NCBI RefSeq assembly: GCF_030499575.1
Contig: NZ_JASTLC010000001.1
Coordinates: forward strand, 3,062,001-3,126,000
Reading direction: 5' to 3'
Source of the DNA: Streptomyces sp. DG2A-72
Lineage (GTDB): Bacteria; Actinomycetota; Actinomycetes; Streptomycetales; Streptomycetaceae
Length of the DNA: 64,000 nucleotides
Positions 1-64,000 of the stretch are shown one piece after another. How positions within the stretch are numbered: position 1 is the stretch's first letter; each line of letters starts with the position of its first letter. The position numbers were made by a program, and so were the translations under genes. The notes beneath the pieces were generated by a model that saw only the letters and a list, made by a program, of their open reading frames with translations, searched no databases and had not been told where the DNA came from.

Positions 1-100
1 CGCCGGCCTTGAGGCCGCCCTCGGCGACGTACTGGCGCAGCCGGTCCAGCACCTGCTCGTAGAGGCGCTGCTTGCTCATGGGGCGCAGGGCGTCGGTCAC
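1..100 (-). CDS. FadR/GntR-family regulator, N-terminus only (cut by window edge)
   Basis: Reading the minus strand from a GTG at 100 gives VTDALRPMSKQRLYEQVLDR followed by LRQYVAEGGLKAG, the start of a GntR/FadR winged-helix domain. An AGGGGGA ribosome binding site lies just upstream (101-108). Only about 33 codons are in the window. The gene is divergent from the malonate genes, and FadR-type regulators (MatR/MdcY-like) commonly control malonate catabolism, so it is probably the local regulator; that role is inference. The octamer repeats and palindromes between the two genes are the likely operators. Confidence 0.75.
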   Translation of the reverse strand, partial: MTDALRPMSKQRLYEQVLDRLRQYVAEGGLKAG

Positions 101-141
101 GGGTCCCCCTCTCGTGGGGAGGGTAACACTGGGTGGTCGAG

Positions 142-262
142 TGGTTCATTGGCTCACTGGCTCACTGGACTATTGGCTCAGCCAATTCTCGCGCGGCCCC
201 TTGACGCGCCGGACAGCCGGGCCCACGCTAACCAGCCAGTCGGGCGAAGTGGTTCAGCCACT
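142..262. promoter_or_regulatory. Octamer repeats and palindromes between regulator and matC-like gene
   Basis: Five 8-bp units in tandem (142-181) follow the pattern TGGNNCAN: TGGTTCAT, TGGCTCAC, TGGCTCAC, TGGACTAT, TGGCTCAG. The last unit is the left arm of a perfect palindrome, ATTGGCTCAGCCAAT (172-186). A related imperfect palindrome, AGTGGTTCAGCCACT, sits at 248-262. Shared TGG-YTCAGCCA cores suggest operator sites for the divergent FadR-type regulator. Operator function is inferred; the repeats are directly visible. Confidence 0.5.
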
Positions 263-328
263 CGTCCACTCACCCTTCGCGATCGGTCCGTCCACTCACC
301 GCTCCGGGACCCAAAGGCGGGAGCCCGT

Positions 329-1723
329 ATGTCCTCCGAACTCATCTCGATCCTCGTCCTCGTCGTGGTGTTCGTCATCGCCACCACGCGTTCCATCAAC
401 ATGGGCGCGCTCGCCTTCGCCGCCGCCTTCGCGGTGGGCGAGCTCGTCGCCGACCTCGACGCGGACGGCATCTTCGCCGGCTTCCCCGGGGACCTGTTCG
501 TCGTCCTCGTCGGCGTCACGTATCTGTTCGCGATCGCGCGGGCCAACGGCACCACCGACTGGCTGGTCCACGCGGCCATCCGGCTCGTACGGGGGCGGGT
601 GGCGCTGATCCCGTGGGTGATGTTCGCGATCACCGGGGCGCTCACGGCGATCGGCGCGGTCAGTCCGGCCGCGGTCGCGATCGTCGCGCCCATCGCGCTG
701 AGCTTCGCCTCCCGTTACGGGATCAGCCCGCTGCTGATGGGCGCGATGGTGGTGCACGGCGCCCAGGCCGGCGGGTTCTCGCCGATCAGCATCTACGGTT
801 CGATCGTCAACGGGATCGTGGAGCGCGAGAAGCTCCCCGGCAACGAACTCGCCCTCTTCCTCGCCTCGCTCCTCGTCAACCTGGTCATCGCGGGCGTGGT
901 GTTCGTCCTCTTCGGCGGGCTGAAGCTGTGGACGCAGGGCGCGGTGGCGACAGGGACGGGGACGGGGACGGAAGCTGGTGACTCCGGCAACAGCGGCGGT
1001 ACGGAGAAGCAGCGCCCGGAGCCGAACGGCACCGGCACCTCCCCCGCTCCCACCTCCCCCTCCCCCACAGCCATCACCACCACCGCCACCACCACCCCCC
1101 GCCCCGACGCGCCCCCCGACATCCGCCTCACCCCCGCCCGTGTCACCACCCTCGTCGCCCTGGTCGCCCTCGTCGTCGCCGTGCTCGCCTTCGATCTCGA
1201 CGCCGGGCTCACCGCGATCACGCTCGCCGTGGTCCTCAGCGCCGCCTGGCCGGAGGACAGCAAGAAGGCGGTCGGGCAGATCGCATGGCCGACAGTGCTG
1301 GTGATCTGCGGTGTGCTCACGTACGTCGGTGTGCTGGAGGAGATGGGCACGATCACCTGGGCGGGCGAGGGCGTCAGCGACATCGGTGTGCCGCTGCTGT
1401 CCGCCGTGCTGCTGTGCTACATCGGGGCGATCGTCTCGGCGTTCGCGTCGTCCGTGGGCATCATGGGCGCGCTGATTCCGCTGGCGGTGCCGTTCCTCGC
1501 GGAGGGGGATGTGGGCGCGGTCGCCATGGTGGCGGCGTTCGCGGTGTCGGCGACGGTCGTGGACGTCAGCCCGTTCTCGACGAACGGCGCACTGGTCCTG
1601 GCCGCCGCGCCGGACGTCGACCGCGAGCGATTCTTCAGGCAGCTGATGGTGTACGGAGGGATCGTGGTGGCGGCGGTACCCGCGGTGGTGTGGCTGGTGC
1701 TGGTGGTGCCCGGCTGGGGGTAG
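329..1723 (+). CDS. MatC-like / SLC13-type permease (probable malonate uptake)
   Basis: A 464-residue, highly hydrophobic integral membrane protein starting at ATG 329, with AAAGGCGGGAG upstream as ribosome binding site; an in-frame ATG at 149 would add 60 non-homologous residues. The N-terminal half resembles the dicarboxylate carrier MatC N-terminal domain (GALAFAAAFAVGELVADLDA; ITGALTAIGAVSPAAVAIVAPIA). A Thr/Pro-rich linker of roughly 65 residues joins it to the second membrane half, which ends near DVSPFSTNGALVLA, a typical ion-transporter hairpin. It lies directly upstream of a MatB-like synthetase, so the substrate is probably malonate or a related dicarboxylate. The substrate is inferred from context. 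Confidence 0.8.
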   Translation: MSSELISILVLVVVFVIATTRSINMGALAFAAAFAVGELVADLDADGIFAGFPGDLFVVLVGVTYLFAIARANGTTDWLVHAAIRLVRGRVALIPWVMFAITGALTAIGAVSPAAVAIVAPIALSFASRYGISPLLMGAMVVHGAQAGGFSPISIYGSIVNGIVEREKLPGNELALFLASLLVNLVIAGVVFVLFGGLKLWTQGAVATGTGTGTEAGDSGNSGGTEKQRPEPNGTGTSPAPTSPSPTAITTTATTTPRPDAPPDIRLTPARVTTLVALVALVVAVLAFDLDAGLTAITLAVVLSAAWPEDSKKAVGQIAWPTVLVICGVLTYVGVLEEMGTITWAGEGVSDIGVPLLSAVLLCYIGAIVSAFASSVGIMGALIPLAVPFLAEGDVGAVAMVAAFAVSATVVDVSPFSTNGALVLAAAPDVDRERFFRQLMVYGGIVVAAVPAVVWLVLVVPGWG

Positions 1724-1793
1724 ATCCCCGGTCGCCTTCGCGGCAACGAGACAACAGTCGCAGCAGCGAGACAACAATTAAGGAGTACGACGC

Positions 1794-3257
1794 GTGTCCT
1801 CTCTCTTCCCCACCCTGACCCATGGCCCGACCGCCGACCGGCCCGCGCTGCGGTTCGGCGACCGCTCCCTGACCTACGGGCAGCTCGCCGCCGCGGCCGG
1901 CGCGACGGCCGGGAGAATCCGGGGCGCGGGGCGGGTGGCCGTCTGGGCGACCCCGGCGCTGGAGACGGCCGTCGCCGTGGTGGCGGCGCTGGAGGCCGGG
2001 GTGGCCGTCGTACCGCTGAACCCGAAGTCGGGCGAGAAGGAGCTGGGGCACATCCTGGCCGACAGCGCCCCGTCGGCCGTACTGACCGCACCCGGCACTG
2101 AACTCCCATCCCTCGTAAGCGACTTGCAGCGGATCGACGTAGACCCGCAAGCCACCGGCGCCTCCGCCCCCGAAGCCCCCGAAGCCCCCGTGTCCCCCGA
2201 AGATCCCGCCCTCGTCGTCTACACCTCCGGCACCACCGGCCCACCCAAGGGCGCCGTCCTCCCGCGCCGCGCGCTCGCCACCACCCTCGACGCGCTCGCC
2301 GACGCCTGGCAGTGGACCGGCGACGACATCCTCGTCCACGGCCTCCCCCTGTTCCATGTGCACGGTCTCGTCCTGGGCGTCCTCGGCCCGCTGCGGCGCG
2401 GTGGGTCCGTCCGCCACCTCGGCCGGTTCAGCACGGAGGGCGTGACACGCGAGCTGAACGACGGCGCGACCATGCTCTTCGGCGTACCGACGATGTACCA
2501 CCGCATCGCCCAAGCCCTGCCCGGCGAACCGGAGTTGGCGAAGGCTCTCGCCCATGCCCGGCTGCTCGTCTCCGGGTCGGCCGCGCTGCCCGTGCACGAC
2601 CACGAGCGGATCGCGGCGGCGACCGGCCGCCGGGTGATCGAGCGGTACGGCATGACGGAGACGCTGATGAACACCAGCGTGCGGGCCGACGGGGAGCCGC
2701 GGGCGGGGACGGTGGGCGTACCGCTGCCGGGCGTGGAGCTGCGGCTCGTCGAGGAGGACGGGGCGGCCATCACGTCGTACGACGGCGAGACCGTGGGGGA
2801 GATCCAGGTGCGCGGGCCGAACCTGTTCACCGAGTACCTCAACCGGCCGGACGCGACGGCCGCCGCGTTCACCGCCGACGGCTGGTTCCGTACCGGTGAC
2901 ATGGCGGTGCGGGACCCCGACGGCTATGTCCGGATCGTCGGGCGCAAGGCCACCGACCTGATCAAGAGCGGGGGGTACAAGATCGGGGCGGGCGAGATCG
3001 AGAACGCGCTGCTGGAGCACCCGGGGGTGCGGGAGGCCGCGGTCACCGGTGAGCCCGACGCCGACCTGGGTGAGCGGATCGTCGCCTGGATCGTCCCCGC
3101 GGATCCCCAATCCCCGCCCGCCGACGACGAGTTGGCCGATCACGTGGCCCGTCGCCTCGCCCCGCACAAGCGACCGCGCGTCGTGCGTCACCTCGACGCC
3201 CTGCCCCGCAACGACATGGGGAAGATCATGAAGCGGGAGCTGAGCACCGATGGCTGA
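1794..3257 (+). CDS. matB: Malonyl-CoA synthetase (acyl-CoA synthetase, MatB-like)
   Basis: A 487-residue ANL-superfamily ligase. The GTG start at 1794 is set by TTAAGGAG at 1778-1785. Visible motifs are the P-loop YTSGTTGPPKG (143-153), RYGMTE (about 283), GWFRTGDM (about 363), the hinge/A8 segment GRKATDLIKSGGYKIGAGEIE near 383 and the catalytic-lysine segment NDMGKIMKREL (about 478). MatB adenylates malonate or methylmalonate and transfers it to CoA; in Streptomyces it supplies polyketide extender units. Size and neighbours fit MatB rather than acetyl-CoA synthetase (about 650 residues). It overlaps the next gene by 8 bp, so the two are translationally coupled. Confidence 0.85.
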   Translation: MSSLFPTLTHGPTADRPALRFGDRSLTYGQLAAAAGATAGRIRGAGRVAVWATPALETAVAVVAALEAGVAVVPLNPKSGEKELGHILADSAPSAVLTAPGTELPSLVSDLQRIDVDPQATGASAPEAPEAPVSPEDPALVVYTSGTTGPPKGAVLPRRALATTLDALADAWQWTGDDILVHGLPLFHVHGLVLGVLGPLRRGGSVRHLGRFSTEGVTRELNDGATMLFGVPTMYHRIAQALPGEPELAKALAHARLLVSGSAALPVHDHERIAAATGRRVIERYGMTETLMNTSVRADGEPRAGTVGVPLPGVELRLVEEDGAAITSYDGETVGEIQVRGPNLFTEYLNRPDATAAAFTADGWFRTGDMAVRDPDGYVRIVGRKATDLIKSGGYKIGAGEIENALLEHPGVREAAVTGEPDADLGERIVAWIVPADPQSPPADDELADHVARRLAPHKRPRVVRHLDALPRNDMGKIMKRELSTDG

Positions 3258-4689
3258 CCGTCTCACCGCCCGCGAGATGATCGCCCTCGTCGCCGACGGC
3301 TTCTCCGAACTCCCGCCCCCGCCGGATCAGTCCGCCCCGGACGGCCCCCTCGCCTGGCAGGGTTACGACGCCTCGCGCGCCCGCGCCGCCGAACGCACGG
3401 GCGAGCAGGAGTCCGTCGTCTGCGGCACGGCACACATCGAGGGCACGCACGCGCTGCTGATCGCCTTCGAATTCGGTTTCCTGGGCGGCTCGTTGGGCGA
3501 ACGGACCGGCGACCGCATAGAGGCCGCCCACGCTCACGCCCGCGCCCACCGTCTCCCCGTCGTCCCGCTTCTCGCCACCGGCGGCAGCCGTATGCAGGAG
3601 GGGATGCTCGCGCTCACCCAACTCCAGCGCGTGGCCCGGCAGTCCGCCCTCACCCGCGAGGCGGGCCTGCCCCAGATCGCCGTGCTCCGCGACCCGACGA
3701 CCGGCGGCGGCTGGGCCACGCTCGGCGCGGGCGCGGATGTCGTCCTCGCCCTACCCGGGGCCCAGGTCGGCTTCGCGGGCTCCCGGGTGCGGCCCCCCGA
3801 CGCGGATCCTGCCGCGTATACGGCGGAGGCGCAGGTGGCGGCCGGTGCGGCGGACGCGGCCGTACGGCCGGAGGAACTGCGGGAGACGCTGGGGCTGTGG
3901 CTGAGGCTTCTGACGGGATCGTCGGCACAGGAGGCGCCGGTCCCCCGGGCGCTGGGCGCCGCGGCGGAGCCCCCCGCAGCCGGAGCCGGCAGCACGACGG
4001 AGCCCGCCATCACGAGCGACGCGGCCGAGGCCGGGACCGGCCGCACACCGTCACCCTCCGTCCACGGCGGCACCCCGAACCTCCCGCCAACAGGCTGGGC
4101 CGCCGTCCAGCGCGCCCGCTCGCCTCAACGCCCGCGTGCCCAGGCCTACTTGGACGCCTACTTCACCCACCGCGCCGCCCTCAGCGGTGACCGCTGCGGC
4201 GGCACCGACGCGGGGATGCTCTGCGGGTTCGGCGAGCACGGCGGTCGTACGGTCGCGTACGCGGCGCAGGCCGGGACGGCGACCCGGCCCGCCGGTTACC
4301 GTACGGCCGCCCGTCTGATCAGGCTGGCCGACCGGCTCGGCATCCCCGTGCTGACGCTGGTGGACACCCCGGGTGCGGCCAATGACGCCGAGGCGGAGCG
4401 GCAGGGGGTGGGCGCGGCGATCGCGGACGTGTTCGCCGCGGTGGCCGCCGCCCGTACGCCGATCACCACCCTCCTCATCGGCGAGGGCGGCTCGGGTGGA
4501 GCGCTGGCGCTGGCCGCGCCCGGCAACACCTGGGCCACACCGGACAGTTACTTCTCGGTGATCGCACCGGGGCCGGCCGCGGCGATCCTGAAGCGTCCGC
4601 CGGAGGAGGTCGAGGCGACGGCGGACCAGCTCCGTATCCGGCCGCAGGACCTGGCGGAGCTGGGGGTGATCCGGGGCGTGGCCGACTGA
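3250..4689 (+). CDS. Fused carboxyltransferase (MdcD/MdcE-like, biotin-independent)
   Basis: 479 residues with two crotonase-fold carboxyltransferase halves. The N-terminal half (about 1-220) has FEFGFLGGSLGERTGDRIEA and GGSRMQEGMLALTQL, typical of malonate decarboxylase beta subunits. The C-terminal half (about 290-479) has TLVDTPGAANDAEAERQG and GEGGSGGALALA, typical of gamma subunits. A variable Ala/Pro-rich linker lies between. Its position immediately after matB suggests it decarboxylates malonyl-CoA, or a malonyl thioester, to the acetyl form. No acyl-carrier or transferase subunit of classical malonate decarboxylase is seen nearby, so CoA may be the direct carrier (inference). Confidence 0.75.
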   Translation: MADRLTAREMIALVADGFSELPPPPDQSAPDGPLAWQGYDASRARAAERTGEQESVVCGTAHIEGTHALLIAFEFGFLGGSLGERTGDRIEAAHAHARAHRLPVVPLLATGGSRMQEGMLALTQLQRVARQSALTREAGLPQIAVLRDPTTGGGWATLGAGADVVLALPGAQVGFAGSRVRPPDADPAAYTAEAQVAAGAADAAVRPEELRETLGLWLRLLTGSSAQEAPVPRALGAAAEPPAAGAGSTTEPAITSDAAEAGTGRTPSPSVHGGTPNLPPTGWAAVQRARSPQRPRAQAYLDAYFTHRAALSGDRCGGTDAGMLCGFGEHGGRTVAYAAQAGTATRPAGYRTAARLIRLADRLGIPVLTLVDTPGAANDAEAERQGVGAAIADVFAAVAAARTPITTLLIGEGGSGGALALAAPGNTWATPDSYFSVIAPGPAAAILKRPPEEVEATADQLRIRPQDLAELGVIRGVAD

Positions 4690-4780
4690 CTCCCGGCGGA
4701 ACCCGGTGACATCACCATGCACCGTCCGTAACAATGGAGTTCGTACAGGTCACATACATCACGGGGGATCGGGCGGCGCC

Positions 4781-5131
4781 ATGGACGGGTTGATGGAGTT
4801 CCAGACCGAGGGCGGCGCCATGGTGGTCGTGGAGGGTGTCGAGGACGAGTCGGGCGCCCGGCTGGTCTCGCGCGGCGACGGGCCGGCGCGGGCGGCGGGC
4901 ACGTTCGAGGGCGCGCTGGACGGGGTCCGGGCGGCGGCCGAGTCCGCGTTGCGGGTCTTCCGGGACGGCTCGCTGCGGCCGGAGTCGGTGGAGCTGGAGT
5001 TCGGGGTGAAGCTGACCGCCGAGTCCGGAGCGGTCATCGCCAAGGGGTCGGCGGAGGGTCATTTGGTGGTGAAGCTCAGCTGGTCCCCGGGGCAGACCCC
5101 GGCCGCACCGGAGGCCGCCGGCCGGTCATGA
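4781..5131 (+). CDS. Trypco1 / CU044_2847-family small protein of a conflict system
   Basis: 116 residues from ATG 4781; in-frame ATG 4706 is possible but adds a poorly conserved leader. The body (MEFQTEGGAMVVVEGVEDE, then an FEGALDGVRAAAESALRVFR helix and EFGVKLTAESGAVIAKGSAEGHLVVKLSW strands) matches the family called CU044_2847 or trypsin-co-occurring domain 1. These proteins are encoded beside trypsin-like proteases in bacterial conflict modules. The stop overlaps the protease start in an ATGA arrangement at 5128-5131. Molecular function is not established; an accessory or effector-partner role is inferred from co-occurrence. Confidence 0.8.
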   Translation: MDGLMEFQTEGGAMVVVEGVEDESGARLVSRGDGPARAAGTFEGALDGVRAAAESALRVFRDGSLRPESVELEFGVKLTAESGAVIAKGSAEGHLVVKLSWSPGQTPAAPEAAGRS

Positions 5132-6792
5132 GCAGCGCTGCCTGGCACGCCCGGATCTCCTGCGGGAACGAGGTCGGCGCGGGCTTCCTGGTCTCCCCCC
5201 GCCGTGTCCTCACCTGCGCCCACGTCGTGCGCTGGAGCGGCGCGTCGGCGGTGACGGTGACCTTCCCCAACAGCAGAGGGCTCGATCCGCTGCCCGCCAC
5301 CGTGACCGCCCACGGCGGCTGGTCGGGCGGCGCGGCCGACCCCGGTGATCTGGCCGTCCTCGAACTGGGCCGCGAAGTCCCGCTGGCGCCCGCCGAGTTC
5401 GCGCCGCCGGGCGCCGAACTGGGCGACCCCGCACCGACGCTCGTCGCCTACGGCTTCCCCAAGGGGTACGACGAGGGCATGCTCGCCCGGTACCAGGCCG
5501 TGCCCGGCGCACTGGTCTCGGACGAATGGCGTCAGCTGGAGGCCGTGACGGCCCACGGGCAGCCCCTGGCGGCCGGCTTCAGCGGCGCGGCGGTGACCCT
5601 CCCGGACGGCAGGGTCGTCGGCATGGTGGCGTCGGTCGCGGGTGCGCGGGACGTCCGGGTCGGGCGGATGCTGCCCACCCAGGTCATGGCCCGCTACTGG
5701 CCCGAGCTGGGCGAGCGGGTCCCCACTCCCGACCATCACCCCGATGCCGTAAGGCGGTTGTACACGCTGGTGCGAAGGGCGGTGGCGCACGACGTGGACT
5801 GCGATCCGAACCGGCTGTACGTCGATGCCGTGGGCCCGTTCGGGCCGCAGTTGCCGGAGGGCGGGTTCGCCTCGCTGGGGGCGGCTGCCGGGTATGTGCA
5901 GTGGGAGGTGCCGGGCGCGGAGGCGGTGGGCCGGTTCGCCGACCGGCTGCAGGAGCTGCTGGACGCGCCGCCCGCCCGGCCCGCCGCCGCGCACGCATGG
6001 TCGCCGATCCTGGTCGAGATCGAGCACAGCGGTGCCGGCATCGACCAGGTCACCGTCGAGGTGTCCGCCTACCGCGACGGGCACCGGCGGCGCGTCGGGT
6101 CGCGCAGGTTGCCGCGCACCGCCGTACGGGCGTACGTCCAGGAGCGCATCGACGAGGCGTTCACCCAGCTCGCTCCGGACGCGGACGAGCTGATCACGTT
6201 CGTACTGCCCCGCGAGTGGCTGAACGAACCGGTGGCGCACTGGGAGTGCGGTGAGGACGACTCCACCCCTCTGGGCTGTGCCTATCCGCTGGTCGTGGTG
6301 GACCGGTCCCGGCACCGCAGCGGGCGGCTGCGGCACCGGCTGGCCAAGCGGTGGCAGCAGCTGGACGCCTGTCCCGGCGCGCGGCTGCACCGCGTGGAGT
6401 GCGGTGCCCCGGAGCGGCCCCCGAGCCTGCGCAAGCGGCTGCGCGACCACTCCGCCGACCTGGCGGGATTCGCCTTCCCGCCGTCCACCGCACAGCCGCA
6501 CTTCGAGGTCGGCCTCAACACCCCGGTGCCGGTGCTGCTGTGGTCGCGCACGGGCTGTGCCGACCTGCGGCACGACGGTCCCTGTTCCGGAGCCGCGTTC
6601 CTCGACGAGCTGTCCGCCTCCGTCGCCGATGTCCCGCCCATCGAACTCCCGCGTCACGTCATGGAGTTGAGGGAGGCGGCGGACGCGGACGACGATCCGG
6701 AGAGCCACTGGGCGAAGGACGTCCAGCTGCTCTGGGACGACCCGCGCTGCTTCCCCGAGCCCGCCACCTCCCTGCACTCACCCGTCGCCTGA
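5128..6792 (+). CDS. Trypsin-like serine protease fused to a VMAP-C domain
   Basis: 554 residues, cytoplasmic (no signal peptide). Residues 1-200 form a trypsin-fold protease with an intact triad: His32 (VLTCAHVV), Asp74 (DPGDLAVLEL) and Ser152 (AAGFSGAAVTL). From about 215 onward is a VMAP-C-type region (PDAVRRLYTLVRRAV; WSPILVEIEHSGAGIDQVTV; FVLPREWLNEPVAHWE; PVPVLLWSR; HWAKDVQLLWDDPRCFPEP). VMAP (vWA-MoxR-associated protein) couples an N-terminal effector to a NTPase-controlled module, so the protease is the likely effector here. Family and motif reading is firm; the defensive role is inferred. Confidence 0.85.
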   Translation: MSSAAWHARISCGNEVGAGFLVSPRRVLTCAHVVRWSGASAVTVTFPNSRGLDPLPATVTAHGGWSGGAADPGDLAVLELGREVPLAPAEFAPPGAELGDPAPTLVAYGFPKGYDEGMLARYQAVPGALVSDEWRQLEAVTAHGQPLAAGFSGAAVTLPDGRVVGMVASVAGARDVRVGRMLPTQVMARYWPELGERVPTPDHHPDAVRRLYTLVRRAVAHDVDCDPNRLYVDAVGPFGPQLPEGGFASLGAAAGYVQWEVPGAEAVGRFADRLQELLDAPPARPAAAHAWSPILVEIEHSGAGIDQVTVEVSAYRDGHRRRVGSRRLPRTAVRAYVQERIDEAFTQLAPDADELITFVLPREWLNEPVAHWECGEDDSTPLGCAYPLVVVDRSRHRSGRLRHRLAKRWQQLDACPGARLHRVECGAPERPPSLRKRLRDHSADLAGFAFPPSTAQPHFEVGLNTPVPVLLWSRTGCADLRHDGPCSGAAFLDELSASVADVPPIELPRHVMELREAADADDDPESHWAKDVQLLWDDPRCFPEPATSLHSPVA

Positions 6793-6843
6793 GCCGCCCG
6801 CCGACCACCACCACGACACGAACCACCCACGGAGAGAAGATCC

Positions 6844-7851
6844 ATGCCCCTGTGGCCCGTCTACACCGGCACGACCGAGCCGCATGACGGCATCGACCGG
6901 CTGCCGCCGCCCCCGCCCTGGCGGGCCTTCGACGGTGGCCCGGTGCTCGACGCCCCGGACGGGGCCGCCGACGCGTCGGCCGTCTCCCCGGACCGCACCC
7001 ATCGCGCCGCGACGTACCGGGCCACCCCGCAGACCGTCCAACTGGTCAACGCGGCCCTGTACTTGCGCCGCCCGCTGCTGGTGACGGGGCCGCCCGGCAC
7101 CGGCAAGTCCTCCCTGGTGTACGCGGTCGCGCGCGAGCTGAGCCTCGGCCCGGTCCTGCGCTGGAACATCACCAGCCGCAGCACCCTGCACGACGGCCTC
7201 TACCAGTACGACCCGCTGTCCCGCCTGTACGCGGCCCGGCACACCCCGGCGGCGGAGACCGGCGGCGCGGGCGGCATCGAGGACCACCTCCGGCTGGGCC
7301 CGCTGGGCACCGCCCTCCTCCCCTACGCCCGGCCGCGCGCCCTGCTCATCGACGAGATCGACAAGAGCGACCTCGACCTGCCCAACGACCTGCTGAACGT
7401 GCTGGAGGAGGGCCAGTACGAGATCCCCGAACTGATCCGGGGCGCCCGCACGGCCCAGGTGATGATCGACGGCACCGACCAGCGGGCGCCGGTGCGGCGC
7501 GGCCGGGTCCGCTGCCGGGCCTTCCCCTTCGTCGTCCTCACCAGCAACGGCGAGCGTGAGTTCCCGCCCGCCTTTCTGCGCCGCTGTGTGACCTTGCACC
7601 TGCGGCAGCCCGACGACGGCCAGCTCGCCGACATCGTCCGCGCCCACTTCGACGAGGAGCCCGACGCCTACGCGCAGACCCTGATCGACCGTTTCCTGTC
7701 CCGGGTGGGCGGCGGCGACCTCGCCACCGACCAGCTGCTGAACGCCATCTACCTGGCCCGCTCCTCCGACCTGGCCGCCGAGTCCCTCGACGAGCTGGCC
7801 GAGCAGCTGATGCCGTATCTGAGCGAGGCACCGCAGACCGATGCCTTCTGA
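6844..7851 (+). CDS. MoxR-type AAA+ ATPase of the conflict module
   Basis: 335 residues from ATG 6844 with GGAGAGAAGA just upstream. Walker A is GPPGTGKS at 82-89. Walker B (ALLIDEIDKSDLDLPNDLLN) lies at about 165-185, followed by the sensor segment VLTSNGEREFPPAFLRRC near 230. This is the MoxR layout, in which hexameric ATPases remodel partner proteins, often with von Willebrand A proteins. No vWA protein is present here; the downstream 1643-residue protein would have to act as the partner. The 11-bp overlap with that gene implies coupled expression. Confidence 0.9.
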   Translation: MPLWPVYTGTTEPHDGIDRLPPPPPWRAFDGGPVLDAPDGAADASAVSPDRTHRAATYRATPQTVQLVNAALYLRRPLLVTGPPGTGKSSLVYAVARELSLGPVLRWNITSRSTLHDGLYQYDPLSRLYAARHTPAAETGGAGGIEDHLRLGPLGTALLPYARPRALLIDEIDKSDLDLPNDLLNVLEEGQYEIPELIRGARTAQVMIDGTDQRAPVRRGRVRCRAFPFVVLTSNGEREFPPAFLRRCVTLHLRQPDDGQLADIVRAHFDEEPDAYAQTLIDRFLSRVGGGDLATDQLLNAIYLARSSDLAAESLDELAEQLMPYLSEAPQTDAF

Positions 7852-10800
7852 GCGCCCCGGACCGCGCACGCCGCTGCGCCGCCTGGCCGACATGCTGGCC
7901 GAGGCGTCCGGCGGCCCGCAGCCGACCCCGCTCGAACTGGCCGAACTCCTGTGGCTGGCCCGCCATATGGAGCCCCCGGCCGAATCCCCGGCCGCCCCTG
8001 CCGCGCGGGCCCCCGCCGATGTCGTACGCCCTCCCGCAGCCGCGACCAAGGCACCGCCGCCATTCCCGTCCGGGCAACAGAACATCGGCGAGCCGTCCGC
8101 GCCGCCGCCATCCCCTCGCGCCCCGCTGCACCTGCCCGCGCCTGAGCCCGCGCCGGCCACGAAACCCCAGGTGACGGCCGAACCCCACACCACCCTCCTG
8201 GCCCCCGCGCCCCCGATGCTGCGCCACCCCCTGGCCCTGCAACGCTCCCTGCGCCCGCTCAAGCGCCGTACCGACGCCCCCGACCGGCTCGAACTGGACG
8301 AGCGGGCCACGGCCGACCGCATCGCCCGCCTCGGGGCCGCCCCCGAGTGGTGGCTGCCGGTGCTGCGGCCCGCGCGGGAGCGCTGGCTGCGGCTGAACCT
8401 GGTGTACGACACGGGCCCGACCATGCCGGTCTGGCGCCCCCTGATCCGCGAACTGCACACCGCGCTCGTCCAGTCCGGGATCTTCCGCACGGTCACCCTG
8501 CACCGCGCCCACCCGGACGGCACCGTGCGCTCCCTCCCCGGCGACGGCCGCACGGTCACCCTCCTGGTCAGCGACTGCATGGGCCCGCAGTGGCGGCAGG
8601 GCCCGGCCGGCACCCGCTGGTTCGGCACGCTGGCCCGCTGGGCGCACCGGATGCCGCTGGCCGTCGTACAGCCCCTCCCGGAACACCTGTGGCGGGACAC
8701 GGCCCTGCCGTCGACGCCGGGCCGCCTGTCGGCACCGCATCCGGCGGCACCGGCGGCCTCGCTCGCGTTCACGCCGTACGACGGCGCTCTCGACGAGCCG
8801 GACGGCACCGGCACCGTCCCGCTGCCCGTGCTGGAGCCGGGGGCGCGCTGGCTGGCGAACTGGGCGGCGCTGGTCGCGGCGCCGGGAGGGCAGGAATTTC
8901 CCGGTTCGGCGGCCCGGCTGGGCGGACCGCTGCCGGCTGCCTCCGACAACCGTACGGACATCACCGGCCTGTCCGCCGAGGACCTGGTCCTCCGCTTCCG
9001 CGCGACGGCCTCGCCTCAGGCGTTCCGGCTGGCCGGCCATCTCGCGCTCGGTCGCCCGGACCTGCCGGTCATGCGCCTCGTCCAGGCCGCCGTCGAGCCA
9101 CATCCGCGCCCCCAGCATCTCGCCGAGGTGATCCTCAGCGGCATGCTCACCGCGGTCCCCGGCCCGCCCGGGTCGTATGCCTTCCGGCCCGGCGTGGGCG
9201 AACTGCTGCTGCGCGGCCTGCCGCGTACCGCGCGGGGGCGTACGGCCGAACTGCTCGCCCGGGTGGGCGGGTTGATCGACGAGCGGGCGGGAGTGGCGCC
9301 GGGTGAGTTCCGGGCGTCCACACCGGCGGCGGGCGGTACGCCGACCGTCGTGGACGGGGAGGCGTTCGCGACGGTCACCACGGAGAGCGTGCGGCAGCTG
9401 ACGGGCGGGGGCGCGGGGACGTCGGGGTCCGTGCCGCCGGTTCTCGCGGGCCGCTACCGGATGCTGGGCTTGTTCAGGCCGGACGGCACATTGTGGCGGG
9501 CCCACGACACCGAGGCGGACCGGACCGTCGTGATCCGGCGGCAGCGCCCGGTCACCGACCCCGAGCGGCGGGAGGCCTTCCTGCGGGAGGCACGGATCCT
9601 GAAGGGCATCGACCACCCGGGTGTGGTGACCGTCCACGACTTCGGCATCGAGGACGGCACCCCCTACGTGGTGATGGAGCATCTGGACGGCATCCCGCTC
9701 AACGCGATGGCCGCGGTGGGCGGTTACGAGCTTCCGTATCCGCTGCTGGTGTCGATCGGGACGCAGCTCGCGCGGGCCCTTCTGACCTGCCACATGTCCG
9801 GCATCACCCACGGAGGGCTCGAAATGGGGCGGGTCGTCCTCCTGCCCGACGGCACGGTCAAGCTCAGCCACTTCACACCGGGCCGGACCGCCGGCCCTCA
9901 GGTGCGCGCGGAGGATCTGCGGGCCCTGGCCGAGCTGCTGCTCGAACTGGCGGCGGCGACCGCGTGGCTGACGCGGCCGGTGCACCCGGACCAACTGATC
10001 CATCTGCCGAGCAGCTTGCGTCCGCAGTTCGCGGACGCCATCGACCGGCTGCTGTCCCAGGTCCTGAACACCCAGATGGAGGGCCTGGAACAGCTCATCT
10101 CCCCGGACTTGGCGCCGGCGGCCCGTGAGGCCTACGAACAGCGCTTCCACTACGTCCTGGGTCCACTGCACGTGGAAGGCCCGACCGGCGACATCCCCAT
10201 CCCCCCGGACCTCCGGCCCATGCTCGCCATGCTGCTGCTCAGACACGGCCGCAAGGTGACCCACGACGAACTGGCCGCCGGCGTGTGGGGCCCGGGCGAG
10301 GCGCCGCAGGACACCGTGGCCGAACTGGGCCGGCAGGCGTCCGAGCTGCGCGCCCTGCTGGGCCCCGGCACCCTCGCCGTCCAGCCCGACGGCTACGCCC
10401 TGCACACGAGCGCCGACTTCGTGGACCTGATCGAGTGCGAACGGCTCGTGGAACGGCTCGTGGCCCGCACGCCCCGCAACCGCGCGGACTACGACCGGGC
10501 CCTGAAGCTCTGGCGCAGCGGCGAACCCCTCGCCGGCGTCCCCGGTCCCGCCGCGCACACCGCCCGCGCCCAGCTCCAGCAGCTCCGCCTCGGCCTCTAC
10601 CGCTCCCGTGCCGAACTCGACCTGGAGCGCGGTGAGTTCGAGCGCGTCGAGACCGACCTCGCCGAGCTGCTCCGCGCCCATCCCGCCCGTGAGGACTTCC
10701 GCCGCCTGTACATCATCGCGCTCCGCCGCCAGGGCCGTACCGAGGAGGCTCTGGAGGCGTACGAGGAGTACGAGGTGTCCGGCGGCCTGAATCCGGAACT

Positions 10801-12772
10801 GCGGACCCTGGGGCACGAACTGCGCGAAGAGCTGGAGAGGTTCGACGACGCTCCGGAGGGCGGGTACGAGGAGCCCGCCGCCGACAGCACCGTCACCGAC
10901 TACCTGCTCGGCTACGCCGCGGCGGCCGAGGAGCAGCCGCCGGAGGAGCCGTCGGAGGAGCCGCTTCCTCAGGAGGACGTGCCGGTCGACCCGCGCGACG
11001 AACTCCCGCCGGAGGCCTTCGGCAATGAGGGCGACGAACCGGACGTCGACCCACGCGACTGCGCCGCCTTCGAGTTCGTGGACGGCCCGCCGTCCGACGA
11101 GGCGCTGGAGGACCTCCGCCGGCTGGTCACGATCCTGCTCACAGTGAGTGGTCTCGACTCCTACCAGTACGAACTACGGGAATTCCGCACGGGGTTCACG
11201 GTGCTGACTGCGCCGTACCTGGACACTGCTCCCCTCTTCCGGGCGACCGTGGCCGGGCTGCCGGAGCTGCTGGAGCGCCTGGACGGCCGCCGCCTCCGGG
11301 TGGAGTTCTGGCAGGCGTGGTTCCGGCGGGAGGGCAGCGAGGGGGGCAGTGACCGGCCGGCCGCCGAGGCGGTGACGGCCGCGCTGGACGCGTCCGGTGC
11401 GCGGGCGGTCCTCGCCTTCTCGGACTTCTGGCACCAGGTGGAGGTCGACGAGAATCCCGACGCGGACCCGGGGCTGTTCGAGCCGTTGGGCGACGGGACG
11501 GGGTGGTACCGCGCGGTCCGGCCCGACGAGGTGCGCGAAGCGCCCGCGGCGGACGCCGTGGTAGACGTCTCCGGCACGGCCTACGACATGGTCACGGCGT
11601 CGACCGCCCCCGTGGTGCGCGGCCCCTTCCCCATGCCGGCTGACTGGGGACTCGTACGTGCGGAGAGGGCGTCCGAGGCCGTCGTCCTCTCCCTCCCCGG
11701 CGGCGAACTCGTCCCGCTGGACTCGTCTTTGGCCCGCTTCGCACCCGATCACGTCCGTGCGACCTGGAGCTACTTCACGGTCGACCTGGCGGAGCGCGGC
11801 CTCACGCCCGATGCCGTGCCCGGCGTCGAGGTGAGATGGTCCGTCAACGACCCGGTGAAGGCCGCGAGCAACCCCGGTCTCGACCTGCCCGGCCTGCTGA
11901 CCGAAACGCTGCTCGGCGCGCGGGGCCTGTACGGCGACGGACTGCGCGAGGCACTGGCCCGGACGAAGGTGCCCGGCTATGGCATCCGCTGGATCCTGCC
12001 CGCCGAGGTCCAGAGCGCGCCGCTCGGTACCCGGCCCGACCGGTCCCGCCCCGCCAATACCTCCTCGGCGCTCATCGCCGGCGCCGACGCGGTCATCCTC
12101 GCCTTCGACGACGTGCTGGCCCGTATGTTCCCGGCGGGCGCCGAGCGGGAGGTGCTGCGGGACGTGGCGCGGCTCATCTCGGAGGAACGTGATCCCGAGG
12201 ACGCGCTGACCGGGCAGCCGCTGCTGCCGGGTGGCGGGCCGGTTCCGCCGCTGGAGGGGCACGCCAACTCCCTCGATCTGCTCAGGGCGTTCGCCGGACA
12301 CGGCCTGGCGCAGGAGGTGCGCCGCCGGATCGACCGGCACGAGGCGCGGGCGGCGGCGACCGCGCGGCCCACCCCGCTGGCCGACCAGTTGGTGAGCGCC
12401 CTGCGCGCGGGGGACGTCCCGCTGGCCGTGGTGACCGACCGGGCGCCCGAGCCGGTCAGGAAACACCTGAACCGACGGGGCCTGACGCGGCACTTGGCGG
12501 GTGGCGTGCACGGCCGCGGCACCGACCTCGCTCTCCTCATGCCGCACCCGCACGTCCTCCAGCAGGCCCTCGACCGGCTGGGCGTGCCGGCCGCCCGCTG
12601 CGTGATGATCGGCTCCACCGTCGCCGAGCGGGCCGCCGCCCGCGCCGTCGGCCTGCCGTTCATCGGCTTCTGCCCGGACGACCAGACCCGGCGGCGACTG
12701 CGCGCGGCGGACGCCGAGACACCCCTCGTCACAAGCCTCCGTACGCTCATGACCGCCGCCCGATACCGCTGA
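7841..12772 (+). CDS. Giant SAV_2336-related / pseudokinase / wHTH-BTAD / pseudo-HAD protein
   Basis: 1643 residues with this order: SAV_2336-type N-terminal region (about 1-45 and 145-490) split by a Pro-rich linker; protein-kinase fold (about 534-765); winged helix plus BTAD helical repeats like SARP activators (about 770-1003; WGPGEAPQDTVAEL, EFERVETDLAELLRAHPARE); an acidic linker; two stretches I do not recognise (about 1060-1400); and a HAD-like C-terminus (about 1410-1643). The kinase lacks the Gly-rich loop, has VVIRR for the lysine strand, HGG for HRD and SHFTPG for DFG. The HAD motif reads AFDDV, with Ala where the nucleophilic Asp should be. Both enzyme folds therefore look catalytically dead. 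Likely a sensor/scaffold for the MoxR-protease unit (inference). Confidence 0.8.
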   Translation: MPSERPGPRTPLRRLADMLAEASGGPQPTPLELAELLWLARHMEPPAESPAAPAARAPADVVRPPAAATKAPPPFPSGQQNIGEPSAPPPSPRAPLHLPAPEPAPATKPQVTAEPHTTLLAPAPPMLRHPLALQRSLRPLKRRTDAPDRLELDERATADRIARLGAAPEWWLPVLRPARERWLRLNLVYDTGPTMPVWRPLIRELHTALVQSGIFRTVTLHRAHPDGTVRSLPGDGRTVTLLVSDCMGPQWRQGPAGTRWFGTLARWAHRMPLAVVQPLPEHLWRDTALPSTPGRLSAPHPAAPAASLAFTPYDGALDEPDGTGTVPLPVLEPGARWLANWAALVAAPGGQEFPGSAARLGGPLPAASDNRTDITGLSAEDLVLRFRATASPQAFRLAGHLALGRPDLPVMRLVQAAVEPHPRPQHLAEVILSGMLTAVPGPPGSYAFRPGVGELLLRGLPRTARGRTAELLARVGGLIDERAGVAPGEFRASTPAAGGTPTVVDGEAFATVTTESVRQLTGGGAGTSGSVPPVLAGRYRMLGLFRPDGTLWRAHDTEADRTVVIRRQRPVTDPERREAFLREARILKGIDHPGVVTVHDFGIEDGTPYVVMEHLDGIPLNAMAAVGGYELPYPLLVSIGTQLARALLTCHMSGITHGGLEMGRVVLLPDGTVKLSHFTPGRTAGPQVRAEDLRALAELLLELAAATAWLTRPVHPDQLIHLPSSLRPQFADAIDRLLSQVLNTQMEGLEQLISPDLAPAAREAYEQRFHYVLGPLHVEGPTGDIPIPPDLRPMLAMLLLRHGRKVTHDELAAGVWGPGEAPQDTVAELGRQASELRALLGPGTLAVQPDGYALHTSADFVDLIECERLVERLVARTPRNRADYDRALKLWRSGEPLAGVPGPAAHTARAQLQQLRLGLYRSRAELDLERGEFERVETDLAELLRAHPAREDFRRLYIIALRRQGRTEEALEAYEEYEVSGGLNPELRTLGHELREELERFDDAPEGGYEEPAADSTVTDYLLGYAAAAEEQPPEEPSEEPLPQEDVPVDPRDELPPEAFGNEGDEPDVDPRDCAAFEFVDGPPSDEALEDLRRLVTILLTVSGLDSYQYELREFRTGFTVLTAPYLDTAPLFRATVAGLPELLERLDGRRLRVEFWQAWFRREGSEGGSDRPAAEAVTAALDASGARAVLAFSDFWHQVEVDENPDADPGLFEPLGDGTGWYRAVRPDEVREAPAADAVVDVSGTAYDMVTASTAPVVRGPFPMPADWGLVRAERASEAVVLSLPGGELVPLDSSLARFAPDHVRATWSYFTVDLAERGLTPDAVPGVEVRWSVNDPVKAASNPGLDLPGLLTETLLGARGLYGDGLREALARTKVPGYGIRWILPAEVQSAPLGTRPDRSRPANTSSALIAGADAVILAFDDVLARMFPAGAEREVLRDVARLISEERDPEDALTGQPLLPGGGPVPPLEGHANSLDLLRAFAGHGLAQEVRRRIDRHEARAAATARPTPLADQLVSALRAGDVPLAVVTDRAPEPVRKHLNRRGLTRHLAGGVHGRGTDLALLMPHPHVLQQALDRLGVPAARCVMIGSTVAERAAARAVGLPFIGFCPDDQTRRRLRAADAETPLVTSLRTLMTAARYR

Positions 12773-12977
12773 GCCCACAGGACAAGGCAGCGACGCGCCG
12801 CGCGAAGATCAGGAATCACCCGTCCAGTCGCACCCCACCCGGCCCCCCACAACAGGCGCGCCCCGTCACGCCCCCGCACGATGCGAGGGAGAGGCCCGCC
12901 GCCCGGCGGCCCGCGAATCGAGGCCGGCCGGCGCATCCGGCGGCCCGCCACGCTCTGCACACTCGGGAGGATCTGCC

Positions 12978-14018
12978 GTGACCGACAGTCTGAACCAGTT
13001 GCGCCGTTGCCACTTCGCCGTCGACCTGGGGGCGGCACGGACCCGGGTCTATCTGAAGGGGACCGGGCTCGTCGTCGACCAACCGTCGGCGGCGGCCGTG
13101 AACACCAGGACCGGTGCGCTGATCGCGGTCGGGGAGTCCGCGGAGCGGATGACGGGCCGTACGCCGCCATACATCCGGGTCGTCAGGCCCGTATCGGGTG
13201 GCAGCGTCGTCGACATCGAGATGGCGCAGCGGATGCTGCGGCATCTGCTCGGCGACAAGATCCGCCGCTCGCTGCGCCGCAAGCCGTTCCTGCGGGCCGC
13301 CGCCTGCACACCGCACGACGCGGACCCGCTGGCCCAGCGGGCGACGATCGAGACGCTCGTCGGGCTCGGTGCGCGCCGGGTCGAGCTCGTCGACACGCTG
13401 ATCGCCGCCGCCGTCGGCTGCGGGCTGCCCGTCGAGCAGCCGGAGGCCACGATGGTGCTGGTGTGCGGGGCCGCCGCCACGCAGATCGCCGTGCTGTCGC
13501 TGGGCGCGATCGTGACCGCCGAGCGTATCTCCGTGGGCGGCGAGGCCGTCGACCGCGCGATCGTGCAGCACCTGCGGCACCAGCACGAACTGATGCTGCC
13601 GAGCCAGTCCGTACGGCCCCTGCAGCTCGCCCTCTCCGGCAACGGACTCACGCCCCACGGGCCCGCCTCCACCGAGATCCACGGCCGGGACGTCGCCACC
13701 GGTCTCGCCCGTTCCGTGCACGTAGACACCGCCGCCGTACGCGACGTCATCCAGACTCCGCTCACCGCCGTCCTCGACGGTATCGGCAAGGTGCTGCGGG
13801 ACTGCCCGCCCGACCTGGTGGCCGACCTGTCCGACCGGGGGGTCATGATGGTCGGCGGGAGCGCCCTGATTCCGGGGCTCGACCAGATGGTGCGGCAGGC
13901 GACCGGTATGCCGGTGCACATCGCGGAACGGCCCGACGTGTGTGCCGTACAGGGTCTCGGCTGCATGCTGGAGGGCGAGATCGAGCCGATCGCGCTCGAC
14001 ACGAGCACGACGAACTGA
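12978..14018 (+). CDS. mbl: MreB-like actin homologue, Mbl type
   Basis: 346 residues from GTG 12978, with GGGAGG seven bases upstream. The actin/HSP70 fold is seen in HFAVDLGAARTRVYL (phosphate 1), VCGAAATQIAVLSLGAI (phosphate 2) and MMVGGSALIPGLDQMVRQ (adenosine motif). It is shorter than MreB because the segment between the first strands and the LVDTLIAAAVGCGLPV core is compact, as in Streptomyces Mbl, which lacks part of subdomain IB. Mbl works with MreB in spore-wall integrity. It stands away from an mreBCD cluster, as expected. The C-terminus is followed by a short direct repeat. Confidence 0.8.
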   Translation: MTDSLNQLRRCHFAVDLGAARTRVYLKGTGLVVDQPSAAAVNTRTGALIAVGESAERMTGRTPPYIRVVRPVSGGSVVDIEMAQRMLRHLLGDKIRRSLRRKPFLRAAACTPHDADPLAQRATIETLVGLGARRVELVDTLIAAAVGCGLPVEQPEATMVLVCGAAATQIAVLSLGAIVTAERISVGGEAVDRAIVQHLRHQHELMLPSQSVRPLQLALSGNGLTPHGPASTEIHGRDVATGLARSVHVDTAAVRDVIQTPLTAVLDGIGKVLRDCPPDLVADLSDRGVMMVGGSALIPGLDQMVRQATGMPVHIAERPDVCAVQGLGCMLEGEIEPIALDTSTTN

Positions 14019-14068
14019 CGACTCACTGACTACTGACTGACGACTGACTGACGACTGACTGACGACGG
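14018..14068. repeat. Short tandem repeat (ACTGACTGACG units)
   Basis: Directly after the mbl stop, the sequence iterates ACTGACG / ACTGACTGACG units about five times. It contains in-register TGA stops in every frame. It may be a simple-sequence expansion at the junction with a decayed gene. No other function is visible. Confidence 0.7.
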
Positions 14069-14232
14069 CCGTGCCCGAGGACTCCCTCCCGGCACTCCTC
14101 GAAGCTTCCACAGCGTCGGCACCGACCCCGAACTGCGCACCACGCTCCAGCACATCGTGGACAGCGCCGCCGAACTCACCGGCGCCCGGTACACGGCGCT
14201 CGGCACGGCCGACGCCGTCCGTCGGCTCGCCC
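14068..14232 (+). pseudogene. Remnant of a GAF-domain sensor histidine kinase
   Basis: One frame reads PEDSLPALLE from 14074. After a frame change near 14103 the sequence reads SFHSVGTDPELRTTLQHIVD then SAAELTGARYTALGTAD, the conserved start of the GAF domain in Streptomyces GAF/histidine-kinase sensors. It is cut off near 14232 where the neighbouring minus-strand SRPBCC gene ends, so GAF remainder and kinase are missing. About 55 codons survive, with a frameshift: a dead fragment. Confidence 0.7.
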
Positions 14233-14234
14233 GC

Positions 14235-14672
14235 TCACATCCAGGGGTCGGCCCCGGGGTCGCCGCCCGCCGCCACGGTCGCGAGGCGGTCCATGTAGTG
14301 CGCCCAGCCCTCCTCGTGCGCTGCGGAGGCCTCCGGGGAGGGGAGGCCACGGTGGGTCAGGCGGAGGAGGGTGCCGTCGGGGACGGGTTCGAGGGTGATC
14401 TCGATCGTGGTCGAGCCGGGCGGGACGGGCATGTCGCCCTCTGCCCAGCCCCAGGTGAAGACCAGGCGCTTGGGCGGGTCGATCTCGATGAAGCGGCCCT
14501 CGGCGATGTTCTCGCCGTTGACGTTCGTGCGGTAGGCGCCGCCGGGTTCGAAGGTGAACTCGCCGGAACGGCCCATCCAGGACAGCCACTTGTCCCGGTC
14601 GGTGAAGAAGGAGAACACCGTCTCGGGGCGGGCGGCGATGTGCCGCTCGACGGTGACCGCGCCTGCGTTCAC
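14235..14672 (-). CDS. SRPBCC (AHSA1-type) domain protein
   Basis: 145 residues from GTG 14672, which overlaps the ArsR stop as GTGA (14672-14669). Recognisable segments are VERHIAARPETVFSFFTDRD, WMGRSGEFTFEPGGAYR, PPKRLVFTWGWAEGD, STTIEITLEPVPDGTLLRLTH and EEGWAHYMDRLATVAAGGDP, the AHSA1/START-like ligand-binding fold. ArsR plus SRPBCC is a common two-gene unit in actinobacteria. The ligand and biological role are unknown. Confidence 0.85.
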   Translation of the reverse strand: MNAGAVTVERHIAARPETVFSFFTDRDKWLSWMGRSGEFTFEPGGAYRTNVNGENIAEGRFIEIDPPKRLVFTWGWAEGDMPVPPGSTTIEITLEPVPDGTLLRLTHRGLPSPEASAAHEEGWAHYMDRLATVAAGGDPGADPWM

Positions 14673-15001
14673 GAGGTGGCTCCCTTTGATTGCGCGTCGC
14701 GTTCGGCCGCTTCCGCCAGCTCGGCCAGGGTGTCGAGCTTGGCGGCCCACATGGACTGAAGGTAGTCGGCGAGCGGGCCCATGTTCTCCCGGTCGGCCCG
14801 GTAGAAGCGTTTCTTGCCGTCCTGGCGCAGCGTAACCAGGCCGGAGTCCCTGAGCACCTTGAGGTGCTGGGAGACCGCCCCGAAGGTGACGTCGAACCGC
14901 TCGGCGATCTCGCCCGCGGACAGCTCGGCGTCCCAGACGAGCCGCAGAATCTCACGCCGTCTGGGCTCGGCGACTGCCCGTACCGCATCCATGGCTCTCA
15001 T
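14669..15001 (-). CDS. ArsR-family transcriptional regulator
   Basis: About 110 residues (start ATG 15001; internal ATG 14992 and upstream ATG 15040 are alternatives). The winged helix reads EPRRREILRLVWDAELSAGE, IAERFDVTFGAVSQHLKVLR, DSGLVTLRQDGKKRFYRAD. No metal-binding Cys pair is visible, so it is probably not a metal sensor. It is cotranscribed with the SRPBCC gene and divergent from the TIGR03086 gene. The palindrome at 15041-15056 between them is the likely operator. Confidence 0.85.
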   Translation of the reverse strand: MRAMDAVRAVAEPRRREILRLVWDAELSAGEIAERFDVTFGAVSQHLKVLRDSGLVTLRQDGKKRFYRADRENMGPLADYLQSMWAAKLDTLAELAEAAERDAQSKGATS

Positions 15002-15040
15002 TTTAGCCGCCGCTACAGTTTGCGCTTCTGGGCACTTCAT

Positions 15041-15056
15041 TTTAGTCTCGACTAAA
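15041..15056. promoter_or_regulatory. Inverted repeat TTTAGTCTCGACTAAA, probable ArsR operator
   Basis: Perfect 7-bp arms (TTTAGTC / GACTAAA) around TC in the divergent ArsR / TIGR03086 promoter region. A weaker related copy, TTTAGCCGCCGCTACA, lies at about 15002-15017. AT-rich palindromes are conspicuous in this GC-rich context. Operator use is inferred. Confidence 0.55.
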
Positions 15057-15079
15057 GCACACTGTCGGCATGGACGACC

Positions 15080-15634
15080 ATGAACACCCTGACCCCCGCC
15101 ATCGAGGAATGCGCCGCCGCCGTCGCGGCCACCGCCTCCGCCATCCGTGCCGAGCAGCTCGGCGAGCGCACACCCTGCGAGAAGTTCACCGTCGCCGAGC
15201 TCCTCGACCACCTCGGCGGCACGCTGGCATCCTCCGCGCGGGCGGCCCGTAAGGAGCCGCAGTCCGAGGCGGACGCGGGGATGTCCCCGGCGATCGTCGC
15301 GCGGACCGCCACGGAGGCCGCCGCCGCGTGGGCCGGCCCCGCGGCCTACGAAGGCACCACCGTGTTCGGCCCCGGCGAGATGCCCGCCGCCCTGGCCGCC
15401 ACGGTCACCCTCGAAGAACTCGCCCTGCACGGCTGGGACTTGGCCTGCGCCACGGGTCAGTCCTTCACCCTCGGCGACGAGACCGCGCAGGCCGTCCTCA
15501 CCGCCGTCGAGCAGATAGCCGACCAGGCCAGGGGCAACGGCGGCTACGGTCCTCCCGTACAGGTCGCACCCGACGCCCCCGCCTTCCACCAGGCACTGGG
15601 CACCAGCGGACGCGACCCTGAGTGGAAGGGCTGA
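15080..15634 (+). CDS. TIGR03086-family protein (DinB/maleylpyruvate isomerase-like)
   Basis: 184 residues from ATG 15080. The family pattern is clear: TPAIEECAAAVAATASAIRA, GERTPCEKFTVAELLDHLGG (metal-site His), a TEAAAAWAGPAAYEGTTVFG linker, and TLEELALHGWDLACATGQ (second metal-site His). These four-helix proteins bind a divalent metal and may use mycothiol or another thiol, but the substrate is unknown. It is divergent from the ArsR gene and followed closely by a VOC-family gene. Confidence 0.85.
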   Translation: MNTLTPAIEECAAAVAATASAIRAEQLGERTPCEKFTVAELLDHLGGTLASSARAARKEPQSEADAGMSPAIVARTATEAAAAWAGPAAYEGTTVFGPGEMPAALAATVTLEELALHGWDLACATGQSFTLGDETAQAVLTAVEQIADQARGNGGYGPPVQVAPDAPAFHQALGTSGRDPEWKG

Positions 15635-15658
15635 AGACCTGGAACTCCACCTGAAACC

Positions 15659-16012
15659 ATGACCGGCATGGACATCGACGAGGAAGTCATCCCGATCCTG
15701 CACGTCAAGGACGCCGCCGCGGCGGTCGCCTGGTACGGGCGGCTGGGCTTCACCCAGGAGTGGGAGCACCGCTTCGCCCCCGCCCTCCCGGCGTTCGTCG
15801 GGATCGCCCGGGGGCGGATGCGGCTGTTCCTCTCAGAGCACGAGGGCGACGCCCGCCCCGACACCCTGGTGTATCTGCGGGTGAGCGATGTCGACGCGGT
15901 CGCCGCGGAGTTCGGGGTGCGGGTGGAGGAGGCCCCGTGGGGTGCACGGGAGGCCGAACTACGTGACCCGAGCGCCCCGAAGGGGCGCGGGGAACTGCGC
16001 GACCAGCCACAA
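15659..16012 (+). pseudogene. VOC (glyoxalase/bleomycin resistance) protein whose C-terminus runs into a repeat
   Basis: The ORF begins at ATG 15659 (or 15668) and continues open to 16231, but homology stops near 15970. The VOC fold reads EEVIPILHVKDAAAAVAWYG, RLGFTQEWEHRFAP, GIARGRMRLFLSEHEGD, LVYLRVSDVDAVAAEFGVRV, then EAELRDP. The expected ending (ELRDPDGNRL and about 8 more residues) is replaced at codon 104 by [14 protein letters not shown], the translation of the dispersed repeat at 15972. The last beta strand, including a usual metal-ligand Glu, is therefore altered. It is either a truncated pseudogene or a protein with a repeat-derived tail. Confidence 0.65.
15972..16010 (+). repeat. 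Dispersed terminator-like repeat, copy 1
   Basis: Hairpin GCGCCCC-GAA-GGGGCGC (15972-15988) followed by GGGGAACTGCGCGACCAGCC. The same element occurs at about 45713-45750 (diverged hairpin) and, inverted, at 52777-52813 and 57493-57522; a half copy is at 17429-17452. Copies sit at 3' ends of genes in the direction of transcription. Here it is fused in frame to the VOC gene. Confidence 0.8.
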
Positions 16013-16086
16013 CGGACCCGCAGACGACCGACGGCCCACCACGGCACGGCACCGCACCGCACCGCACCGCACAACCAGCGGAGCGC

Positions 16087-17223
16087 TCACGTACGGGTGA
16101 CCGTCCCGCACTCCTCCTCGCGGTTCGGATCCGGAGTGCGACTGCGGTCATACGGGTCGACGGCCGAACCGGAGGGCGAGGGGCCGGTGGGGATGTCCGA
16201 GTCGAAACCGGGGTGGAGGAAGCCGTCGTAGACGTCGCAGGCGGAGTTGCCGATCTCCTGGTCGTACCGCTGCACGCCGAGCTTTCCCGGGGTGACCTGG
16301 TAGCGGGAGGGGTCGTCGAGGCGGAGGTCGAGCAGGCGGCGTACGACGGTCCGGGCCACCTCGGTCGCATCGTCGCGCGCCTTCACCAGCGGGTAGACGA
16401 AGGTGTAGTTGGCGTGCACGGCGAGCGAGCCGTCCTCGCCGGCCTCGAAGGTCATCCGCCCGCGCGTCTTGACGACGTCACCGGCGAGGCGGACTTCATC
16501 GGGGTCGAAGCGGCTGAACATGGTCAGGGGGTCGTGGTCCTTGTCGGGCTTGCGCAGCGACGTGTTGAGCAGTTGCACAAGCTCCGTCTGCTTCGGCTCG
16601 ATCACGTCGAACGCGGTCTCGGGCCGGCCGCCGCGCAGAGTGGCCGGGTCGAGGTTGGCGTCGACCAGCAACTCCCGGGTCTGCCGCAGGGCTTGGTCCA
16701 CCTGCGCCGCGGAGAACGTGCCGACCGCGGTCGCCCTCGGCAGTACGATCCCGGCCGCGCCGTCGGCGTAGTCCTTGGCCGGTGACCCGGCGAACGGGTC
16801 GGCGAGGGTGGCGGTGTCCGGGGCCACCGAGGACGGCGGTGCGGTGGGGCGGGCGGTTTCGGCAGGCAGCGGGGAGGTGGCGCGGGCGTCGTCCGAGGCG
16901 CCGGATCCGAAAGGGTCCCCGGGGAGCAGCGACGGCTTCACCGCCACCAGCGCGACGACGATCGCGACGGGAACGCCGAGGATCGCCCACAGCCGCCGAC
17001 GCCGTGCCCCTCGCCGCTCCGGCACCCGTCGGTCGGGCCCGGCGCGCCACGCTTCGGGCGCCTGCCCCCGCGCGTCCTGCTCCCGCAACCGCGCGGTGAC
17101 CATACGGGCCCGCGCGGACGGTTCCTTCGGCGCCGAGGCCGGGATCTCCCGCTCCGCGTCCTTGAGGAACCGCTCCCACTCCTCGTCGGAAATGGGCGTC
17201 TCGTCGGACGGCTGTCCGGCCAT
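16087..17223 (-). CDS. Streptomyces-type single-pass membrane protein of unknown function
   Basis: 378 residues from ATG 17223. It has an acidic cytoplasmic N-terminus (ISDEEWERFLKDAEREIP), a basic stretch (RRGARRRRLWAI), one membrane segment (LGVPVAIVVALVAV, about 102-115), then a Pro/Ala/Thr linker and an extracellular domain (VLPRATAVGTFSAAQVDQAL; DDATEVARTVVRRLLDLRLD; C-terminal Cys pair). The architecture is common in Streptomyces hypothetical proteins; I do not recognise a named domain. It is divergent from the CapA gene. Confidence 0.75.
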   Translation of the reverse strand: MAGQPSDETPISDEEWERFLKDAEREIPASAPKEPSARARMVTARLREQDARGQAPEAWRAGPDRRVPERRGARRRRLWAILGVPVAIVVALVAVKPSLLPGDPFGSGASDDARATSPLPAETARPTAPPSSVAPDTATLADPFAGSPAKDYADGAAGIVLPRATAVGTFSAAQVDQALRQTRELLVDANLDPATLRGGRPETAFDVIEPKQTELVQLLNTSLRKPDKDHDPLTMFSRFDPDEVRLAGDVVKTRGRMTFEAGEDGSLAVHANYTFVYPLVKARDDATEVARTVVRRLLDLRLDDPSRYQVTPGKLGVQRYDQEIGNSACDVYDGFLHPGFDSDIPTGPSPSGSAVDPYDRSRTPDPNREEECGTVTRT

Positions 17224-17392
17224 GCTGCTGCTCCCCCTCGTCCACGTCCACGTCCACCGTCACCACCGGACCCATCGAGCCTTCCGCCCGCCGGTCCCCC
17301 CAGGGCGACGTCGCCCCCGCTGGGCCGGGGCTGACGCGTCGGCGCAAGTGTAAATGTGCCGCGATATGCCGTCGGCCGTCTGCGGCGCCGTC

Positions 17393-17437
17393 GGGGCTGT
17401 GTCACCACGCGGCGGAGCCGCGTGGTGACACAGCCCC
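17393..17437. repeat. Perfect 21-bp inverted repeat (stem-loop)
   Basis: Arms of 21 bp (17393-17413 and 17417-17437) are exact complements around a GGA loop; the outer arm ends are GGGGCTGTGTCACC and GGTGACACAGCCCC. The right arm runs into CGCGCCCTTTCGGGGCGC, which matches the hairpin of the dispersed repeat family. It lies between two divergent genes, where a terminator is not needed, so a mobile mini-element or REP-like sequence is plausible. Confidence 0.8.
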
Positions 17438-17500
17438 GCGCCCTTTCGGGGCGCTTCCGAACCGTCGGCCGACTTCAGCCGACCCGCTTAAGGTGGCTGT

Positions 17501-18619
17501 ATGGGTGGCGGCGTGGTGACGCTGTTCCTGTGTGGCGACGTGATGCTCGGACGGGGCGTCGACCAGATCCTCCCGCGCCCGGGCGATCCGGCCCTGCGGG
17601 AGACATGGGTCGCGGACGCCCGTTCCTACGTCGACCTGGCCGAGGCGGCGAACGGTCCCGTTCCCGCCCCCGTACCCCCGTCCTGGCCGTGGGGCGAGGC
17701 GCTGCGCGTGCTGGACGAGGCCGCGCCGGACGTGCGGATCCTGAACCTGGAGACGTCCGTCACGCGCAGCGACACGTTCGCGCCCGGCAAGGAGGTCCAC
17801 TACCGGATGCACCCGGCCAACCTGCCCGCCCTGACCGTGGCCCGCCCCGACGTGTGTGTCCTGGCCAACAACCACGTCCTCGACTTCGGCCGCCCCGGAC
17901 TCGACGAGACCCTCGGCTCAGTCGCCGGCGCGGGCCTGCGGACGGCGGGAGCGGGACGGAACGCCGCCGAGGCGTACGCGCCGGCGGTCGTCCCGCTCGG
18001 GCACGGCCACAGGGTGCTGGTGTTCGCCCTGGGGGCGTGGTCCAGCGGCATCCCGCCCGACTGGGCCGCGACGACGGACCGGTCCGGAGTCGCCTACGTG
18101 CCCGAACTCTCCGCCGCCGAGGCCGCCGCGACAGTCGTACGCATACGACAGACCAGACGCGCGGGCGACCTCGTCGTCGTCTCCGTGCACTGGGGTTCCA
18201 ACTGGGGTTACCACGTCCCCCACGACCAGACCGCCTTCGCACACGCCCTGGTCGACGGCGGCGCCGACGTCGTCCACGGGCATTCCTCCCACCACCCACG
18301 CCCGCTGGAGGTGTACCGCGACCGGCTGATCCTGCACGGCTGCGGCGACTTCATCGACGACTACGAAGGCATCTCCGGCTACGAGCAGTACCGCGACGAC
18401 CTGCGCCTCGCCCACCTCGTCTCGCTGGACGCGGAGACGGGACGGCTGACCGGGCTGCGCCTGGTGCCGTTGCGGGCGCGGCGGATGCGGCTGGAGCCCG
18501 CGCCGCCGGACGACCGCGCGTGGCTCGCCGAGACGCTCGGCCGGATCAGCGGCGGACTGCGGATCGCCGTGGAGCGCGACGGCACGCTTCGGCTGTCGCT
18601 TGCCGGTATGCCGGGGTGA
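17501..18619 (+). CDS. CapA-family (PgsA/metallophosphatase-like) protein
   Basis: 372 residues from ATG 17501. Motifs of the CapA calcineurin-like fold are VVTLFLCGDVMLGRGVDQ (metal Asp), DVRILNLETSVT, DVCVLANNHVLDFGRPGL (Asn-His), VVVSVHWGSNWGY and DVVHGHSSHHPRPLEVY. Family members are annotated for poly-gamma-glutamate capsule synthesis, but in Streptomyces they stand alone without capBC, as here, and there is no signal peptide. The actual substrate is unknown. This is the last intact core-type gene before the decayed accessory zone. Confidence 0.85.
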   Translation: MGGGVVTLFLCGDVMLGRGVDQILPRPGDPALRETWVADARSYVDLAEAANGPVPAPVPPSWPWGEALRVLDEAAPDVRILNLETSVTRSDTFAPGKEVHYRMHPANLPALTVARPDVCVLANNHVLDFGRPGLDETLGSVAGAGLRTAGAGRNAAEAYAPAVVPLGHGHRVLVFALGAWSSGIPPDWAATTDRSGVAYVPELSAAEAAATVVRIRQTRRAGDLVVVSVHWGSNWGYHVPHDQTAFAHALVDGGADVVHGHSSHHPRPLEVYRDRLILHGCGDFIDDYEGISGYEQYRDDLRLAHLVSLDAETGRLTGLRLVPLRARRMRLEPAPPDDRAWLAETLGRISGGLRIAVERDGTLRLSLAGMPG

Positions 18620-18622
18620 GCA

Positions 18623-18705
18623 TCAGCCGTCGGCTTCGGCCCCGATGAGCGGGACGGTCGCTCCGGTTGTGCCAGGCGTGGCGGGTGCCGTTCTGGATCA
18701 CGGAT
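18623..18705 (-). pseudogene. C-terminal fragment of a cupin-domain protein
   Basis: On the minus strand the sequence reads VIQNGTRHAWHNRSDRPA (about 18650-18700) and, one frame over, LIGAEADG followed by a stop at 18623. This is the characteristic end of a small single-domain cupin (GTRHAW then VLVGAE) with a few residues deleted. The 5' part is missing where the IS481 remnant begins, so an insertion probably destroyed the gene. Confidence 0.6.
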
Positions 18706-19270
18706 CTTCGGTGTAGGTCAGGCGGGAATGGTCGTCCAGGGCGGTGTGCAGGTAGGCGTAGCCGGTGCCGGTCCGGTTGCGTCGGCCTTCGGCGCGTCCT
18801 TGGGCGCGGTGGCCGCCGCCGTCGGGGATGCGGCCGAGTTTCTTGACGTCGATGTGGATCAGTTCGCCGGGCCGGGAGCGTTCGTAGCGGCGGGCCGGCT
18901 CGCCGGTGGCCCGGTCCAGCGCGGCCAGGGCGGGCATGCCGTGACGCTGGAGGATGCGGTGGGCGGTGGACGCGGCGATCCGGGTGCGGGCGGCCAGCCG
19001 AAGTGGACCGATGCGGTGCTCGCGCCGTATCCGCACCACCTGTGCTTCCACCGTGGCGGGCGTCTGCCGGGGTGAGTGGTGGGGGCGGCTGGAGCGGTCG
19101 TGCATGCCCTCGGCGCCGTGGTGGCGGTAGCGGCCGGCCCATCGGGCGGCGGTGGTGTGACTGACCTGGAATCGTTCCGCGGCCCGTCGCACAGCCCAGC
19201 CGTCGTCGACGACACACCGGGCCAGACGCAGCCTGCCGGTCGGAGTCAGCGGGGCATTACGGTGGGACAA
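18698..19270 (-). pseudogene. IS481-family transposase, C-terminally truncated
   Basis: TTG 19270 has AGGAGG six bases upstream. The protein starts LSHRNAPLTPTGRLRLARCV, then a helix-turn-helix (DGWAVRRAAERFQVSHTTAA), GIDRSS-like basic segment (GMHDRSSRPHHSPRQTPATV), and the start of the DDE fold (PGELIHIDVKKLGRIPDGGG with first Asp; YAYLHTALDDHSRLTYTE). It stops after about 190 residues; full IS481 transposases have about 320, so the later catalytic residues are absent. It is inactive. The truncation joins the cupin fragment at about 18700. Confidence 0.85.
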
Positions 19271-19625
19271 CGAGAGCCTCCTGGGCGGCGGTTGTAGATG
19301 TCCAGTCCACACTGACTGTGTCACTTTCCGTGGACGTCATTTCGACGTGAGTTCGGGAGCACCTGCGGCTCCTCTGCGTGATCAATGCCGGTGAGAATTG
19401 ATGTCACTGTGCCGCTGTGTCAGCCCTTCAGGCCTGACACAGCGGGCTGATCGTTGGCGGTAGGCGTGTCCGCCATGAGTGCGCTGAGATTGATCACGGC
19501 CCTAGTCGGCGATCTCTGCGTTCGAATGGGGCTGGGCGAGCCGGCGGCAGAGGCGATCTCTTTACCTTGTGACGGTATGCCGCGAATGCGTGTATAGGTG
19601 GTGCTCAGCCGGATACTCGGGCGGA
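19271..19625. other. Gene-free stretch upstream of the BrkB gene, with a long hairpin
   Basis: No coding region is recognised. It holds a perfect 12-bp inverted repeat, CCGCTGTGTCAG (19412-19423) and CTGACACAGCGG (19434-19445), around a 10-nt loop. TGTCA motifs also occur near 19317-19323 and 19402-19406, possibly remains of insertion-sequence ends. The BrkB promoter should lie in the right-hand part; I could not assign it. Confidence 0.5.
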
Positions 19626-20687
19626 ATGGTACGGACGTTGAAACGGCATGGAAGGCACGGCGGGCACAGCGCGACCGACCAGAAGGCCGAGACCGCGCGG
19701 GCAGCCGAGGCCGGGCCGGATGAGCAGGTGGAGCAGCAGGCGCCGGACACCCCGACGGACCTGCCCAAACGATCCTGGGGAGCAGTGCTCAAAGGCACCT
19801 TGAAGGAGTTCAAGAAGGACGAGCTGACCGACCGGGCCGCGGCGCTGACCTACTTCAGCATCCTGGCGCTGTTCCCAGCACTGCTGGCGCTGATCTCGCT
19901 GCTCGGGGTCGTCGGGCGGTCGGCGTCGCAGCAGGTGCTGGACAACATCCAGAACCTGGCCCCGGGCGCGGCGCGGGATGTCCTGAGCAGCGCGGTGCAG
20001 CAGATGCAGGGCAACGCCGGCCTCGGCTCGGTCATGGCGATCGTGGGTCTGCTGCTGGCGGTGTGGTCGGCCTCCGGCTATGTCGCCGCGTTCATCAGGA
20101 CCGCCAACGCGGTCTACGACGTCCCGGAGGGCCGCCCGGTGTGGAAGGTGCTGCCCGTGCGCGTCGGCGTGACGGTGGTCCTGATGGTCCTGGCCGTGGT
20201 CAGCGCGGTGATCGTCGTGTTCACCGGCGGCCTGGCCCAGGAAATCGGCAACGCGCTGGGCGTCGGCGACACGGCACTGACGGTGTGGTCGATCGCCAAG
20301 TGGCCGGTACTGGCGGTCCTGGTCACGACCATGATCGCGATCCTGTACTGGGCGACACCGAACGCGAAGGTTCGCGGCTTCCGCTGGATCACACCGGGCA
20401 GTTTCCTGGCCTTGCTGATCTGGATGATCGCCTCGGCCGGGTTCGCGCTGTACGTGGCGAACTTCGCCTCGTACAACAAGACCTACGGCACCTTCGCCGG
20501 CGTGATCATCTTCCTGGTGTGGCTGTGGATCACGAATCTGGCGATCCTGCTGGGCCTGGAGTTCGACGCGGAGATGGCCCGGCAACGCGCAGTGGCGGGC
20601 GGTCAGCCGGCCGAGGAGGAGCCGTACGTCGAGCCGCGCGACACCCGGAAGTGGGACGAGGAGGATCGCCGCCGTCTTGAATCGTGA
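19626..20687 (+). CDS. YihY/virulence factor BrkB family membrane protein
   Basis: 353 residues from ATG 19626; the ORF opens at 19569 but the earlier residues look non-coding. The charged N-terminus is followed by the family core: LKEFKKDELTDRAAALTYFS, ILALFPALLALISLLG, several further membrane helices (VMAIVGLLLAVWSASGYVAA; VWKVLPVRVGVTVVLMVLAV; VLAVLVTTMIAILYWATPN) and FRWITPGSFLALLIWMIAS. The end is acidic. YihY/BrkB proteins have about six helices and unclear function (envelope stress, putative transport). It opens a five-gene run of small membrane or stress-associated proteins. Confidence 0.85.
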   Translation: MVRTLKRHGRHGGHSATDQKAETARAAEAGPDEQVEQQAPDTPTDLPKRSWGAVLKGTLKEFKKDELTDRAAALTYFSILALFPALLALISLLGVVGRSASQQVLDNIQNLAPGAARDVLSSAVQQMQGNAGLGSVMAIVGLLLAVWSASGYVAAFIRTANAVYDVPEGRPVWKVLPVRVGVTVVLMVLAVVSAVIVVFTGGLAQEIGNALGVGDTALTVWSIAKWPVLAVLVTTMIAILYWATPNAKVRGFRWITPGSFLALLIWMIASAGFALYVANFASYNKTYGTFAGVIIFLVWLWITNLAILLGLEFDAEMARQRAVAGGQPAEEEPYVEPRDTRKWDEEDRRRLES

Positions 20688-20771
20688 CTGAAAGAAGGAG
20701 CCCCGCCGGGGCCTGGTCCAGGGCGCTTCGTAGGTCCCGGCGGCGGGGGCCGGATCGATCACAGCATCGGT

Positions 20772-21353
20772 GTGATGGGGCCTGGGACGGGAAGTCAGCT
20801 GGTCATGGGGACGATGGCGGATCTGCACGACGGGGATCGCCTGCTGGCCAGGCGGGCGATCGGGTGGGGGCCGCCCTGGGTGCGGCGGGTTGCGCCGACA
20901 GTGGAGGAGGCGGCGGAGCACACCAAGCTGTGGTGGGCGACGGCCGCAGCGATGGTCGCGTTCGGTGGGTGGCGCGGTCGTGCGGCCGCCGCTGCGGGGG
21001 TGGCGGCCATGGCGACGGCCCAGGTGCTGTCGAACGCGGTCGTCAAGCCGCTGTACCGGCGGCGCCGCCCACCACAGGAATGGGTCCCGCCGGAGGAACT
21101 CCAGGAGCGCCCGGACAGTTCCTCCTTCCCCTCCGGGCACACTGCCGCGGCCTTCGCTTTCGCGGGTGCCGTCGCGCCGGTGTGGCCGGCCGCCGGTGCC
21201 GCCTGTGGGGTGTCGGCGGTGCTGGTGGCCGTGGAGCGGGTGCACAGCGGTGCCCACTTCCCCTCCGACGTGGCCGCTGGCGGCGTGATCGGGCTGGCCA
21301 CAGCCGCCCTGATACGGGGCGCAACGCATCTGCTGCGGCGACGTGCGTTCTGA
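20772..21353 (+). CDS. PAP2-superfamily phosphatase
   Basis: Up to 193 residues; GTG 20772 opens the frame, with ATG at 20775, 20805 and 20814 as alternative starts (none has a clear ribosome binding site). The three PAP2 motifs are present: KPLYRRRRP (KX6RP), SSFPSGHTAA (PSGH) and ERVHSGAHFPSDVAAGG (SRX5HX3D-like, Arg-His-Asp kept). Several hydrophobic helices surround them, so it is a membrane lipid phosphatase, probably acting on phosphatidate or undecaprenyl-type lipids. It belongs to the BrkB-holin-DUF3618-DUF4235 gene run. Confidence 0.8.
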   Translation: MMGPGTGSQLVMGTMADLHDGDRLLARRAIGWGPPWVRRVAPTVEEAAEHTKLWWATAAAMVAFGGWRGRAAAAAGVAAMATAQVLSNAVVKPLYRRRRPPQEWVPPEELQERPDSSSFPSGHTAAAFAFAGAVAPVWPAAGAACGVSAVLVAVERVHSGAHFPSDVAAGGVIGLATAALIRGATHLLRRRAF

Positions 21354-21427
21354 CCGGAGGTGAGGCGCTGATGCGGGGTACCCGGACAGCCGACCGGATC
21401 AAGTTGACGAAGGGCAGGTGAGCAGCC

Positions 21428-21847
21428 ATGACAGCGGACAGCTCCCACCGCACCGATGCCGGAGCGCAGGAACCGGTGGGCGACCTGGTCCAGCGCGCCT
21501 CGCAGCAGTTGTCGCAGCTGGTCCGCGACGAGATGCGGCTGGCGCAGGCGGAGATGACCGAAAAGGGCAAGCGGTTCGGCAAGGGTGGTGGCCTGTTCGG
21601 CGGCGCCGGCCTGGTGGGCGTGCTCACCCTGCAGGCACTGGTGGCCACCGTGATCGCCGCGATGTCGCTCGCCATGGACGTGTGGGTGGCGGCTCTGATC
21701 GTCACCGGCGTCCTGGCCGCCATCACCGCACTGATGGCGGCTCTCGGCAAGCAGCAGATCAGCAAGGCATCCCCACCGACACCCGAGCAGACCATGGACA
21801 GCGTCAAGGCCGATGTGAGCGAGATCAAGGAGAGGGCGCAGCGATGA
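21428..21847 (+). CDS. Phage-holin-family / DUF1469-like membrane protein
   Basis: 139 residues from ATG 21428. An amphipathic N-terminal helix (VGDLVQRASQQLSQLVRDEM, RLAQAEMTEKGKRF) precedes two membrane helices (GLFGGAGLVGVLTLQALVAT; WVAALIVTGVLAAITALMAA). This is the actinobacterial holin-like YqjE/DUF1469 pattern, found in stress operons and not phage-derived. Its stop overlaps the next start (ATGA, 21844-21847). Confidence 0.8.
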   Translation: MTADSSHRTDAGAQEPVGDLVQRASQQLSQLVRDEMRLAQAEMTEKGKRFGKGGGLFGGAGLVGVLTLQALVATVIAAMSLAMDVWVAALIVTGVLAAITALMAALGKQQISKASPPTPEQTMDSVKADVSEIKERAQR

Positions 21848-22320
21848 CGCACGACAAGCCGCACACGGGCGATGAGGCAGCAGCCCCTTCCCCTGAGGAA
21901 CTGCGGGAGCAGGTCGAGGCGACGCGCGAGGAACTTGGCGAGACCGTCGAGGCACTCGCGGCGAAGACCGACGTCAAGACCCGCGCCCAGGAGAAGACAG
22001 CGGCCGTCAAGCAGCAGGTCGCCGAGAAGACCACCCAGGCCAAAGCCCAACTCAAGGACAAGGCGACGCACGCCGCCCACGCCGTGCAGGACAGGGCTCC
22101 GGAACCGGTGCGCGCCAAGGCCGCCGCGGCTACCGAGCAGGTCCGCGACAAGGCCGTGCACGTCGCCGAGCTGGCCCGGGAGAAGGCACCGGAACCGGTC
22201 CGCGAGAAGGCCGGCCAGGGCATGGAGGCGGCGCGGGCCAACCGTACCCCGCTGGTCGCCGCCGCCGGCGGCGCGCTCATCGCGCTGCTGCTCATCCGAC
22301 GTGCCAGGAGGCGCCGATGA
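21844..22320 (+). CDS. DUF3618-domain protein
   Basis: 158 residues. The DUF3618 signature is at the start (PSPEELREQVEATREELGET, VEALAAKTDVKTRAQEK). Then come long Lys/Ala/Glu-rich helical repeats containing two copies of an APEPVRxKA motif, and a C-terminal membrane helix (TPLVAAAGGALIALLLI) with a basic tail. Probably a membrane-anchored coiled coil; function unknown. ATGA overlaps at both ends show translational coupling with the holin-like and DUF4235 genes. Confidence 0.8.
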   Translation: MTHDKPHTGDEAAAPSPEELREQVEATREELGETVEALAAKTDVKTRAQEKTAAVKQQVAEKTTQAKAQLKDKATHAAHAVQDRAPEPVRAKAAAATEQVRDKAVHVAELAREKAPEPVREKAGQGMEAARANRTPLVAAAGGALIALLLIRRARRRR

Positions 22321-22583
22321 AAGCCTCGAAGATCGCTTACAAGCCGGTCGGCCTGGCCATGGGCGCTGTCAGCGGCGTTGTGGCAGGTGCATTGTTCAAG
22401 CAGGTCTGGAAACAGCTCGGACAGGAGAAGGATGCCCCCGATGCCACCGACGAGCACCGCACCTGGCGTGAGGTGGTGTCGGCAGCCGTCCTGCAGGGCG
22501 CGATCTTCGCTGGCGTCAAAGCCGCCGTCGACCGCGGCGGCGCCACCGCCACCCGCCGCCTGACTGGCACCTGGCCCGGCTGA
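22317..22583 (+). CDS. DUF4235-domain small membrane protein
   Basis: 88 residues from ATG 22317, overlapping the DUF3618 stop. The DUF4235 pattern is clear: KIAYKPVGLAMGAVSGVVAG then LFKQVWKQL, a DEHRTWREVVSAAVLQGAIF segment and GVKAAVDRGGATATRRLTG. Two short membrane helices are predicted. It ends the five-gene run; the family usually sits beside DUF3618 and holin-like genes in Streptomyces. Confidence 0.85.
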   Translation: MKASKIAYKPVGLAMGAVSGVVAGALFKQVWKQLGQEKDAPDATDEHRTWREVVSAAVLQGAIFAGVKAAVDRGGATATRRLTGTWPG

Positions 22584-22723
22584 CCGACTGCGGGTGGCCG
22601 CACAACCCCGGCCTGGCGAATGCCAACGGTGGCCGGTCAGGACGGGCAAGCGTGCGGCAAGAAGGGCGCTGAACCGCCCCAGGCGTGCGCCACCTCCTGT
22701 CGGCCTGCTCCCAGGCCGTACGT

Positions 22724-23125
22724 TCACTCAGCCCGGCGAGCACGCCAATGCGCCACCGCTGCCGCCAGTTGTTCCTGAAGTTGTGCAGGCATCGGCTCCT
22801 GCTGTGTCGTAGCGACCACGGCCTCCGCTACATCGTGAACCTTGATGTTGGAGTGCTGAGACACCCGGACCAGGATCTGCCACGCCTCCTCGTCGGTGCA
22901 GGAAAAGGTGGCCATCAGCGCGCCGCGCGCCATGTCAATGACGGGCCGTCGCTCCAACGCCTCCTTGAGCTGCTCCGTCTCCTGCAACAGCTGTTCGGCG
23001 TGCTCACCGGTAGGCAGCCCGCCATCATCACGGAAGTTATCTCGGGCCCCGTTCTTGTGCGGCGTACGGTGCAAGGGGCGTTCGCTGCCGTCACGCCGAG
23101 GGTCGGGGCTCTGGGGAGGTCGCAT
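22724..23125 (-). CDS. ANTAR-domain RNA-binding regulator
   Basis: 133 residues from ATG 23125 (GAGAAGG lies nine bases upstream; the ORF extends to 23254). The C-terminal ANTAR domain reads LLQETEQLKEALERRPVIDM, ARGALMATFSCTDEEAWQIL, VRVSQHSNIKVHDVAEAVV. ANTAR proteins bind paired hexaloop hairpins in mRNA and prevent termination. No GAF or receiver sensor domain is attached, so its activating signal is not visible. Convergent with the DUF4235 gene. Confidence 0.85.
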   Translation of the reverse strand: MRPPQSPDPRRDGSERPLHRTPHKNGARDNFRDDGGLPTGEHAEQLLQETEQLKEALERRPVIDMARGALMATFSCTDEEAWQILVRVSQHSNIKVHDVAEAVVATTQQEPMPAQLQEQLAAAVAHWRARRAE

Positions 23126-23439
23126 GGTGAGCGCCTTCTCCCCGGCACCCCGCCGACACACCTGCCCGCACCCCTTTACCGGCCCGCCGTCACTGCTACT
23201 TCGCTCCGCGTTGCGGGTGTTTGACACCGTCGCCGACGCAGAAGCGCACCCCACCGTCCCACCACAAGCCTTTGGGCGACGTCAAAACAGACCGACATCG
23301 CACACTCGGCCAGAAGGTGACTCCCGCAGTCACCTCGAAACGACTCCCACCCTCGGTTACAAAGCCACCACACCGAACCCAGAGGCCCTCACCCCTTTCA
23401 AGGACCGCTCAAGGCGTGTCGCCTGTCACCAACGTCCCG
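23126..23439. other. Gene-free stretch between ANTAR gene and IS remnant
   Basis: No gene supported. It must contain the ANTAR promoter on the minus strand. Codon-like bias is weak, and open frames through it are chance readings. No clear promoter hexamers could be assigned. Confidence 0.4.
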
Positions 23440-23636
23440 GGACAACACAACTAGAGCCGCTGGTGCGGGGTATCCCGCCGCTCCCCTCCCGCCGCGGCCC
23501 GGGCAGGCGACGGCCCGCCAAGCTCCACGCGGACAAGGGTTACGACTACGACCACCTGCGCCGATGGCTGCGCAAGCGCGGCATCCGGCACCGCATCGCC
23601 TGCAGCCTCATCTGCTGCCGCAGACTCATCAAATGA
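23440..23636 (+). pseudogene. IS5-family transposase remnant with an internal deletion
   Basis: The frame reads QLEPLVRGIPPLPSRRGPG, RRRPAKLHADKGYDYDHLRR, WLRKRGIRHRIA and then jumps to CSLICCRRLIK and a stop. In intact IS5-type transposases some 60 residues (including the Glu of the DDE triad and the WTVERT segment) separate RHRIA from the terminal IACTLICYRRL. The two IA dipeptides suggest deletion between short direct repeats. The N-terminal half is missing and the upstream part is frameshifted. Inactive. Confidence 0.75.
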
Positions 23637-23736
23637 GGCGACGTCTTAGGTCATGGGCCTTGGCGGCGTCGGCGAGGGGGAGGGGTCACGCAGGTCACAG
23701 CGATGCTGTGCGCGATTCCTCCTGCGGGCTCGGTCC

Positions 23737-24537
23737 TCAGCGTGTGGGCTGTGGGTGCGGTTGGCTGTAGCGGGTGGCGGGGGTGGGGACGTTGCCGCCC
23801 GCGAGCAGGGAGGCCTCGGCGGCGAGGAAGGCGTCGAGTGCGGCGGTCTGGTCCTCCAGGCCCGGTACGCAGATCGTCTCGCCCAGGCGCAGGCCGGCGA
23901 GGCTGGCTCGGGCCACGCCGTCCGCGGTCATCGCGAAGGGGAGGTGTCCGTATCCGCCGGCGAACTCCGTCGCCACCACGCCCGGGCAGACCACCTGGGT
24001 GCGGATGGGGGTGTCGGCGAGTTCCTGGGTGAGGGTGCGGGTAAAGGCGACGGTGGCGGCCTTGGCGGCGGCATAGATGGTGCGAGGCGGCATGTGCGGG
24101 TTGCTCTGCCCGGCGCTGAAGGCCAGCAGTGAGGCGACCGTGACGATGGTTCCTTCGCCCGCGGTCAGCATGCCGGGCAGGGCGGCGCGCGCGAGCTGGA
24201 TGGACGCCACGCCGTTGAGTGTGAGCAGGCGGTCGATCTCCTCCGGGGCGACGTCGGCGAGGGGAGCGTAGCCGCCGTCTCCCGCGTTGCTGATCAGCAG
24301 CCGGACATCGCCGACGGCCAGACGCTTGGTCACCGTGGTGAGGCCGTCGTGGTTCCCGAGGTCCGCGGGCAGGACCTCCACGGCGGCGCCTGCCGCGCGG
24401 AGTTCGTCCGCGAGCTCGGAAAGGCGGTCGGCCCTCCGGGCCACCAGGACGAAGTCGCAGTCGGCAGCGAGGAGGCGGGCGTAGGCGGCGCCTATTCCGG
24501 AGGAAGCGCCGGTGATGAGAGCAAGAGTACGAGGCAT
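23737..24537 (-). CDS. SDR-family oxidoreductase
   Basis: 266 residues from ATG 24537. It has the Rossmann motif TGASSGIG near the start, NAG (LLISNAG), a catalytic Ser (VTVASLLAF) and YxxxK (TIYAAAKAATVAFT), so it is a classical short-chain dehydrogenase using NAD(P)(H). Closest in style to bacterial ketoacyl/hydroxysteroid-like SDRs of unknown substrate. It is divergent from a MarR regulator 72 bp away, which probably controls it through the palindromes at 24545-24581. An upstream in-frame ATG (24555) would overlap the operator. Confidence 0.85.
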   Translation of the reverse strand: MPRTLALITGASSGIGAAYARLLAADCDFVLVARRADRLSELADELRAAGAAVEVLPADLGNHDGLTTVTKRLAVGDVRLLISNAGDGGYAPLADVAPEEIDRLLTLNGVASIQLARAALPGMLTAGEGTIVTVASLLAFSAGQSNPHMPPRTIYAAAKAATVAFTRTLTQELADTPIRTQVVCPGVVATEFAGGYGHLPFAMTADGVARASLAGLRLGETICVPGLEDQTAALDAFLAAEASLLAGGNVPTPATRYSQPHPQPTR

Positions 24538-24544
24538 GAGGACA

Positions 24545-24581
24545 GCTTGATTCAAGCGCCTGCATCATGTCAAGCGTTTGA
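24545..24581. promoter_or_regulatory. Two palindromes between SDR and MarR genes
   Basis: GCTTGATTCAAGC (24545-24557) has perfect 6-bp arms around T. TCAAGCGTTTGA (24570-24581) is a near-perfect 12-bp palindrome with the same TCAAGC half-site. Both lie in the 72-bp divergent intergenic region and are likely MarR operators. TTGACA on the minus strand inside the second site could be a -35 box for the SDR gene. Confidence 0.55.
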
Positions 24582-24609
24582 TGACTGACCAGTGTCGTAT
24601 TCTCGCCTT

Positions 24610-25122
24610 ATGACGCTGCATGACGAGGAGCCGGTCGGCGCCGACGCACTGGACCGGGTGACCTGGGCACTGCGGCGGGCGGAGTTGGCCGTGACAACCC
24701 TGAAGGAGCAGCGGTTGCGCTCGCTGGGCTTGGCGGCGGCACACTATTCCCTGCTCATCGCCGTCCACGTCGATCCCGGCCTGGCCGGAGCGGAACTGGC
24801 CCGCCGTCTGAACGTCACCCCGCAGGCGGTGGCCTCCCTGGTGGCCCGCCTGGAGGGCCGGGGCCTCCTGGAACGCCGGCCGCACCCGCGCCACCGTCAC
24901 GTGCAGGAACTCCACCTCACCGACACCGGCCGCGACGCCCTGCGCAAGGCCGACTCCGTGATCGCGGAGATCGAACAGCAGATCACCGAGAAGCTCGGCG
25001 CCAAGGACACCACCCAACTGCAGGCGCTCCTCGGCCAGGTGACCGACGCGATACAGCAGGTGCAACCGGCAGGCCCCCTCAGCCGACCGGTCACCTTGCG
25101 CAAAGACGGCACACCAGGGTGA
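24610..25122 (+). CDS. MarR-family transcriptional regulator
   Basis: 170 residues from ATG 24610 (the frame opens at 24592). The winged-helix core reads AGAELARRLNVTPQAVASLV, ARLEGRGLLERRPHPRHRHV (recognition helix and wing), LHLTDTGRDALRKADSVIAE. Nothing resembling a ribosome binding site precedes the ATG, so a leaderless mRNA is possible. Likely repressor of itself and the divergent SDR gene. Confidence 0.85.
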   Translation: MTLHDEEPVGADALDRVTWALRRAELAVTTLKEQRLRSLGLAAAHYSLLIAVHVDPGLAGAELARRLNVTPQAVASLVARLEGRGLLERRPHPRHRHVQELHLTDTGRDALRKADSVIAEIEQQITEKLGAKDTTQLQALLGQVTDAIQQVQPAGPLSRPVTLRKDGTPG

Positions 25123-25419
25123 CCGTGCGAGCAGCCGGCACGTCATGGCCTCACCACCTTGGACGAGGAAGCCCCGCGTCATCACCGAACCAGCCTGAAC
25201 CTGTCGCGGCATTCGCACACGGCCTCGGCTCTTGCCAGAGGTGCTGGTCACCTGCGCACGACGGGTGAGCGATGCGTGAGCGGACGACGTGAGACGAGAC
25301 GCCACACGTCAGCCCCTCTCCCTCTGCCGTGATGGACCGCGTCGTACATCGCGCCGTGCCTGCGCCGGTGTTGGGCCGTGAGAGTCAGCTCGACCATTCC
25401 TCATCTGTTGCTGTCTTGA
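25123..25419. other. Intergenic stretch between convergent genes
   Basis: Just under 300 bp separating the MarR stop from the end of the amidohydrolase gene. I see no gene and no strong terminator hairpin. Confidence 0.4.
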
Positions 25420-26544
25420 TCAGAGGTTCAGCAGGTGTGCCGCGTTGCGGTGTGCGATGCGTTTGAGGTCGGCGCGGGAGAACGGCGCTGTGCGGAGGAA
25501 CTCGACTGCCTCTGCCGTTGATTCGTAGGGGTAGTCGACGGCGAACAGCAGCCGGTCGGCGCCGATGGCCTGGACGGCTCCGAGGAGGGCCGCGTGGGAG
25601 AAGACGCCGCTGGTGGTCGCGTAGAGGTTGTGCCGCAGGTAGTGGGAGGGCAGGTGTCGTGGCCTGCCCTTGGGGTCGGCCTGGTGGTAGCGGCTGTCGA
25701 GCCGGGCCAGCTGGAAGGGCAGCAGTTCTCCCATGTGCCCCAGCGTCACGGAGGCCCCGGGGAACTCGTCGAACACTCCGCCGTAGATCAGGCGAAGTGC
25801 GTGGGCGCCGACCTGCGCTGTCCATCCCCAGGACGGCCCGCTCAGCACGGGATGCCCCTGGAACACCCGCCACTGATCGGCGGGGAAGAGCGCGGGATGG
25901 AGGTAGAGCGTCACGCCGAGCCGTTCGAGTTCGGCCCACACCGGCCGGAACCGCGGCTCGTCGAGGTAGTGGCCCTGAACGTGGTCGTTGTGCAGGACCC
26001 CCTTGAGGCCCAGTTGCTCCACCGCCCGGCGCAGCTCGACCACGGCGGCCTGCGGGTCCTGCAACGGCAGGGCGGCGAATCCGGCGAACCGTGTCGGGTG
26101 GGCGGCGACCACTTCGGCCAGGCGGTCGTTGACCCGGCGGGCCGTGGCCACGGCCTCGGAGGGGTCCTCGATGGCCTCCACACCGGGTGAGGTGAGCGAC
26201 AGGACCTGCATGTCCACCCCATGCTGGTCCATGTCCGCCAGCCGCAACTCCGTGAAGTCGGCGAGCCGGCGCCCCCACTCCTCTCCCCAGCCGGGAGGCA
26301 TCCGGGCCTCGCCCGGCCACGGGATCAGCTCCGGAACGGAGAACGCCTCTTCGACCGCGATCACCTTCATGCCACGCCCCGGGCCGCCGGCGGCGGTCCC
26401 GGCCGACGTGGAGGTAGCGGCCTGGGCGGCGGCGGGCGGGACCGCGAGGGCTGCCGTGCCGGCGGTGGCACCGGCCGCGGCGGCCAGCAGACGCCGCCGC
26501 GAGGCGCCCGCGGTGAGGGGGGATACAGACGATCCTGTCGTCAT
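25420..26544 (-). CDS. Secreted (Tat) amidohydrolase-2 family protein
   Basis: 374 residues from ATG 26544, preceded by AAAGGCAGGACG. The N-terminus is a twin-arginine signal (GASRRRLLAAAAGATAG, then ALAVPPAAAQA). The mature part is an amidohydrolase TIM barrel of the aminocarboxymuconate-semialdehyde/dihydroxybenzoate decarboxylase type: VIAVEEAFSVPE, GVLHNDHVQG, LYLHPALFP, ASVTLGHMGELLPF, LFAVDYPYES and AHRNAAHLLNL. Metal-ligand His/Asp positions appear present, although the usual N-terminal HxH reads VEEAF, as in some decarboxylases. The substrate is unknown. It is divergent from a MarR gene with a strong palindromic operator. Confidence 0.8.
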   Translation of the reverse strand: MTTGSSVSPLTAGASRRRLLAAAAGATAGTAALAVPPAAAQAATSTSAGTAAGGPGRGMKVIAVEEAFSVPELIPWPGEARMPPGWGEEWGRRLADFTELRLADMDQHGVDMQVLSLTSPGVEAIEDPSEAVATARRVNDRLAEVVAAHPTRFAGFAALPLQDPQAAVVELRRAVEQLGLKGVLHNDHVQGHYLDEPRFRPVWAELERLGVTLYLHPALFPADQWRVFQGHPVLSGPSWGWTAQVGAHALRLIYGGVFDEFPGASVTLGHMGELLPFQLARLDSRYHQADPKGRPRHLPSHYLRHNLYATTSGVFSHAALLGAVQAIGADRLLFAVDYPYESTAEAVEFLRTAPFSRADLKRIAHRNAAHLLNL

Positions 26545-26614
26545 CGTCCTGCCTTTCCATCGGTCTACGGGAATCAGGGAGGTGAGGTCGGGGGTGGGGC
26601 TCGACCGAGCTCCA

Positions 26615-26648
26615 CCATTAGGTAACCTAATCATAGGCTACCTAATGG
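26615..26648. promoter_or_regulatory. 34-bp compound palindrome, MarR operator candidate
   Basis: Outer arms CCATTAGGTA (26615-26624) and TACCTAATGG (26639-26648) are exact complements. Inside, TTAGGTAACCTAA (26618-26630) is itself a perfect 13-bp palindrome, and ATAGGCTACCTAA is a second, slightly degenerate copy. The block is AT-rich and sits between the amidohydrolase and MarR starts; two adjacent dimer sites would repress both promoters. Regulatory function is inferred from position. Confidence 0.7.
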
Positions 26649-26751
26649 AAGGTGATCTGGGAAGCTCCGGTGACGCTGGACACCTGACCTGACCGGCTTA
26701 CGATCGGCAGACCGCGCCGAACCGCCCGCCTCACCGCGAAAGCAGAGCCAC

Positions 26752-27228
26752 ATGCCCTCCTCCCCCTCTGAATCCGAGCCGCTCATCCGGCTGCTGTGGC
26801 GCGCACACAACTGGTTCCGAGCCGCCCTCACCACCGCGTTCGAGAACCAGGAAGACGGGACGGCCGTCAGTGCGGCACACGTGACCCTGCTCAGTCAGCT
26901 CCCGTCAGAGGGAGCGAGCATCGCCGAGCTGGCCCGGCGTCTGGGCGTCAGCGCCCCGACCGCACACCAGTGGGTCCATGAACTTGTCGCCCTGGGCGTG
27001 GTGACCGTGGAGAGCGATCCGCACTCCGCCCGGTCGAAGCTCGTACTCCTCACGGCGGCCGGTGCTCGGCGCCGCGCGGAGACGATGCAGATCCTGGCCG
27101 GGCTCGAAGCCGCGCTCGCCGAACGCGTCGGCGCGGATACCGTCACCGCACTACGGGCCGCACTGGAGGAATCGTGGGGATCTCCGGAATCGGTGGCGGC
27201 GAACCTCCCCGGCCTTTCCACCCCGTGA
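26752..27228 (+). CDS. MarR-family transcriptional regulator
   Basis: 158 residues from ATG 26752. The winged helix reads SAAHVTLLSQLPSEGASIAE, LARRLGVSAPTAHQWVHELV, LGVVTVESDPHSARSKLVLL. The dimerisation helices (WRAHNWFRAALTTAFENQED and RRRAETMQILAGLEAALAER) flank it. Divergent from the secreted amidohydrolase and probably its repressor through the 26615-26648 palindrome. Confidence 0.85.
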   Translation: MPSSPSESEPLIRLLWRAHNWFRAALTTAFENQEDGTAVSAAHVTLLSQLPSEGASIAELARRLGVSAPTAHQWVHELVALGVVTVESDPHSARSKLVLLTAAGARRRAETMQILAGLEAALAERVGADTVTALRAALEESWGSPESVAANLPGLSTP

Positions 27229-27233
27229 CGCTG

Positions 27234-27492
27234 ATGACTCCCGGGCGCAGTGGCCAGTCCCTACCCGCTCCCGCCACGGTCAGCGCCGACGCCGGCCGGC
27301 CAAGTTCCACGCCGCCAAGGGGTACGACTACGACCACCCGCGTCGTTGGCCTCCGCAACGCGGCGTCACCGCAAGGTCATGGAGTTCTTGAGCCGCCTGG
27401 GCCGCCACCACTGGACAATCGAACGCACCGCCTCTGGCCGGCCGGATGCCGCCGCCCGCACCCTCGTCTGCTTCCATTGGCTCACCAAATGA
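27234..27492 (+). pseudogene. Second IS5-type transposase remnant
   Basis: One frame gives TRSRHGQRRRRPAKFHAAKG, YDYDHPRRWPPQRGV (27260-27360). The next frame gives RRHRKVMEFLSRLGRHHWTI, ERT, then an abrupt join to RTLVCFHWLTK and stop at 27492. As in the copy at 23440-23636, the stretch between WTIERT and the terminal LVCFHRLTK is deleted. The start is missing and there is at least one frameshift. Inactive. Confidence 0.7.
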
Positions 27493-27514
27493 GATGACTT
27501 CTAATATCAAGGCG

Positions 27515-27943
27515 ATGAAGAGCCGGGCGCAGGACGCGACCCGCGGCACGCGGTGGACCGCGCGGATCGCGGCGCTCTGCCCTGCCTTCGCCGTACTGCT
27601 CTCCGCACTGGTGCTCTGCCTGGGCCTCGTGACGCACGGTCAGAGCGCCCCGGCCGACGCCTCGATGACGACGGTGTCCACCGCCGCGACGGGCTCCCCT
27701 GCCGAGCAACACCTCGCGGCGCCCGCCGAGCACGCCTCCGACTGCCCCTACGACGACATGCGCTGCCACCGGGCCGTCGACGCCGTACGAGCCGTGCTCG
27801 CCGCTCCCGCCCACCCCCTCCCGGCGATCCTCCCCCGCTCGCCGGACCTGCCCCGACCGCCGGACACCGCCCGGCGCATCGCCGGGCCCACGCCGGCCTG
27901 TCGCGCTCCTGATCTCCACGTCCTCCAGGTGCAGCGGACGTAG
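27515..27943 (+). CDS. Small membrane/secreted protein upstream of DUF3105 gene
   Basis: 142 residues from ATG 27515 with CAAGG just upstream (ATG 27494 also in frame). It has a basic N-terminus, one membrane helix (FAVLLSALVLCLGLVTH), then an extracellular part with CPYDDMRCHRAVDAVRAVLA and a Pro-rich end. This type of protein commonly precedes DUF3105 genes in Streptomyces, but I know no function. A paired-Cys segment might bind metal or form a disulfide (speculative). Confidence 0.65.
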   Translation: MKSRAQDATRGTRWTARIAALCPAFAVLLSALVLCLGLVTHGQSAPADASMTTVSTAATGSPAEQHLAAPAEHASDCPYDDMRCHRAVDAVRAVLAAPAHPLPAILPRSPDLPRPPDTARRIAGPTPACRAPDLHVLQVQRT

Positions 27944-28049
27944 ACGAACACCCAGGGCCCGGTACGCACGTGTACACACCGGCCCAGCGGCGTACGTCCA
28001 TCCACCCCTGCACTCACCGCCGTTCGGCGGGGACGAGGAACACACAGCC

Positions 28050-28706
28050 ATGAGCAGAACCAGCAAGAAGGCCGCCACCCAGGCACGGCGGGCCCGAATA
28101 GAGGAGATGCGCCGCGCCGACCAGGCTCGCGAGCGCCGCAACAAGATCATCACCATCACGCTCAGCACGGTCATCGTCGCCGGACTGATCGGCTGGGGCG
28201 GATACGCCCTCAACAAGGCCGACGAGAAGGACGAGCAGCAGGCCGCCGCGGCGAAGAAGCCCGTACGCGGCGAGCGGACCTGGGCGAAGAAGGAGCTCAC
28301 CCAGAACCACGTCGAAGGCACCGTCGACTACCCGATGGACCCACCCGTCGGCGGCGACCACCACCAGGCCTGGATGACCTGCGACGGCACGGTCTACACC
28401 AAGCCCGTCCCGAACGAGAACGCCGTGCACTCCCTGGAGCACGGCGCGGTCTGGGTGACGTACAACGACAAGGCCGCCGACGCCGACATCAAGACCCTCG
28501 GCGACAAGGTCTCCCGGACCCCCTACACCCTGATGAGCCCGAACGACGACCAGTCCGGGCCCATCATGCTGTCGGCCTGGGGCCGCCAGCTCAGCGTGGA
28601 CAAGGCGTCCGACCCGAGGGTGGAGCAGTTCTTCACCAAGTACGTCCAGGGTGCGCAGACCCCCGAGCCGGGCGCCGCCTGCAGCGGGGGCCTGACCGGG
28701 GCGTAA
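28050..28706 (+). CDS. DUF3105-domain membrane-anchored protein
   Basis: 218 residues from ATG 28050. It has a basic N-terminus (SRTSKKAATQARRARIEEMR), a membrane helix (IITITLSTVIVAGLIGWGGY), then the extracellular DUF3105 domain with VDYPMDPPVGGDHHQAWMTC, NENAVHSLEHGAVWVTYND and SAWGRQLSVDKASDPRVEQF. The conserved GGDHHxxW and SLEHGAVW His residues look like a metal site. In many Streptomyces it pairs with a DUF305 gene, not found here; the 205 bp downstream hold no supported gene. Confidence 0.85.
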   Translation: MSRTSKKAATQARRARIEEMRRADQARERRNKIITITLSTVIVAGLIGWGGYALNKADEKDEQQAAAAKKPVRGERTWAKKELTQNHVEGTVDYPMDPPVGGDHHQAWMTCDGTVYTKPVPNENAVHSLEHGAVWVTYNDKAADADIKTLGDKVSRTPYTLMSPNDDQSGPIMLSAWGRQLSVDKASDPRVEQFFTKYVQGAQTPEPGAACSGGLTGA

Positions 28707-28911
28707 GGGGCGGATTGATGAGCGACCGTGCCGCGTGATCACGTGACCGGGCGTGCCGGGACGGGCCGGCCCAGTCGCACGGGGACGTGCGCGCGGGCCG
28801 GCCTGTTCGCCGTGCTCGGCACCCTGCTCGCGGTGAAGCGCCGTGCCTCGTCACCGGAGAGCTGACACGCACACGCCACGCCGGTCGGCCCGATTCCGTA
28901 CGCGCCCCCGC

Positions 28912-29421
28912 CTACGAACCGGTAGTCGGTCCCGTGCCCCGCAGTTCCCGAACGGTTCCGCCGATCTTGTCCCGGACCCCCTCCAGCATCTCCGGCTTCG
29001 CACTGACGACCCAGCGCTGGCCGACCAGGTACTTGCCGCCGTAGACCGCGGCGGAGTCCAGCCAGGCCTGGGTGTACTTCTCCTCGGGGAAGGTGGTGAT
29101 GAGGTAGTCGACCTCCTTCGTGTGGCACACACCCTGGCGCAGCTCCTCCGCCTCGATGCGGATCTTGGGCTTGCACCCGGTCAGGGAGGCGATCACCTCG
29201 ACCTTCGCCGGCGCCTCGACACCGGCCTCCGGAGCGGCCGACATCTCCGACGGCTTCATGTCCGCCGACGCGTCCCCCTCACCGCCACTGCACGCCGCGA
29301 CCAGGAAAAGAACGGCAAGGCTCGCGACCGGCGCGGCGGCGCGCAACAGGCGGGCGGCGGGCGGTCCGTGCCCGGTACTTCCTCGCGCGGGCCCCCGTGA
29401 CTCCTCGGGTAGGTGTGGCAC
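28912..29421 (-). CDS. Putative lipoprotein of unknown function
   Basis: 169 residues from GTG 29421, which has GGAGAGG four bases upstream. A lipobox, LVAAC (ASLAVLFLVAACSGG), follows an unusually long N-terminal region of about 40 residues. The mature part has EAPAKVEVIASLTGCKPKIR, EAEELRQGVCHTKEVDYLIT and TFPEEKYTQAWLDSAAVYGG, with a likely disulfide between the two Cys. I recognise no family by name. It is convergent with the DUF3105 gene. Confidence 0.7.
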   Translation of the reverse strand: MPHLPEESRGPARGSTGHGPPAARLLRAAAPVASLAVLFLVAACSGGEGDASADMKPSEMSAAPEAGVEAPAKVEVIASLTGCKPKIRIEAEELRQGVCHTKEVDYLITTFPEEKYTQAWLDSAAVYGGKYLVGQRWVVSAKPEMLEGVRDKIGGTVRELRGTGPTTGS

Positions 29422-29503
29422 GAACCTCTCCGTCTCCGTACTGCTCCTGCCGCGGCAGCGGCCAGGCCTACGACGAGAGGTACGGGTGTCCGCCGGCGGC
29501 TGT

Positions 29504-30159
29504 TCACCGGGCACACCGCATGTGCGGCCGCCCTTCCGGATCGGTGACCGGCACGGCCTGCGTGTCGGTACGGTTCATGCGGTCCAGCAGCGGACCGAGT
29601 CGCTGGTCGGCACGGACGGTCGTGGGTCCCGGCCGCATGGCCTCCCCCGCGGTGCCGTCGGTCCGGACGGCCACGTCCTTGTGCGGGAGGAGGCCGAGGA
29701 CGAACGACCTCTTCGGCGTCGACCACCACGCACCAGCGCCGGTCCGTCTCGTCCAGCATCGCCAGTACCTCGTCCAGCGGCTGGTCGGCGGTGCAGGTCA
29801 GGACGTTGCGGACAGGTCAGGACGTTGCGGTCGGCCGGCTCGCCGGCCAGTGGCACCTCGGACAGCCGCCCCTCGTAGGACAGGCCCGCGGCGAGTCAGT
29901 CGGCCTTGCCGAGGACGTGGTCGTAGACCTGCTCAAAGCCCAGTTGCTCCAGCCGGGTGGCGGCCCGTGGGCTCAGGTCGCACAGCTGGTCGGCGCAGTA
30001 GACGATCACCGGCCGGGAGGTGTCCAGCTGTTTCGGGGCCTGCTCGTACGACTTGCGGGGCAGCACCTCGACGAGCTGGGCCATCTCCTGTCCGGTGAGG
30101 CGGAACACTTCCCGGCGGTCGAAGAGCCGGGCCGGCACGAGTCTCACCTCCTCCTTCAT
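29504..30159 (-). pseudogene. Broken rhodanese-CBS fusion gene
   Basis: From ATG 30159 the rhodanese part is intact (VPARLFDRREVFRLTGQEMA; DTSRPVIVYCADQLCDLSPR AATRL; YDHVLGKAD) up to a TGA at about 29898, where relatives have Trp (KxDWLAxGL). Beyond the stop the same frame continues LAAGLSYEGRLSEVPLAGEP. Then an 18-19-bp tandem duplication (29794-29812 / 29813-29830) shifts the frame into CBS sequence (TADQPLDEVLAMLDETDRRW, CVVVDAEEV), and another shift near 29705 gives LGLLPHKDVAVRTDG, ending at 29504. At least three lesions: a pseudogene, although a 73-residue-plus rhodanese fragment could still be made. Confidence 0.75.
29794..29830. repeat. 18-19-bp tandem duplication inside the rhodanese-CBS gene
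   Basis: CAGGTCAGGACGTTGCGG occurs twice head to tail (29794-29811 and 29813-29830) with one extra base between. It encodes RNVLTC twice and breaks the reading frame. Replication slippage is the simplest explanation. Confidence 0.85.
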
Positions 30160-30170
30160 CGCCGCGGCCG

Positions 30171-30857
30171 TCAGCCGGACCGCAGGTGCGCGTCGATCCA
30201 TTCCTGGGTCACCTCGGCGGCCCGGTCCAGGGCGTCCGAGTCGTCGAACCGGTGAGAAGCGGTTCGCACCTCACGCACGGAGTGGGGAGCCGGTACTCGA
30301 TCGGCCAGTTCCCGTGTCGCCTCCAGCCGGTCGGCCGCCTGCCGGATCGCCGGCACCGCCTCAGGGGTGTGTCCGCCGGTGACGAACAGCACCGGCGTGC
30401 GGACCCGGTCCAGGACCTCGTCCGCCAGTTCCGGCTGCCCGGCCCAGGAGATCACCGTCAGCACCCGGTCCGGCAGATCCGCCGCCGCCCGCAACGCCAC
30501 AGCCGCCTCCGCGCCCGCGGCGAACAGGACCACCGGCAGCGCCCGGGTGTCACTTTGGGCCTTGAGCCAGTCCACCGCGGCCACCAGGCGGCGACCCAGC
30601 CTCTCCAAGTCGACGGGCTGCCCCTGCACCAGCTCAGCGCGGCGGGCCTCCGTCTCGCTGAACATGTCCATCGAGAGCGTGCCGAATCCAGCCCGCTGCA
30701 GTTCGCCGGCGAGTGCCTGGATACGAGGGTGGCTCCGAGGCGTGTGGACGCCGTGCGCGAACAGCACCACGGCGCGCGCCCCTTCGGGCACCACGAAGTC
30801 GCCGGGGAGCGTGAGCCGGTCGGCGGGCACCGCCACCACGTCGGAGATCACGGACAT
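30171..30857 (-). CDS. Dienelactone hydrolase-like alpha/beta protein, nucleophile missing
   Basis: 228 residues from ATG 30857 (GTG 30860 possible). The fold is visible: LTLPGDFVVPEGARAVVLFA, HGVHTPRSHPRIQALAGELQ, GFGTLSMDMF, LPVVLFAAGAEAAVALRAAA, VISWAGQPELA, TPVLFVTGGHTPE and VPAPHSVREVRTASHRFDD. Relatives carry FGASTGAAAAL at the nucleophile elbow; here FAAGAEAAVAL has no Ser, so it is probably inactive or reassigned. It lies between a phosphoribosyltransferase gene and the broken rhodanese gene; in relatives this domain is often fused to the phosphoribosyltransferase. Confidence 0.75.
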   Translation of the reverse strand: MSVISDVVAVPADRLTLPGDFVVPEGARAVVLFAHGVHTPRSHPRIQALAGELQRAGFGTLSMDMFSETEARRAELVQGQPVDLERLGRRLVAAVDWLKAQSDTRALPVVLFAAGAEAAVALRAAADLPDRVLTVISWAGQPELADEVLDRVRTPVLFVTGGHTPEAVPAIRQAADRLEATRELADRVPAPHSVREVRTASHRFDDSDALDRAAEVTQEWIDAHLRSG

Positions 30858-31035
30858 CACCTGCTTCCAAGCTGTCGGGGCGTTGGGCCGACTGCCCTCC
30901 CGGTCCCCCAGACCGTGTACCCAGCCCCGGAAGACCCATTTGTGCTCGCGCGTACCCGCGCGGCCACGCGGCCCCGCCCCATGTCCGCCGCGTCGACGCG
31001 CCGCGCCACACCGACGCTCCCGGTTGCGGGACCGA

Positions 31036-31698
31036 TCAGCTCCTGCTTGCCGAGGCACCGTGCTCGCGCAGTCTTTGCATGGCCTCATCGTCGCTGACCT
31101 GGTCGAAGTCGTCGTACAACTGTCCGACTGCGTGGAAGTCCGACGGGTGGTGCAGACAGACGACGTCGTCGGCTTCCGAGCGCATCGCCACGGCGGTGTC
31201 GGGAGCGCAGACGGGGACAGCGAGGACCAGCCGTGCCGGGTCCTGGCGGGCCAGGTGGCGCAGGGCGGCGCGTGCGGTGGCGCCGGTGGCGAGCCCGTCA
31301 TCGATGAGGATCACAGCCCGGTCCTCGAGTTCGGGCCTGGGGCGGTCACCTCGGTACCGCTGTTCCCGACGGTGCGGTTCGGTGCGCTCGCGGGCTACGT
31401 CCGGGGCGAGCCGGTCCTCGGTCAGGCCGAGCATGTCCAGTGAGCGCCGGTCGAACAGCGGGGGATCGTCAGCCACGATCGCGCCGATGCCTGTCTCCGG
31501 GTGACCCGGGACGCCGATCTTCCGCGCGACCAGCACATCCAGCGGTGCCTTGAGGGCTCGGGCCACCTCGGCCGCCACCGGAACGCCGCCTCGCGGCAGC
31601 GCCAGTACAACGGGGTCGACCAGGTCACCGCCGGCTGCCCACTCCATCAGCCGGCCCGCGAGTTCCTGGCCGGCGTCGCGGCGGTCACGGAATCGCAT
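31036..31698 (-). CDS. Phosphoribosyltransferase-family protein
   Basis: 220 residues from ATG 31698 (GTG 31704 possible). The core reads RFRDRRDAGQELAGRLMEWA, VVLALPRGGVPVAAEVARAL, LDVLVARKIGVPGHPETGIG, and the PRPP loop VILIDDGLATGATARAAL, followed by LVLAVPVCAPDTA. This actinobacterial type is often fused to or next to a dienelactone-hydrolase domain, as the adjacent gene is here. The base or substrate is unknown, and it is not clearly apt/hpt/pyrE. Confidence 0.85.
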   Translation of the reverse strand: MRFRDRRDAGQELAGRLMEWAAGGDLVDPVVLALPRGGVPVAAEVARALKAPLDVLVARKIGVPGHPETGIGAIVADDPPLFDRRSLDMLGLTEDRLAPDVARERTEPHRREQRYRGDRPRPELEDRAVILIDDGLATGATARAALRHLARQDPARLVLAVPVCAPDTAVAMRSEADDVVCLHHPSDFHAVGQLYDDFDQVSDDEAMQRLREHGASASRS

Positions 31699-31711
31699 GA
31701 TCACGGCCCGG

Positions 31712-31860
31712 TCAGGACTTGGTGTCCGGCTCGTTCCGGCGCGTCTCGTACTGCTTGTGCCCGTTGGGGCAGGAGGGGATCTTGTCGCCCTGCTTCACCT
31801 GGACCTTCTCGCTGCAACTGGCGCAGTAGCGGTCCGGCTGCCAGTGGGCCCACCTCCCGC
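31712..31860 (-). pseudogene. 5'-truncated small zinc-ribbon protein gene
   Basis: The minus strand reads GRWAHWQPDRYCASCSEKVQ, VKQGDKIPSCPNGHKQYETR, RNEPDTKS and stop at 31712. CxxC and CxNGH make a zinc-ribbon pair. Upstream in frame there is a TAA at about 31873 with no start codon between, so the N-terminus is missing. It is possibly a casualty of rearrangement at the edge of the tRNA-bounded segment. Confidence 0.55.
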
Positions 31861-32179
31861 GTCTACTGGGCGATGACCCACGTTATGGTCGCCACCGACC
31901 TCGAGCACCTCGCGACCACCCGGAAGACCGTCACCGCCCTCGTCGACCGAATCCTCTGCCGCCCAAAACGTCGAAGGCACCCGCGCCAAGCTGAAACGCC
32001 TGGCCAAACCGTGGCCTCACGACCAGCAGTCCCGCCCCAACCTCAGAACTCAGTCTCCCGGCCACTTCCCGGTACCGGCGGTCTTGTCAGCTCCGCGTCT
32101 GCGGATTCAGTCCGCTGAGGCGAAGTTGACGTTCCAACACCCTAAAAGGAACGTTTCTGCACGTCAGGGCAAGTCTATG
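31861..32179. other. Stretch left of attL without a recognisable gene
   Basis: Open frames run through it, but none gives a family I know. It holds an inverted repeat, ACGTTCC (32129-32135) and GGAACGT (32148-32154), around a 12-nt AT-rich loop just before the tRNA-derived repeat. This could be a terminator or a recombinase-associated repeat. Confidence 0.4.
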
Positions 32180-32225
32180 GTGGGGCGGGTGGGACTCGAA
32201 CCCACGGCCGACGGATTATGAGTCC
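32180..32225. mobile_element. attL: 46-bp tRNA-derived direct repeat, left copy
   Basis: 46 bases are identical to 44843-44888, covering the 3' half of the CAU-anticodon tRNA from the acceptor end through the anticodon (minus-strand sense). Identity ends after GAGTCC, where the real tRNA continues GCTGCTC but this copy goes to TTTTGGGG. A partial tRNA 3' end repeated 12.7 kb from the intact gene is the hallmark of site-specific integration into a tRNA gene. Confidence 0.85.
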
Positions 32226-32294
32226 TTTTGGGGATCTTGGCGGCCCTTGTCCATCTACGCTCATGATGGCCGTCTTCCCAGGTCAGATAGGGTT

Positions 32295-32540
32295 TGGTGC
32301 CTCGTCCCGGATCGGACAAGTCCGCTGCCGTAGCCAACATTCTTCAGCAGGCGGAGTTGATCAGGTCCCGCAAGCCCTGGCACGACCTGGCCGACGTCGA
32401 ACTCGTCACCCGGAATGGATGGACTGGTTCAACAACCAGCGCCTCCACACAGCGATCGGTGACACCTCGCCGCAAGAGCACGAGACCAAACTGGGAGCCG
32501 AAGATCATGCTCGAATACGCCGCTGCGAACCGCCGCCCTG
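32295..32540 (+). pseudogene. IS3-family transposase C-terminal fragment
   Basis: One frame reads NILQQAELIRSRKPWHDLADVELVT, interrupted by a one-base loss near 32408; the next frame continues EWMDWFNNQRLHTAIGDTSP, QEHETKLGAEDHA. This is the end of an IS3-type OrfB integrase domain (DLADVELATLEWVDWFNNRRLH in relatives). The catalytic core is absent. Located just inside attL. Confidence 0.7.
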
Positions 32541-32711
32541 CCCACAGCCACGCCGATCGGCGTTCCCACCCGTTGACCCGCATCTCTCGAGCATGTCCGA
32601 CCGCCACCCTGTGAGGCGCTGTCCCGCCGAGTCTTCCCGTCGGCGGGGACGCCGTTGACTGCCAGGGGAGCGGGAGGTGGCGGACTGGCGGAGACCGAAT
32701 GATCGAGCGAA

Positions 32712-32732
32712 CCCCGGACAGGTGGTCCGGGG
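32712..32732 (-). terminator. Hairpin downstream of the RHS/immunity genes
   Basis: CCCCGGAC (32712-32719), loop AGGTG, GTCCGGGG (32725-32732). It lies 35 bp beyond the stop of the minus-strand immunity-like gene. There is no U-run, as is usual for Streptomyces terminators. Confidence 0.6.
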
Positions 32733-32766
32733 CTCGTCGTGTGCGGTGGCGGTGCGGCGCGAGGTC

Positions 32767-33096
32767 TCACATCTCGGGTTCTCCCGCGGGGTCCAAGGCG
32801 TAGGTGACCCTTTCCCCGACCCGCACCGCGGCCTCGATCATTCTCTGCCGCTCGCCCCCCGTGTAAAGGTCGGCGCAGGCACTGATCGCCGGATACAGCT
32901 CCGAGAGGATGAGGGCGGCCGATTTCGGAATGACCTCGGCCGTGCGCCAGTGCTGCCCGAGCCGGTCGATCTGCCTGCACAGCTCGTCCAGCGCGAGCCG
33001 ATCGAACCCGTCGTTCAGGCGCAGGGGAACGATGAATCCGTCAGCCGCTTCGCTCAGCTGCGACACAAGTTCCTCGTCCACTGGATCATTCCTCAT
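32767..33096 (-). CDS. Probable immunity protein for the RHS toxin
   Basis: 109 residues from ATG 33096, whose start overlaps the toxin 3' end by 11 bp. It is a small, acidic, helical, soluble protein (EELVSQLSEAADGFIVPLRL, DELCRQIDRLGQHWRT, AALILSELYPAISACADLYT) with no signal peptide. I do not recognise a named family. Position right after, and overlapping, the toxin tip is the standard placement of the cognate immunity gene; the function is inferred from that. Confidence 0.6.
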   Translation of the reverse strand: MRNDPVDEELVSQLSEAADGFIVPLRLNDGFDRLALDELCRQIDRLGQHWRTAEVIPKSAALILSELYPAISACADLYTGGERQRMIEAAVRVGERVTYALDPAGEPEM

Positions 33097-36000
33097 CTTC
33101 GACCATTCCGATGATGGCGCTTGGGTTTATGTATCTCTCGACCAGAGCCTCTTGCGATGATTGCGCGTTTGTGTTCGCAGACCATCCCCGCAGGTACCTT
33201 GCCCTGTTTTCCGCCGAGGTGAGATCGACCAGCCGCGCCTCGACTTTGTCGCCGTCGATGATAGCGACCCGCTGACCGGGCTGGCGCCACTTCTTGATCA
33301 CATCCCAGCTCTTCGTCACCGAAATCCACTGGGTCCGTACCCGACTCCCCTGACCTATCTGCACGTTGATGGTGTAGTCACCGTCGACGTTCTTGGCGAA
33401 CAATCCCTCTGCCGGATCCTCGTCGGGGCGCAGATTTCTGTACCAGATTCCGGCAGCTGCTGCCGAGGGTCCTCCACGCAGAACGTCTTTGAGTGACTCT
33501 CCCGACGAGTCCGACGAAGCCATCGGGAAATACCCGAAGTCGGTGGAGTTGTGAGCATCGGGCCGGCTCTTGGGGCAGGCTCCGGGGGCCTCGTCGCAGA
33601 AGACCTCCCAGAACGTCTCACTCGCCAGGTGGATTCCGTTGCGGGCGTCCCACATGTCGTTGGAGTCCGTCATCCGGTTCTGCTTGTCGACCATGTGGAG
33701 TGCGTCGAGCCATGCGCGTTTCGCCTCCTCGCCGAACTGGCGCGGCGGGATCGGCGCGATCGTTACCGGATCGCTCGCCGGGGCCCTGCCGGTGCCACCG
33801 CCGCCGCCGCATTTGTGCGTGTCGCAGTAGTAGCTGGAGCCCTTGTACTTCTTCGACCCTGGGTCTTGTTCAGGGTGATAGGTGCCGTACGTGCCGTTGT
33901 TTCCGGAGCAGAAGTGAACGGGCCCACAGCTTTCCAGGCCCGTGGGATCGCTCTGGGTCACCGGGCTGTTGTCGGCGTAGGTGTAGCCATTGAGGGATTG
34001 GGTGTCGCTCGTGTCGAGTTCCGGGTCGACGCTGAGGAAACGCCCGGTGGCCGCGTCGTATTCGCGGGCGCCGACGTAGGTGAGGCTGGTGGAAGAGTCG
34101 GCGGACTTACCGAGAAAGGCTTTGTCGTCGGGCCAGTTGCCGGTGCCGCCGGTGCGAGAGGCGCCGAAGGGGGTGCTGTATCGCTTCGTGACCGCCTGAC
34201 TGGTGGCGTCGAGGGCAAGGCTGCTGGTGCCGTGCTGGTCGGACGAGAGCCAGGAGAGGGTCTCGGTGCCGGTCTTGTCGGTGCGCAGAGCGATGACCTG
34301 GCCGCCGGCGTTGTAGTACCGCTGGGCCCAGTACTTGGCGGTCGAGGTGGAAGTGTCGAGGTGTACCTCTGTGCCGTCGTCGAGGTAGAGGACGCTCTCT
34401 CCGCCGGTGTTGCGGCGGATCAGGAGAGTGCCGTCGGCGTCGTAGACGTGGCTGGTGGTGCTCTTCGTGGTGCCGGAACCGGACTTCTCGGTGAGGGTGC
34501 CGAGTTGGCCTTCGGGGCTCCAGGTAAGGCTCTGGGTGTCGGTGCCGTTCGGGCGGCCGGTGGTGTTGCCGGTCGCGTCGTAGGCGTACGTCGCGGTCAC
34601 ACCTGTGCATGAAGTGGCCGTGGTGATGGCAGTCAGGCCGTGGGGGTGAGCGTTGTCGCCGTAGCAGTACGTCCTGGTGGTGTCACCGGTGGAGGTGTGG
34701 CTGGTCTCCGTGGAGCGCAGGCCGCCGTCGGTGTAGCGGTACGAGGTCCAGTACGGGGCGGCGCCCCCGAGGTTCGCGGTGGTACGGCCGGAGGCGGAGC
34801 AGTCGGCGGTGGACGGGGTCCAGGCCTCGGTCAGGCGTTGGTGGCCGTCGTAGGCGAAGCACTGGTTGTCGGCCTTGCCGGTGCCGCCGAGGGTGGTGGG
34901 GTCGGTGATGGAGGTGACGCTGCCGGCGTCGTCGTAACCGTAGTTCAGTTCCTGCAGCTCGTAGTTGTGGGTCTGGTCAGTGACCGCCGACTGTTTGAGC
35001 CGGTCGGTGCCTTCCTCCCAGGTGTTGGTGATGTAGGCCTTCTTGGTGCCCGCGGCCGTGGAGGTGCCCAGGGTGAACTGCTGAGGCTGGCCGATTTCGG
35101 AGTAGGCGGCGCCGAGCAGGTAGCCGCTGAGGCCGGCCATGTCCGTGGGCAGACCGGCACTGTCGTAATGGGTGACGACCTTCTCCGCGGCCAGACCCCC
35201 GGCGGCCGGTTCGGAGATGTACTGCTGGGTGCCGTCGAGGTTGTAGTACGTCGAGAGGGTCAGCGTGGAGGTGACGGCGCCGGAGGTGACCAGGGCGTCG
35301 GTCGAGGGCAGGAGCAACTGGGTGGTGGTCGGCCGGTACAGGCTGTCGTAGGCGGTGACCTTGCGGGTGTAGGCGGTGCCGGTCACCCCTCCGACGTAAC
35401 TGGTGGACGAGTCCAGCTGCCCCTTGGCCAGGGTGTCGTAGGCCCAGTGGACGAGCTTGTCGGCGTCCGTCTTGGCCGTCTGCCACTGGTCGGTCCTGCG
35501 GCCGAGTTCGTCGTAGCCGTACAGGAGGGTGGTCTTGCGGGAGTCGGTGGTGGTGGCGACCTGGTCCAGGTCGGTGTAAGACGTCGTGCTCGTGCCCTTG
35601 TCCGGGTCTGTCGCCGAGGTCTGACGGCCGAACAGGTCGTACGTGTAGGACCACTGTGTGCCGTCGGGGCCGGTGACGACGTCCGGCTTGGAGTCACGGG
35701 TGTAGGTGTACTTCGTGGAGGTGTAGGCAGCGCCGACGCCCGCACCGTAGGCGGTGTCGGCCGGGTCGGTACCGGAGTACTCGCGCTGCTCGGTGGTGCG
35801 GCCGAAGACGTCGGTGATGGTGCGGGCCGCGGAGCCTCCGGCCAGGGCGGTGGTGGCGGTGGAGTCTCCGGTGTACGTCGTCGATGTGGCCCGCTTCTTG
35901 ACGCCGTAGACGTAGAAACTGCTGCTGGTCGGGCGTTCGGCGCCGTCGAAGACCGTGTTGGTCTGCTTCGGCGCGCCGCCGTATTCGGCGCGGGCGTAGC

Positions 36001-39000
36001 TGCCGGACGGGGTGGCGGTGGAGTCGAAGACGTCGGCGTAGGTCTCGTAGGCCAGGCCGCGGCTGTTGTAGCGGACGTCTGTCAGCAGCCGGCCGCCGTT
36101 CGCGGTCGGGGACTGGGTCTGCAGCGGCCGCAGCAGCGAATCGTAGATCGAGTAGCTGGTGTTGTAGACGCCTTCCGCGAGGATGCTGGAGGACGAGACC
36201 CAGGACGGGGCCTTGTTGGTGACGGAGTAGGCGTACGTGTAGTTGGCGCCGTATCCGGCGGCGCGCAGATGGTTGGGCAGCCAGACGGCGGTCACCCGGC
36301 CCAGCGCGTCGTACGTCGACTCGGTCAGCTTTGTGTTGACGTCGTAGACCTTGACGGGAGTGCCGCGGGCGTAGTCGAAGTAGGTGTAGGACTTCTGGGT
36401 CTTCGCGTTGGTGACCGTTGTCTTGGTGAGCGGTCCCGTCGTGGTCGGGGTATAGACGGTGGTCGTCGGGTTGCCCAGCGCGTCGGTCACGTTCAAGGGC
36501 CGGCCCAGGGTGTCGTACGTGGTCTTGTCGACGGTCTGCCAGGAGGTCGGGGACCGCTCACCGTTGGTGGCCGTGGCGGGGTAGGCGGCGGCACGTCCGG
36601 TCCAGTTCGCATCCCCCAGGGTCGGAGTCTGGGACGCGGTCCAGGCGGTGGCGGTGGTGGAGTCGTAGACCGTGGCCGCATCGGACAGTACGTCCCCGCG
36701 AGTGCTCGTCGAGGTCGGCAGGCTCAGGTCGGTCTCGGCGGTGGAGCAGGCGCGGCCGACGACGCGGGTGCGGGAGACCAGGGAGTTGATGCCCAGAGTG
36801 TCGTTGCGGGCGTACCAGGTGCGTGTGCAGGTCTCGTCGCCAGTGACGGCCGTGTCGCCGGCGTCGTAGGCGGTGGCGGGCATGCCGTAGCTGTCGAAGC
36901 TGGTGGTCACGCTGCGGGTGCGCCACTTGGCGGCAGCGGTGAGGTAGGTCGAGGTCTGCGTCTTGTAGGTGCGGACGAAGTAGGCCTCGATGTCAGCGTA
37001 CGACTTCTGCTGACTGGCCGTGCGGCTGGACCAGGGGTCGTTGGCCGTGACGGTGACCGGGGTGGACCCGTTGTAGGTGATCTGCTCGCGGGTAAAGCCG
37101 GCGAAGCGGTCGCTGTCGGTCTGATCGGCCACGCTCAGGCCGGTGAAGCCGATGCCCGGGACGGAGACCGAGCGTGTCGTGCCGTCCTTCTGCTTGTCAC
37201 CGTCCATGCCCTGCAGATACAGCGACACGGTCTTGGACTGGGTTTCGCTGGAGGCGCCCTTCAGCGTGGTGACGGTGCGGTAGCCGCGCCAGTCGGACCA
37301 GGTGCGCTCCTTGGCCGGGGTGAACGGGTCGCTGTTGTAGTGCCAGGCCGGCCCGGAGTAGCTGTAGTGGTTCTCCATCGTCTCGCCCAGACCGGTGGGG
37401 TCGGAGGTGATGACGTCGGTGACCCGGTACTTGTTGAACCAGTCCAGCGACGCCTCGGTGGCGCCGTTGACGTGCCAGTAGACCGGGTAGCAGCTCATCG
37501 TGTCGTTGTCCTCGGACGACGGCATGTTCGAGCCGCGTATGCATTCCGGGTCGGACAACGTCACCGTGGTGATGGCGCCGGCTTCGGAGGTGATGGTCTG
37601 GATGCGGGGCCGGTTCAGCGGTAGGACATTGTCCGTGGAGGAGTCGACCCGGTTTTCCCGCATCTGGTAGGTGAACGTGACCGGGTTCAGGGAGATCGCG
37701 GTCCCGTTCTTTCCGGTGTGCTGGATGCTCTTGAGGACGAGGGTCTGGTCTGTGCTGTTGCCGATGTCGCCCGGGTCGAGGAACTGTTGGGTCAGCGCCC
37801 AGGAGTCGACATCCGTGTAGGTGCTGGAGGCGGCCGACCATGCGTGGGTGTCGATGCTCGTCAGGCGCTTGCGGGTGAAGAACGCCGGGCCGGTGGCCTT
37901 GCAGTCCGCGCCGGAGGCGCAGATGGAGTCGTACGGGACGTCGGGCCAGCTGGAGGCGGTGGAGGACGTCAGCGAGGAGCAGTCGGAGGCGGTGCACCGC
38001 TCGTCATAGCTGAAGGTGACCTCGTCCGAGGCGGTGCCGGTGAACAGGGTGTCCTTGTTCTGCCCGTAGAGGATCTTGGTGAGGTAGCCGCCCCGCGTGT
38101 ACTGGGCGGTGCCGGTGGTCGCGCCGTTCTTTCCGTAGTAGTCGGTCTCCGCGGTGTACCAGTACGACATCGCGTTGGCGTGCAGGTCCACGACGTAGTC
38201 CAGGTTCCAGCGCCAGGCCTGGTCGAGGGACCGGTCGGCGAAGGCGGAGCCCTGGTCGTAGCCGGGCTCGCCGGAGTTGTTGCCGAATACCGGCACGGTC
38301 CATACGGAGTTGGTGCGCTGGGTGTCCGCTCCGGGCAGCTTGTTCAGGCCGAAGACGTACTTGGTGCCGTCGCCGGTGGTGACGGTCCAGTACTCCCCGT
38401 CGTTGTCGCCGTTGTCGGCGCCGGTGGAGTGGGTGACGGTGGAGGCGTCGTCGTCCTTCAGGTGCCAGACGCCGGTGGTGTCGTCCTTCACCAGTTCGGT
38501 GGACTTTCCGTTCAGCACGAGCGAGGCGTTGTCGTACTTCCAGCACTCGTCGTACTTGCCGCTCTCGCCGTCGTCGTCGCACGAGGCGTAGGACCGCTCG
38601 ACGTAGGAGGATGCCACGTCGCCGAAGCCCTCACCGACGAGCGTTCCCTGGTTGTTCGTCGAAGCCGTCCTGCCGTCCACGCTCCCCGAGTCGTACGACA
38701 ACGACAGCTGCGGCGACGGTCCCGCTGCGGCCGGCGGAGTGGTCAGCGGGTAGGACCAGGTGAAGCCGCCCGAAGCACTGCCTGCTTCCCAGCTGGAGGA
38801 GGCCGAGAGCGGGCTGGCCGCGTAGTTGCCGGCACCGGAGGCCGATTCCCCCGATGAGGTGGCGGTCACGGCCAGCACCGTGGCCGACGTTGTGCCGGCA
38901 GCCATCAACGACGTGCGTGGCGCCGAGCGCGAGGCCCGCGCAGTGCCGCTGCCGGCCTTCCCCAAACTGACCTTGGCCGACAGCGTCTGAGCACTGATGT

Positions 39001-39700
39001 TGTTGTGCGAGCCGAGCGGGGCCTGTGTCCGGCAGGCGGCCTTCCGCGGCGTGGTCAGCACGCACGCCGGGAGCTGAACCAGCCGCAGGCGACCGGACCA
39101 GCCCCCGCCGTAGGCGGAGGCGAACGCCGAGTAGTCGACGCTCACCTGGGCGGAGCCCGGCTCGGCGACTGATGCCGTCAACAGCACACCCTTGATGCCC
39201 GCTGCCCGGGCCTGCTGCTGTCCGAGAACCCGCACCCGAACCTGGCCCACCGCCGAACCGGTCCCCCGCCCGGGCACGACGGTGATCGGCAGTCCTCCTG
39301 CCGTCAGCTTGGCCACGCCCTGCCCCGGTATTCGCCCGGTCACCTCGGCGGTGTGCGGCCAGACCACGTGCTGCTGGGCATGTGCGCGCTGGGCCTGGGC
39401 CGCGTTGACGGCCCCGGTTTTGGCGACCTGCGCACGGGCCTTCTTCGAGCCCAGGCCCAGATGTTTCCGTACCTTGTCGACCCGCTGCTTCGGCAGCGCC
39501 GGCTTGCCCAGGCCGCCCCCGGCAGCGTGAGCCGCCGGGACCCCGAGCCCCGCAGGAACGACCAGCGCCATGCACAGCGCCGCGACCACAGGTGCCCGCC
39601 GACGCCGTGGACCCCGACCCGGTGCGGGTCGACGCCACGGCGACAGCACACCGCGGGTCAGAGCAGTGCCCATCCAACGAGCCTTCATGCCGGAACTCAT
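33086..39700 (-). CDS. RHS/YD-repeat polymorphic toxin with ART-like C-terminal tip
   Basis: 2204 residues from ATG 39700 (GGGAGG seven bases upstream; the frame extends to 39880). The N-terminus is a signal peptide after a basic region (RRRRAPVVAALCMALVVPAG, ending AHAA). The body has many YD repeats (YDLFGRQTSATDPDKGT; YDELGRRTDQW), ending in the RHS core YVGAREYDAATGRFLSVDPE near 1880. The variable tip (about 1930-2204) has YRNLRPDED (about 2084), QWISVTKS (about 2125) and SSQEALVERYINPSAIIGM (about 2180), an R-S-E pattern of ADP-ribosyltransferase toxins. RHS shells encapsulate and deliver such tips. Toxin activity is inferred. Confidence 0.8.
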   Translation of the reverse strand: MSSGMKARWMGTALTRGVLSPWRRPAPGRGPRRRRAPVVAALCMALVVPAGLGVPAAHAAGGGLGKPALPKQRVDKVRKHLGLGSKKARAQVAKTGAVNAAQAQRAHAQQHVVWPHTAEVTGRIPGQGVAKLTAGGLPITVVPGRGTGSAVGQVRVRVLGQQQARAAGIKGVLLTASVAEPGSAQVSVDYSAFASAYGGGWSGRLRLVQLPACVLTTPRKAACRTQAPLGSHNNISAQTLSAKVSLGKAGSGTARASRSAPRTSLMAAGTTSATVLAVTATSSGESASGAGNYAASPLSASSSWEAGSASGGFTWSYPLTTPPAAAGPSPQLSLSYDSGSVDGRTASTNNQGTLVGEGFGDVASSYVERSYASCDDDGESGKYDECWKYDNASLVLNGKSTELVKDDTTGVWHLKDDDASTVTHSTGADNGDNDGEYWTVTTGDGTKYVFGLNKLPGADTQRTNSVWTVPVFGNNSGEPGYDQGSAFADRSLDQAWRWNLDYVVDLHANAMSYWYTAETDYYGKNGATTGTAQYTRGGYLTKILYGQNKDTLFTGTASDEVTFSYDERCTASDCSSLTSSTASSWPDVPYDSICASGADCKATGPAFFTRKRLTSIDTHAWSAASSTYTDVDSWALTQQFLDPGDIGNSTDQTLVLKSIQHTGKNGTAISLNPVTFTYQMRENRVDSSTDNVLPLNRPRIQTITSEAGAITTVTLSDPECIRGSNMPSSEDNDTMSCYPVYWHVNGATEASLDWFNKYRVTDVITSDPTGLGETMENHYSYSGPAWHYNSDPFTPAKERTWSDWRGYRTVTTLKGASSETQSKTVSLYLQGMDGDKQKDGTTRSVSVPGIGFTGLSVADQTDSDRFAGFTREQITYNGSTPVTVTANDPWSSRTASQQKSYADIEAYFVRTYKTQTSTYLTAAAKWRTRSVTTSFDSYGMPATAYDAGDTAVTGDETCTRTWYARNDTLGINSLVSRTRVVGRACSTAETDLSLPTSTSTRGDVLSDAATVYDSTTATAWTASQTPTLGDANWTGRAAAYPATATNGERSPTSWQTVDKTTYDTLGRPLNVTDALGNPTTTVYTPTTTGPLTKTTVTNAKTQKSYTYFDYARGTPVKVYDVNTKLTESTYDALGRVTAVWLPNHLRAAGYGANYTYAYSVTNKAPSWVSSSSILAEGVYNTSYSIYDSLLRPLQTQSPTANGGRLLTDVRYNSRGLAYETYADVFDSTATPSGSYARAEYGGAPKQTNTVFDGAERPTSSSFYVYGVKKRATSTTYTGDSTATTALAGGSAARTITDVFGRTTEQREYSGTDPADTAYGAGVGAAYTSTKYTYTRDSKPDVVTGPDGTQWSYTYDLFGRQTSATDPDKGTSTTSYTDLDQVATTTDSRKTTLLYGYDELGRRTDQWQTAKTDADKLVHWAYDTLAKGQLDSSTSYVGGVTGTAYTRKVTAYDSLYRPTTTQLLLPSTDALVTSGAVTSTLTLSTYYNLDGTQQYISEPAAGGLAAEKVVTHYDSAGLPTDMAGLSGYLLGAAYSEIGQPQQFTLGTSTAAGTKKAYITNTWEEGTDRLKQSAVTDQTHNYELQELNYGYDDAGSVTSITDPTTLGGTGKADNQCFAYDGHQRLTEAWTPSTADCSASGRTTANLGGAAPYWTSYRYTDGGLRSTETSHTSTGDTTRTYCYGDNAHPHGLTAITTATSCTGVTATYAYDATGNTTGRPNGTDTQSLTWSPEGQLGTLTEKSGSGTTKSTTSHVYDADGTLLIRRNTGGESVLYLDDGTEVHLDTSTSTAKYWAQRYYNAGGQVIALRTDKTGTETLSWLSSDQHGTSSLALDATSQAVTKRYSTPFGASRTGGTGNWPDDKAFLGKSADSSTSLTYVGAREYDAATGRFLSVDPELDTSDTQSLNGYTYADNSPVTQSDPTGLESCGPVHFCSGNNGTYGTYHPEQDPGSKKYKGSSYYCDTHKCGGGGGTGRAPASDPVTIAPIPPRQFGEEAKRAWLDALHMVDKQNRMTDSNDMWDARNGIHLASETFWEVFCDEAPGACPKSRPDAHNSTDFGYFPMASSDSSGESLKDVLRGGPSAAAAGIWYRNLRPDEDPAEGLFAKNVDGDYTINVQIGQGSRVRTQWISVTKSWDVIKKWRQPGQRVAIIDGDKVEARLVDLTSAENRARYLRGWSANTNAQSSQEALVERYINPSAIIGMVEDEE

Positions 39701-39828
39701 GACTAGCCTCCCGCGACCGCTACCGGCCGCCTGCACACGCCAAGGGATCAAAAGAGCAAGGGGACAAGGGAGTCTGGCCGGGTGGGGCGGCTGCTTGACG
39801 CCGCCCCACCTCGTGCCTGTCACATGGG

Positions 39829-42800
39829 TCAGTCTCCGATGGTGTCGGTGACTTGCTGGTTGGCCATGGCGCCGGTCCACAGCCTGATGTCGGTGATCTT
39901 TCCCGGCAGGTGGTGGCCCCAGGCTCCGCCCACGTATCCCTCACCGGCCGCGAACTCGCCGGACCCCGCCACCGCCGTGTAGGGATGAGGGGCGTCGGCG
40001 CCGTTCTCGTCGGGCCCGAGGTAGAAGTGGATCGTGCCGGACGGGGCGTCGTACGTGCCCGTCATCCGGACCGGGCTGCCCAGGACCGCGGCCTCGTCGG
40101 AGACCACTCCGTCGAAACTGCCGTCCGTGTTCAGCCGGCCGAAGTACCACTTGCCGACCGGGACGGTGGTGTCGGTGTCCGGGTCGAGGTCGGTGCCGGT
40201 CAACTGGTACCAGAAACCCCAGGAGGAGCCGTCCGCACCGCGCTGGCCGATGACCTGGGCGGTGTATCCGACCGGCTTGGAGAGCAAGGCGTCGCGGTCG
40301 ATGTCCACCAGCGTGGTGGCGGTGAACGAGGCCGTGTCGTCGAGCACCGGTCCGGGCGCGGTGGCCGCGCCATCTGTTCCGTTCAGGACGACGGCCTGGC
40401 CGTCGAGCGAGGCGCCGCCGGCCAGGGTGAGCGTACGGCCGTATCCGGAGGTGGTGTCCGCCAGCGTGCTTCCGCTCGCGCCGTCCGGGTTCCAGGCGCC
40501 CATCAACTCCACGCCCGGCACATTGTTGCCGTCGAGCAGTTGGTCCTCGGTGGCGACCTCGTCGTCGGTCAGGGCGCGCTGCCAGACGGCCACCTCGTCG
40601 ACCCTGCCCCGCCAGTAGTTCACGTAACTGCCCGGGGTGAAGGCGACCCGGCCGAACTGCAGGGTGCCGTCGGTGACGGTGGCGTCCGACGTGCTGGGCA
40701 GCGCCACCGGCGAGCCCTGCAAACGACCGTTGACGTACAGGGAGATGGTGCGGTCCACGGAGTTGTAGACGCCGGTCAGGTGCGTCCACACCTTCAGCGG
40801 CACCCCGGCCGCGTCGGCGTTCGCGCCCAGGTACTTGCGTACTCCGTTCTCGTACCAGTTCCACAGGAACACCCAGCGCTGGATGCCCGGCGAGTAGTAC
40901 AGGGCGAACCCGGAGCCGTCGCTGCCCGTCTCCGACACCACCGTGCGGAAGTCGGATCCGTCCGAAAGGTAGGCCCATGCCGAAACAGTGAACGACGACT
41001 GGGTGTTGACCACCGGAGTGGCTGAGGCCGCATACCCGGACTGGCGGGTGGTGTCGGAGGTGTCGTTCAGCCAGAGCGAACGGTCCTGGTCGCCCCGGCG
41101 GGCGAGTGAGGACCAGCCCGCGCCTTGGGTGTAGAGGGTCGCCGAGTGACGTGTGCCCTCGGTCGCCGTGTCCGCGGCCGTGGTCACGCCGGAGCCCGGT
41201 GCCGCGTCGTCGAAGTGCCAGCGGCCGATCGCCGTCTGCCCCTCGGCGACGTTGAACTTCACGATCGTCTTCGCGCCCCAGCGTTGGGCACTGTCCTGCG
41301 CCCGTACCTGCAGTTGCTGGGTGCCCGCCAACTGGGGGGTGATCCCGGCCGTGACCTTGTTGCCGGAGATCGGCTTGGACCAGGAGGTGGAGGTCGCCAG
41401 CTTGTACTCGTAGGCGGCGTTGGTGTCCCCCGATGCCGGCGCGAAGGTGAACTGGCCCGCCACACCCGGCCCGCCGGCGGGGGCGCACGCGTTGGCCGTG
41501 CACTCCGAGTACGGGCTGCCGAAGGTGATCGTGGGCGCCTTGGGGGCGGTGGTGTCCACCTTGAAGTAGCACCAGCCCTTGGTGGTCACCGTGCTGTGCG
41601 ACTCCAGGTAGCTCTCGCCGCTGTTGTAGTAGGAGCGGCTGAACACTGCCAGCCGGTACAACGGTCCCTCGGACAGCGTGATCGGGGACGGGTACGTGAG
41701 CACCGTGCCGTTGCCGACATAACCGCTTGTGGGCCGCACCGGTTCGGTCGCCACCGACCAGGTGCCGTCGCTGTTCCTCTGCTGGATGTAGTAGTGCGCG
41801 CGCAGGCTCGCTCCGCTGCCGCCCCCGGTCGCGGTCCACACCGTCGCACTCAGGCTCGGCGTGGGGTCCGTGATCACATCGGGGTCTGTGGAATCGGTCT
41901 CGCAGCTGATCCCGCTGCCCTCGACGATGCCCGCCTTGGTCGGCGCCGCGGGCAGCCCCACATAGGTCACCGAAAGCACCGCGTCATTCCGGAACCGCTT
42001 CCAGGCACTGGTGTCGCTCTCATCCCGGGCCTTCAGCAGCAAGGTCAGCCGCGAGAACTTCCCCGCGGCGAAGTCCCCCACAGTAGAAGTCAGGCTCGAG
42101 CCGCTGAATTCGATCGGCGCCGGCGGCTGCGAAGGGTCACACAGAGAGCCACGGCCCGCCGACACGTCACGGCTGGCCATCACCCCCAGATACGAGGGGC
42201 GGGTCGACCAGGTGGTCGACGACGAGATGTTGCTCGTACGGTCCAGGTCGACCCAGCGCGCATCGCACGTGAACGACCAGCTCTCGGTCGCCCGGAACGT
42301 CGCCGACAGCACTTTCTTGCCCGCCAGGCTGCTCGGCGAGAACTGGAAGTACAGCCGCTCGGTGTAGCCGGGGCCACAGTAGTAGCCGTTCCACGAAGAG
42401 CAGTGCCCCGTGCCCTTGCCCTCGTTGTTGCTGCCGTTGCCCCAGTTGAAGTCACTGACGCCGTCCGAGCGCAGATACGTGTGGGCCGTCTGGTCCAGGC
42501 CCACACTGGGGTCGATGTAGAGGGGGTAGGCACTGCTGTCGCTGTTGGCCAGCATGCCCGCGTCCGGCACCACGGCCAGCGAATCCGTGCCGACCTGAAC
42601 CGGCAGCACCGCCGAGGTGTCGCCGTCACCCGGCCCCGCCGTGCCGTCCGCCGATGTGCCGGTGGACGGGTCCGTGGTGGCCGACGGGGATGGGTCACTC
42701 GCCTGCGTGACCGCAGCCGTCCGCTCCAACTGGGTGGACGAGCCGGAGGTAGTCGCGTCGCCCTGCGAGTCCCACATCAGGGCCGCCGGAGCGGAGAAGA

Positions 42801-43512
42801 CGGGGCGCGCGTCGTCGTCCACGGCGGTCATCCCGCCGCCGCTCGTCGACGCCACCGTCAGTCCGTCCGACTGCAGCGAGAAGGCGACCTTCTTCAGCTC
42901 CGGGTCGGCAGCCGCCTGCGGGGTCTTCACGACCAGCAGCTCGCGGAAGCCCTCGGTCGTCGCCGTCATCCGCAGGTCCACGCCGGGCAGCACATCGGCG
43001 TAGACCGCGCTCGCCCCGTCCAGCGTCGGCTTCGGCAGCGTCCCCGGCCAGCCCAGCCGCAACGACTTGCCACCCCGGGCGATGTCCACCAGCCCCGAAC
43101 CGTCGCCGCCGTCGGAGAACGCCAGATCCACCACGGCCGCCTTCGGGACGGCTGTCCCGTCCGACCGGATTTCCAGCGTCGGATCCGGGGACACCCACGA
43201 CCCGTCGCCCTGGTGCACCCGCACCGGCACCGTCGACTGGTCCAGCCTGAACGTCGTGCCGTCCGGATTGGCGTACGTCGTCGTGTACTCCGTACGGTCG
43301 GCGCCGACCTCAACCGCGGAACCACTGGCCACCGCCTTCTGCGAGGCGGTGGCCTCCGCAGAGAGGGAGGTCGTGCCGTCGGAACCGGTGACCTGGCCAC
43401 CGGCAACGGCCGTAGAGGCGGCGGCCGTCGCGACAGGCTGAATCAACAAGACGAACGCGGCCAGCCACGCCGTACGCGACGACCACACACGTCTACCCCC
43501 AGAATCCCCCAC
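39829..43512 (-). CDS. Large secreted LamG-like (jellyroll) companion of the RHS protein
   Basis: About 1227 residues; start uncertain (GTG 43512 chosen, ATG 43569 and GTG 43488 also possible). A signal peptide follows RRVWSSRTAW (LAAFVLLIQPVATAAAS). Central region: SDFNWGNGSNNEGKGTGHCS and YTERLYFQFSPSSLAGKKVL, a DNRLRE-type beta domain. The C-terminal third has two concanavalin/LamG folds (SSFTVSAWAYLSDGSDFRTV; WTHLTGVYNSVDRTISLYVN; GRVDEVAVWQRALTDDEVAT and a repeat ending KITDIRLWTGAMANQQVTD). Such genes regularly precede RHS genes in Streptomyces. It may bind glycans or aid export/delivery (inference). It ends 128 bp before the RHS start. Confidence 0.75.
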   Translation of the reverse strand: MGDSGGRRVWSSRTAWLAAFVLLIQPVATAAASTAVAGGQVTGSDGTTSLSAEATASQKAVASGSAVEVGADRTEYTTTYANPDGTTFRLDQSTVPVRVHQGDGSWVSPDPTLEIRSDGTAVPKAAVVDLAFSDGGDGSGLVDIARGGKSLRLGWPGTLPKPTLDGASAVYADVLPGVDLRMTATTEGFRELLVVKTPQAAADPELKKVAFSLQSDGLTVASTSGGGMTAVDDDARPVFSAPAALMWDSQGDATTSGSSTQLERTAAVTQASDPSPSATTDPSTGTSADGTAGPGDGDTSAVLPVQVGTDSLAVVPDAGMLANSDSSAYPLYIDPSVGLDQTAHTYLRSDGVSDFNWGNGSNNEGKGTGHCSSWNGYYCGPGYTERLYFQFSPSSLAGKKVLSATFRATESWSFTCDARWVDLDRTSNISSSTTWSTRPSYLGVMASRDVSAGRGSLCDPSQPPAPIEFSGSSLTSTVGDFAAGKFSRLTLLLKARDESDTSAWKRFRNDAVLSVTYVGLPAAPTKAGIVEGSGISCETDSTDPDVITDPTPSLSATVWTATGGGSGASLRAHYYIQQRNSDGTWSVATEPVRPTSGYVGNGTVLTYPSPITLSEGPLYRLAVFSRSYYNSGESYLESHSTVTTKGWCYFKVDTTAPKAPTITFGSPYSECTANACAPAGGPGVAGQFTFAPASGDTNAAYEYKLATSTSWSKPISGNKVTAGITPQLAGTQQLQVRAQDSAQRWGAKTIVKFNVAEGQTAIGRWHFDDAAPGSGVTTAADTATEGTRHSATLYTQGAGWSSLARRGDQDRSLWLNDTSDTTRQSGYAASATPVVNTQSSFTVSAWAYLSDGSDFRTVVSETGSDGSGFALYYSPGIQRWVFLWNWYENGVRKYLGANADAAGVPLKVWTHLTGVYNSVDRTISLYVNGRLQGSPVALPSTSDATVTDGTLQFGRVAFTPGSYVNYWRGRVDEVAVWQRALTDDEVATEDQLLDGNNVPGVELMGAWNPDGASGSTLADTTSGYGRTLTLAGGASLDGQAVVLNGTDGAATAPGPVLDDTASFTATTLVDIDRDALLSKPVGYTAQVIGQRGADGSSWGFWYQLTGTDLDPDTDTTVPVGKWYFGRLNTDGSFDGVVSDEAAVLGSPVRMTGTYDAPSGTIHFYLGPDENGADAPHPYTAVAGSGEFAAGEGYVGGAWGHHLPGKITDIRLWTGAMANQQVTDTIGD

Positions 43513-43751
43513 AGCCCACCCCTGAGCACTTGACGAACTGATCACAATCACTTGGCGATTGAGGAGCATGGCAGGAGCAGCAGTATTGAAGTCCAAGGGA
43601 GGCTTCAAGATCAGACAAGCAACCGCCCAGATACGAGCAAAGACTTTGATCGTTCACCTTGGCGACAGGCGTCGTACATCGGTGCGATAGCCGTCGACGG
43701 CTTGGAGGCCGTCAAACGCGTACACCTCACCACGGCCTTCGCGCCACCAGA

Positions 43752-43797
43752 AAGATACAAAGGATCTTGTATCTTGATACACTTCAGTTGATACATA
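43752..43797 (+). promoter_or_regulatory. Operator/promoter of the vapBC-type genes
   Basis: AAGATACAA (43752-43760) and TTGTATCTT (43767-43775) form a perfect 9-bp inverted repeat around AGGATC. TGTATC-TT-GATACA overlaps it, and another TGATACA follows at about 43789. The AT-rich block (about 43750-43800) contrasts with the GC-rich surroundings. Iterated GATACA half-sites suit autoregulation by the antitoxin; TTGATA (43774) with TATATG (43796) may be the promoter. Confidence 0.55.
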
Positions 43798-43816
43798 TAT
43801 GAAGAGGAGGGACATC

Positions 43817-44080
43817 ATGAGTCGGACGGTCATCGATCTCGACGACGAGGCGCTGGAGGAAGCAGCCAAGGAACTCGGCACCACCACCAAGCGCGACACG
43901 ATCAACACCGCCCTGCGGGAAGTCACGGCCCGCTATCGGCGCCTGCGTTCTCTCGAAGAGGCCCGCGAACTAGTAGCCGAGGGCGCCCTGGACATCGACA
44001 TGCTGCTGGACAAGCAGGCATACCGCCATACGAGCGCCGACGCGGCACGCGGTGATCGCAGCCCCGGAGTGGACGCGTGA
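43817..44080 (+). CDS. vapB: VapB-type antitoxin
   Basis: 87 residues from ATG 43817, with GAGGAGGGA at 43804-43812 deciding the start (in-frame ATG 43799 lies before it). It begins SRTVIDLDDEALEEAAKELG, TTTKRDTINTALREVTARYR, a ribbon-helix-helix DNA-binding domain of the VapB/Arc type, followed by a toxin-neutralising tail. Its stop overlaps the toxin start (GTGA, 44077-44080). Confidence 0.85.
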   Translation: MSRTVIDLDDEALEEAAKELGTTTKRDTINTALREVTARYRRLRSLEEARELVAEGALDIDMLLDKQAYRHTSADAARGDRSPGVDA

Positions 44081-44490
44081 CCGTCGCCGACTACCTCATC
44101 GACACCTCCGCCCTCGCCCGCATCCTCCTCCGACAGAACACCGCCGAATGGGACGACAGGATCGCCGCCGGCCTCGTCGCGATCTGCGACCTCACCGAAC
44201 TGGAAGTCCTCTACTCGGTACGTTCCGCCACGGACCGCACCCGCTTGAAGGCGGCCCTCGACGCCCATTACGCCTGGTGCCCCATGCCCGACGGTGTCTA
44301 CCGCCGCTCCCGCACCATCCAGGAACAGCTGACCGCCAAGGGAGAACACCGCAGCGCGGGCCCCGTCGATCTCCTCGTGGCGGCAGCCGCCGAGGAGGCC
44401 GGGCTCACCCTCCTCCACTACGACCGCGACTTCGACACCATCGCCCGCACGACAGGGCAGCCGGTCCGCAGGATCGACCTCAGGCAGTAG
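44077..44490 (+). CDS. vapC: VapC-type PIN-domain ribonuclease toxin
   Basis: 137 residues from GTG 44077. PIN-domain acidic residues are present: Asp in LIDTSALARI, Glu in DLTELEVLYS, Asp in AGPVDLLVAAAAEEAG and Asp in LLHYDRDFDTIA. It is an Mg-dependent RNase, typically cutting tRNA or rRNA, held by VapB. Located between the RHS cluster and attR, it could stabilise the element (inference). Confidence 0.9.
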   Translation: MTVADYLIDTSALARILLRQNTAEWDDRIAAGLVAICDLTELEVLYSVRSATDRTRLKAALDAHYAWCPMPDGVYRRSRTIQEQLTAKGEHRSAGPVDLLVAAAAEEAGLTLLHYDRDFDTIARTTGQPVRRIDLRQ

Positions 44491-44842
44491 GACTCGCGCG
44501 GTACCGAGGGGCACCGAGCTTCTCCCGACCGGCCGACCGGCGGTCATATCGCGGCGGACTGGGCCGCTTCCGTGCCGTCCCCCGGCCCCCAAGGCCACCT
44601 GCAGCACTTCCGGATCCTCGTGTCCAGCCGGCGTCCAGAATTCGACGTCCCTACGCTCGCACAGCCACCCACGACGCCGTCCTCCAGCCGTGGGCCGTTA
44701 CGTCTGCGCAGGTCAAAAGCGATCCCACCGCACACTGGCGGCCACGGAGTTGAACTCACGAGCAGCGGATTCAGCCCCGTTGGAGCAACGTCCTGAATCC
44801 GCCCGCCGACTGAGACGTTTCCGCAGCTCACAGGGGTGCACA
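44491..44842. other. Stretch between vapC and the tRNA, no gene recognised
   Basis: No integrase or excisionase can be read here, which is notable because phage-type integrase genes usually lie next to attR. Open frames on both strands lack homology I can recognise. Confidence 0.4.
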
Positions 44843-44888
44843 GTGGGGCGGGTGGGACTCGAACCCACGGCCGACGGATTATGAGTCC
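44843..44888. mobile_element. attR: 46-bp direct repeat, right copy (within the tRNA)
   Basis: Identical to 32180-32225. It forms the 3' part of the intact tRNA, so integration preserved a functional tRNA on this side. The segment between the two copies is 12.7 kb. Confidence 0.85.
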
Positions 44889-44917
44889 GCTGCTCTAACC
44901 GGCTGAGCTACCGCCCC
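44844..44917 (-). tRNA. tRNA with CAU anticodon (Met, or Ile2 if lysidine-modified)
   Basis: 74 nt read on the minus strand. The acceptor arms GGGGCGG and CCGCCCC pair fully; the D arm is GCTCAGCCGGTTAGAGC, anticodon loop CTCATAA with anticodon CAT, T arm GTGGG-TTCGAGT-CCCAC, discriminator A, no encoded CCA. From sequence alone I cannot separate elongator Met from tRNA-Ile(CAU). Confidence 0.9.
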
Positions 44918-45056
44918 ATAGCGGCGTGTCGCGCACATTTGTGCGCGCCGTCTGCCGCAGCATAGCCGCTCATACGATCTCCTGCCTCGGATGGTCGACT
45001 TCGCACGCCCATGAGGACTTCGGCCTGGCCTGGGCGGTTCCACCGGACATGAAAAA

Positions 45057-45073
45057 GGACCCCAACGGGGTCC
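45057..45073 (-). terminator. Rho-independent terminator after the Asn tRNAs
   Basis: GGACCCC-AAC-GGGGTCC hairpin with AAAAA at 45052-45056, which reads as a U-run on the minus strand. It ends transcription of the minus-strand tRNA-Asn pair. Confidence 0.85.
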
Positions 45074-45084
45074 TCTTCAGGTTG

Positions 45085-45157
45085 CTCTCCCGACTGGACT
45101 CGAACCAGTAACCTGCCGGTTAACAGCCGGCTGCTCTGCCAATTGAGCTACGGAAGA
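45085..45157 (-). tRNA. tRNA-Asn (GTT)
   Basis: 73 nt on the minus strand with anticodon GTT (GGCTGTTAACC). Acceptor TCTTCCG pairs with CGGGAGA, discriminator G. Differs from the neighbouring copy only in the acceptor stem by compensating changes. Confidence 0.93.
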
Positions 45158-45163
45158 TCGAAG

Positions 45164-45236
45164 CTCCCCCGACTGGACTCGAACCAGTAACCTGCCGGTT
45201 AACAGCCGGCTGCTCTGCCAATTGAGCTACGGAGGA
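45164..45236 (-). tRNA. tRNA-Asn (GTT), second copy
   Basis: 73 nt, same anticodon and body as the copy at 45085-45157; acceptor TCCTCCG pairs with CGGGGGA, discriminator G. The two are 6 bp apart and share one terminator, so they are cotranscribed. Confidence 0.93.
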
Positions 45237-45393
45237 TCGCCTCGGTGCATCGAACGTACCTCCCTGGGTATTCGCCAGGGGGCGCGCGCTCGCTGCGACA
45301 CATACATTAGCGCAAGCAGGGGGGTGCTCCGCCAATCGGTTCCCCCCCAGCCCGACGCCGACACCAGGGACTCGTCAAGGAAGGGTGGCCGCC

Positions 45394-45693
45394 ATGCGCT
45401 ACCGGCTCACGTTCGTCGCCGGACTCGCTCTGGGTTACGTGCTGGGCACGCGGGCCGGACGCGAGCGCTACGAGCAGCTGAAGAAGTCCGCCCAGCAGAT
45501 CTCCCAGAACCCCGCCGTCCGCAACACCGCCGAATCGGCCGCCCAACAGGGCCGCCAGTTCGCCGGCAAGGCCTACCACACGGTCACCGAGAAGGTCCAC
45601 GTCCCCGACTCGGTGACCGAAAGGGTCCGCGCCCTGCGCGACCGCAACACCAATGGCGCAGTAGAGGACGACTGGGGCACCAGCAACACGTAA
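45394..45693 (+). CDS. YtxH-like small protein
   Basis: 99 residues from ATG 45394 with AAGGAAGGG upstream (GTG 45385 possible). It starts with a hydrophobic helix (RLTFVAGLALGYVLGTRAGR) then an ERYEQLKKSAQQISQNPAVR coiled helix, the YtxH-type pattern. A membrane-tethered helical protein, function unknown. A copy of the dispersed repeat follows the stop. Confidence 0.8.
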   Translation: MRYRLTFVAGLALGYVLGTRAGRERYEQLKKSAQQISQNPAVRNTAESAAQQGRQFAGKAYHTVTEKVHVPDSVTERVRALRDRNTNGAVEDDWGTSNT

Positions 45694-45712
45694 ACATGCG
45701 GCGAGTCGAGGT

Positions 45713-45750
45713 ACCCAAGGGACGCGGGGAACTGCGCGACCAGCCACAAC
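45713..45750 (+). repeat. Dispersed terminator-like repeat, copy 2
   Basis: GGGACGCGGGGAACTGCGCG followed by ACCAGCC, in the transcription direction 20 bp after the YtxH stop. The 5' hairpin arm is diverged (ACCCAAGGGACGC), so this copy may be a weaker terminator. Confidence 0.7.
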
Positions 45751-45832
45751 GCACCCGCGCCCGCAAGACCACACGCACCCCTACGGCGCCGATGGCCACA
45801 CCCAGTGGAACGGTGCGGCAGAATTTTGTGTC

Positions 45833-47287
45833 ATGGGGATAGTCGCCGGGCTGGACAGTGCGCCCGATTTCACTCGCATCGTCGTCTGCGACGCGGACAC
45901 CGGAGCCGTGCTCCGGCAGGGGTACGCCCCGCATCCGGTCGAAGGCGCCGAAGGCAGCTCGCGGCCGTCCGACGTCGATCCGCAGGCATGGCTGCTGTCC
46001 CTCGGTGAGGCAGCCGGGGGCGGTCTCCTCGAAGGCGTGCAGGCCATCGGTGTGTCGGCGCAGCAGAACGCGCTGGTGCCGCTGGACCCGCAGGGCAACA
46101 CCGTGCGGCCGGCGATGGTCGGCGGTGACAAGCGGGCGCAGGTCGCGGCGGCCGATCTGATCGACGCGCTCGGCGGGCGCGAGGCGTGGGCGCAGGCGGT
46201 GGGGTGTGTGCCGCAGGCCGCCCAGCCCGTGACCAAGCTGCGGTGGCTGGCGAAGACCGAGCCGGAGAACGCCGTACGAACCGCGGTGCTGATGCAGGCG
46301 CACGACTGGCTGGTGTGGCAGTTGCTGGGGCGGCCCGTGCGCAGGACGACCGATCGCGGTGGGGCGTCCGGTACCGGGTACTGGTCCGCGGCGACCGGCG
46401 CCTACCGGGGCGATCTCGTCGAGCTTGCGCTCGGGCATCAGGCGATGCTGCCCGAGGTGATCGGGCCGTCCGACGCGGCCGGTACGACACCGGAGGGGCT
46501 GCTGATCTCCGCCGGGACCGGCGAGACGATGGCCGCCGCCTTCGGGCTCGGGATCGGCCTCGGCGACGCCGTCGTGTCGCTGGGCGCGTCCGGGTCGGTG
46601 ATGGCCGTGCATCCCGAGGCGCTCGTCGACCAGACCGGAATGATCACCTCGCTGGCCGACGCGACCGGTATGCACCTGCCGGTCGTCACCACCCTGAACG
46701 CCGTACGGACCCTGCGCGGCACCGCCGAACTGCTCGGGCTGCCCGACCTGGAGAGCCTGTCCGACCTGGCGATGAAGTCGACGCCGGGCGCCCATGGACT
46801 CGTACTCCTCCCCTATTTGGAGGGGGAGCGGACGCCGAGTCTGCCGCACACCGCGGGGACGCTCGCGGGGCTCAGGCGGGAGTCGATGAAGGCGGAGCAT
46901 CTGGCGCGGGCCGCGTTCGAGGGGATGCTGTGCGGGCTGGCGGATGCGCTGGATGTGCTGCGGGGGCGGGGGGTGGAGGTGCGGCGGGTGTTCCTGCTCG
47001 GGGCCGCTGCCGAGCTGCCCGCCGTACAGGCGGCGGCGCCTGCGCTGTTCGGGGTGCAGGTCGTCGTACCGCAGCCCGCGGACTACGGGGCGATCGGTGC
47101 CGCCCGGCAGGCGGCCTGGGCGCTCGGCACGTCGCAGGGCACCCTCGACCCGCGCACCCCGCCGGCCTGGCAGGGACCGGCCGCGCAGATCCTCGAGCCC
47201 GGCGAGGAACTGGCGGTGGGGCAGGCGGTGCGGCAGCAGTTCGTGTCGGTGCGGGAGCAGACCCATCCCGGGGCGTTCCGGCCTTGA
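45833..47287 (+). CDS. FGGY-family carbohydrate kinase (xylulokinase-like)
   Basis: 484 residues from ATG 45833. FGGY motifs are seen: VAGLDSAPDFTRIVVCDADT (phosphate loop), AIGVSAQQNALVPLDPQGN, a MVGGDKRAQ substrate segment, and SLGASGSVMAVHPEALVD, VLLPYLEGERTPSLPHTAGT, LLGAAAELPAVQAAAPALFG. The family phosphorylates ketoses such as D-xylulose. LDSAPDFT differs from the usual LDxGTxSTK, so substrate and activity are uncertain. No sugar transporter or isomerase genes are adjacent. Confidence 0.8.
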   Translation: MGIVAGLDSAPDFTRIVVCDADTGAVLRQGYAPHPVEGAEGSSRPSDVDPQAWLLSLGEAAGGGLLEGVQAIGVSAQQNALVPLDPQGNTVRPAMVGGDKRAQVAAADLIDALGGREAWAQAVGCVPQAAQPVTKLRWLAKTEPENAVRTAVLMQAHDWLVWQLLGRPVRRTTDRGGASGTGYWSAATGAYRGDLVELALGHQAMLPEVIGPSDAAGTTPEGLLISAGTGETMAAAFGLGIGLGDAVVSLGASGSVMAVHPEALVDQTGMITSLADATGMHLPVVTTLNAVRTLRGTAELLGLPDLESLSDLAMKSTPGAHGLVLLPYLEGERTPSLPHTAGTLAGLRRESMKAEHLARAAFEGMLCGLADALDVLRGRGVEVRRVFLLGAAAELPAVQAAAPALFGVQVVVPQPADYGAIGAARQAAWALGTSQGTLDPRTPPAWQGPAAQILEPGEELAVGQAVRQQFVSVREQTHPGAFRP

Positions 47288-47448
47288 GCCGGTGGTTGCG
47301 GAACGTAAGAGTCCGGTAGTAGCAGTACCCATAAGGCCGTACGAAGCACTGCTGACGGCTTAATCGGTTGAGGTAACGCGGGTGGAGTGCCCGACGATAG
47401 GGGCCAGGGGCAACCACCGCCCCCACCGCCGACTCCGAGAGACGTAGC

Positions 47449-49182
47449 GTGCTCATACGACTTCTGCGGACCTATCTCAGGCCCTACCGGAAACCCATCG
47501 CTGTGCTGGTGCTGCTGCAGTTCCTGCAGACCTGCGCCACCCTCTACCTGCCCACGCTGAACGCGGACATCATCGACAACGGTGTCGTGAACGGAGACAC
47601 CGGCTACATCCTTTCCTACGGCGCCCTGATGATCGGCATCTCGCTGGTGCAGGTCGTCTGCAACATCGGTGCCGTGTACTACGGCGCCCGTACGGCGGCG
47701 GCGCTCGGCCGCGACGTCCGGGGCGCCGTCTTCGACCGGGTGCAGTCCTTCTCTGCCCGTGAGGTCGGTCAGTTCGGGGCGCCCACGCTGATCACGCGTA
47801 CGACCAATGACGTCCAGCAGGTGCAGATGCTGGCGCTGATGACGTTCACGCTGCTGGTGTCGGCGCCGATCATGTGCGTGGGCGGCATCGTGCTGGCGCT
47901 GGGCCTTGATGTGCCGCTGTCCGGGGTGCTGGTCGCGGTGGTGCCGGTGCTGGGCATCTGCGTGACGTTGATCGTGCGGCGGCTGCGGCCGCTGTTCCGG
48001 ACGATGCAGGAGCGGCTGGACACCGTGAACCGGGTGCTGCGCGAGCAGATCACCGGCAACCGGGTGATCCGCGCCTTCGTCCGCGACGAGTACGAGCAGC
48101 AGCGTTTCCGGCACGCGAACGCCGAGCTCACCGAGGTGTCGCTGGGCACCGGCAAGCTGCTGGCGCTGATGTTCCCGATGGTGATGACGGTGGTGAACCT
48201 GTCGTCGATCGCGGTGGTGTGGTTCGGCGCGCATCGCATCGACAACGGCAGGATGGAGATCGGCGATCTGACGGCGTTCCTCGCCTATCTGATGCAGATC
48301 GTGATGTCCGTGATGATGGCCACCTTCATGTTCATGATGGTGCCGCGCGCGGAGGTCTGCGCCGAGCGCATCGAGGAGGTGCTGGACACCTCCTCCAGTG
48401 TGGTTCCGCCGACCGCGCCCGTGGTCAAGCTGCTCCGGCACGGGCATCTGGAGATGCGCGGGGCCGGGTTCCGCTACCCGGGTGCCGAGGAGCCGGTACT
48501 GAAGGCCGTCGACCTGGTGGCACGGCCCGGTGAGACGACCGCCGTGATCGGCTCGACCGGCAGCGGCAAGTCCACGCTGCTGGGGCTGGTGCCGCGGCTG
48601 TTCGACGCGACCGACGGGAAGGTGCTCGTCGACGGCGTCGAGGTGGCCTCCCTCGAACCGAAGCTGCTGGCGAAGACGGTCGGGCTCGTCCCGCAGAAGC
48701 CGTATCTCTTCGCGGGCACCGTGGCGACCAATCTGCGGTACGGCGATCCGGACGCGACGGACGAGGAGCTGTGGCACGCGCTGGAGGTGGCGCAGGCCAA
48801 GGAGTTCGTGGAACGGCTCGAAGGCGGGCTCGACGCGCCGATCGCGCAGGGCGGCACGAACGTCTCCGGTGGTCAGCGGCAGCGGCTCGCGATCGCGCGG
48901 ACGCTGGTCCAGCGGCCGGAGATCTATCTCTTCGACGACTCCTTCTCCGCGCTCGACTACGCCACCGACGCGGCGCTGCGTGCCGCGCTCGCTCTGGAGA
49001 CCGCCGAGGCGACCGTCGTGATCGTCGCCCAGCGGGTGGCGACCATCCGGGACGCGGACCGGATCGTCGTACTCGACGGAGGGCGGGTGGTCGGGACGGG
49101 CCGGCACCACGAGCTGATGGCGGACAACGAGACCTACCGGGAGATCGTGCTCTCCCAGCTGACGGAAGCGGAGGCTGCCTGA
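47449..49182 (+). CDS. ABC exporter half-transporter 1 (degenerate ATP site)
   Basis: 577 residues from GTG 47449. A six-helix type IV exporter domain (LLRTYLRPYRKPIAVLVLLQ onward) is followed by a nucleotide-binding domain: Walker A GSTGSGKST (about 369), signature NVSGGQRQRLAIAR (about 471), Walker B EIYLFDDSFSALD. The residue after the Walker B Asp is Asp instead of the catalytic Glu, as in one partner of heterodimeric MdlA/B- or TM287/288-type exporters. TGATG overlap with the second half-transporter. Drug or peptide export is likely; substrate unknown. Confidence 0.88.
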   Translation: MLIRLLRTYLRPYRKPIAVLVLLQFLQTCATLYLPTLNADIIDNGVVNGDTGYILSYGALMIGISLVQVVCNIGAVYYGARTAAALGRDVRGAVFDRVQSFSAREVGQFGAPTLITRTTNDVQQVQMLALMTFTLLVSAPIMCVGGIVLALGLDVPLSGVLVAVVPVLGICVTLIVRRLRPLFRTMQERLDTVNRVLREQITGNRVIRAFVRDEYEQQRFRHANAELTEVSLGTGKLLALMFPMVMTVVNLSSIAVVWFGAHRIDNGRMEIGDLTAFLAYLMQIVMSVMMATFMFMMVPRAEVCAERIEEVLDTSSSVVPPTAPVVKLLRHGHLEMRGAGFRYPGAEEPVLKAVDLVARPGETTAVIGSTGSGKSTLLGLVPRLFDATDGKVLVDGVEVASLEPKLLAKTVGLVPQKPYLFAGTVATNLRYGDPDATDEELWHALEVAQAKEFVERLEGGLDAPIAQGGTNVSGGQRQRLAIARTLVQRPEIYLFDDSFSALDYATDAALRAALALETAEATVVIVAQRVATIRDADRIVVLDGGRVVGTGRHHELMADNETYREIVLSQLTEAEAA

Positions 49183-51110
49183 TGGCCGGGCCTATGGGGC
49201 GGATGATGGCCGGGACCGGCCCCGAACACCGCTCGATGGACTTCAAGGGGTCGGGCAAACGGCTCGTCACCCACTTCAGACCGGAGCGGTTCACGATCTA
49301 CGCGCTGCTGCTGTGCGTGCTGGTGAGCGTCGGCCTGTCGGTGGTCGGGCCGAAGATCCTCGGCCACGCGACCAACCTGGTCTTCGCGGGCATCGTCGGG
49401 CGGCGGTTCCAGGCCGGGTCCACCAAGGAGCAGGTGCTCGAGGCCATGCGGGAGCGGGGCGACGGCTCGGTCGCCGACATGCTCCGCAGTACGGACTTCA
49501 CACCGGGCCAGGGCGTCGACTTCGATGCGGTCGGCTCCGTACTGCTGCTCGCGCTGAGCGTGTTCGTGGTGGCGGGGCTGTTGATGCTGGTGGCGACACG
49601 GCTGGTGAACCGTTCCGTCAACCGGACGATGTACCGGATGCGTGAGGACGTGCAGACGAAGCTGTCGCGGCTGCCGCTGTCGTACTTCGACAAGCGGCAG
49701 CGCGGTGAGGTGCTGTCCCGCGCCACCAACGACATCGACAACATCGGGCAGACGTTGCAACAGTCGATGGGCCAGCTCATCAACTCCGTGCTCACCATCA
49801 TCGGTGTGCTCGCGATGATGTTCTGGGTGTCCTGGATCCTCGCGCTGGTGGCGCTGGTGACCGTGCCGCTGTCGTTCGTCGTCGCCACCCGGGTCGGGAA
49901 GCGGTCGCAGCCGCACTTCGTGCAGCAGTGGCGGTCCACCGGGAAGCTCAACGCGCACGTCGAGGAGATGTACACCGGGCACACGCTGGTGAAGGTGTTC
50001 GGGCGGCAGGACGAGTCGGCGCAGCAGTTCGCCGAGCAGAACGACGCGCTGTACGAGGCCGGGTTCAAGGCGCAGTTCAACAGCGGGATCATGCAGCCGC
50101 TGATGATGTTCGTGTCGAACATCAACTACGTGCTGGTCGCGGTGGTCGGTGGCCTGCGGGTCGCGTCCGGCTCGCTGTCCATCGGTGATGTGCAGGCCTT
50201 CATCCAGTACTCCCGGCAGTTCTCCATGCCGCTCACGCAGGTCGCGTCGATGGCGAACCTCGTGCAGTCCGGGGTCGCGTCGTCCGAGCGGATCTTCGAA
50301 CTCCTCGACGCCGAGGAGCAGGAGGCCGATCCGATGCCTGGCCGGCGCCCCGAGGAGCTGCGCGGGCGGGTGGCACTGGAGCATGTGTCCTTCCGGTACG
50401 ACCCCGAGAAGCCGCTCATCGAGGACCTCTCCCTCAAGGTCGAACCCGGGCACACGGTCGCGATCGTCGGGCCGACCGGCGCGGGCAAGACCACGCTGGT
50501 CAACCTGCTGATGCGGTTCTACGACGTCTCCGGCGGGCGGATCACCCTCGACGGCGTCGACATCGCGCGCATGTCCCGGGACGAACTGCGCGCCGGGATC
50601 GGCATGGTGCTCCAGGACACCTGGCTGTTCGGCGGGACCATCGCCGAGAACATCGCGTACGGGGCGTCCAGGGAGGTCACCCGGGGCGAGATCGAGGAGG
50701 CGGCTCGGGCGGCGCACGCGGACCGGTTCGTCCGGACGCTGCCCGACGGGTACGACACGGTGATCGACGACGAGGGGACGGGGGTCAGCGCGGGTGAGAA
50801 GCAGCTGATCACCATCGCGCGGGCGTTTCTGTCCGATCCGGTGATCCTGGTGCTGGACGAGGCGACGAGTTCCGTGGACACGCGAACCGAGGTGCTGATC
50901 CAGAAGGCGATGGCGAAGCTGGCGCATGGGCGTACGTCGTTCGTCATCGCTCATCGGCTGTCGACGATTCGGGATGCCGACACGATTCTGGTGATGGAGA
51001 ACGGGGCGATCGTGGAACAGGGGGCGCACGGGGAGTTGTTGGCGGCCGACGGGGCTTATGCGCGGTTGTACAAGGCGCAGTTCGCGCAGGCGGTGGCTGA
51101 GGTGGACTGA
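49182..51110 (+). CDS. ABC exporter half-transporter 2
   Basis: 642 residues from ATG 49182, sharing one base with the upstream stop. Membrane domain with a large inserted segment after helix 1 (FQAGSTKEQVLEAMRERGDG through LRSTDFTPGQGVDFDAVGSV), then a nucleotide-binding domain: Walker A GPTGAGKTT, signature VSAGEKQLITIARA, Walker B VILVLDEATSSVD with the catalytic Glu. It complements the degenerate site of the partner, so the pair forms an asymmetric heterodimer. Confidence 0.88.
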   Translation: MAGPMGRMMAGTGPEHRSMDFKGSGKRLVTHFRPERFTIYALLLCVLVSVGLSVVGPKILGHATNLVFAGIVGRRFQAGSTKEQVLEAMRERGDGSVADMLRSTDFTPGQGVDFDAVGSVLLLALSVFVVAGLLMLVATRLVNRSVNRTMYRMREDVQTKLSRLPLSYFDKRQRGEVLSRATNDIDNIGQTLQQSMGQLINSVLTIIGVLAMMFWVSWILALVALVTVPLSFVVATRVGKRSQPHFVQQWRSTGKLNAHVEEMYTGHTLVKVFGRQDESAQQFAEQNDALYEAGFKAQFNSGIMQPLMMFVSNINYVLVAVVGGLRVASGSLSIGDVQAFIQYSRQFSMPLTQVASMANLVQSGVASSERIFELLDAEEQEADPMPGRRPEELRGRVALEHVSFRYDPEKPLIEDLSLKVEPGHTVAIVGPTGAGKTTLVNLLMRFYDVSGGRITLDGVDIARMSRDELRAGIGMVLQDTWLFGGTIAENIAYGASREVTRGEIEEAARAAHADRFVRTLPDGYDTVIDDEGTGVSAGEKQLITIARAFLSDPVILVLDEATSSVDTRTEVLIQKAMAKLAHGRTSFVIAHRLSTIRDADTILVMENGAIVEQGAHGELLAADGAYARLYKAQFAQAVAEVD

Positions 51111-51144
51111 GCGGGTGCCCGGCGTCGGGGCTGGGGCGGGGAGG

Positions 51145-51204
51145 GGGCGCAGCCCGGCGCGACGGGGTGCCGCTGCGCCCACCCGTGCCGCCCCAAGCGG
51201 CACG
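51145..51204. terminator. Hairpins between convergent exporter and sigma-factor genes
   Basis: CGTGCCGC-CCCAA-GCGGCACG (51184-51204, 8-bp arms) is a compact bidirectional terminator candidate. A longer-range pair, GGGCGCAG (51145-51152) with CTGCGCCC (51173-51180), lies just before it. Confidence 0.6.
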
Positions 51205-51220
51205 ACTGCCCGCAGCTACG

Positions 51221-52522
51221 TCAGTCGAGATAACCCCTCAGCTGGTCTGCGAACGCGTGGTCCCTCAGTTTGTTCAGGGTCTTGGACTCGATCTGGCGGA
51301 TTCGTTCCCGCGTGACGCCGAAGATGCGGCCGATCTCCTCCAACGTGCGGGGGCGGCCGTCCGCCAGGCCGTAGCGGAGTTGTACGACCTTGCGCTCGCG
51401 TTCGCCGAGGGTGGAGAGGACGGCCTCCAGGTGCTCCCGGAGGAGGAGGAACGCCGCCGACTCCACCGGGCTTGCCGCGTCCCCGTCCTCTATCAGGTCG
51501 CCGAGCGCTACATCGTCCTCCTCGCCCACGGGGGCGTGCAACGACACGGGTTCCTGGGCCAGGCGCAGGACCTCGCTGACGCGCTCGGGCGGGAGGTCGA
51601 GGTGGGCGGCGACCTCTTCCGGGGTGGGTTCGTAGCCGCGTTCCTGGAGCATGCGGCGCTGGACGCGGACGACACGGTTGATCAACTCGACCACGTGGAC
51701 CGGGACTCGGATCGTGCGGGCCTGGTCGGCGAGGGCGCGGGACATGGCCTGGCGGATCCACCAGGTGGCGTACGTGGAGAACTTGTAGCCGCGGGCGTAG
51801 TCGAACTTCTCCACCGCGCGGATGAGTCCGAGGTTGCCCTCCTGGACGAGGTCGAGCATGGTCAGCCCGCGGCCGACGTACCGTTTCGCGACGGACACGA
51901 CGAGCCGCAGGTTCGCCTCGATGAGGCGGCGCTTGGCCATCCGGCCCATGACCACGAGTTTGTCGAGGTCGAGGGCGAGCTGACTGTCCAGGTCGGGAGC
52001 GCCGGCGAGCTTCTCCTCGGCGAACAGGCCGGACTCGACACGGCGGGCGAGTTCGACCTCCTCGGCCGCGGTGAGCAGGGGGATGCGGCCGATCTCGCGG
52101 AGGTACTGGCGGAACAGGTCCGAGGACGGGCCGCTGGTGTCGGCACGGCCCCGCGGAGGTTCCACGGGCTCGGGTTCCGCCGCTTCGACTTGCGGTTCCG
52201 CCGCTTCCTGCGGGGCCTCCGGCTCCGCCTCGGGGTGGTGCACGACACGGCTCTGCGGCGGAACAGCGACGAGCACGTCGGTCTCCGCGTCCGGCTCCGT
52301 GATGTCGGTCTGGGTCAGGGTCTGGGTCTGCACGGGGGCGACCTCCAGGATGATCGCTGCTGAGGTGTGCGGCAGCGCTGCTTCAGGGGCGGAGTCGGCG
52401 GCCACGCCGCTGTCCGTCCCGTACGCGATGAGCGGAACCGCGGGGGTGTGGGATCCGTTGGGGACGGATCGGCCGCGCTCCGAGGACTCAGGCACCGGAA
52501 CCCAGTGTGGAGTACGACACAT
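51221..52522 (-). CDS. hrdA: RNA polymerase sigma-70 family factor, HrdA-like
   Basis: About 433 residues from ATG 52522 (GTG 52531 also possible). After a long low-complexity N-terminus come region 1.2 ([20 protein letters not shown]), region 2 ([60 protein letters not shown]), region 3 and region 4 ([33 protein letters not shown]). It is a primary-like group 2 factor; adjacency to dnaG matches hrdA of S. coelicolor rather than the essential hrdB, which is not linked to dnaG. Its regulon is unknown here. Confidence 0.8.
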
Positions 52523-52776
52523 CGCCGCCACGAGGGGCGTGCGGTGACTTTTTGAGTCCGGTCCGTGACCGCGTGGTTACCCTCGCGGAAAACCTGGGCC
52601 CTCGTTCGCGCCCTGATCTGCGACGATCCGAGGGCGTCCGGTTCCTTGTGGGACCGGCCGATGCCCTCTTGTCGGGTTCCCCGTCATATGCCGGGGAACC
52701 GGCCAGGGGCCAAGAGGAACCGGCAGCGGGCCAAGCGCTCCGCTGATATGCGGGTCGTTCACCGCGGGCCGGTGGG

Positions 52777-52813
52777 GGCTGGTCGCGCAGTTCCCCGCGC
52801 CCCTTCGGGGCGC
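52777..52813 (-). repeat. Dispersed terminator-like repeat, copy 3
   Basis: Inverted copy: GGCTGGTCGCGCAGTTCCCC then hairpin GCGCCCC-TTC-GGGGCGC (52797-52813). In minus-strand terms the hairpin follows the dnaG stop by 33 bp, so it probably terminates dnaG. Confidence 0.8.
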
Positions 52814-52845
52814 GGCCGAACCGCAGTGGACTTCGCCCGACCTGC

Positions 52846-54744
52846 TTAGAGCGCCGCCACGCCCCGCTCCCGCAACGCCTGCCCGTACTGCTGGAGCACC
52901 CACAACTCGTTCTGTACGGCCGCCAGTTGGGCCGGGTCGCCGCCGTTGGTGAGGCGGGTGAGGGTGCCCTGGATCTCCTGGATGCGGCGGTCCACGGCAC
53001 GGCGGCGGACCATGACGAGCTGATCGCCGGCGTAGATCTCGTCGACGGTGCGGCGCATGATCGCCTCCACCGCCAGCTCCGTCACCATCGCGCGGACCTG
53101 GTCGTCGGGGGCGGCCTCGCGGACGCGGACCAGGTACTCCTGCGGGTCCTGGATGCCGTACTCCGCGCCGCCCGCGTCCATGACGGCCTGGCGTACGGCG
53201 GCGTAGGGCGGGGCGGTGAACTCGTCGACGCCGTATGCGTCGAAGGCCGGGGAGACCAACTCGGGGCGTTGGAGGGCGAGTTTGAGGAGTTCGCGTTCGG
53301 TGGCGTACACGGGGTTGCGGAGGTTCAGGGCCGGGCCGGAGGGGGCGCGGACCGTGTCGTACTGCTGCGTGTGGCGCTGCTGGGCGGGGGCCGGGCCCTT
53401 GCCGCCGCGGTCCCTGGCCCAACGCGCCAGCTGGGCGACCCGCTTGACCACGAACTGGGTGTCGAGGATGCCGAGCATGCCCGCGAGCTGGACGGCGACC
53501 TCGTGCTGGGCTCCGGAGTTCTTGATGCGGGCGACGATCGGCGCCGACTCGTCGAGCGCCGAGGCGCGGCCCGCGGGGGTGTCGAGGTCGTAGCGGCTGA
53601 CGATCTGGCGGAGCGCGAACTCGAAGAGGGGCGTGCGGGGTTCGACCAGGTCGGCCACCGCCTCGTCGCCCTTGGCCAGGCGCAGCTCGCAGGGGTCCAT
53701 ACCGTCGGGCGCGATCGCGATGTACGTCTCGGCGGCGAACTTCTGGTCGTCCTCGAAGGCGCGCAGGGCCGCCTTCTGGCCGGCCGCGTCGCCGTCGAAG
53801 GTGAAGATCACGCGGGCCGAGCCGTTGTCCATCAGGAGGCGGCGGAGGATCTTGATGTGCTCGCCGCCGAAGGCCGTGCCGCAGGTGGCGATGGCGGTGG
53901 TGACGCCGGCGAGGTGGCAGGCCATGACGTCCGTGTAGCCCTCGACGACGACCGCGCGGCTGGTCTTGGCGATGTGCTGCTTCGCGAGGTCGACGCCGTA
54001 CAGGACCTGGGACTTCTTGTAGATCGCCGTGTCGGGGGTGTTGAGGTACTTGGGGCCGTTGTCGGACTCGTACAGCTTGCGGGCGCCGAAGCCGACCACG
54101 TCGCCGGCGATGTCGCGGATCGGCCACATCAGCCGGCCGCGGAAGCGGTCGATGGGGCCGCGGCGGCCCTCCTGGGAGAGGCCGGACAGGAGCAGTTCCT
54201 TGTCGGAGAAGCCCTTGCCGCGGAGGTAGCGGGTGAGGTGGTCCCAGCCCTGGGGGCTGTAGCCGACGGAGAAGTGCTCGGCGGCCGACTGGTCAAAGCC
54301 CCGCTCGGCGAGGAACTTACGGCCGGTGTCGGCCTCCGGGCTGGTCGCCAGCTGCTCCACGTACCACTGCGCGGCGATCTTGTGGGCCTCGACCAGGCGG
54401 ATGCGTTCGCCGCGCTGGTGGGAGGGGTTGTACCCGCCCTCCTCGTACCGCAGGGTGATGCCGGCCTGGCCGGCGAGGCGCTCGACCGCCTCCGAGAAGG
54501 AGAGGTGGTCGACCTTCATCACGAACGTGATGGTGTCGCCGCCCTCCTGGCAGCCGAAGCAGTGGAAGAGTCCCTTGCTCGGGCTGACCTGGAAGGACGG
54601 TGACTTCTCGTCGTGGAACGGGCAGAGGCCCTTCATGTTGCCGCCGCCCGCGGGGCGCAGCTGGAGGTACTCGGACACGACGGCGTCGATCGGGACCGCG
54701 TCCCGAACCGCCTTCACGTCGTCGTCGTTGATCCGTCCTGCCAC
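52846..54744 (-). CDS. dnaG: DNA primase
   Basis: 632 residues from GTG 54744. The zinc-binding domain has C41, H44, C62 and C65 (CPFHDEKSPSF, HCFGC). The N-terminal catalytic region has YSPQGWDHLTRYLRGKGFSD, RFRGRLMWPIRDIAGDVVGF and GARKLYESDNGPKYLNTPDT; TOPRIM motifs are VVEGYTDVMA (about 262) and FTFDGDAAGQKAAL (about 310). The C-terminal helicase-binding domain is typical of actinobacteria. It synthesises Okazaki primers with DnaB. It lies downstream of dgt and the flavoprotein gene on the same strand. Confidence 0.95.
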   Translation of the reverse strand: MAGRINDDDVKAVRDAVPIDAVVSEYLQLRPAGGGNMKGLCPFHDEKSPSFQVSPSKGLFHCFGCQEGGDTITFVMKVDHLSFSEAVERLAGQAGITLRYEEGGYNPSHQRGERIRLVEAHKIAAQWYVEQLATSPEADTGRKFLAERGFDQSAAEHFSVGYSPQGWDHLTRYLRGKGFSDKELLLSGLSQEGRRGPIDRFRGRLMWPIRDIAGDVVGFGARKLYESDNGPKYLNTPDTAIYKKSQVLYGVDLAKQHIAKTSRAVVVEGYTDVMACHLAGVTTAIATCGTAFGGEHIKILRRLLMDNGSARVIFTFDGDAAGQKAALRAFEDDQKFAAETYIAIAPDGMDPCELRLAKGDEAVADLVEPRTPLFEFALRQIVSRYDLDTPAGRASALDESAPIVARIKNSGAQHEVAVQLAGMLGILDTQFVVKRVAQLARWARDRGGKGPAPAQQRHTQQYDTVRAPSGPALNLRNPVYATERELLKLALQRPELVSPAFDAYGVDEFTAPPYAAVRQAVMDAGGAEYGIQDPQEYLVRVREAAPDDQVRAMVTELAVEAIMRRTVDEIYAGDQLVMVRRRAVDRRIQEIQGTLTRLTNGGDPAQLAAVQNELWVLQQYGQALRERGVAAL

Positions 54745-54773
54745 GCGTGAATTCTACGGGGGTGCGCTGACAC

Positions 54774-56039
54774 TTACGGGACGAGGTTTTCGAGTGGAAC
54801 GTGTGGATCCGCCAGTGCCTCCGTGTCTACCCGGGCGCTGGACCGGATCAGCTGCTGGATCGGGTCTGTGACGTCCCACACATTCACGTTCATCCCGGCC
54901 AGTACGCGGTGCTCCTTCACCCAGAAGGCGATGAATTCCCGCTTTCCGGCGTCTCCCCGGATCACCACTTCGTCGTACGTGCCCGGGGGCGCCCAGCCGG
55001 AGTACTCCATCCCGAGGTCGTACTGGTCGGAGAAGAAATAGGGCACACGGTCGTAGGTGACGTCCCGGCCGAGCATCGCGCGGGCCGCCGCCGGGCCGCC
55101 GTTGAGGGCGTTGGCCCAGTGCTCGACGCGTACGCGGGTACCGAACAGGGCGTGCGGGAACGCGGCGACATCGCCGGCCGCGTAGATGTCGGGGTCGGAG
55201 GTGCGCAGCTGTTCGTCGACCAGCACGCCGCCGCCGTACGCGCGCTCGGCGATGTCGAGCCCGGCCGACTCCGCGAGGGCGACGCGCGGGGCCGCGCCGA
55301 TCGCCGCGAGGACGTCGTGCGCGGGGTGTTCCTCGCCGTCGTCGGTGCGGGCGGCAAGGACCATGCCGTCCTGGCCGGTGATCTCCGTCAGCCGCGCGCC
55401 GAAGTGGAAGCGGACACCGTGCTCGCGGTGCAGCTCGGCGAAGAGAGTGCCGAGTTCGGGGCCGAGGACGCCGTGCAGCGGGGTCGGCTCCGGCTCGACG
55501 ACGGTGACCTCGGCGCCGTACTCCCGGGCCGCCGCCGCGACCTCCAGGCCGATCCAGCCGGCGCCGGCGATGACGAGGTGGCCGTTGTCGCGGCCCAGGG
55601 AGGTCAGGACGCCCTTGAGGCGTTCGGCGTGGGCGAGGCGGCGCAGATGGTGGACGCCCGCGAGGTCCGTGCCGGGGATGTCCAGGCGGCGGGGCTCGGC
55701 GCCGGTCGCGAGGAGCAGCCTGTCGTAGCGGACAACGGTGCCGTCCTCGCCGAAGCGGACCGTCTTGGCCGTACGGTCGATGGCGTCGACGGTCTGGCCG
55801 AGGTGCAGCTCGATGTCGTTACGGGCGTACCAGGCGGGCTCGTGCACGAAGACGCTGTCGCGCTCCTCCTTGCCGAGCAGATAGCCCTTGGAGAGGGGCG
55901 GGCGCTCGTACGGGTGATCGCGTTCGTCGCAGATCAGTATCACGCGGCCGTGGAAGCCCTCCGCGCGGAGTGTCTCGGCCGCCTTCGCGCCGGCCAGTCC
56001 GCCTCCGACGATGACGAATGTCTGATCCGCGTCGACCAC
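54774..56039 (-). CDS. FAD/NAD(P)-dependent oxidoreductase, ferredoxin-reductase type
   Basis: 421 residues from ATG 56039. FAD motif IVGGGLAGAKAAE (10-22), ERPPLSKGYLLGKEERDSVF, LLATGAEPRRLDIPG, the NAD motif VIAGAGWIGLEVAAAAREYG (about 153), and the second FAD motif SDPDIYAAGDVAAFP followed by RVEHWANALNGG. This is the Rubredoxin/ferredoxin-reductase (BphA4/NirB N-terminal-like) group, with a reductase C-terminal domain. Being close to nitrate reductase and siroheme genes, it may feed electrons to nitrate or nitrite reduction (inference). Confidence 0.88.
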   Translation of the reverse strand: MVDADQTFVIVGGGLAGAKAAETLRAEGFHGRVILICDERDHPYERPPLSKGYLLGKEERDSVFVHEPAWYARNDIELHLGQTVDAIDRTAKTVRFGEDGTVVRYDRLLLATGAEPRRLDIPGTDLAGVHHLRRLAHAERLKGVLTSLGRDNGHLVIAGAGWIGLEVAAAAREYGAEVTVVEPEPTPLHGVLGPELGTLFAELHREHGVRFHFGARLTEITGQDGMVLAARTDDGEEHPAHDVLAAIGAAPRVALAESAGLDIAERAYGGGVLVDEQLRTSDPDIYAAGDVAAFPHALFGTRVRVEHWANALNGGPAAARAMLGRDVTYDRVPYFFSDQYDLGMEYSGWAPPGTYDEVVIRGDAGKREFIAFWVKEHRVLAGMNVNVWDVTDPIQQLIRSSARVDTEALADPHVPLENLVP

Positions 56040-56154
56040 TTGATGCCTCCTCGTAACGAAGCCGCCACATGCGAGCGTCCCGCACGGAGCGTGATGGGGG
56101 AAGGGGGAGTGGCCCGATCAGGCCACGGAGGGTCACATTCGGGCTTGTTTCACC

Positions 56155-57405
56155 TCACTGCCGACCCGTGAGTCTCTGGTGCAACGATCGCGCCGACGCG
56201 TCCGTGAGCGACGCGATCTGGTCGACGATCACGCGTTTGCGGGCGCGGTCGTCGGGCGCCCGGTCGAACAGGGCACGGAACTGGGGGTCGAGTCCGTCGG
56301 GCGCGCGGGTGGTGAGCGCGTCGGCGAGTTCCGCGACGACGATGCGCTGGTCGGCGCGGAGACGTTCCTGTTCGGCGCGCTGCATGACGTACCGGTCGGC
56401 GACCGCCTTGAGCACGGCGCATTCGAGGCGGACCTCGCGCGGTACGACGAGTTCGGCGTCGTATCTCGTGAGGCGGCCGGTGCCGTACGCCGCGCGCGTG
56501 GCGGCCTCCGCGCCGAGGCAGAAGCGGCCGATGAGCTGGCTGGTGGCGTCCTTGAGGCAGGCCTGGGCCACGGCCGTGCCGTCGTAGCCGTGCGGCCACC
56601 AATCCTCGTCCAGGAGGCGGTCGAGGGCCTCGGCGAGTTCGGCGCGGTCGGTGTCCGAGGGGAAGTAGCGGCCGATGGCGACCGTGAAGACCGCCTGCCG
56701 TTCCGGTTCGGCGTGCAGGCAGTTGGGGTCGATGTGGCCGGCGTGCAGGCCGTCCTCGACGTCGTGCACGGAGTAGGCCACGTCGTCGGACCAGTCCATG
56801 ACCTGGGCCTCGAAGCAGGTGCGGGTGCCGGGGGCGTCCTTGCGGACCCAGTCGAAGACGGGGCGGTCGTCGTCGTAGACGCCGAACTTCCGGGACTTGG
56901 GGTCGGCGGGGTGGGCGCCGCGGGGCCAGGGGTATTTGGTGGCCGCGTCGAGGGCGGCTCGGGTGAGGTTGAGGCCGACGGAGCCCTCCGGGGTGAACCG
57001 TTTGGGCTCGATGCGGGTGAGGAGTCTCAGGGACTGGGCGTTGCCCTCGAAGCCGCCGCAGTCTTCCGCGAATTCGTTGAGGGCCTGTTCGCCGTTGTGG
57101 CCGAAGGGGGGGTGGCCGAGGTCGTGGGAGAGGCAGGCGGCTTCCACCAGGTCGGGGTCGCAGCCGAGGGCTGCGCCTAGTTCTCGGCCGACCTGGGCGC
57201 ACTCCAGGGAGTGCGTGAGGCGGGTGCGGGGGCTGGCGTCCCAGACCGAGGAGCTGCCCGGCGTGACGACCTGGGTTTTTCCTGCGAGCCTTCTGAGCGC
57301 GGCGGAATGCAGGATGCGGGCACGGTCGCGCTGGAAGGCGGTTCGGCCGGGGCGCTTGTCCGGTTCGAGGGCCCAGCGTTCGGTTGACTGCAGGTCGTAC
57401 GGCAT
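56155..57405 (-). CDS. dgt: Deoxyguanosinetriphosphate triphosphohydrolase-like HD protein
   Basis: 416 residues from ATG 57405. HD-domain residues are His65 ([14 protein letters not shown]), His94-Asp95 ([20 protein letters not shown]) and a distal Asp ([20 protein letters not shown]). This is the Dgt family that splits dNTPs to deoxynucleosides and triphosphate. Gene order dgt-flavoprotein-dnaG is typical of Streptomyces. Confidence 0.92.
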
Positions 57406-57466
57406 GTCTCGACAGTAATCGCAGGTGGTGGCGAACGGAGTGCGCCTTTGCGTCTGCCGGGTGCGG

Positions 57467-58372
57467 TTATCTGGCGAGTGCGGGTTGTGGGTGGCTGGTC
57501 GCGCAGTTCCCCGCGCCCCTTAGGTACGTCCAGTCAGCCTGCGTTGTCAGTGCCTCGTCGTAGCGGTGCAGGACCAGGCGGGCCATCGCCGGGTGGGTGC
57601 CCAGGGGGGCCGACGCTATCCAGGGGGCCGCCTCCGCGCACTGCGTCGCGAAATAGCCGGGGGCCGTGAAGTAGCTCGCTACGGCCACCCGGCGGCAGCC
57701 TCGGGATGTCAGGGCTTGTACCGCTTCCTGGACCGTGGGCTTCGCTGCCGACGCGTACGCGGGGATCACCGGTACGCCCAAGCGGTCGGCCAGCAGTTGT
57801 GCCGTGCGGCCTGTGTCTGTTGCCGCGTCGGGGTCGCGGGAGCCTGCCGCGGCCAGGACCACTCCGGTCTTTTCCGCACCCTTGCGCCAGCCCGCCTCGA
57901 TCAGGCGGTCGTGGAGAGCGTCCACGAGGAGGGGGTGGGGGCCGAGGGCGGTGGCGACGCGGGTGCGGGCCGGGGCTGTGGCGGCCATGTCGGGGATGTC
58001 GCGCTTGACGTGGTAGCCGCGGCTGAGGAGGAGCGGTACGAGGACGGCTTCGGAGGTGCCGAGGGCGGCGAGGGTGTCCGGGAGCAGGGGCTCGTTCAGC
58101 TCGATGTGGCCGAGACGGACGGGCAGGCCGGGGCGCAGTTCGCGGACGCGGTCGACGAGGGCGGTGACCGTGCGCAGGGTGCGCGGGTCGCGGCTGCCGT
58201 GGGCCACGAGGACCAGGGCCGGCTCGGGGCGTCGCCTGCCGTCGCGGGAGACGAGGCTGAGCTGGTCGGCGAGCTGGCTGGTGATCCGGTTCATGAGGTG
58301 CGCCGTACTGTCGAGGTGGGCCCCGTGGGGGAGGGTCGTGGACTCGTCGTGAAGTGGTTTCGACGCCGTCAT
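57467..58372 (-). CDS. Sirohydrochlorin chelatase (CbiX/SirB-like)
   Basis: 301 residues from ATG 58372 (GTG 58402 in frame). Two CbiX-type repeats are visible: [20 protein letters not shown] with [17 protein letters not shown] and [20 protein letters not shown]; then [20 protein letters not shown] and [20 protein letters not shown]. The first HGSRD holds the catalytic His. The enzyme inserts iron (or cobalt) into sirohydrochlorin for siroheme, the cofactor of nitrite and sulfite reductases. The last 20 residues ([19 protein letters not shown]) are translated from the dispersed repeat. Confidence 0.85.
57493..57522 (-). repeat. Dispersed terminator-like repeat, copy 4 (in-frame with chelatase)
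   Basis: GGCTGGTCGCGCAGTTCCCC then GCGCCCCTTA; only one hairpin arm remains. Unlike copies 2 and 3 it lies inside the coding frame and supplies the chelatase C-terminus. Confidence 0.7.
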
Positions 58373-58579
58373 GAACCGATGGTGGCGGCGGGAGGTTGCC
58401 ACCCCGTTGCATGGGCGTCACGGGTCTTTTCGCGGGGTTCACGGTGGGGGGCACGGGGTGTGTGAGGTGACGTGACCTGCGGATTCGGTGGGAGCGTGAA
58501 GCTGGTCACATGGCCGGGGCCGAACCGGAGCGGCCGTACGGGACGTCTGTGACTGTCGAGAACCCACCAGGGAGGGACC

Positions 58580-59257
58580 GTGAAGGTGCGCAGACCCCGT
58601 CTGCCTCGTACCCGTACCGGGCAGCGGCGGCTGGTGCAGGCCGTGATGCTCGGGTGTGTGCTGGCGCTGCTGCCCGCGACCTGGATGTACGTGGTGGCCG
58701 GCGACCGGCTGCGGACCACGGCGGACGTACCCCGCACCGAGGTCGCGGTCGTCTTCGGTGCGGGTCTGTGGGACGGCGAGCCGTCGCCGTATCTCGCGCA
58801 CCGGCTCGACGCGGCGGCCGAGCTGTACCGCGAGGGCCGTATCGAGGTCGTCCTCGTCACCGGCGACAACAGCCGCGAGGACTATGACGAGCCCGACGCG
58901 ATGCGCACCTATCTGACCCGGCGGGGCGTGCCGGACGTGCGCATTGTGAGTGACTACGCGGGGTTCGACACCTGGGACTCCTGTGTCCGCGCGAAGAAGA
59001 TCTTCGGGGTGGACCGGGCTGTGTTGATCAGTCAGGGCTTCCATATCCGGCGGGCGGTCGCGCTGTGCCAGGAGGCGGGGGTGTCGTCGTACGGCGTCGG
59101 GGTGGACGCTGTGCACGACGCGACCTGGTACTACGGCGGTGTCCGGGAGCTGATCGCCGCCGGGAAGGCCGCTGTGGACGCGGTGTTCGAGCCGGACCCC
59201 CGGTTCCTCGGACCGCGGGAACCGGGGGTGGCTCGGGCGCTCGCTAGCGCCCGGTGA
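58580..59257 (+). CDS. SanA/YdcF-like (DUF218) membrane-associated protein
   Basis: 225 residues from ATG 58580. Basic start, one membrane helix (LVQAVMLGCVLALLPATWMY), then the DUF218 fold: TEVAVVFGAGLWDGEPSPYL, AHRLDAAAELYREGRIEVVL, VTGDNSREDYDEPDAMRTYL, FDTWDSCVRAKKIFGVDRAV and SQGFHIRRAVALCQEAGV. SanA proteins affect envelope permeability and vancomycin tolerance in enterics; the activity is unknown. Its 3' end overlaps the convergent hydratase gene by 14 bp. Confidence 0.88.
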   Translation: MKVRRPRLPRTRTGQRRLVQAVMLGCVLALLPATWMYVVAGDRLRTTADVPRTEVAVVFGAGLWDGEPSPYLAHRLDAAAELYREGRIEVVLVTGDNSREDYDEPDAMRTYLTRRGVPDVRIVSDYAGFDTWDSCVRAKKIFGVDRAVLISQGFHIRRAVALCQEAGVSSYGVGVDAVHDATWYYGGVRELIAAGKAAVDAVFEPDPRFLGPREPGVARALASAR

Positions 59258-60011
59258 AGTGCGGGGCGCGTTTCTCCAGGAACGCGCCCATGCCCTCCTT
59301 CTGGTCCGCGGTCGCGAACAGGGCGTGGAACACCCGGCGTTCGAAGCGGATGCCGTCTCGCAGGCCGGTCTCCAGGGCCTGGTTCACGCATTCACGGGCC
59401 GCGGTGACCGCCGCGCGGCCGTACGAGGCGATGGTCGCCGCCGCTTCGAGGGCCTCCGGCAGGACCCGGTCGTCGGGTACGACGCGGGAGACGAGACCGC
59501 AGCGTCCAGCCTCCCGTGCGTCCATGGTGCGACCGGTGAGGATCAGGTCCATCGCCTTGGCCTTGCCGACCAGCCGGGTCAGGCGCTGGGTGCCGCCGAT
59601 GCCCGGGATCACCCCGAGCTTGATCTCCGGCTGGCCGAACACCGCCGACTCGCCCGCGATGACGAGGTCACACATCATCGCCAGCTCACAACCGCCGCCC
59701 AGGGCATGTCCGTTGACGGCGGCGATCTTCGGCGTACGGAGGTCGGCGAAGTCCTCCCACGCGGAGAAGTAGTCCTCCGCCGCCATCTCCGCGGCCGACT
59801 TCCCCGCCATCTCCTTGATGTCGGCGCCGGCGGCGAACACCTTCTCCGAGCCGGTGACGACGAAGCAGCCGACCTCGGGGTCCGCGTCCAAGGAGCGCAG
59901 GGTGTCGAGGAGTTCGGTCAGCAGCTCGGTGTTCAGTGCGTTGAGCACGTGCGGCCGGTGCAGTCGGACGGTCACCACTCGGGCGTGCTGTTCGACTTTC
60001 AGGTTTCTCAT
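59244..60011 (-). CDS. Enoyl-CoA hydratase/isomerase family protein
   Basis: 255 residues from ATG 60011, with AGGGAGA upstream. The crotonase core is complete: LHRPHVLNALNTELLTELLD, FAAGADIKEMAGKSAAEMAA (oxyanion loop), AVNGHALGGGCELAMMCDLV, and catalytic Glu positions in FGQPEIKLGVIPGIGGTQRL. It looks like an active short-chain enoyl-CoA hydratase. It is the last of three same-strand genes, 38 bp after the membrane flavoprotein. Confidence 0.9.
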   Translation of the reverse strand: MRNLKVEQHARVVTVRLHRPHVLNALNTELLTELLDTLRSLDADPEVGCFVVTGSEKVFAAGADIKEMAGKSAAEMAAEDYFSAWEDFADLRTPKIAAVNGHALGGGCELAMMCDLVIAGESAVFGQPEIKLGVIPGIGGTQRLTRLVGKAKAMDLILTGRTMDAREAGRCGLVSRVVPDDRVLPEALEAAATIASYGRAAVTAARECVNQALETGLRDGIRFERRVFHALFATADQKEGMGAFLEKRAPHFTGR

Positions 60012-60049
60012 GGGATCTCCCTTCAAGGGATTCTGTGTTGACGAGTCGT

Positions 60050-61318
60050 CTACGAGTCCCAGATCGCTCCGTACGCCGGAATCCCGCGCCGCTCCAGCCC
60101 GTGTACGACCTGCCAGGTGAGCTTCTTGTTGGAGATGCAGATCACCGCCTCGGCACCGAAGTCGCGGTACGCGGCGTACGCGAGGCGCACCATGTCGGGC
60201 TTGCCGTGCCGGGAGGTGTCCCATATGAGGGCGTCGGGCTGGACGGCGAGGATCTCGTCGACGAGGGCGTCGCCGTACGTCGTGCGGGGATCGCGGGTCG
60301 CCCAGACCAGGCGGGAGGGGACCTCGGCGGCGAGGAGATGGGGCAGGCAGGGGCCGATGCCGCTGCCGGTCGCGACGTAGATCACCTTCTTGAACAGGAC
60401 CTCGATGTTGGCGACGCCTGCCGTGGTGATGCCCTTCACCCACACCCTGGGCGGCAGGTCGTCGATGAACGAGCCCGTCCAGTCGCCGGCCCGCGAGATG
60501 GTGAGCCGGAAGCCGGGCTCGCCGGGGGCCGGGACGTTGGCGAAGGAGTGCCATTCCCGTAGCGGGCTGCGGCTGATCGCGGTCGAGGAGCCCGCGAAGG
60601 GGGTCTCGCCGTGGTCGAAGCGGGCCAGTACGACGTGGCGGGAGGGGCGTTCGAGACGGACGGCGACCCTGCGGAGCCGTAGCCAGGGCAGGGCGACGCT
60701 GAAGGTGACGACCGCGAGGACGGTGACGGGTACCGGCCCGGGGGTCGACATGAGCGTGTGCGTCCAGAAGAGGGCCAGGGCGGTCCAGCCGCCGAAGCGG
60801 TGGATCTTCTCGAAGTGGTCGTGGTGGCGGGAGCGGAAGGGCGGCAGGGCGGTGGCGACGATGACGGTGAGGAGGGCGATCAGGGTCCAGCTCACGGTCC
60901 TGAGCGGCGCACTGGCCGGCCCATGGGTCGTCCTGATCGTGAGCGCCAGGAACCAGCCCGCCCCCGCCAGCGCCCCGCCCATATGCAGCCCGCCGAAGTG
61001 GTACACCTTCCCCAGTGTCCAGCGGATCTTCAGCGGCCAGTTCGTCGGCGCCCAGGTCGCCAGCCGGAAGAAGAGGTTGATGACGTACTGCTGTCGTACG
61101 AGGACGGCGAGCGCGAGGTTGGCGAGGGCCGCGTGGCCGAAGGTCTCGGTCGACAGGGGCCAACGGGCGTACAGGAAGGCGAGGTTGGCCAGGATCACCA
61201 GTGCCGCGAGCCGGTTGTAGTGCATCAGGCGTGGGTGCTTGAGCAGGCGACGAGGGCCGGCGACGAGCGGGGGCAGCTCGGTGGTGTCCTGCCGTGTCCG
61301 CGGAGGTGAGGTGGTCAT
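60050..61318 (-). CDS. Transmembrane flavoprotein (TmpA / ferric-reductase-like)
   Basis: 422 residues from ATG 61318, overlapping the adenylation gene stop (ATGA). The N-terminal half has about six membrane helices (RLAALVILANLAFLYARWPL; AALANLALAVLVRQQYVINL; VYHFGGLHMGGALAGAGWFL; VSWTLIALLTVIVATALPPF; GWTALALFWTHTLMSTPGPV) with His residues that might bind haem. The C-terminal half is ferredoxin-reductase-like (REWHSFANVPAPGEPGFRLT; VIYVATGSGIGPCLPHLLAA; a CISNKKLTWQVVHGLERRGI end). Similar proteins (fungal TmpA) accompany adenylating enzymes. Redox partner and product unknown. Confidence 0.7.
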   Translation of the reverse strand: MTTSPPRTRQDTTELPPLVAGPRRLLKHPRLMHYNRLAALVILANLAFLYARWPLSTETFGHAALANLALAVLVRQQYVINLFFRLATWAPTNWPLKIRWTLGKVYHFGGLHMGGALAGAGWFLALTIRTTHGPASAPLRTVSWTLIALLTVIVATALPPFRSRHHDHFEKIHRFGGWTALALFWTHTLMSTPGPVPVTVLAVVTFSVALPWLRLRRVAVRLERPSRHVVLARFDHGETPFAGSSTAISRSPLREWHSFANVPAPGEPGFRLTISRAGDWTGSFIDDLPPRVWVKGITTAGVANIEVLFKKVIYVATGSGIGPCLPHLLAAEVPSRLVWATRDPRTTYGDALVDEILAVQPDALIWDTSRHGKPDMVRLAYAAYRDFGAEAVICISNKKLTWQVVHGLERRGIPAYGAIWDS

Positions 61319-62829
61319 CGGGCCACCGCCATCCGCTCTTCGACCATCCGCAGCAGCGCCGTCTTGTCGATCTTGCCGCGGTCGGTCTCGGGGAGGAAGG
61401 GCAGGGGCAGGACCTCGTCGGGAACGCAGTAGTACGGCAGGGCGTCGGCGACGGCGCCGCGGGCGGTGTCCGGGTCGACGTCGGCGGGGCAGACGAAGGA
61501 GACCAGCGTGCGGGCGTCCCGCTTCAGGGTCACCGCGCGCCGGCAGCCCGGCACCGACTCCAGCACCGAGGACACGGAGTCGAGCTCGACGCGGAAGCCG
61601 CGCACCTTGACCTGGTCGTCGGTGCGGCCGAGGTGTTCCAGTTCGCCGTCGGAGGTCCAGCGGCCGAGGTCGCGGGTGCGGAACATACGGCGACCGCCGC
61701 CGAGGAAGGGGTCGGGGGCGTATCTCTCGGCGTTGAGCCGGTCATCGCCGAGGTATCCCGCCGAGACACAGTCACCGCCCGCCCACATCTCGCCGATCTC
61801 GCCGATGGGCAGCGGGCGGCGGGCGGCGTCGAGGACGTAGACCGTGTTGTTGGGGGTGGGCCGGCCGATGGTGAGGAGTGGGTCGGCCGGGTCGTGGCGG
61901 CGCATCGTGTTGACGATGGTCGTCTCGGTGGGGCCGCAGCAGTTGTGGAAGGCGGCGCGGGCGGCCCAGGCGTCGGCGAGCGGGCGCGGGCAGGGTTCGC
62001 CCGCCACCGCGACCGTGCGGACGCGCGGGCAGGCGGCCGGGTCGATGCCGGACAGGACGGTCGGGGTGGCGATCAGGACGTCGGCCGTACGGGCCGCCGC
62101 CGCGATGTCCTTCCCGCGGATCACGAGGGTGCCGCCATGGGCGAGGCAGCCGAGGATCTCCCAGGCGGCCATGTCGAAGGCGATGTTGAGGAGTTGGGCG
62201 ACCCGGTCGCCGGGGCGGATGCCCAGGTCGCCGGGGGCGGTGAGGAGGATGTTGGCGACGTTGCGGTGGGTGACCTTCACGCCGTTGGGATGGCCGGTGG
62301 TGCCGGAGGTGAACAGGACGTAGCAGCCGTCGTCGGGGCTGATGTGCGGGCGGGGGGCGGTCGCAGGGGGCAGGGGTGTGTCCAGGGCGATCACGCGCGG
62401 GCCCCGCGGCATACGGGCCGCGTGTTCCGCGACGGTGAGGACGACGCGGGTGCGGGCGGTGCGGACGACGTGGGCGAGCTGGGCGGGGGGCGCGAGCCCG
62501 ATGTCCTGGGGGACGTAGGCGGCGCCCGCCTTCAGGATGCCGAGCAGGCCGACGAGCATCGGGAGGGAGCGGCGTACGAAGAGGCCGACATGATCGCCGG
62601 GCCGTATGCCCTCGCGGGCCAGGCGGGCGGCGAGGGCGTCGGCGTGGCGGTCGAGCTCGCCGTAGGTGATCAGCGCGCCCTGGTGCTCGGCGGCGATGGC
62701 GTGCGGGGTGGCCACGGCGTGCCGTTCGACGGCGCGGTGGACGAGGGGGTCCGGGACGGGAACCGTGGGGCCGCGACCGTACTCTCGGAAAAGGTGCTGG
62801 TCATGGCGGGTTAAGTGGCGCAGGGGCAT
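61315..62829 (-). CDS. Stand-alone AMP-binding adenylation enzyme (NRPS A-domain-like)
   Basis: 504 residues from ATG 62829. Core motifs in order: YVLFTSGTTGHPNGVKVTHR (A3), FDMAAWEILG (A4), NCCGPTETTIVN (A5), RTRDLGRW (A7), GRTDDQVKVRGFRVELD (A8) and TDRGKIDKTALL (A10). The A4 Asp typical of alpha-amino-acid binding is present. There is no condensation, carrier or thioesterase domain, so it would load an amino or carboxylic acid onto a separate carrier or CoA. It leads a coupled operon with the membrane flavoprotein and the hydratase. Confidence 0.85.
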   Translation of the reverse strand: MPLRHLTRHDQHLFREYGRGPTVPVPDPLVHRAVERHAVATPHAIAAEHQGALITYGELDRHADALAARLAREGIRPGDHVGLFVRRSLPMLVGLLGILKAGAAYVPQDIGLAPPAQLAHVVRTARTRVVLTVAEHAARMPRGPRVIALDTPLPPATAPRPHISPDDGCYVLFTSGTTGHPNGVKVTHRNVANILLTAPGDLGIRPGDRVAQLLNIAFDMAAWEILGCLAHGGTLVIRGKDIAAAARTADVLIATPTVLSGIDPAACPRVRTVAVAGEPCPRPLADAWAARAAFHNCCGPTETTIVNTMRRHDPADPLLTIGRPTPNNTVYVLDAARRPLPIGEIGEMWAGGDCVSAGYLGDDRLNAERYAPDPFLGGGRRMFRTRDLGRWTSDGELEHLGRTDDQVKVRGFRVELDSVSSVLESVPGCRRAVTLKRDARTLVSFVCPADVDPDTARGAVADALPYYCVPDEVLPLPFLPETDRGKIDKTALLRMVEERMAVAR

Positions 62830-63183
62830 GACTGGGGTACCTCCTGGCTATTTCGCTTGACGGGCTGTTTCGATGGCAGTTGCTTGCCTTGCCGGATCCG
62901 GGATGAGCGGCGGGCATGCCCGGTATGTCGAACGCCGTACGGAGTCGCGCGAGGGCCCGACTGTAGAGGCCGGTCCTCCAACACTCAACAACCTGCGACC
63001 GGACAACTACAGTACGGAACGAGCCACATGTGGCGTCTTTCACACCAAAGCCAACTTCCGCACCGCCCGGCGGCGACTCAGAGGTGGGCTGCCGTGCGCC
63101 TCACGTCGGTCCGGCGGCGGCAGGGAGGTCGCCGTCCCGGCCGTGTAACAAAGAGCCGACCCGACCCGTAACAAGGACGAAGC
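62830..63183. other. Divergent promoter region between adenylation and nitrate reductase genes
   Basis: 354 bp with no supported gene. Two GTAAC motifs (63145-63149 and 63168-63172) upstream of the nitrate reductase resemble GlnR half-sites, but their spacing (23 bp start to start, with a poor site between) does not fit the usual paired a/b-box layout. Transcription toward both sides must start here. Confidence 0.4.
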
Positions 63184-64000
63184 ATGCTGAATGACATGCA
63201 GAACTCCGCGACGCCCACGCACTGCCCGTACTGCGCCCTGCAGTGCGGGATGAATCTGACGCCGTCCCCTGACGGGACCGTCGAGGTGACCGAGCGCGCG
63301 GACTTCCCCGTGAACCGGGGTGCGCTGTGCGGCAAGGGCCGTACGGCGCCGGCGGTGCTGTCGTCGAGCGTTCGCCTGACCTCCCCGTTGGTGCGCTCCG
63401 AGGGCAAGCTCGTGCCCGCCTCCTGGGACGAGGCACTGGACCGGATCGCCGAGGAGTTGTCCCGCACGCGCACGGAACATGGTCCGGACGCGTGCGGGGT
63501 CTTCGGCGGCGGCGGACTGACGAACGAGAAGGCGTACACGCTCGGCAAGTTCGCGCGGGTGGTGCTGGGCACCTCCCAGATCGACTACAACGGGCGTTTC
63601 TGCATGTCGTCGGCGGCGGCAGCCGGGATGAAGGCGTTCGGGCTGGACCGCGGCCTCCCCTTTCCTCTGGAGGACATCCCGAAGACGGGCTGCGTGATCC
63701 TCGTCGGCTCGAACCTCGCGGAGACCATGCCGCCCTCGCTGCGGTTCTTCAGCGAGCTGCGCGAGAACGGCGGCACGCTGATCGTCATCGACCCGCGCCG
63801 CACGAAGACCGCCGAGCAGGCGGACCTGCACCTGGCACCCCGGCCGGGAACCGACCTCGCGCTCGCCCTGGGCCTGCTGCACCTGATCGTCGCCGAGGGC
63901 CGCACCGACGAGGAGTACATCCGCGAGCGTACGACCGGCTGGGAGGACGCGCGGGCCGCCGCGATGGCGCACTGGCCGGAGTACGTGGAGCGGATCACCG
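63184..64000 (+). CDS. nasA: Assimilatory nitrate reductase-type molybdopterin oxidoreductase (3' cut by window)
   Basis: Open from ATG 63184 (AAGGACGA upstream) to the window end, 272 codons. It starts with a 4Fe-4S cluster motif (CPYCALQCGM ... ALCGKGR), then LTSPLVRSEGKLVPASWDEA, CGVFGGGGLTNEKAYTLGKF, DYNGRFCMSSAAAAGMKAFG (cysteine region near Mo), GCVILVGSNLAETMPPSLRF and LIVIDPRRTKTAEQADLHLA. This is the cytoplasmic bacterial NasA/NarB type. Close to siroheme chelatase and a flavoprotein reductase, it fits nitrate assimilation. Confidence 0.82.
   Translation, partial: MLNDMQNSATPTHCPYCALQCGMNLTPSPDGTVEVTERADFPVNRGALCGKGRTAPAVLSSSVRLTSPLVRSEGKLVPASWDEALDRIAEELSRTRTEHGPDACGVFGGGGLTNEKAYTLGKFARVVLGTSQIDYNGRFCMSSAAAAGMKAFGLDRGLPFPLEDIPKTGCVILVGSNLAETMPPSLRFFSELRENGGTLIVIDPRRTKTAEQADLHLAPRPGTDLALALGLLHLIVAEGRTDEEYIRERTTGWEDARAAAMAHWPEYVERIT

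What the first reader, a model, noticed from the sequence alone, without database searches (positions are those of the whole stretch)
4781..12772. Candidate NTP-dependent conflict system: Trypco1, trypsin-VMAP-C, MoxR and a 1643-residue multidomain protein
Four genes with overlapping or near-overlapping junctions combine a protease effector (intact His32/Asp74/Ser152), a VMAP-C module, a MoxR ATPase and a huge scaffold, with no vWA protein. This resembles the vWA-MoxR-VMAP ternary systems described by Aravind and colleagues, but the SAV_2336/pseudokinase/BTAD/pseudo-HAD protein replaces the vWA hub. A protease unleashed through an ATPase-scaffold sensor would act as an abortive defence.
Basis: partly seen in the sequence, partly recalled or inferred. 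Interest (0 to 1): 0.88.

Follow-up and report, generated by a model that had tools for sequence, protein, structure and literature searches.

The report
Streptomyces VMAP conflict system beside mreB
These four Streptomyces genes are an already described type of bacterial conflict system (a VMAP ternary system), in which a protease, an ATPase and a long protein with a tail of inactivated enzymes would likely sense an invader together and switch the protease on; it is ordinary in kind, though it sits at one chromosomal site where related species often keep only fragments of it or nothing.

Summary
The genes and domains are real, but the key reading, "no vWA protein", is wrong. The 1643-residue protein is the vWA component: its SAV_2336 N-terminal region carries MIDAS-type residues (D190, T194, D245 in 120 of 120 sequences), the model's best VIA-align matches are vWA domains, two of them from MoxR-vWA machines, and an own-genome paralogue hits Pfam VWA_CoxE. 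Gene order, the Trypco1 partner and the MoxR N-terminal motifs match the VMAP ternary systems published in 2020 (PMC7159879): a new member of a known kind, one of three in this genome. What I add: (1) all four genes co-occur, in order, in 64 of 68 testable named loci; (2) the protease triad is invariant (89 of 89) while the tail's kinase and HAD lack catalytic residues across the family; (3) tail and VMAP middle region have about twice the core's dN in close pairs; (4) at one site between a carboxyltransferase gene and an mreB-like gene, 69 sampled loci show 21 complete operons, 10 traces and 11 empty borders, with at least 18 state changes on a flank tree. That fits a dispensable, repeatedly lost immune-type locus. 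Mechanism and phage defence remain untested.

The parts
4781..5131 (+). Trypco1 protein (trypsin-co-occurring domain 1); the ORF is open from GTG 4706
   Evidence: PF19493 E 5.8e-26, NF041216 2.5e-23; ATG at 4781
5128..6792 (+). VMAP: trypsin-like protease, variable middle region, VMAP-C domain
   Evidence: Trypsin_2 1.6e-13, VMAP-C 1.6e-46; triad H32/D74/S152 in 89 of 89 distinct sequences, window included
5713..6042 (+). VMAP middle region (VMAP-M position), one of the faster-evolving pieces; no Pfam VMAP-M model hits it
   Evidence: median dN 0.095 in 9 close pairs against 0.037-0.053 for the core
6043..6744 (+). VMAP-C domain
   Evidence: PF20028 full length, E 1.6e-46
6844..7851 (+). MoxR-type AAA+ ATPase with the VMAP-system N-terminal motifs (WxhapG as WPVYTG, PsWRxa as PPWRAF)
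   Evidence: AAA_5 6e-8; Walker A K/S, Walker B DE, sensor N and Arg-Arg in 87 of 87 sequences; motifs as given in PMC7159879
7841..12772 (+). vWA component, 1643 aa, with a variable multidomain tail
7931..9292 (+). SAV_2336 N-terminal region: helical extension, linker, vWA domain (MIDAS D190-x-G192-x-T194, D245) and C-terminal helical extension
   Evidence: NF041121 4.2e-128; model pLDDT 87.1; vWA matches; conservation
9440..9880 (+). pseudokinase
   Evidence: PF07714 1.6e-9; beta-3 Lys present in 1 of 107, HRD Asp in 6 of 107 sequences
10130..10822 (+). SARP/AfsR-like winged-helix plus BTAD module
   Evidence: BTAD 1.2e-20; AfsR model 3e-38 over aa 764-975
11021..11998 (+). two tail domains without a profile match, at the place where published relatives have cyclase-like and Band-7 domains
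   Evidence: modelled with good confidence in most parts; no Pfam match, no convincing PDB profile match: identity undetermined
12062..12769 (+). pseudo-HAD domain at the C-terminus
3250..4689 (+). left border of the site: fused acetyl-CoA-carboxylase-type carboxyltransferase gene (not part of the system)
   Evidence: PF03255/PF01039; synteny
12978..14018 (+). right border of the site: mreB-like gene (not part of the system)
   Evidence: MreB_Mbl 1.9e-105; synteny

Best explanation
The four genes form a VMAP ternary conflict system: Trypco1, a trypsin-VMAP-C protease with an intact catalytic triad, a MoxR ATPase, and a vWA protein whose tail kinase and HAD lack catalytic residues, and this complex is predicted to keep the protease off until its variable parts meet an invader's molecule and would then release it to arrest or kill the infected cell. 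Steps. Shown by calls: gene content and order, MIDAS-type residues of the vWA region, intact ATPase and protease motifs, dead kinase and HAD, faster evolution of the tail and VMAP middle region, broken and missing copies at one chromosomal site. Inferred: VMAP, MoxR and the vWA protein form one complex; the tail (and/or the VMAP middle region) is the sensing surface; MoxR ATP hydrolysis remodels the vWA-bound complex; the protease is the final effector; the trigger is a phage or another invader; Trypco1 assists or restrains the protease.
Confidence: 0.6

Rival explanations
1. Same family, opposite flow: the VMAP middle region senses the invader, MoxR-vWA re-arranges the complex, and the VMAP protease cuts the vWA protein to set its dead-enzyme tail free as dominant-negative decoys or scaffold.
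For: This is the 2020 proposal; VMAP-M is fast-evolving (median dN 0.095); the kinase and HAD are inactive, as decoys would be.
Against: An alternative with the vWA-fused variable part as sensor and the VMAP trypsin as effector has been proposed for DGR-diversified members; here the only intact enzymes that I can name are protease and ATPase. Neither model has direct evidence.
Confidence: 0.28
2. A housekeeping or developmental chaperone-protease for the mreB-like neighbour or the cell wall, kept next to that gene for function.
For: Constant position 5' of the mreB-like gene: 57 of 68 named loci with room downstream.
Against: A strong mreB-like match is in 115 of 150 genus genomes (own included), and 36 of the 40 stretches that I took upstream of it in genomes without a full-length VMAP match there hold only traces, empty borders or other DNA (the other 4 are cut by contig ends). 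The sister genome L065 lost the operon while its MreB-like protein is 98% identical.
Confidence: 0.06
3. One reading: a new system in which a SAV_2336 scaffold replaces the vWA hub.
For: No Pfam vWA model hits the window protein itself, and Foldseek alone is not decisive.
Against: Invariant MIDAS-type residues, vWA top matches by VIA-align, a paralogue hitting VWA_CoxE, canonical gene order and MoxR motifs.
Confidence: 0.03
4. A signal-to-transcription switch: the SARP module is the output, and proteolysis frees a DNA-binding regulator.
For: AfsR-like wHTH plus BTAD, E 3e-38 to the AfsR model.
Against: The SARP piece is not found in 25 of 120 homologues, so it cannot be the common output.
Confidence: 0.03

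Closest known systems
VMAP ternary systems (MoxR-vWA-centric subsystem 1), Kaur, Burroughs, Iyer and Aravind 2020, PMC7159879
   Same: VMAP, MoxR, vWA in that order; Trypco1 beside a trypsin-VMAP; MoxR N-terminal motifs; inactive kinase and HAD in the vWA tail; fast-evolving parts; several systems per Streptomyces genome with different tails.
   Different: Nothing that would put it outside. BTAD is not named in the main text, nor is MreB, so the insertion site and its loss traces are not described there.
Homologue P0042, BN159_5883 of Streptomyces davaonensis JCM 4913
   Same: 72% identity over the first 490 residues, all tail pieces found; the strain number is that of S. davawensis JCM 4913, named in the 2020 paper as carrying six VMAP systems.
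   Different: Tail pieces only 47-57% identical; its neighbourhood was not looked at.
DGR-linked VMAP systems of Thiohalocapsa and cyanobacteria, PMC10907252
   Same: Trypsin-VMAP, MoxR, vWA protein; proposal that the variable vWA-fused part senses and the trypsin executes (passages).
   Different: There the variable part is a C-type-lectin domain mutated by a retroelement; here it includes dead enzyme domains. I ran no search for a retroelement.
NorQ-NorD and midasin MoxR-vWA machines
   Same: MoxR-type ATPase with a MIDAS vWA partner; among the top structural matches of the model.
   Different: No VMAP or protease component that I know of; they act in cofactor insertion (listing) and ribosome assembly.

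Membership tests
VMAP ternary system | VMAP-C domain | tested here: met
   PF20028 full length, E 1.6e-46, 159 bits against a cut-off of 27
VMAP ternary system | gene order VMAP, MoxR, vWA | tested here: met
   window; 66 of 68 testable named loci; same order at the two other own-genome loci
VMAP ternary system | MoxR with N-terminal WxhapG and PsWRxa motifs and Arg finger | tested here: met
   WPVYTG and PPWRAF; first W in 84 of 87, the other tested positions in 86-87 of 87
VMAP ternary system | vWA domain with Asp at the ends of core strands 1 and 4 | tested here: met
   D190 and D245 in 120 of 120, at or just after predicted strands; vWA domains are the top VIA-align rows. Foldseek alone not decisive
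VMAP ternary system | [D/E]xxx[D/E]xxxa motif in the N-terminal helical extension | tested here: inconclusive
   not found with the printed spacing in the first 110 residues of the window protein; a close ELAExxW-type form is in 119 of 120 sequences
VMAP ternary system | Trypco1 or Trypco2 next to a trypsin-type VMAP | tested here: met
   PF19493 5.8e-26, 4-nt overlap with the VMAP gene
VMAP ternary system | variable vWA tail, often with inactive enzymes | tested here: met
   14 combinations of tail pieces in 120 sequences; kinase and HAD dead
VMAP ternary system | acts against invaders, complex formed by the three proteins | not testable with these tools
   needs experiments; not shown for any member in the sections and passages that I saw
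PADLOC-listed defence systems | full set of a listed system's proteins | tested here: not met
   only weak or partial matches: Avs1b 1.3e-6, LmuA 2.8e-4, IetA 9.6e-5, and PD-T4-6 kinases 5e-22 for the pseudokinase alone

The most novel reading that the evidence does not exclude
The vWA tail is a bacterial integrated-decoy receptor: dead copies of host kinase, SARP regulator and HAD enzyme that an invader attacks or binds by mistake, wired through a MoxR-vWA switch to a protease that kills the cell, at a single chromosomal immune locus beside mreB that Streptomyces lineages keep re-tailoring and losing, in the way plants carry NLRs with integrated decoys.
Probability: 0.22. Interest if true: 0.8.

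Novelty: new member of a known kind. Interest (0 to 1): 0.33.

Why it matters
VMAP ternary systems are common in multicellular bacteria (716 organisms in the 2020 survey), yet I saw no experiment on any of them. This locus is a good test case: one fixed site, complete and empty alleles in sister genomes (the window's sister has lost it), two recognisable intact enzymes to knock out, and a tail that can be removed piece by piece. It also indicates that the 'SAV_2336 N-terminal domain' annotation in Streptomyces marks vWA components of such systems.

Tried and rejected
Rejected: 'no vWA, new hub'. Rejected: carriage by known phages for this VMAP; tblastn against 50,697 phage records found nothing. 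Plasmids carry relatives of the MoxR protein (70 of 72,556 records), all under 60% identity.

Inconclusive: identity of the two tail domains at 11021-11998. By their place in the protein and my reading they resemble the cyclase-like and Band-7 domains of published tails, but Pfam on 39 members and PDB profile searches (A4, 23 of 39 rows: best E 0.23; A5, 24 of 39 rows: none) give no support, and the listed fold-search rows of that model are filled by the HAD part. A PDB sequence profile of the vWA region found nothing.

Inconclusive: co-inheritance by distance. Spearman of operon genes with flanking ACS or MreB distances is 0.25-0.51, but the two flanks correlate with each other only 0.22-0.33, so the test has little power. 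The flank tree is of the quick kind, 15 of 56 inner branches are weakly supported, and 25 rows have under half of the columns; its count of at least 18 changes cannot tell gain from loss. The traces do show loss, but four of the ten are a Trypco1 match only (L069, L075, L079, L100) and might be retained Trypco1 genes; the other six (L057, L065, L071, L072, L076, L078) differ in what is left and lie on separate branches.

Sampling limits: the 120 homologues are the best 120 of 1034 by N-terminal similarity, window included; the 79 named loci are the best of 241, and 7 of them are the same as loci of the unnamed sample, so residue counts were made on distinct sequences. Of 150 genomes (own included) searched with the VMAP protein, 72 had a match, many in the protease part alone; I fetched 29 besides the own one. 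The 40 mreB-site stretches were picked from the 115 genomes with a strong mreB-like match because they lacked a full-length VMAP match there, so the shares of complete, trace and empty among the 69 stretches are not frequencies in the genus; the 69 stretches come from 65 genomes. vWA alignment A2 used 71 of 79 named loci, A3 38. No Foldseek search of the viral library was run.

Recalled, not from a call: the NLR comparison, the vWA content of the MIC2 entries, Mbl as a Streptomyces name for the neighbour.

Full report
Observation. The four ORFs exist as described and carry the expected profiles: Trypco1, trypsin plus VMAP-C, MoxR-type AAA+, and a 1643-aa protein with SAV_2336 N-terminal region, kinase-like, AfsR/SARP-like, BTAD and HAD parts. 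Junctions are a 4-nt overlap, a 51-nt gap and an 11-nt overlap. The triad His32, Asp74, Ser152 is present and invariant in 89 of 89 distinct sequences, the window included. PADLOC-DB gave only weak or partial matches.

Known family. The 2020 paper (PMC7159879; I read sections 8 and 19, the first parts of sections 9, 10 and 35, the outline and passages) defines VMAP ternary systems by VMAP, MoxR and vWA genes in strict order, MoxR N-terminal motifs WxhapG and PsWRxa, Trypco1 or Trypco2 often beside trypsin-type VMAPs, and a variable vWA tail in which kinases and HAD domains are mostly or possibly inactive and wHTH domains occur. These were tested and met, except an N-terminal helix motif that fits only with different spacing. 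The genome has three VMAP-C proteins, each followed by a MoxR match and a SAV_2336 protein; Pfam finds none of the window's tail domains in the other two, in line with the paper's remark that paralogous systems differ in their tails. A close homologue lies in Streptomyces davaonensis JCM 4913 (P0042), the strain for which the paper reports six systems.

Co-occurrence. Of 79 named loci (Streptomyces apart from one Kitasatospora, one Actinomadura and one unclassified actinobacterium) 68 have enough upstream DNA; VMAP and MoxR are found in 66 and Trypco1 in 64, always in the same order. L178 and L179 lack VMAP, MoxR and Trypco1 matches; L148 and L174 lack a Trypco1 match.

Variability. Among 120 sequences 14 combinations of the window's tail pieces occur; the full set is in 42, window included. 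Among 65 named loci with the full core, median identity to the window is MoxR 75.7, vWA 71.4, Trypco1 71.4 (63 loci), protease 60.7, VMAP-C 54.7, VMAP-M 52.7 (59), SARP 47.0 (42), HAD 41.2 (49), pseudokinase 36.6 (57). In close pairs (14 of 16 independent pairs run) median dN is 0.037-0.053 for MoxR, vWA, protease and VMAP-C and 0.091-0.110 for VMAP-M, HAD, pseudokinase and SARP, on 4 to 14 pairs each; median dS is 0.18-0.23 for the first four and VMAP-M and 0.29-0.30 for the three tail pieces. Two parts thus look like recognition surfaces, the tail and VMAP-M; the data do not choose between them.

One site, lost again and again. The operon lies between a fused carboxyltransferase gene and an mreB-like gene, upstream of the latter in 57 of 68 named loci with room downstream. 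In 69 stretches from 65 genomes of the unnamed genus sample (29 taken for a VMAP match, 40 for an mreB-like gene without a full-length VMAP match there), 21 have the complete operon at the site, 10 have traces, 11 have the two borders side by side, 16 have other DNA, 4 are cut by contig ends and 7 hold no mreB-like gene. The window's sister (L065; MreB-like protein 98% identical; 95% identity over the flank columns) lacks about 4682-12599 and keeps only the last 170 or so bases of the vWA gene; the next relative (L066) is clean, with about 60 bases between borders. On a flank tree of 59 rows the present/not-present state changes at least 18 times; six traces other than lone Trypco1 matches differ in content and lie on separate branches. 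This speaks against a housekeeping role and for an accessory, selectable locus.

Mechanism. Two proposals are in print: VMAP senses and its protease frees the vWA tail (PMC7159879), or the vWA-fused variable part senses and the VMAP trypsin is the effector (PMC10907252, passages). I favour the second for this locus because the tail's recognisable enzymes are dead and variable while the protease triad is invariant; this is inference. I saw no experiment on any member in the results of searches of the held library; CRISPR-linked members are listed in PMC10910872 (passages). Searches for the mreB-side location returned no paper.

Verdict. A new member of a known kind, well anchored, with a testable allele series; interest moderate to low.

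Noticed in passing
L063:12946-15945 (own genome, second VMAP system): A TIR-NB-ARC-TPR protein gene lies downstream of the second VMAP/MoxR/vWA set, resembling the published pattern of a separate TIR AP-ATPase effector.
   Followed up: partly
L106:2963-6634 (-), L089:2868-6512 (+): A gene of about 1220 aa with a subtilase domain sits, against the direction of the operon genes, between the carboxyltransferase gene and Trypco1 or the mreB-like gene in some relatives.
   Followed up: partly
L069:9002-10516, L075:2894-4402: Near a lone Trypco1 match in two relatives lies an FAD/cytokinin-dehydrogenase-like gene.
   Followed up: no
window 3250-4689; L065: In the sister genome the carboxyltransferase gene beside the operon is itself cut down, an additional deletion at the same site.
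   Followed up: no
window 33086-43608: Two very long minus-strand ORFs (2264 and 1259 aa): RHS repeat plus a DUF7587 match below its cut-off, and a Laminin_G_3 domain, looking like a polymorphic-toxin-type locus.
   Followed up: no
L178, L179: SAV_2336-type vWA regions without VMAP or MoxR matches nearby.
   Followed up: no
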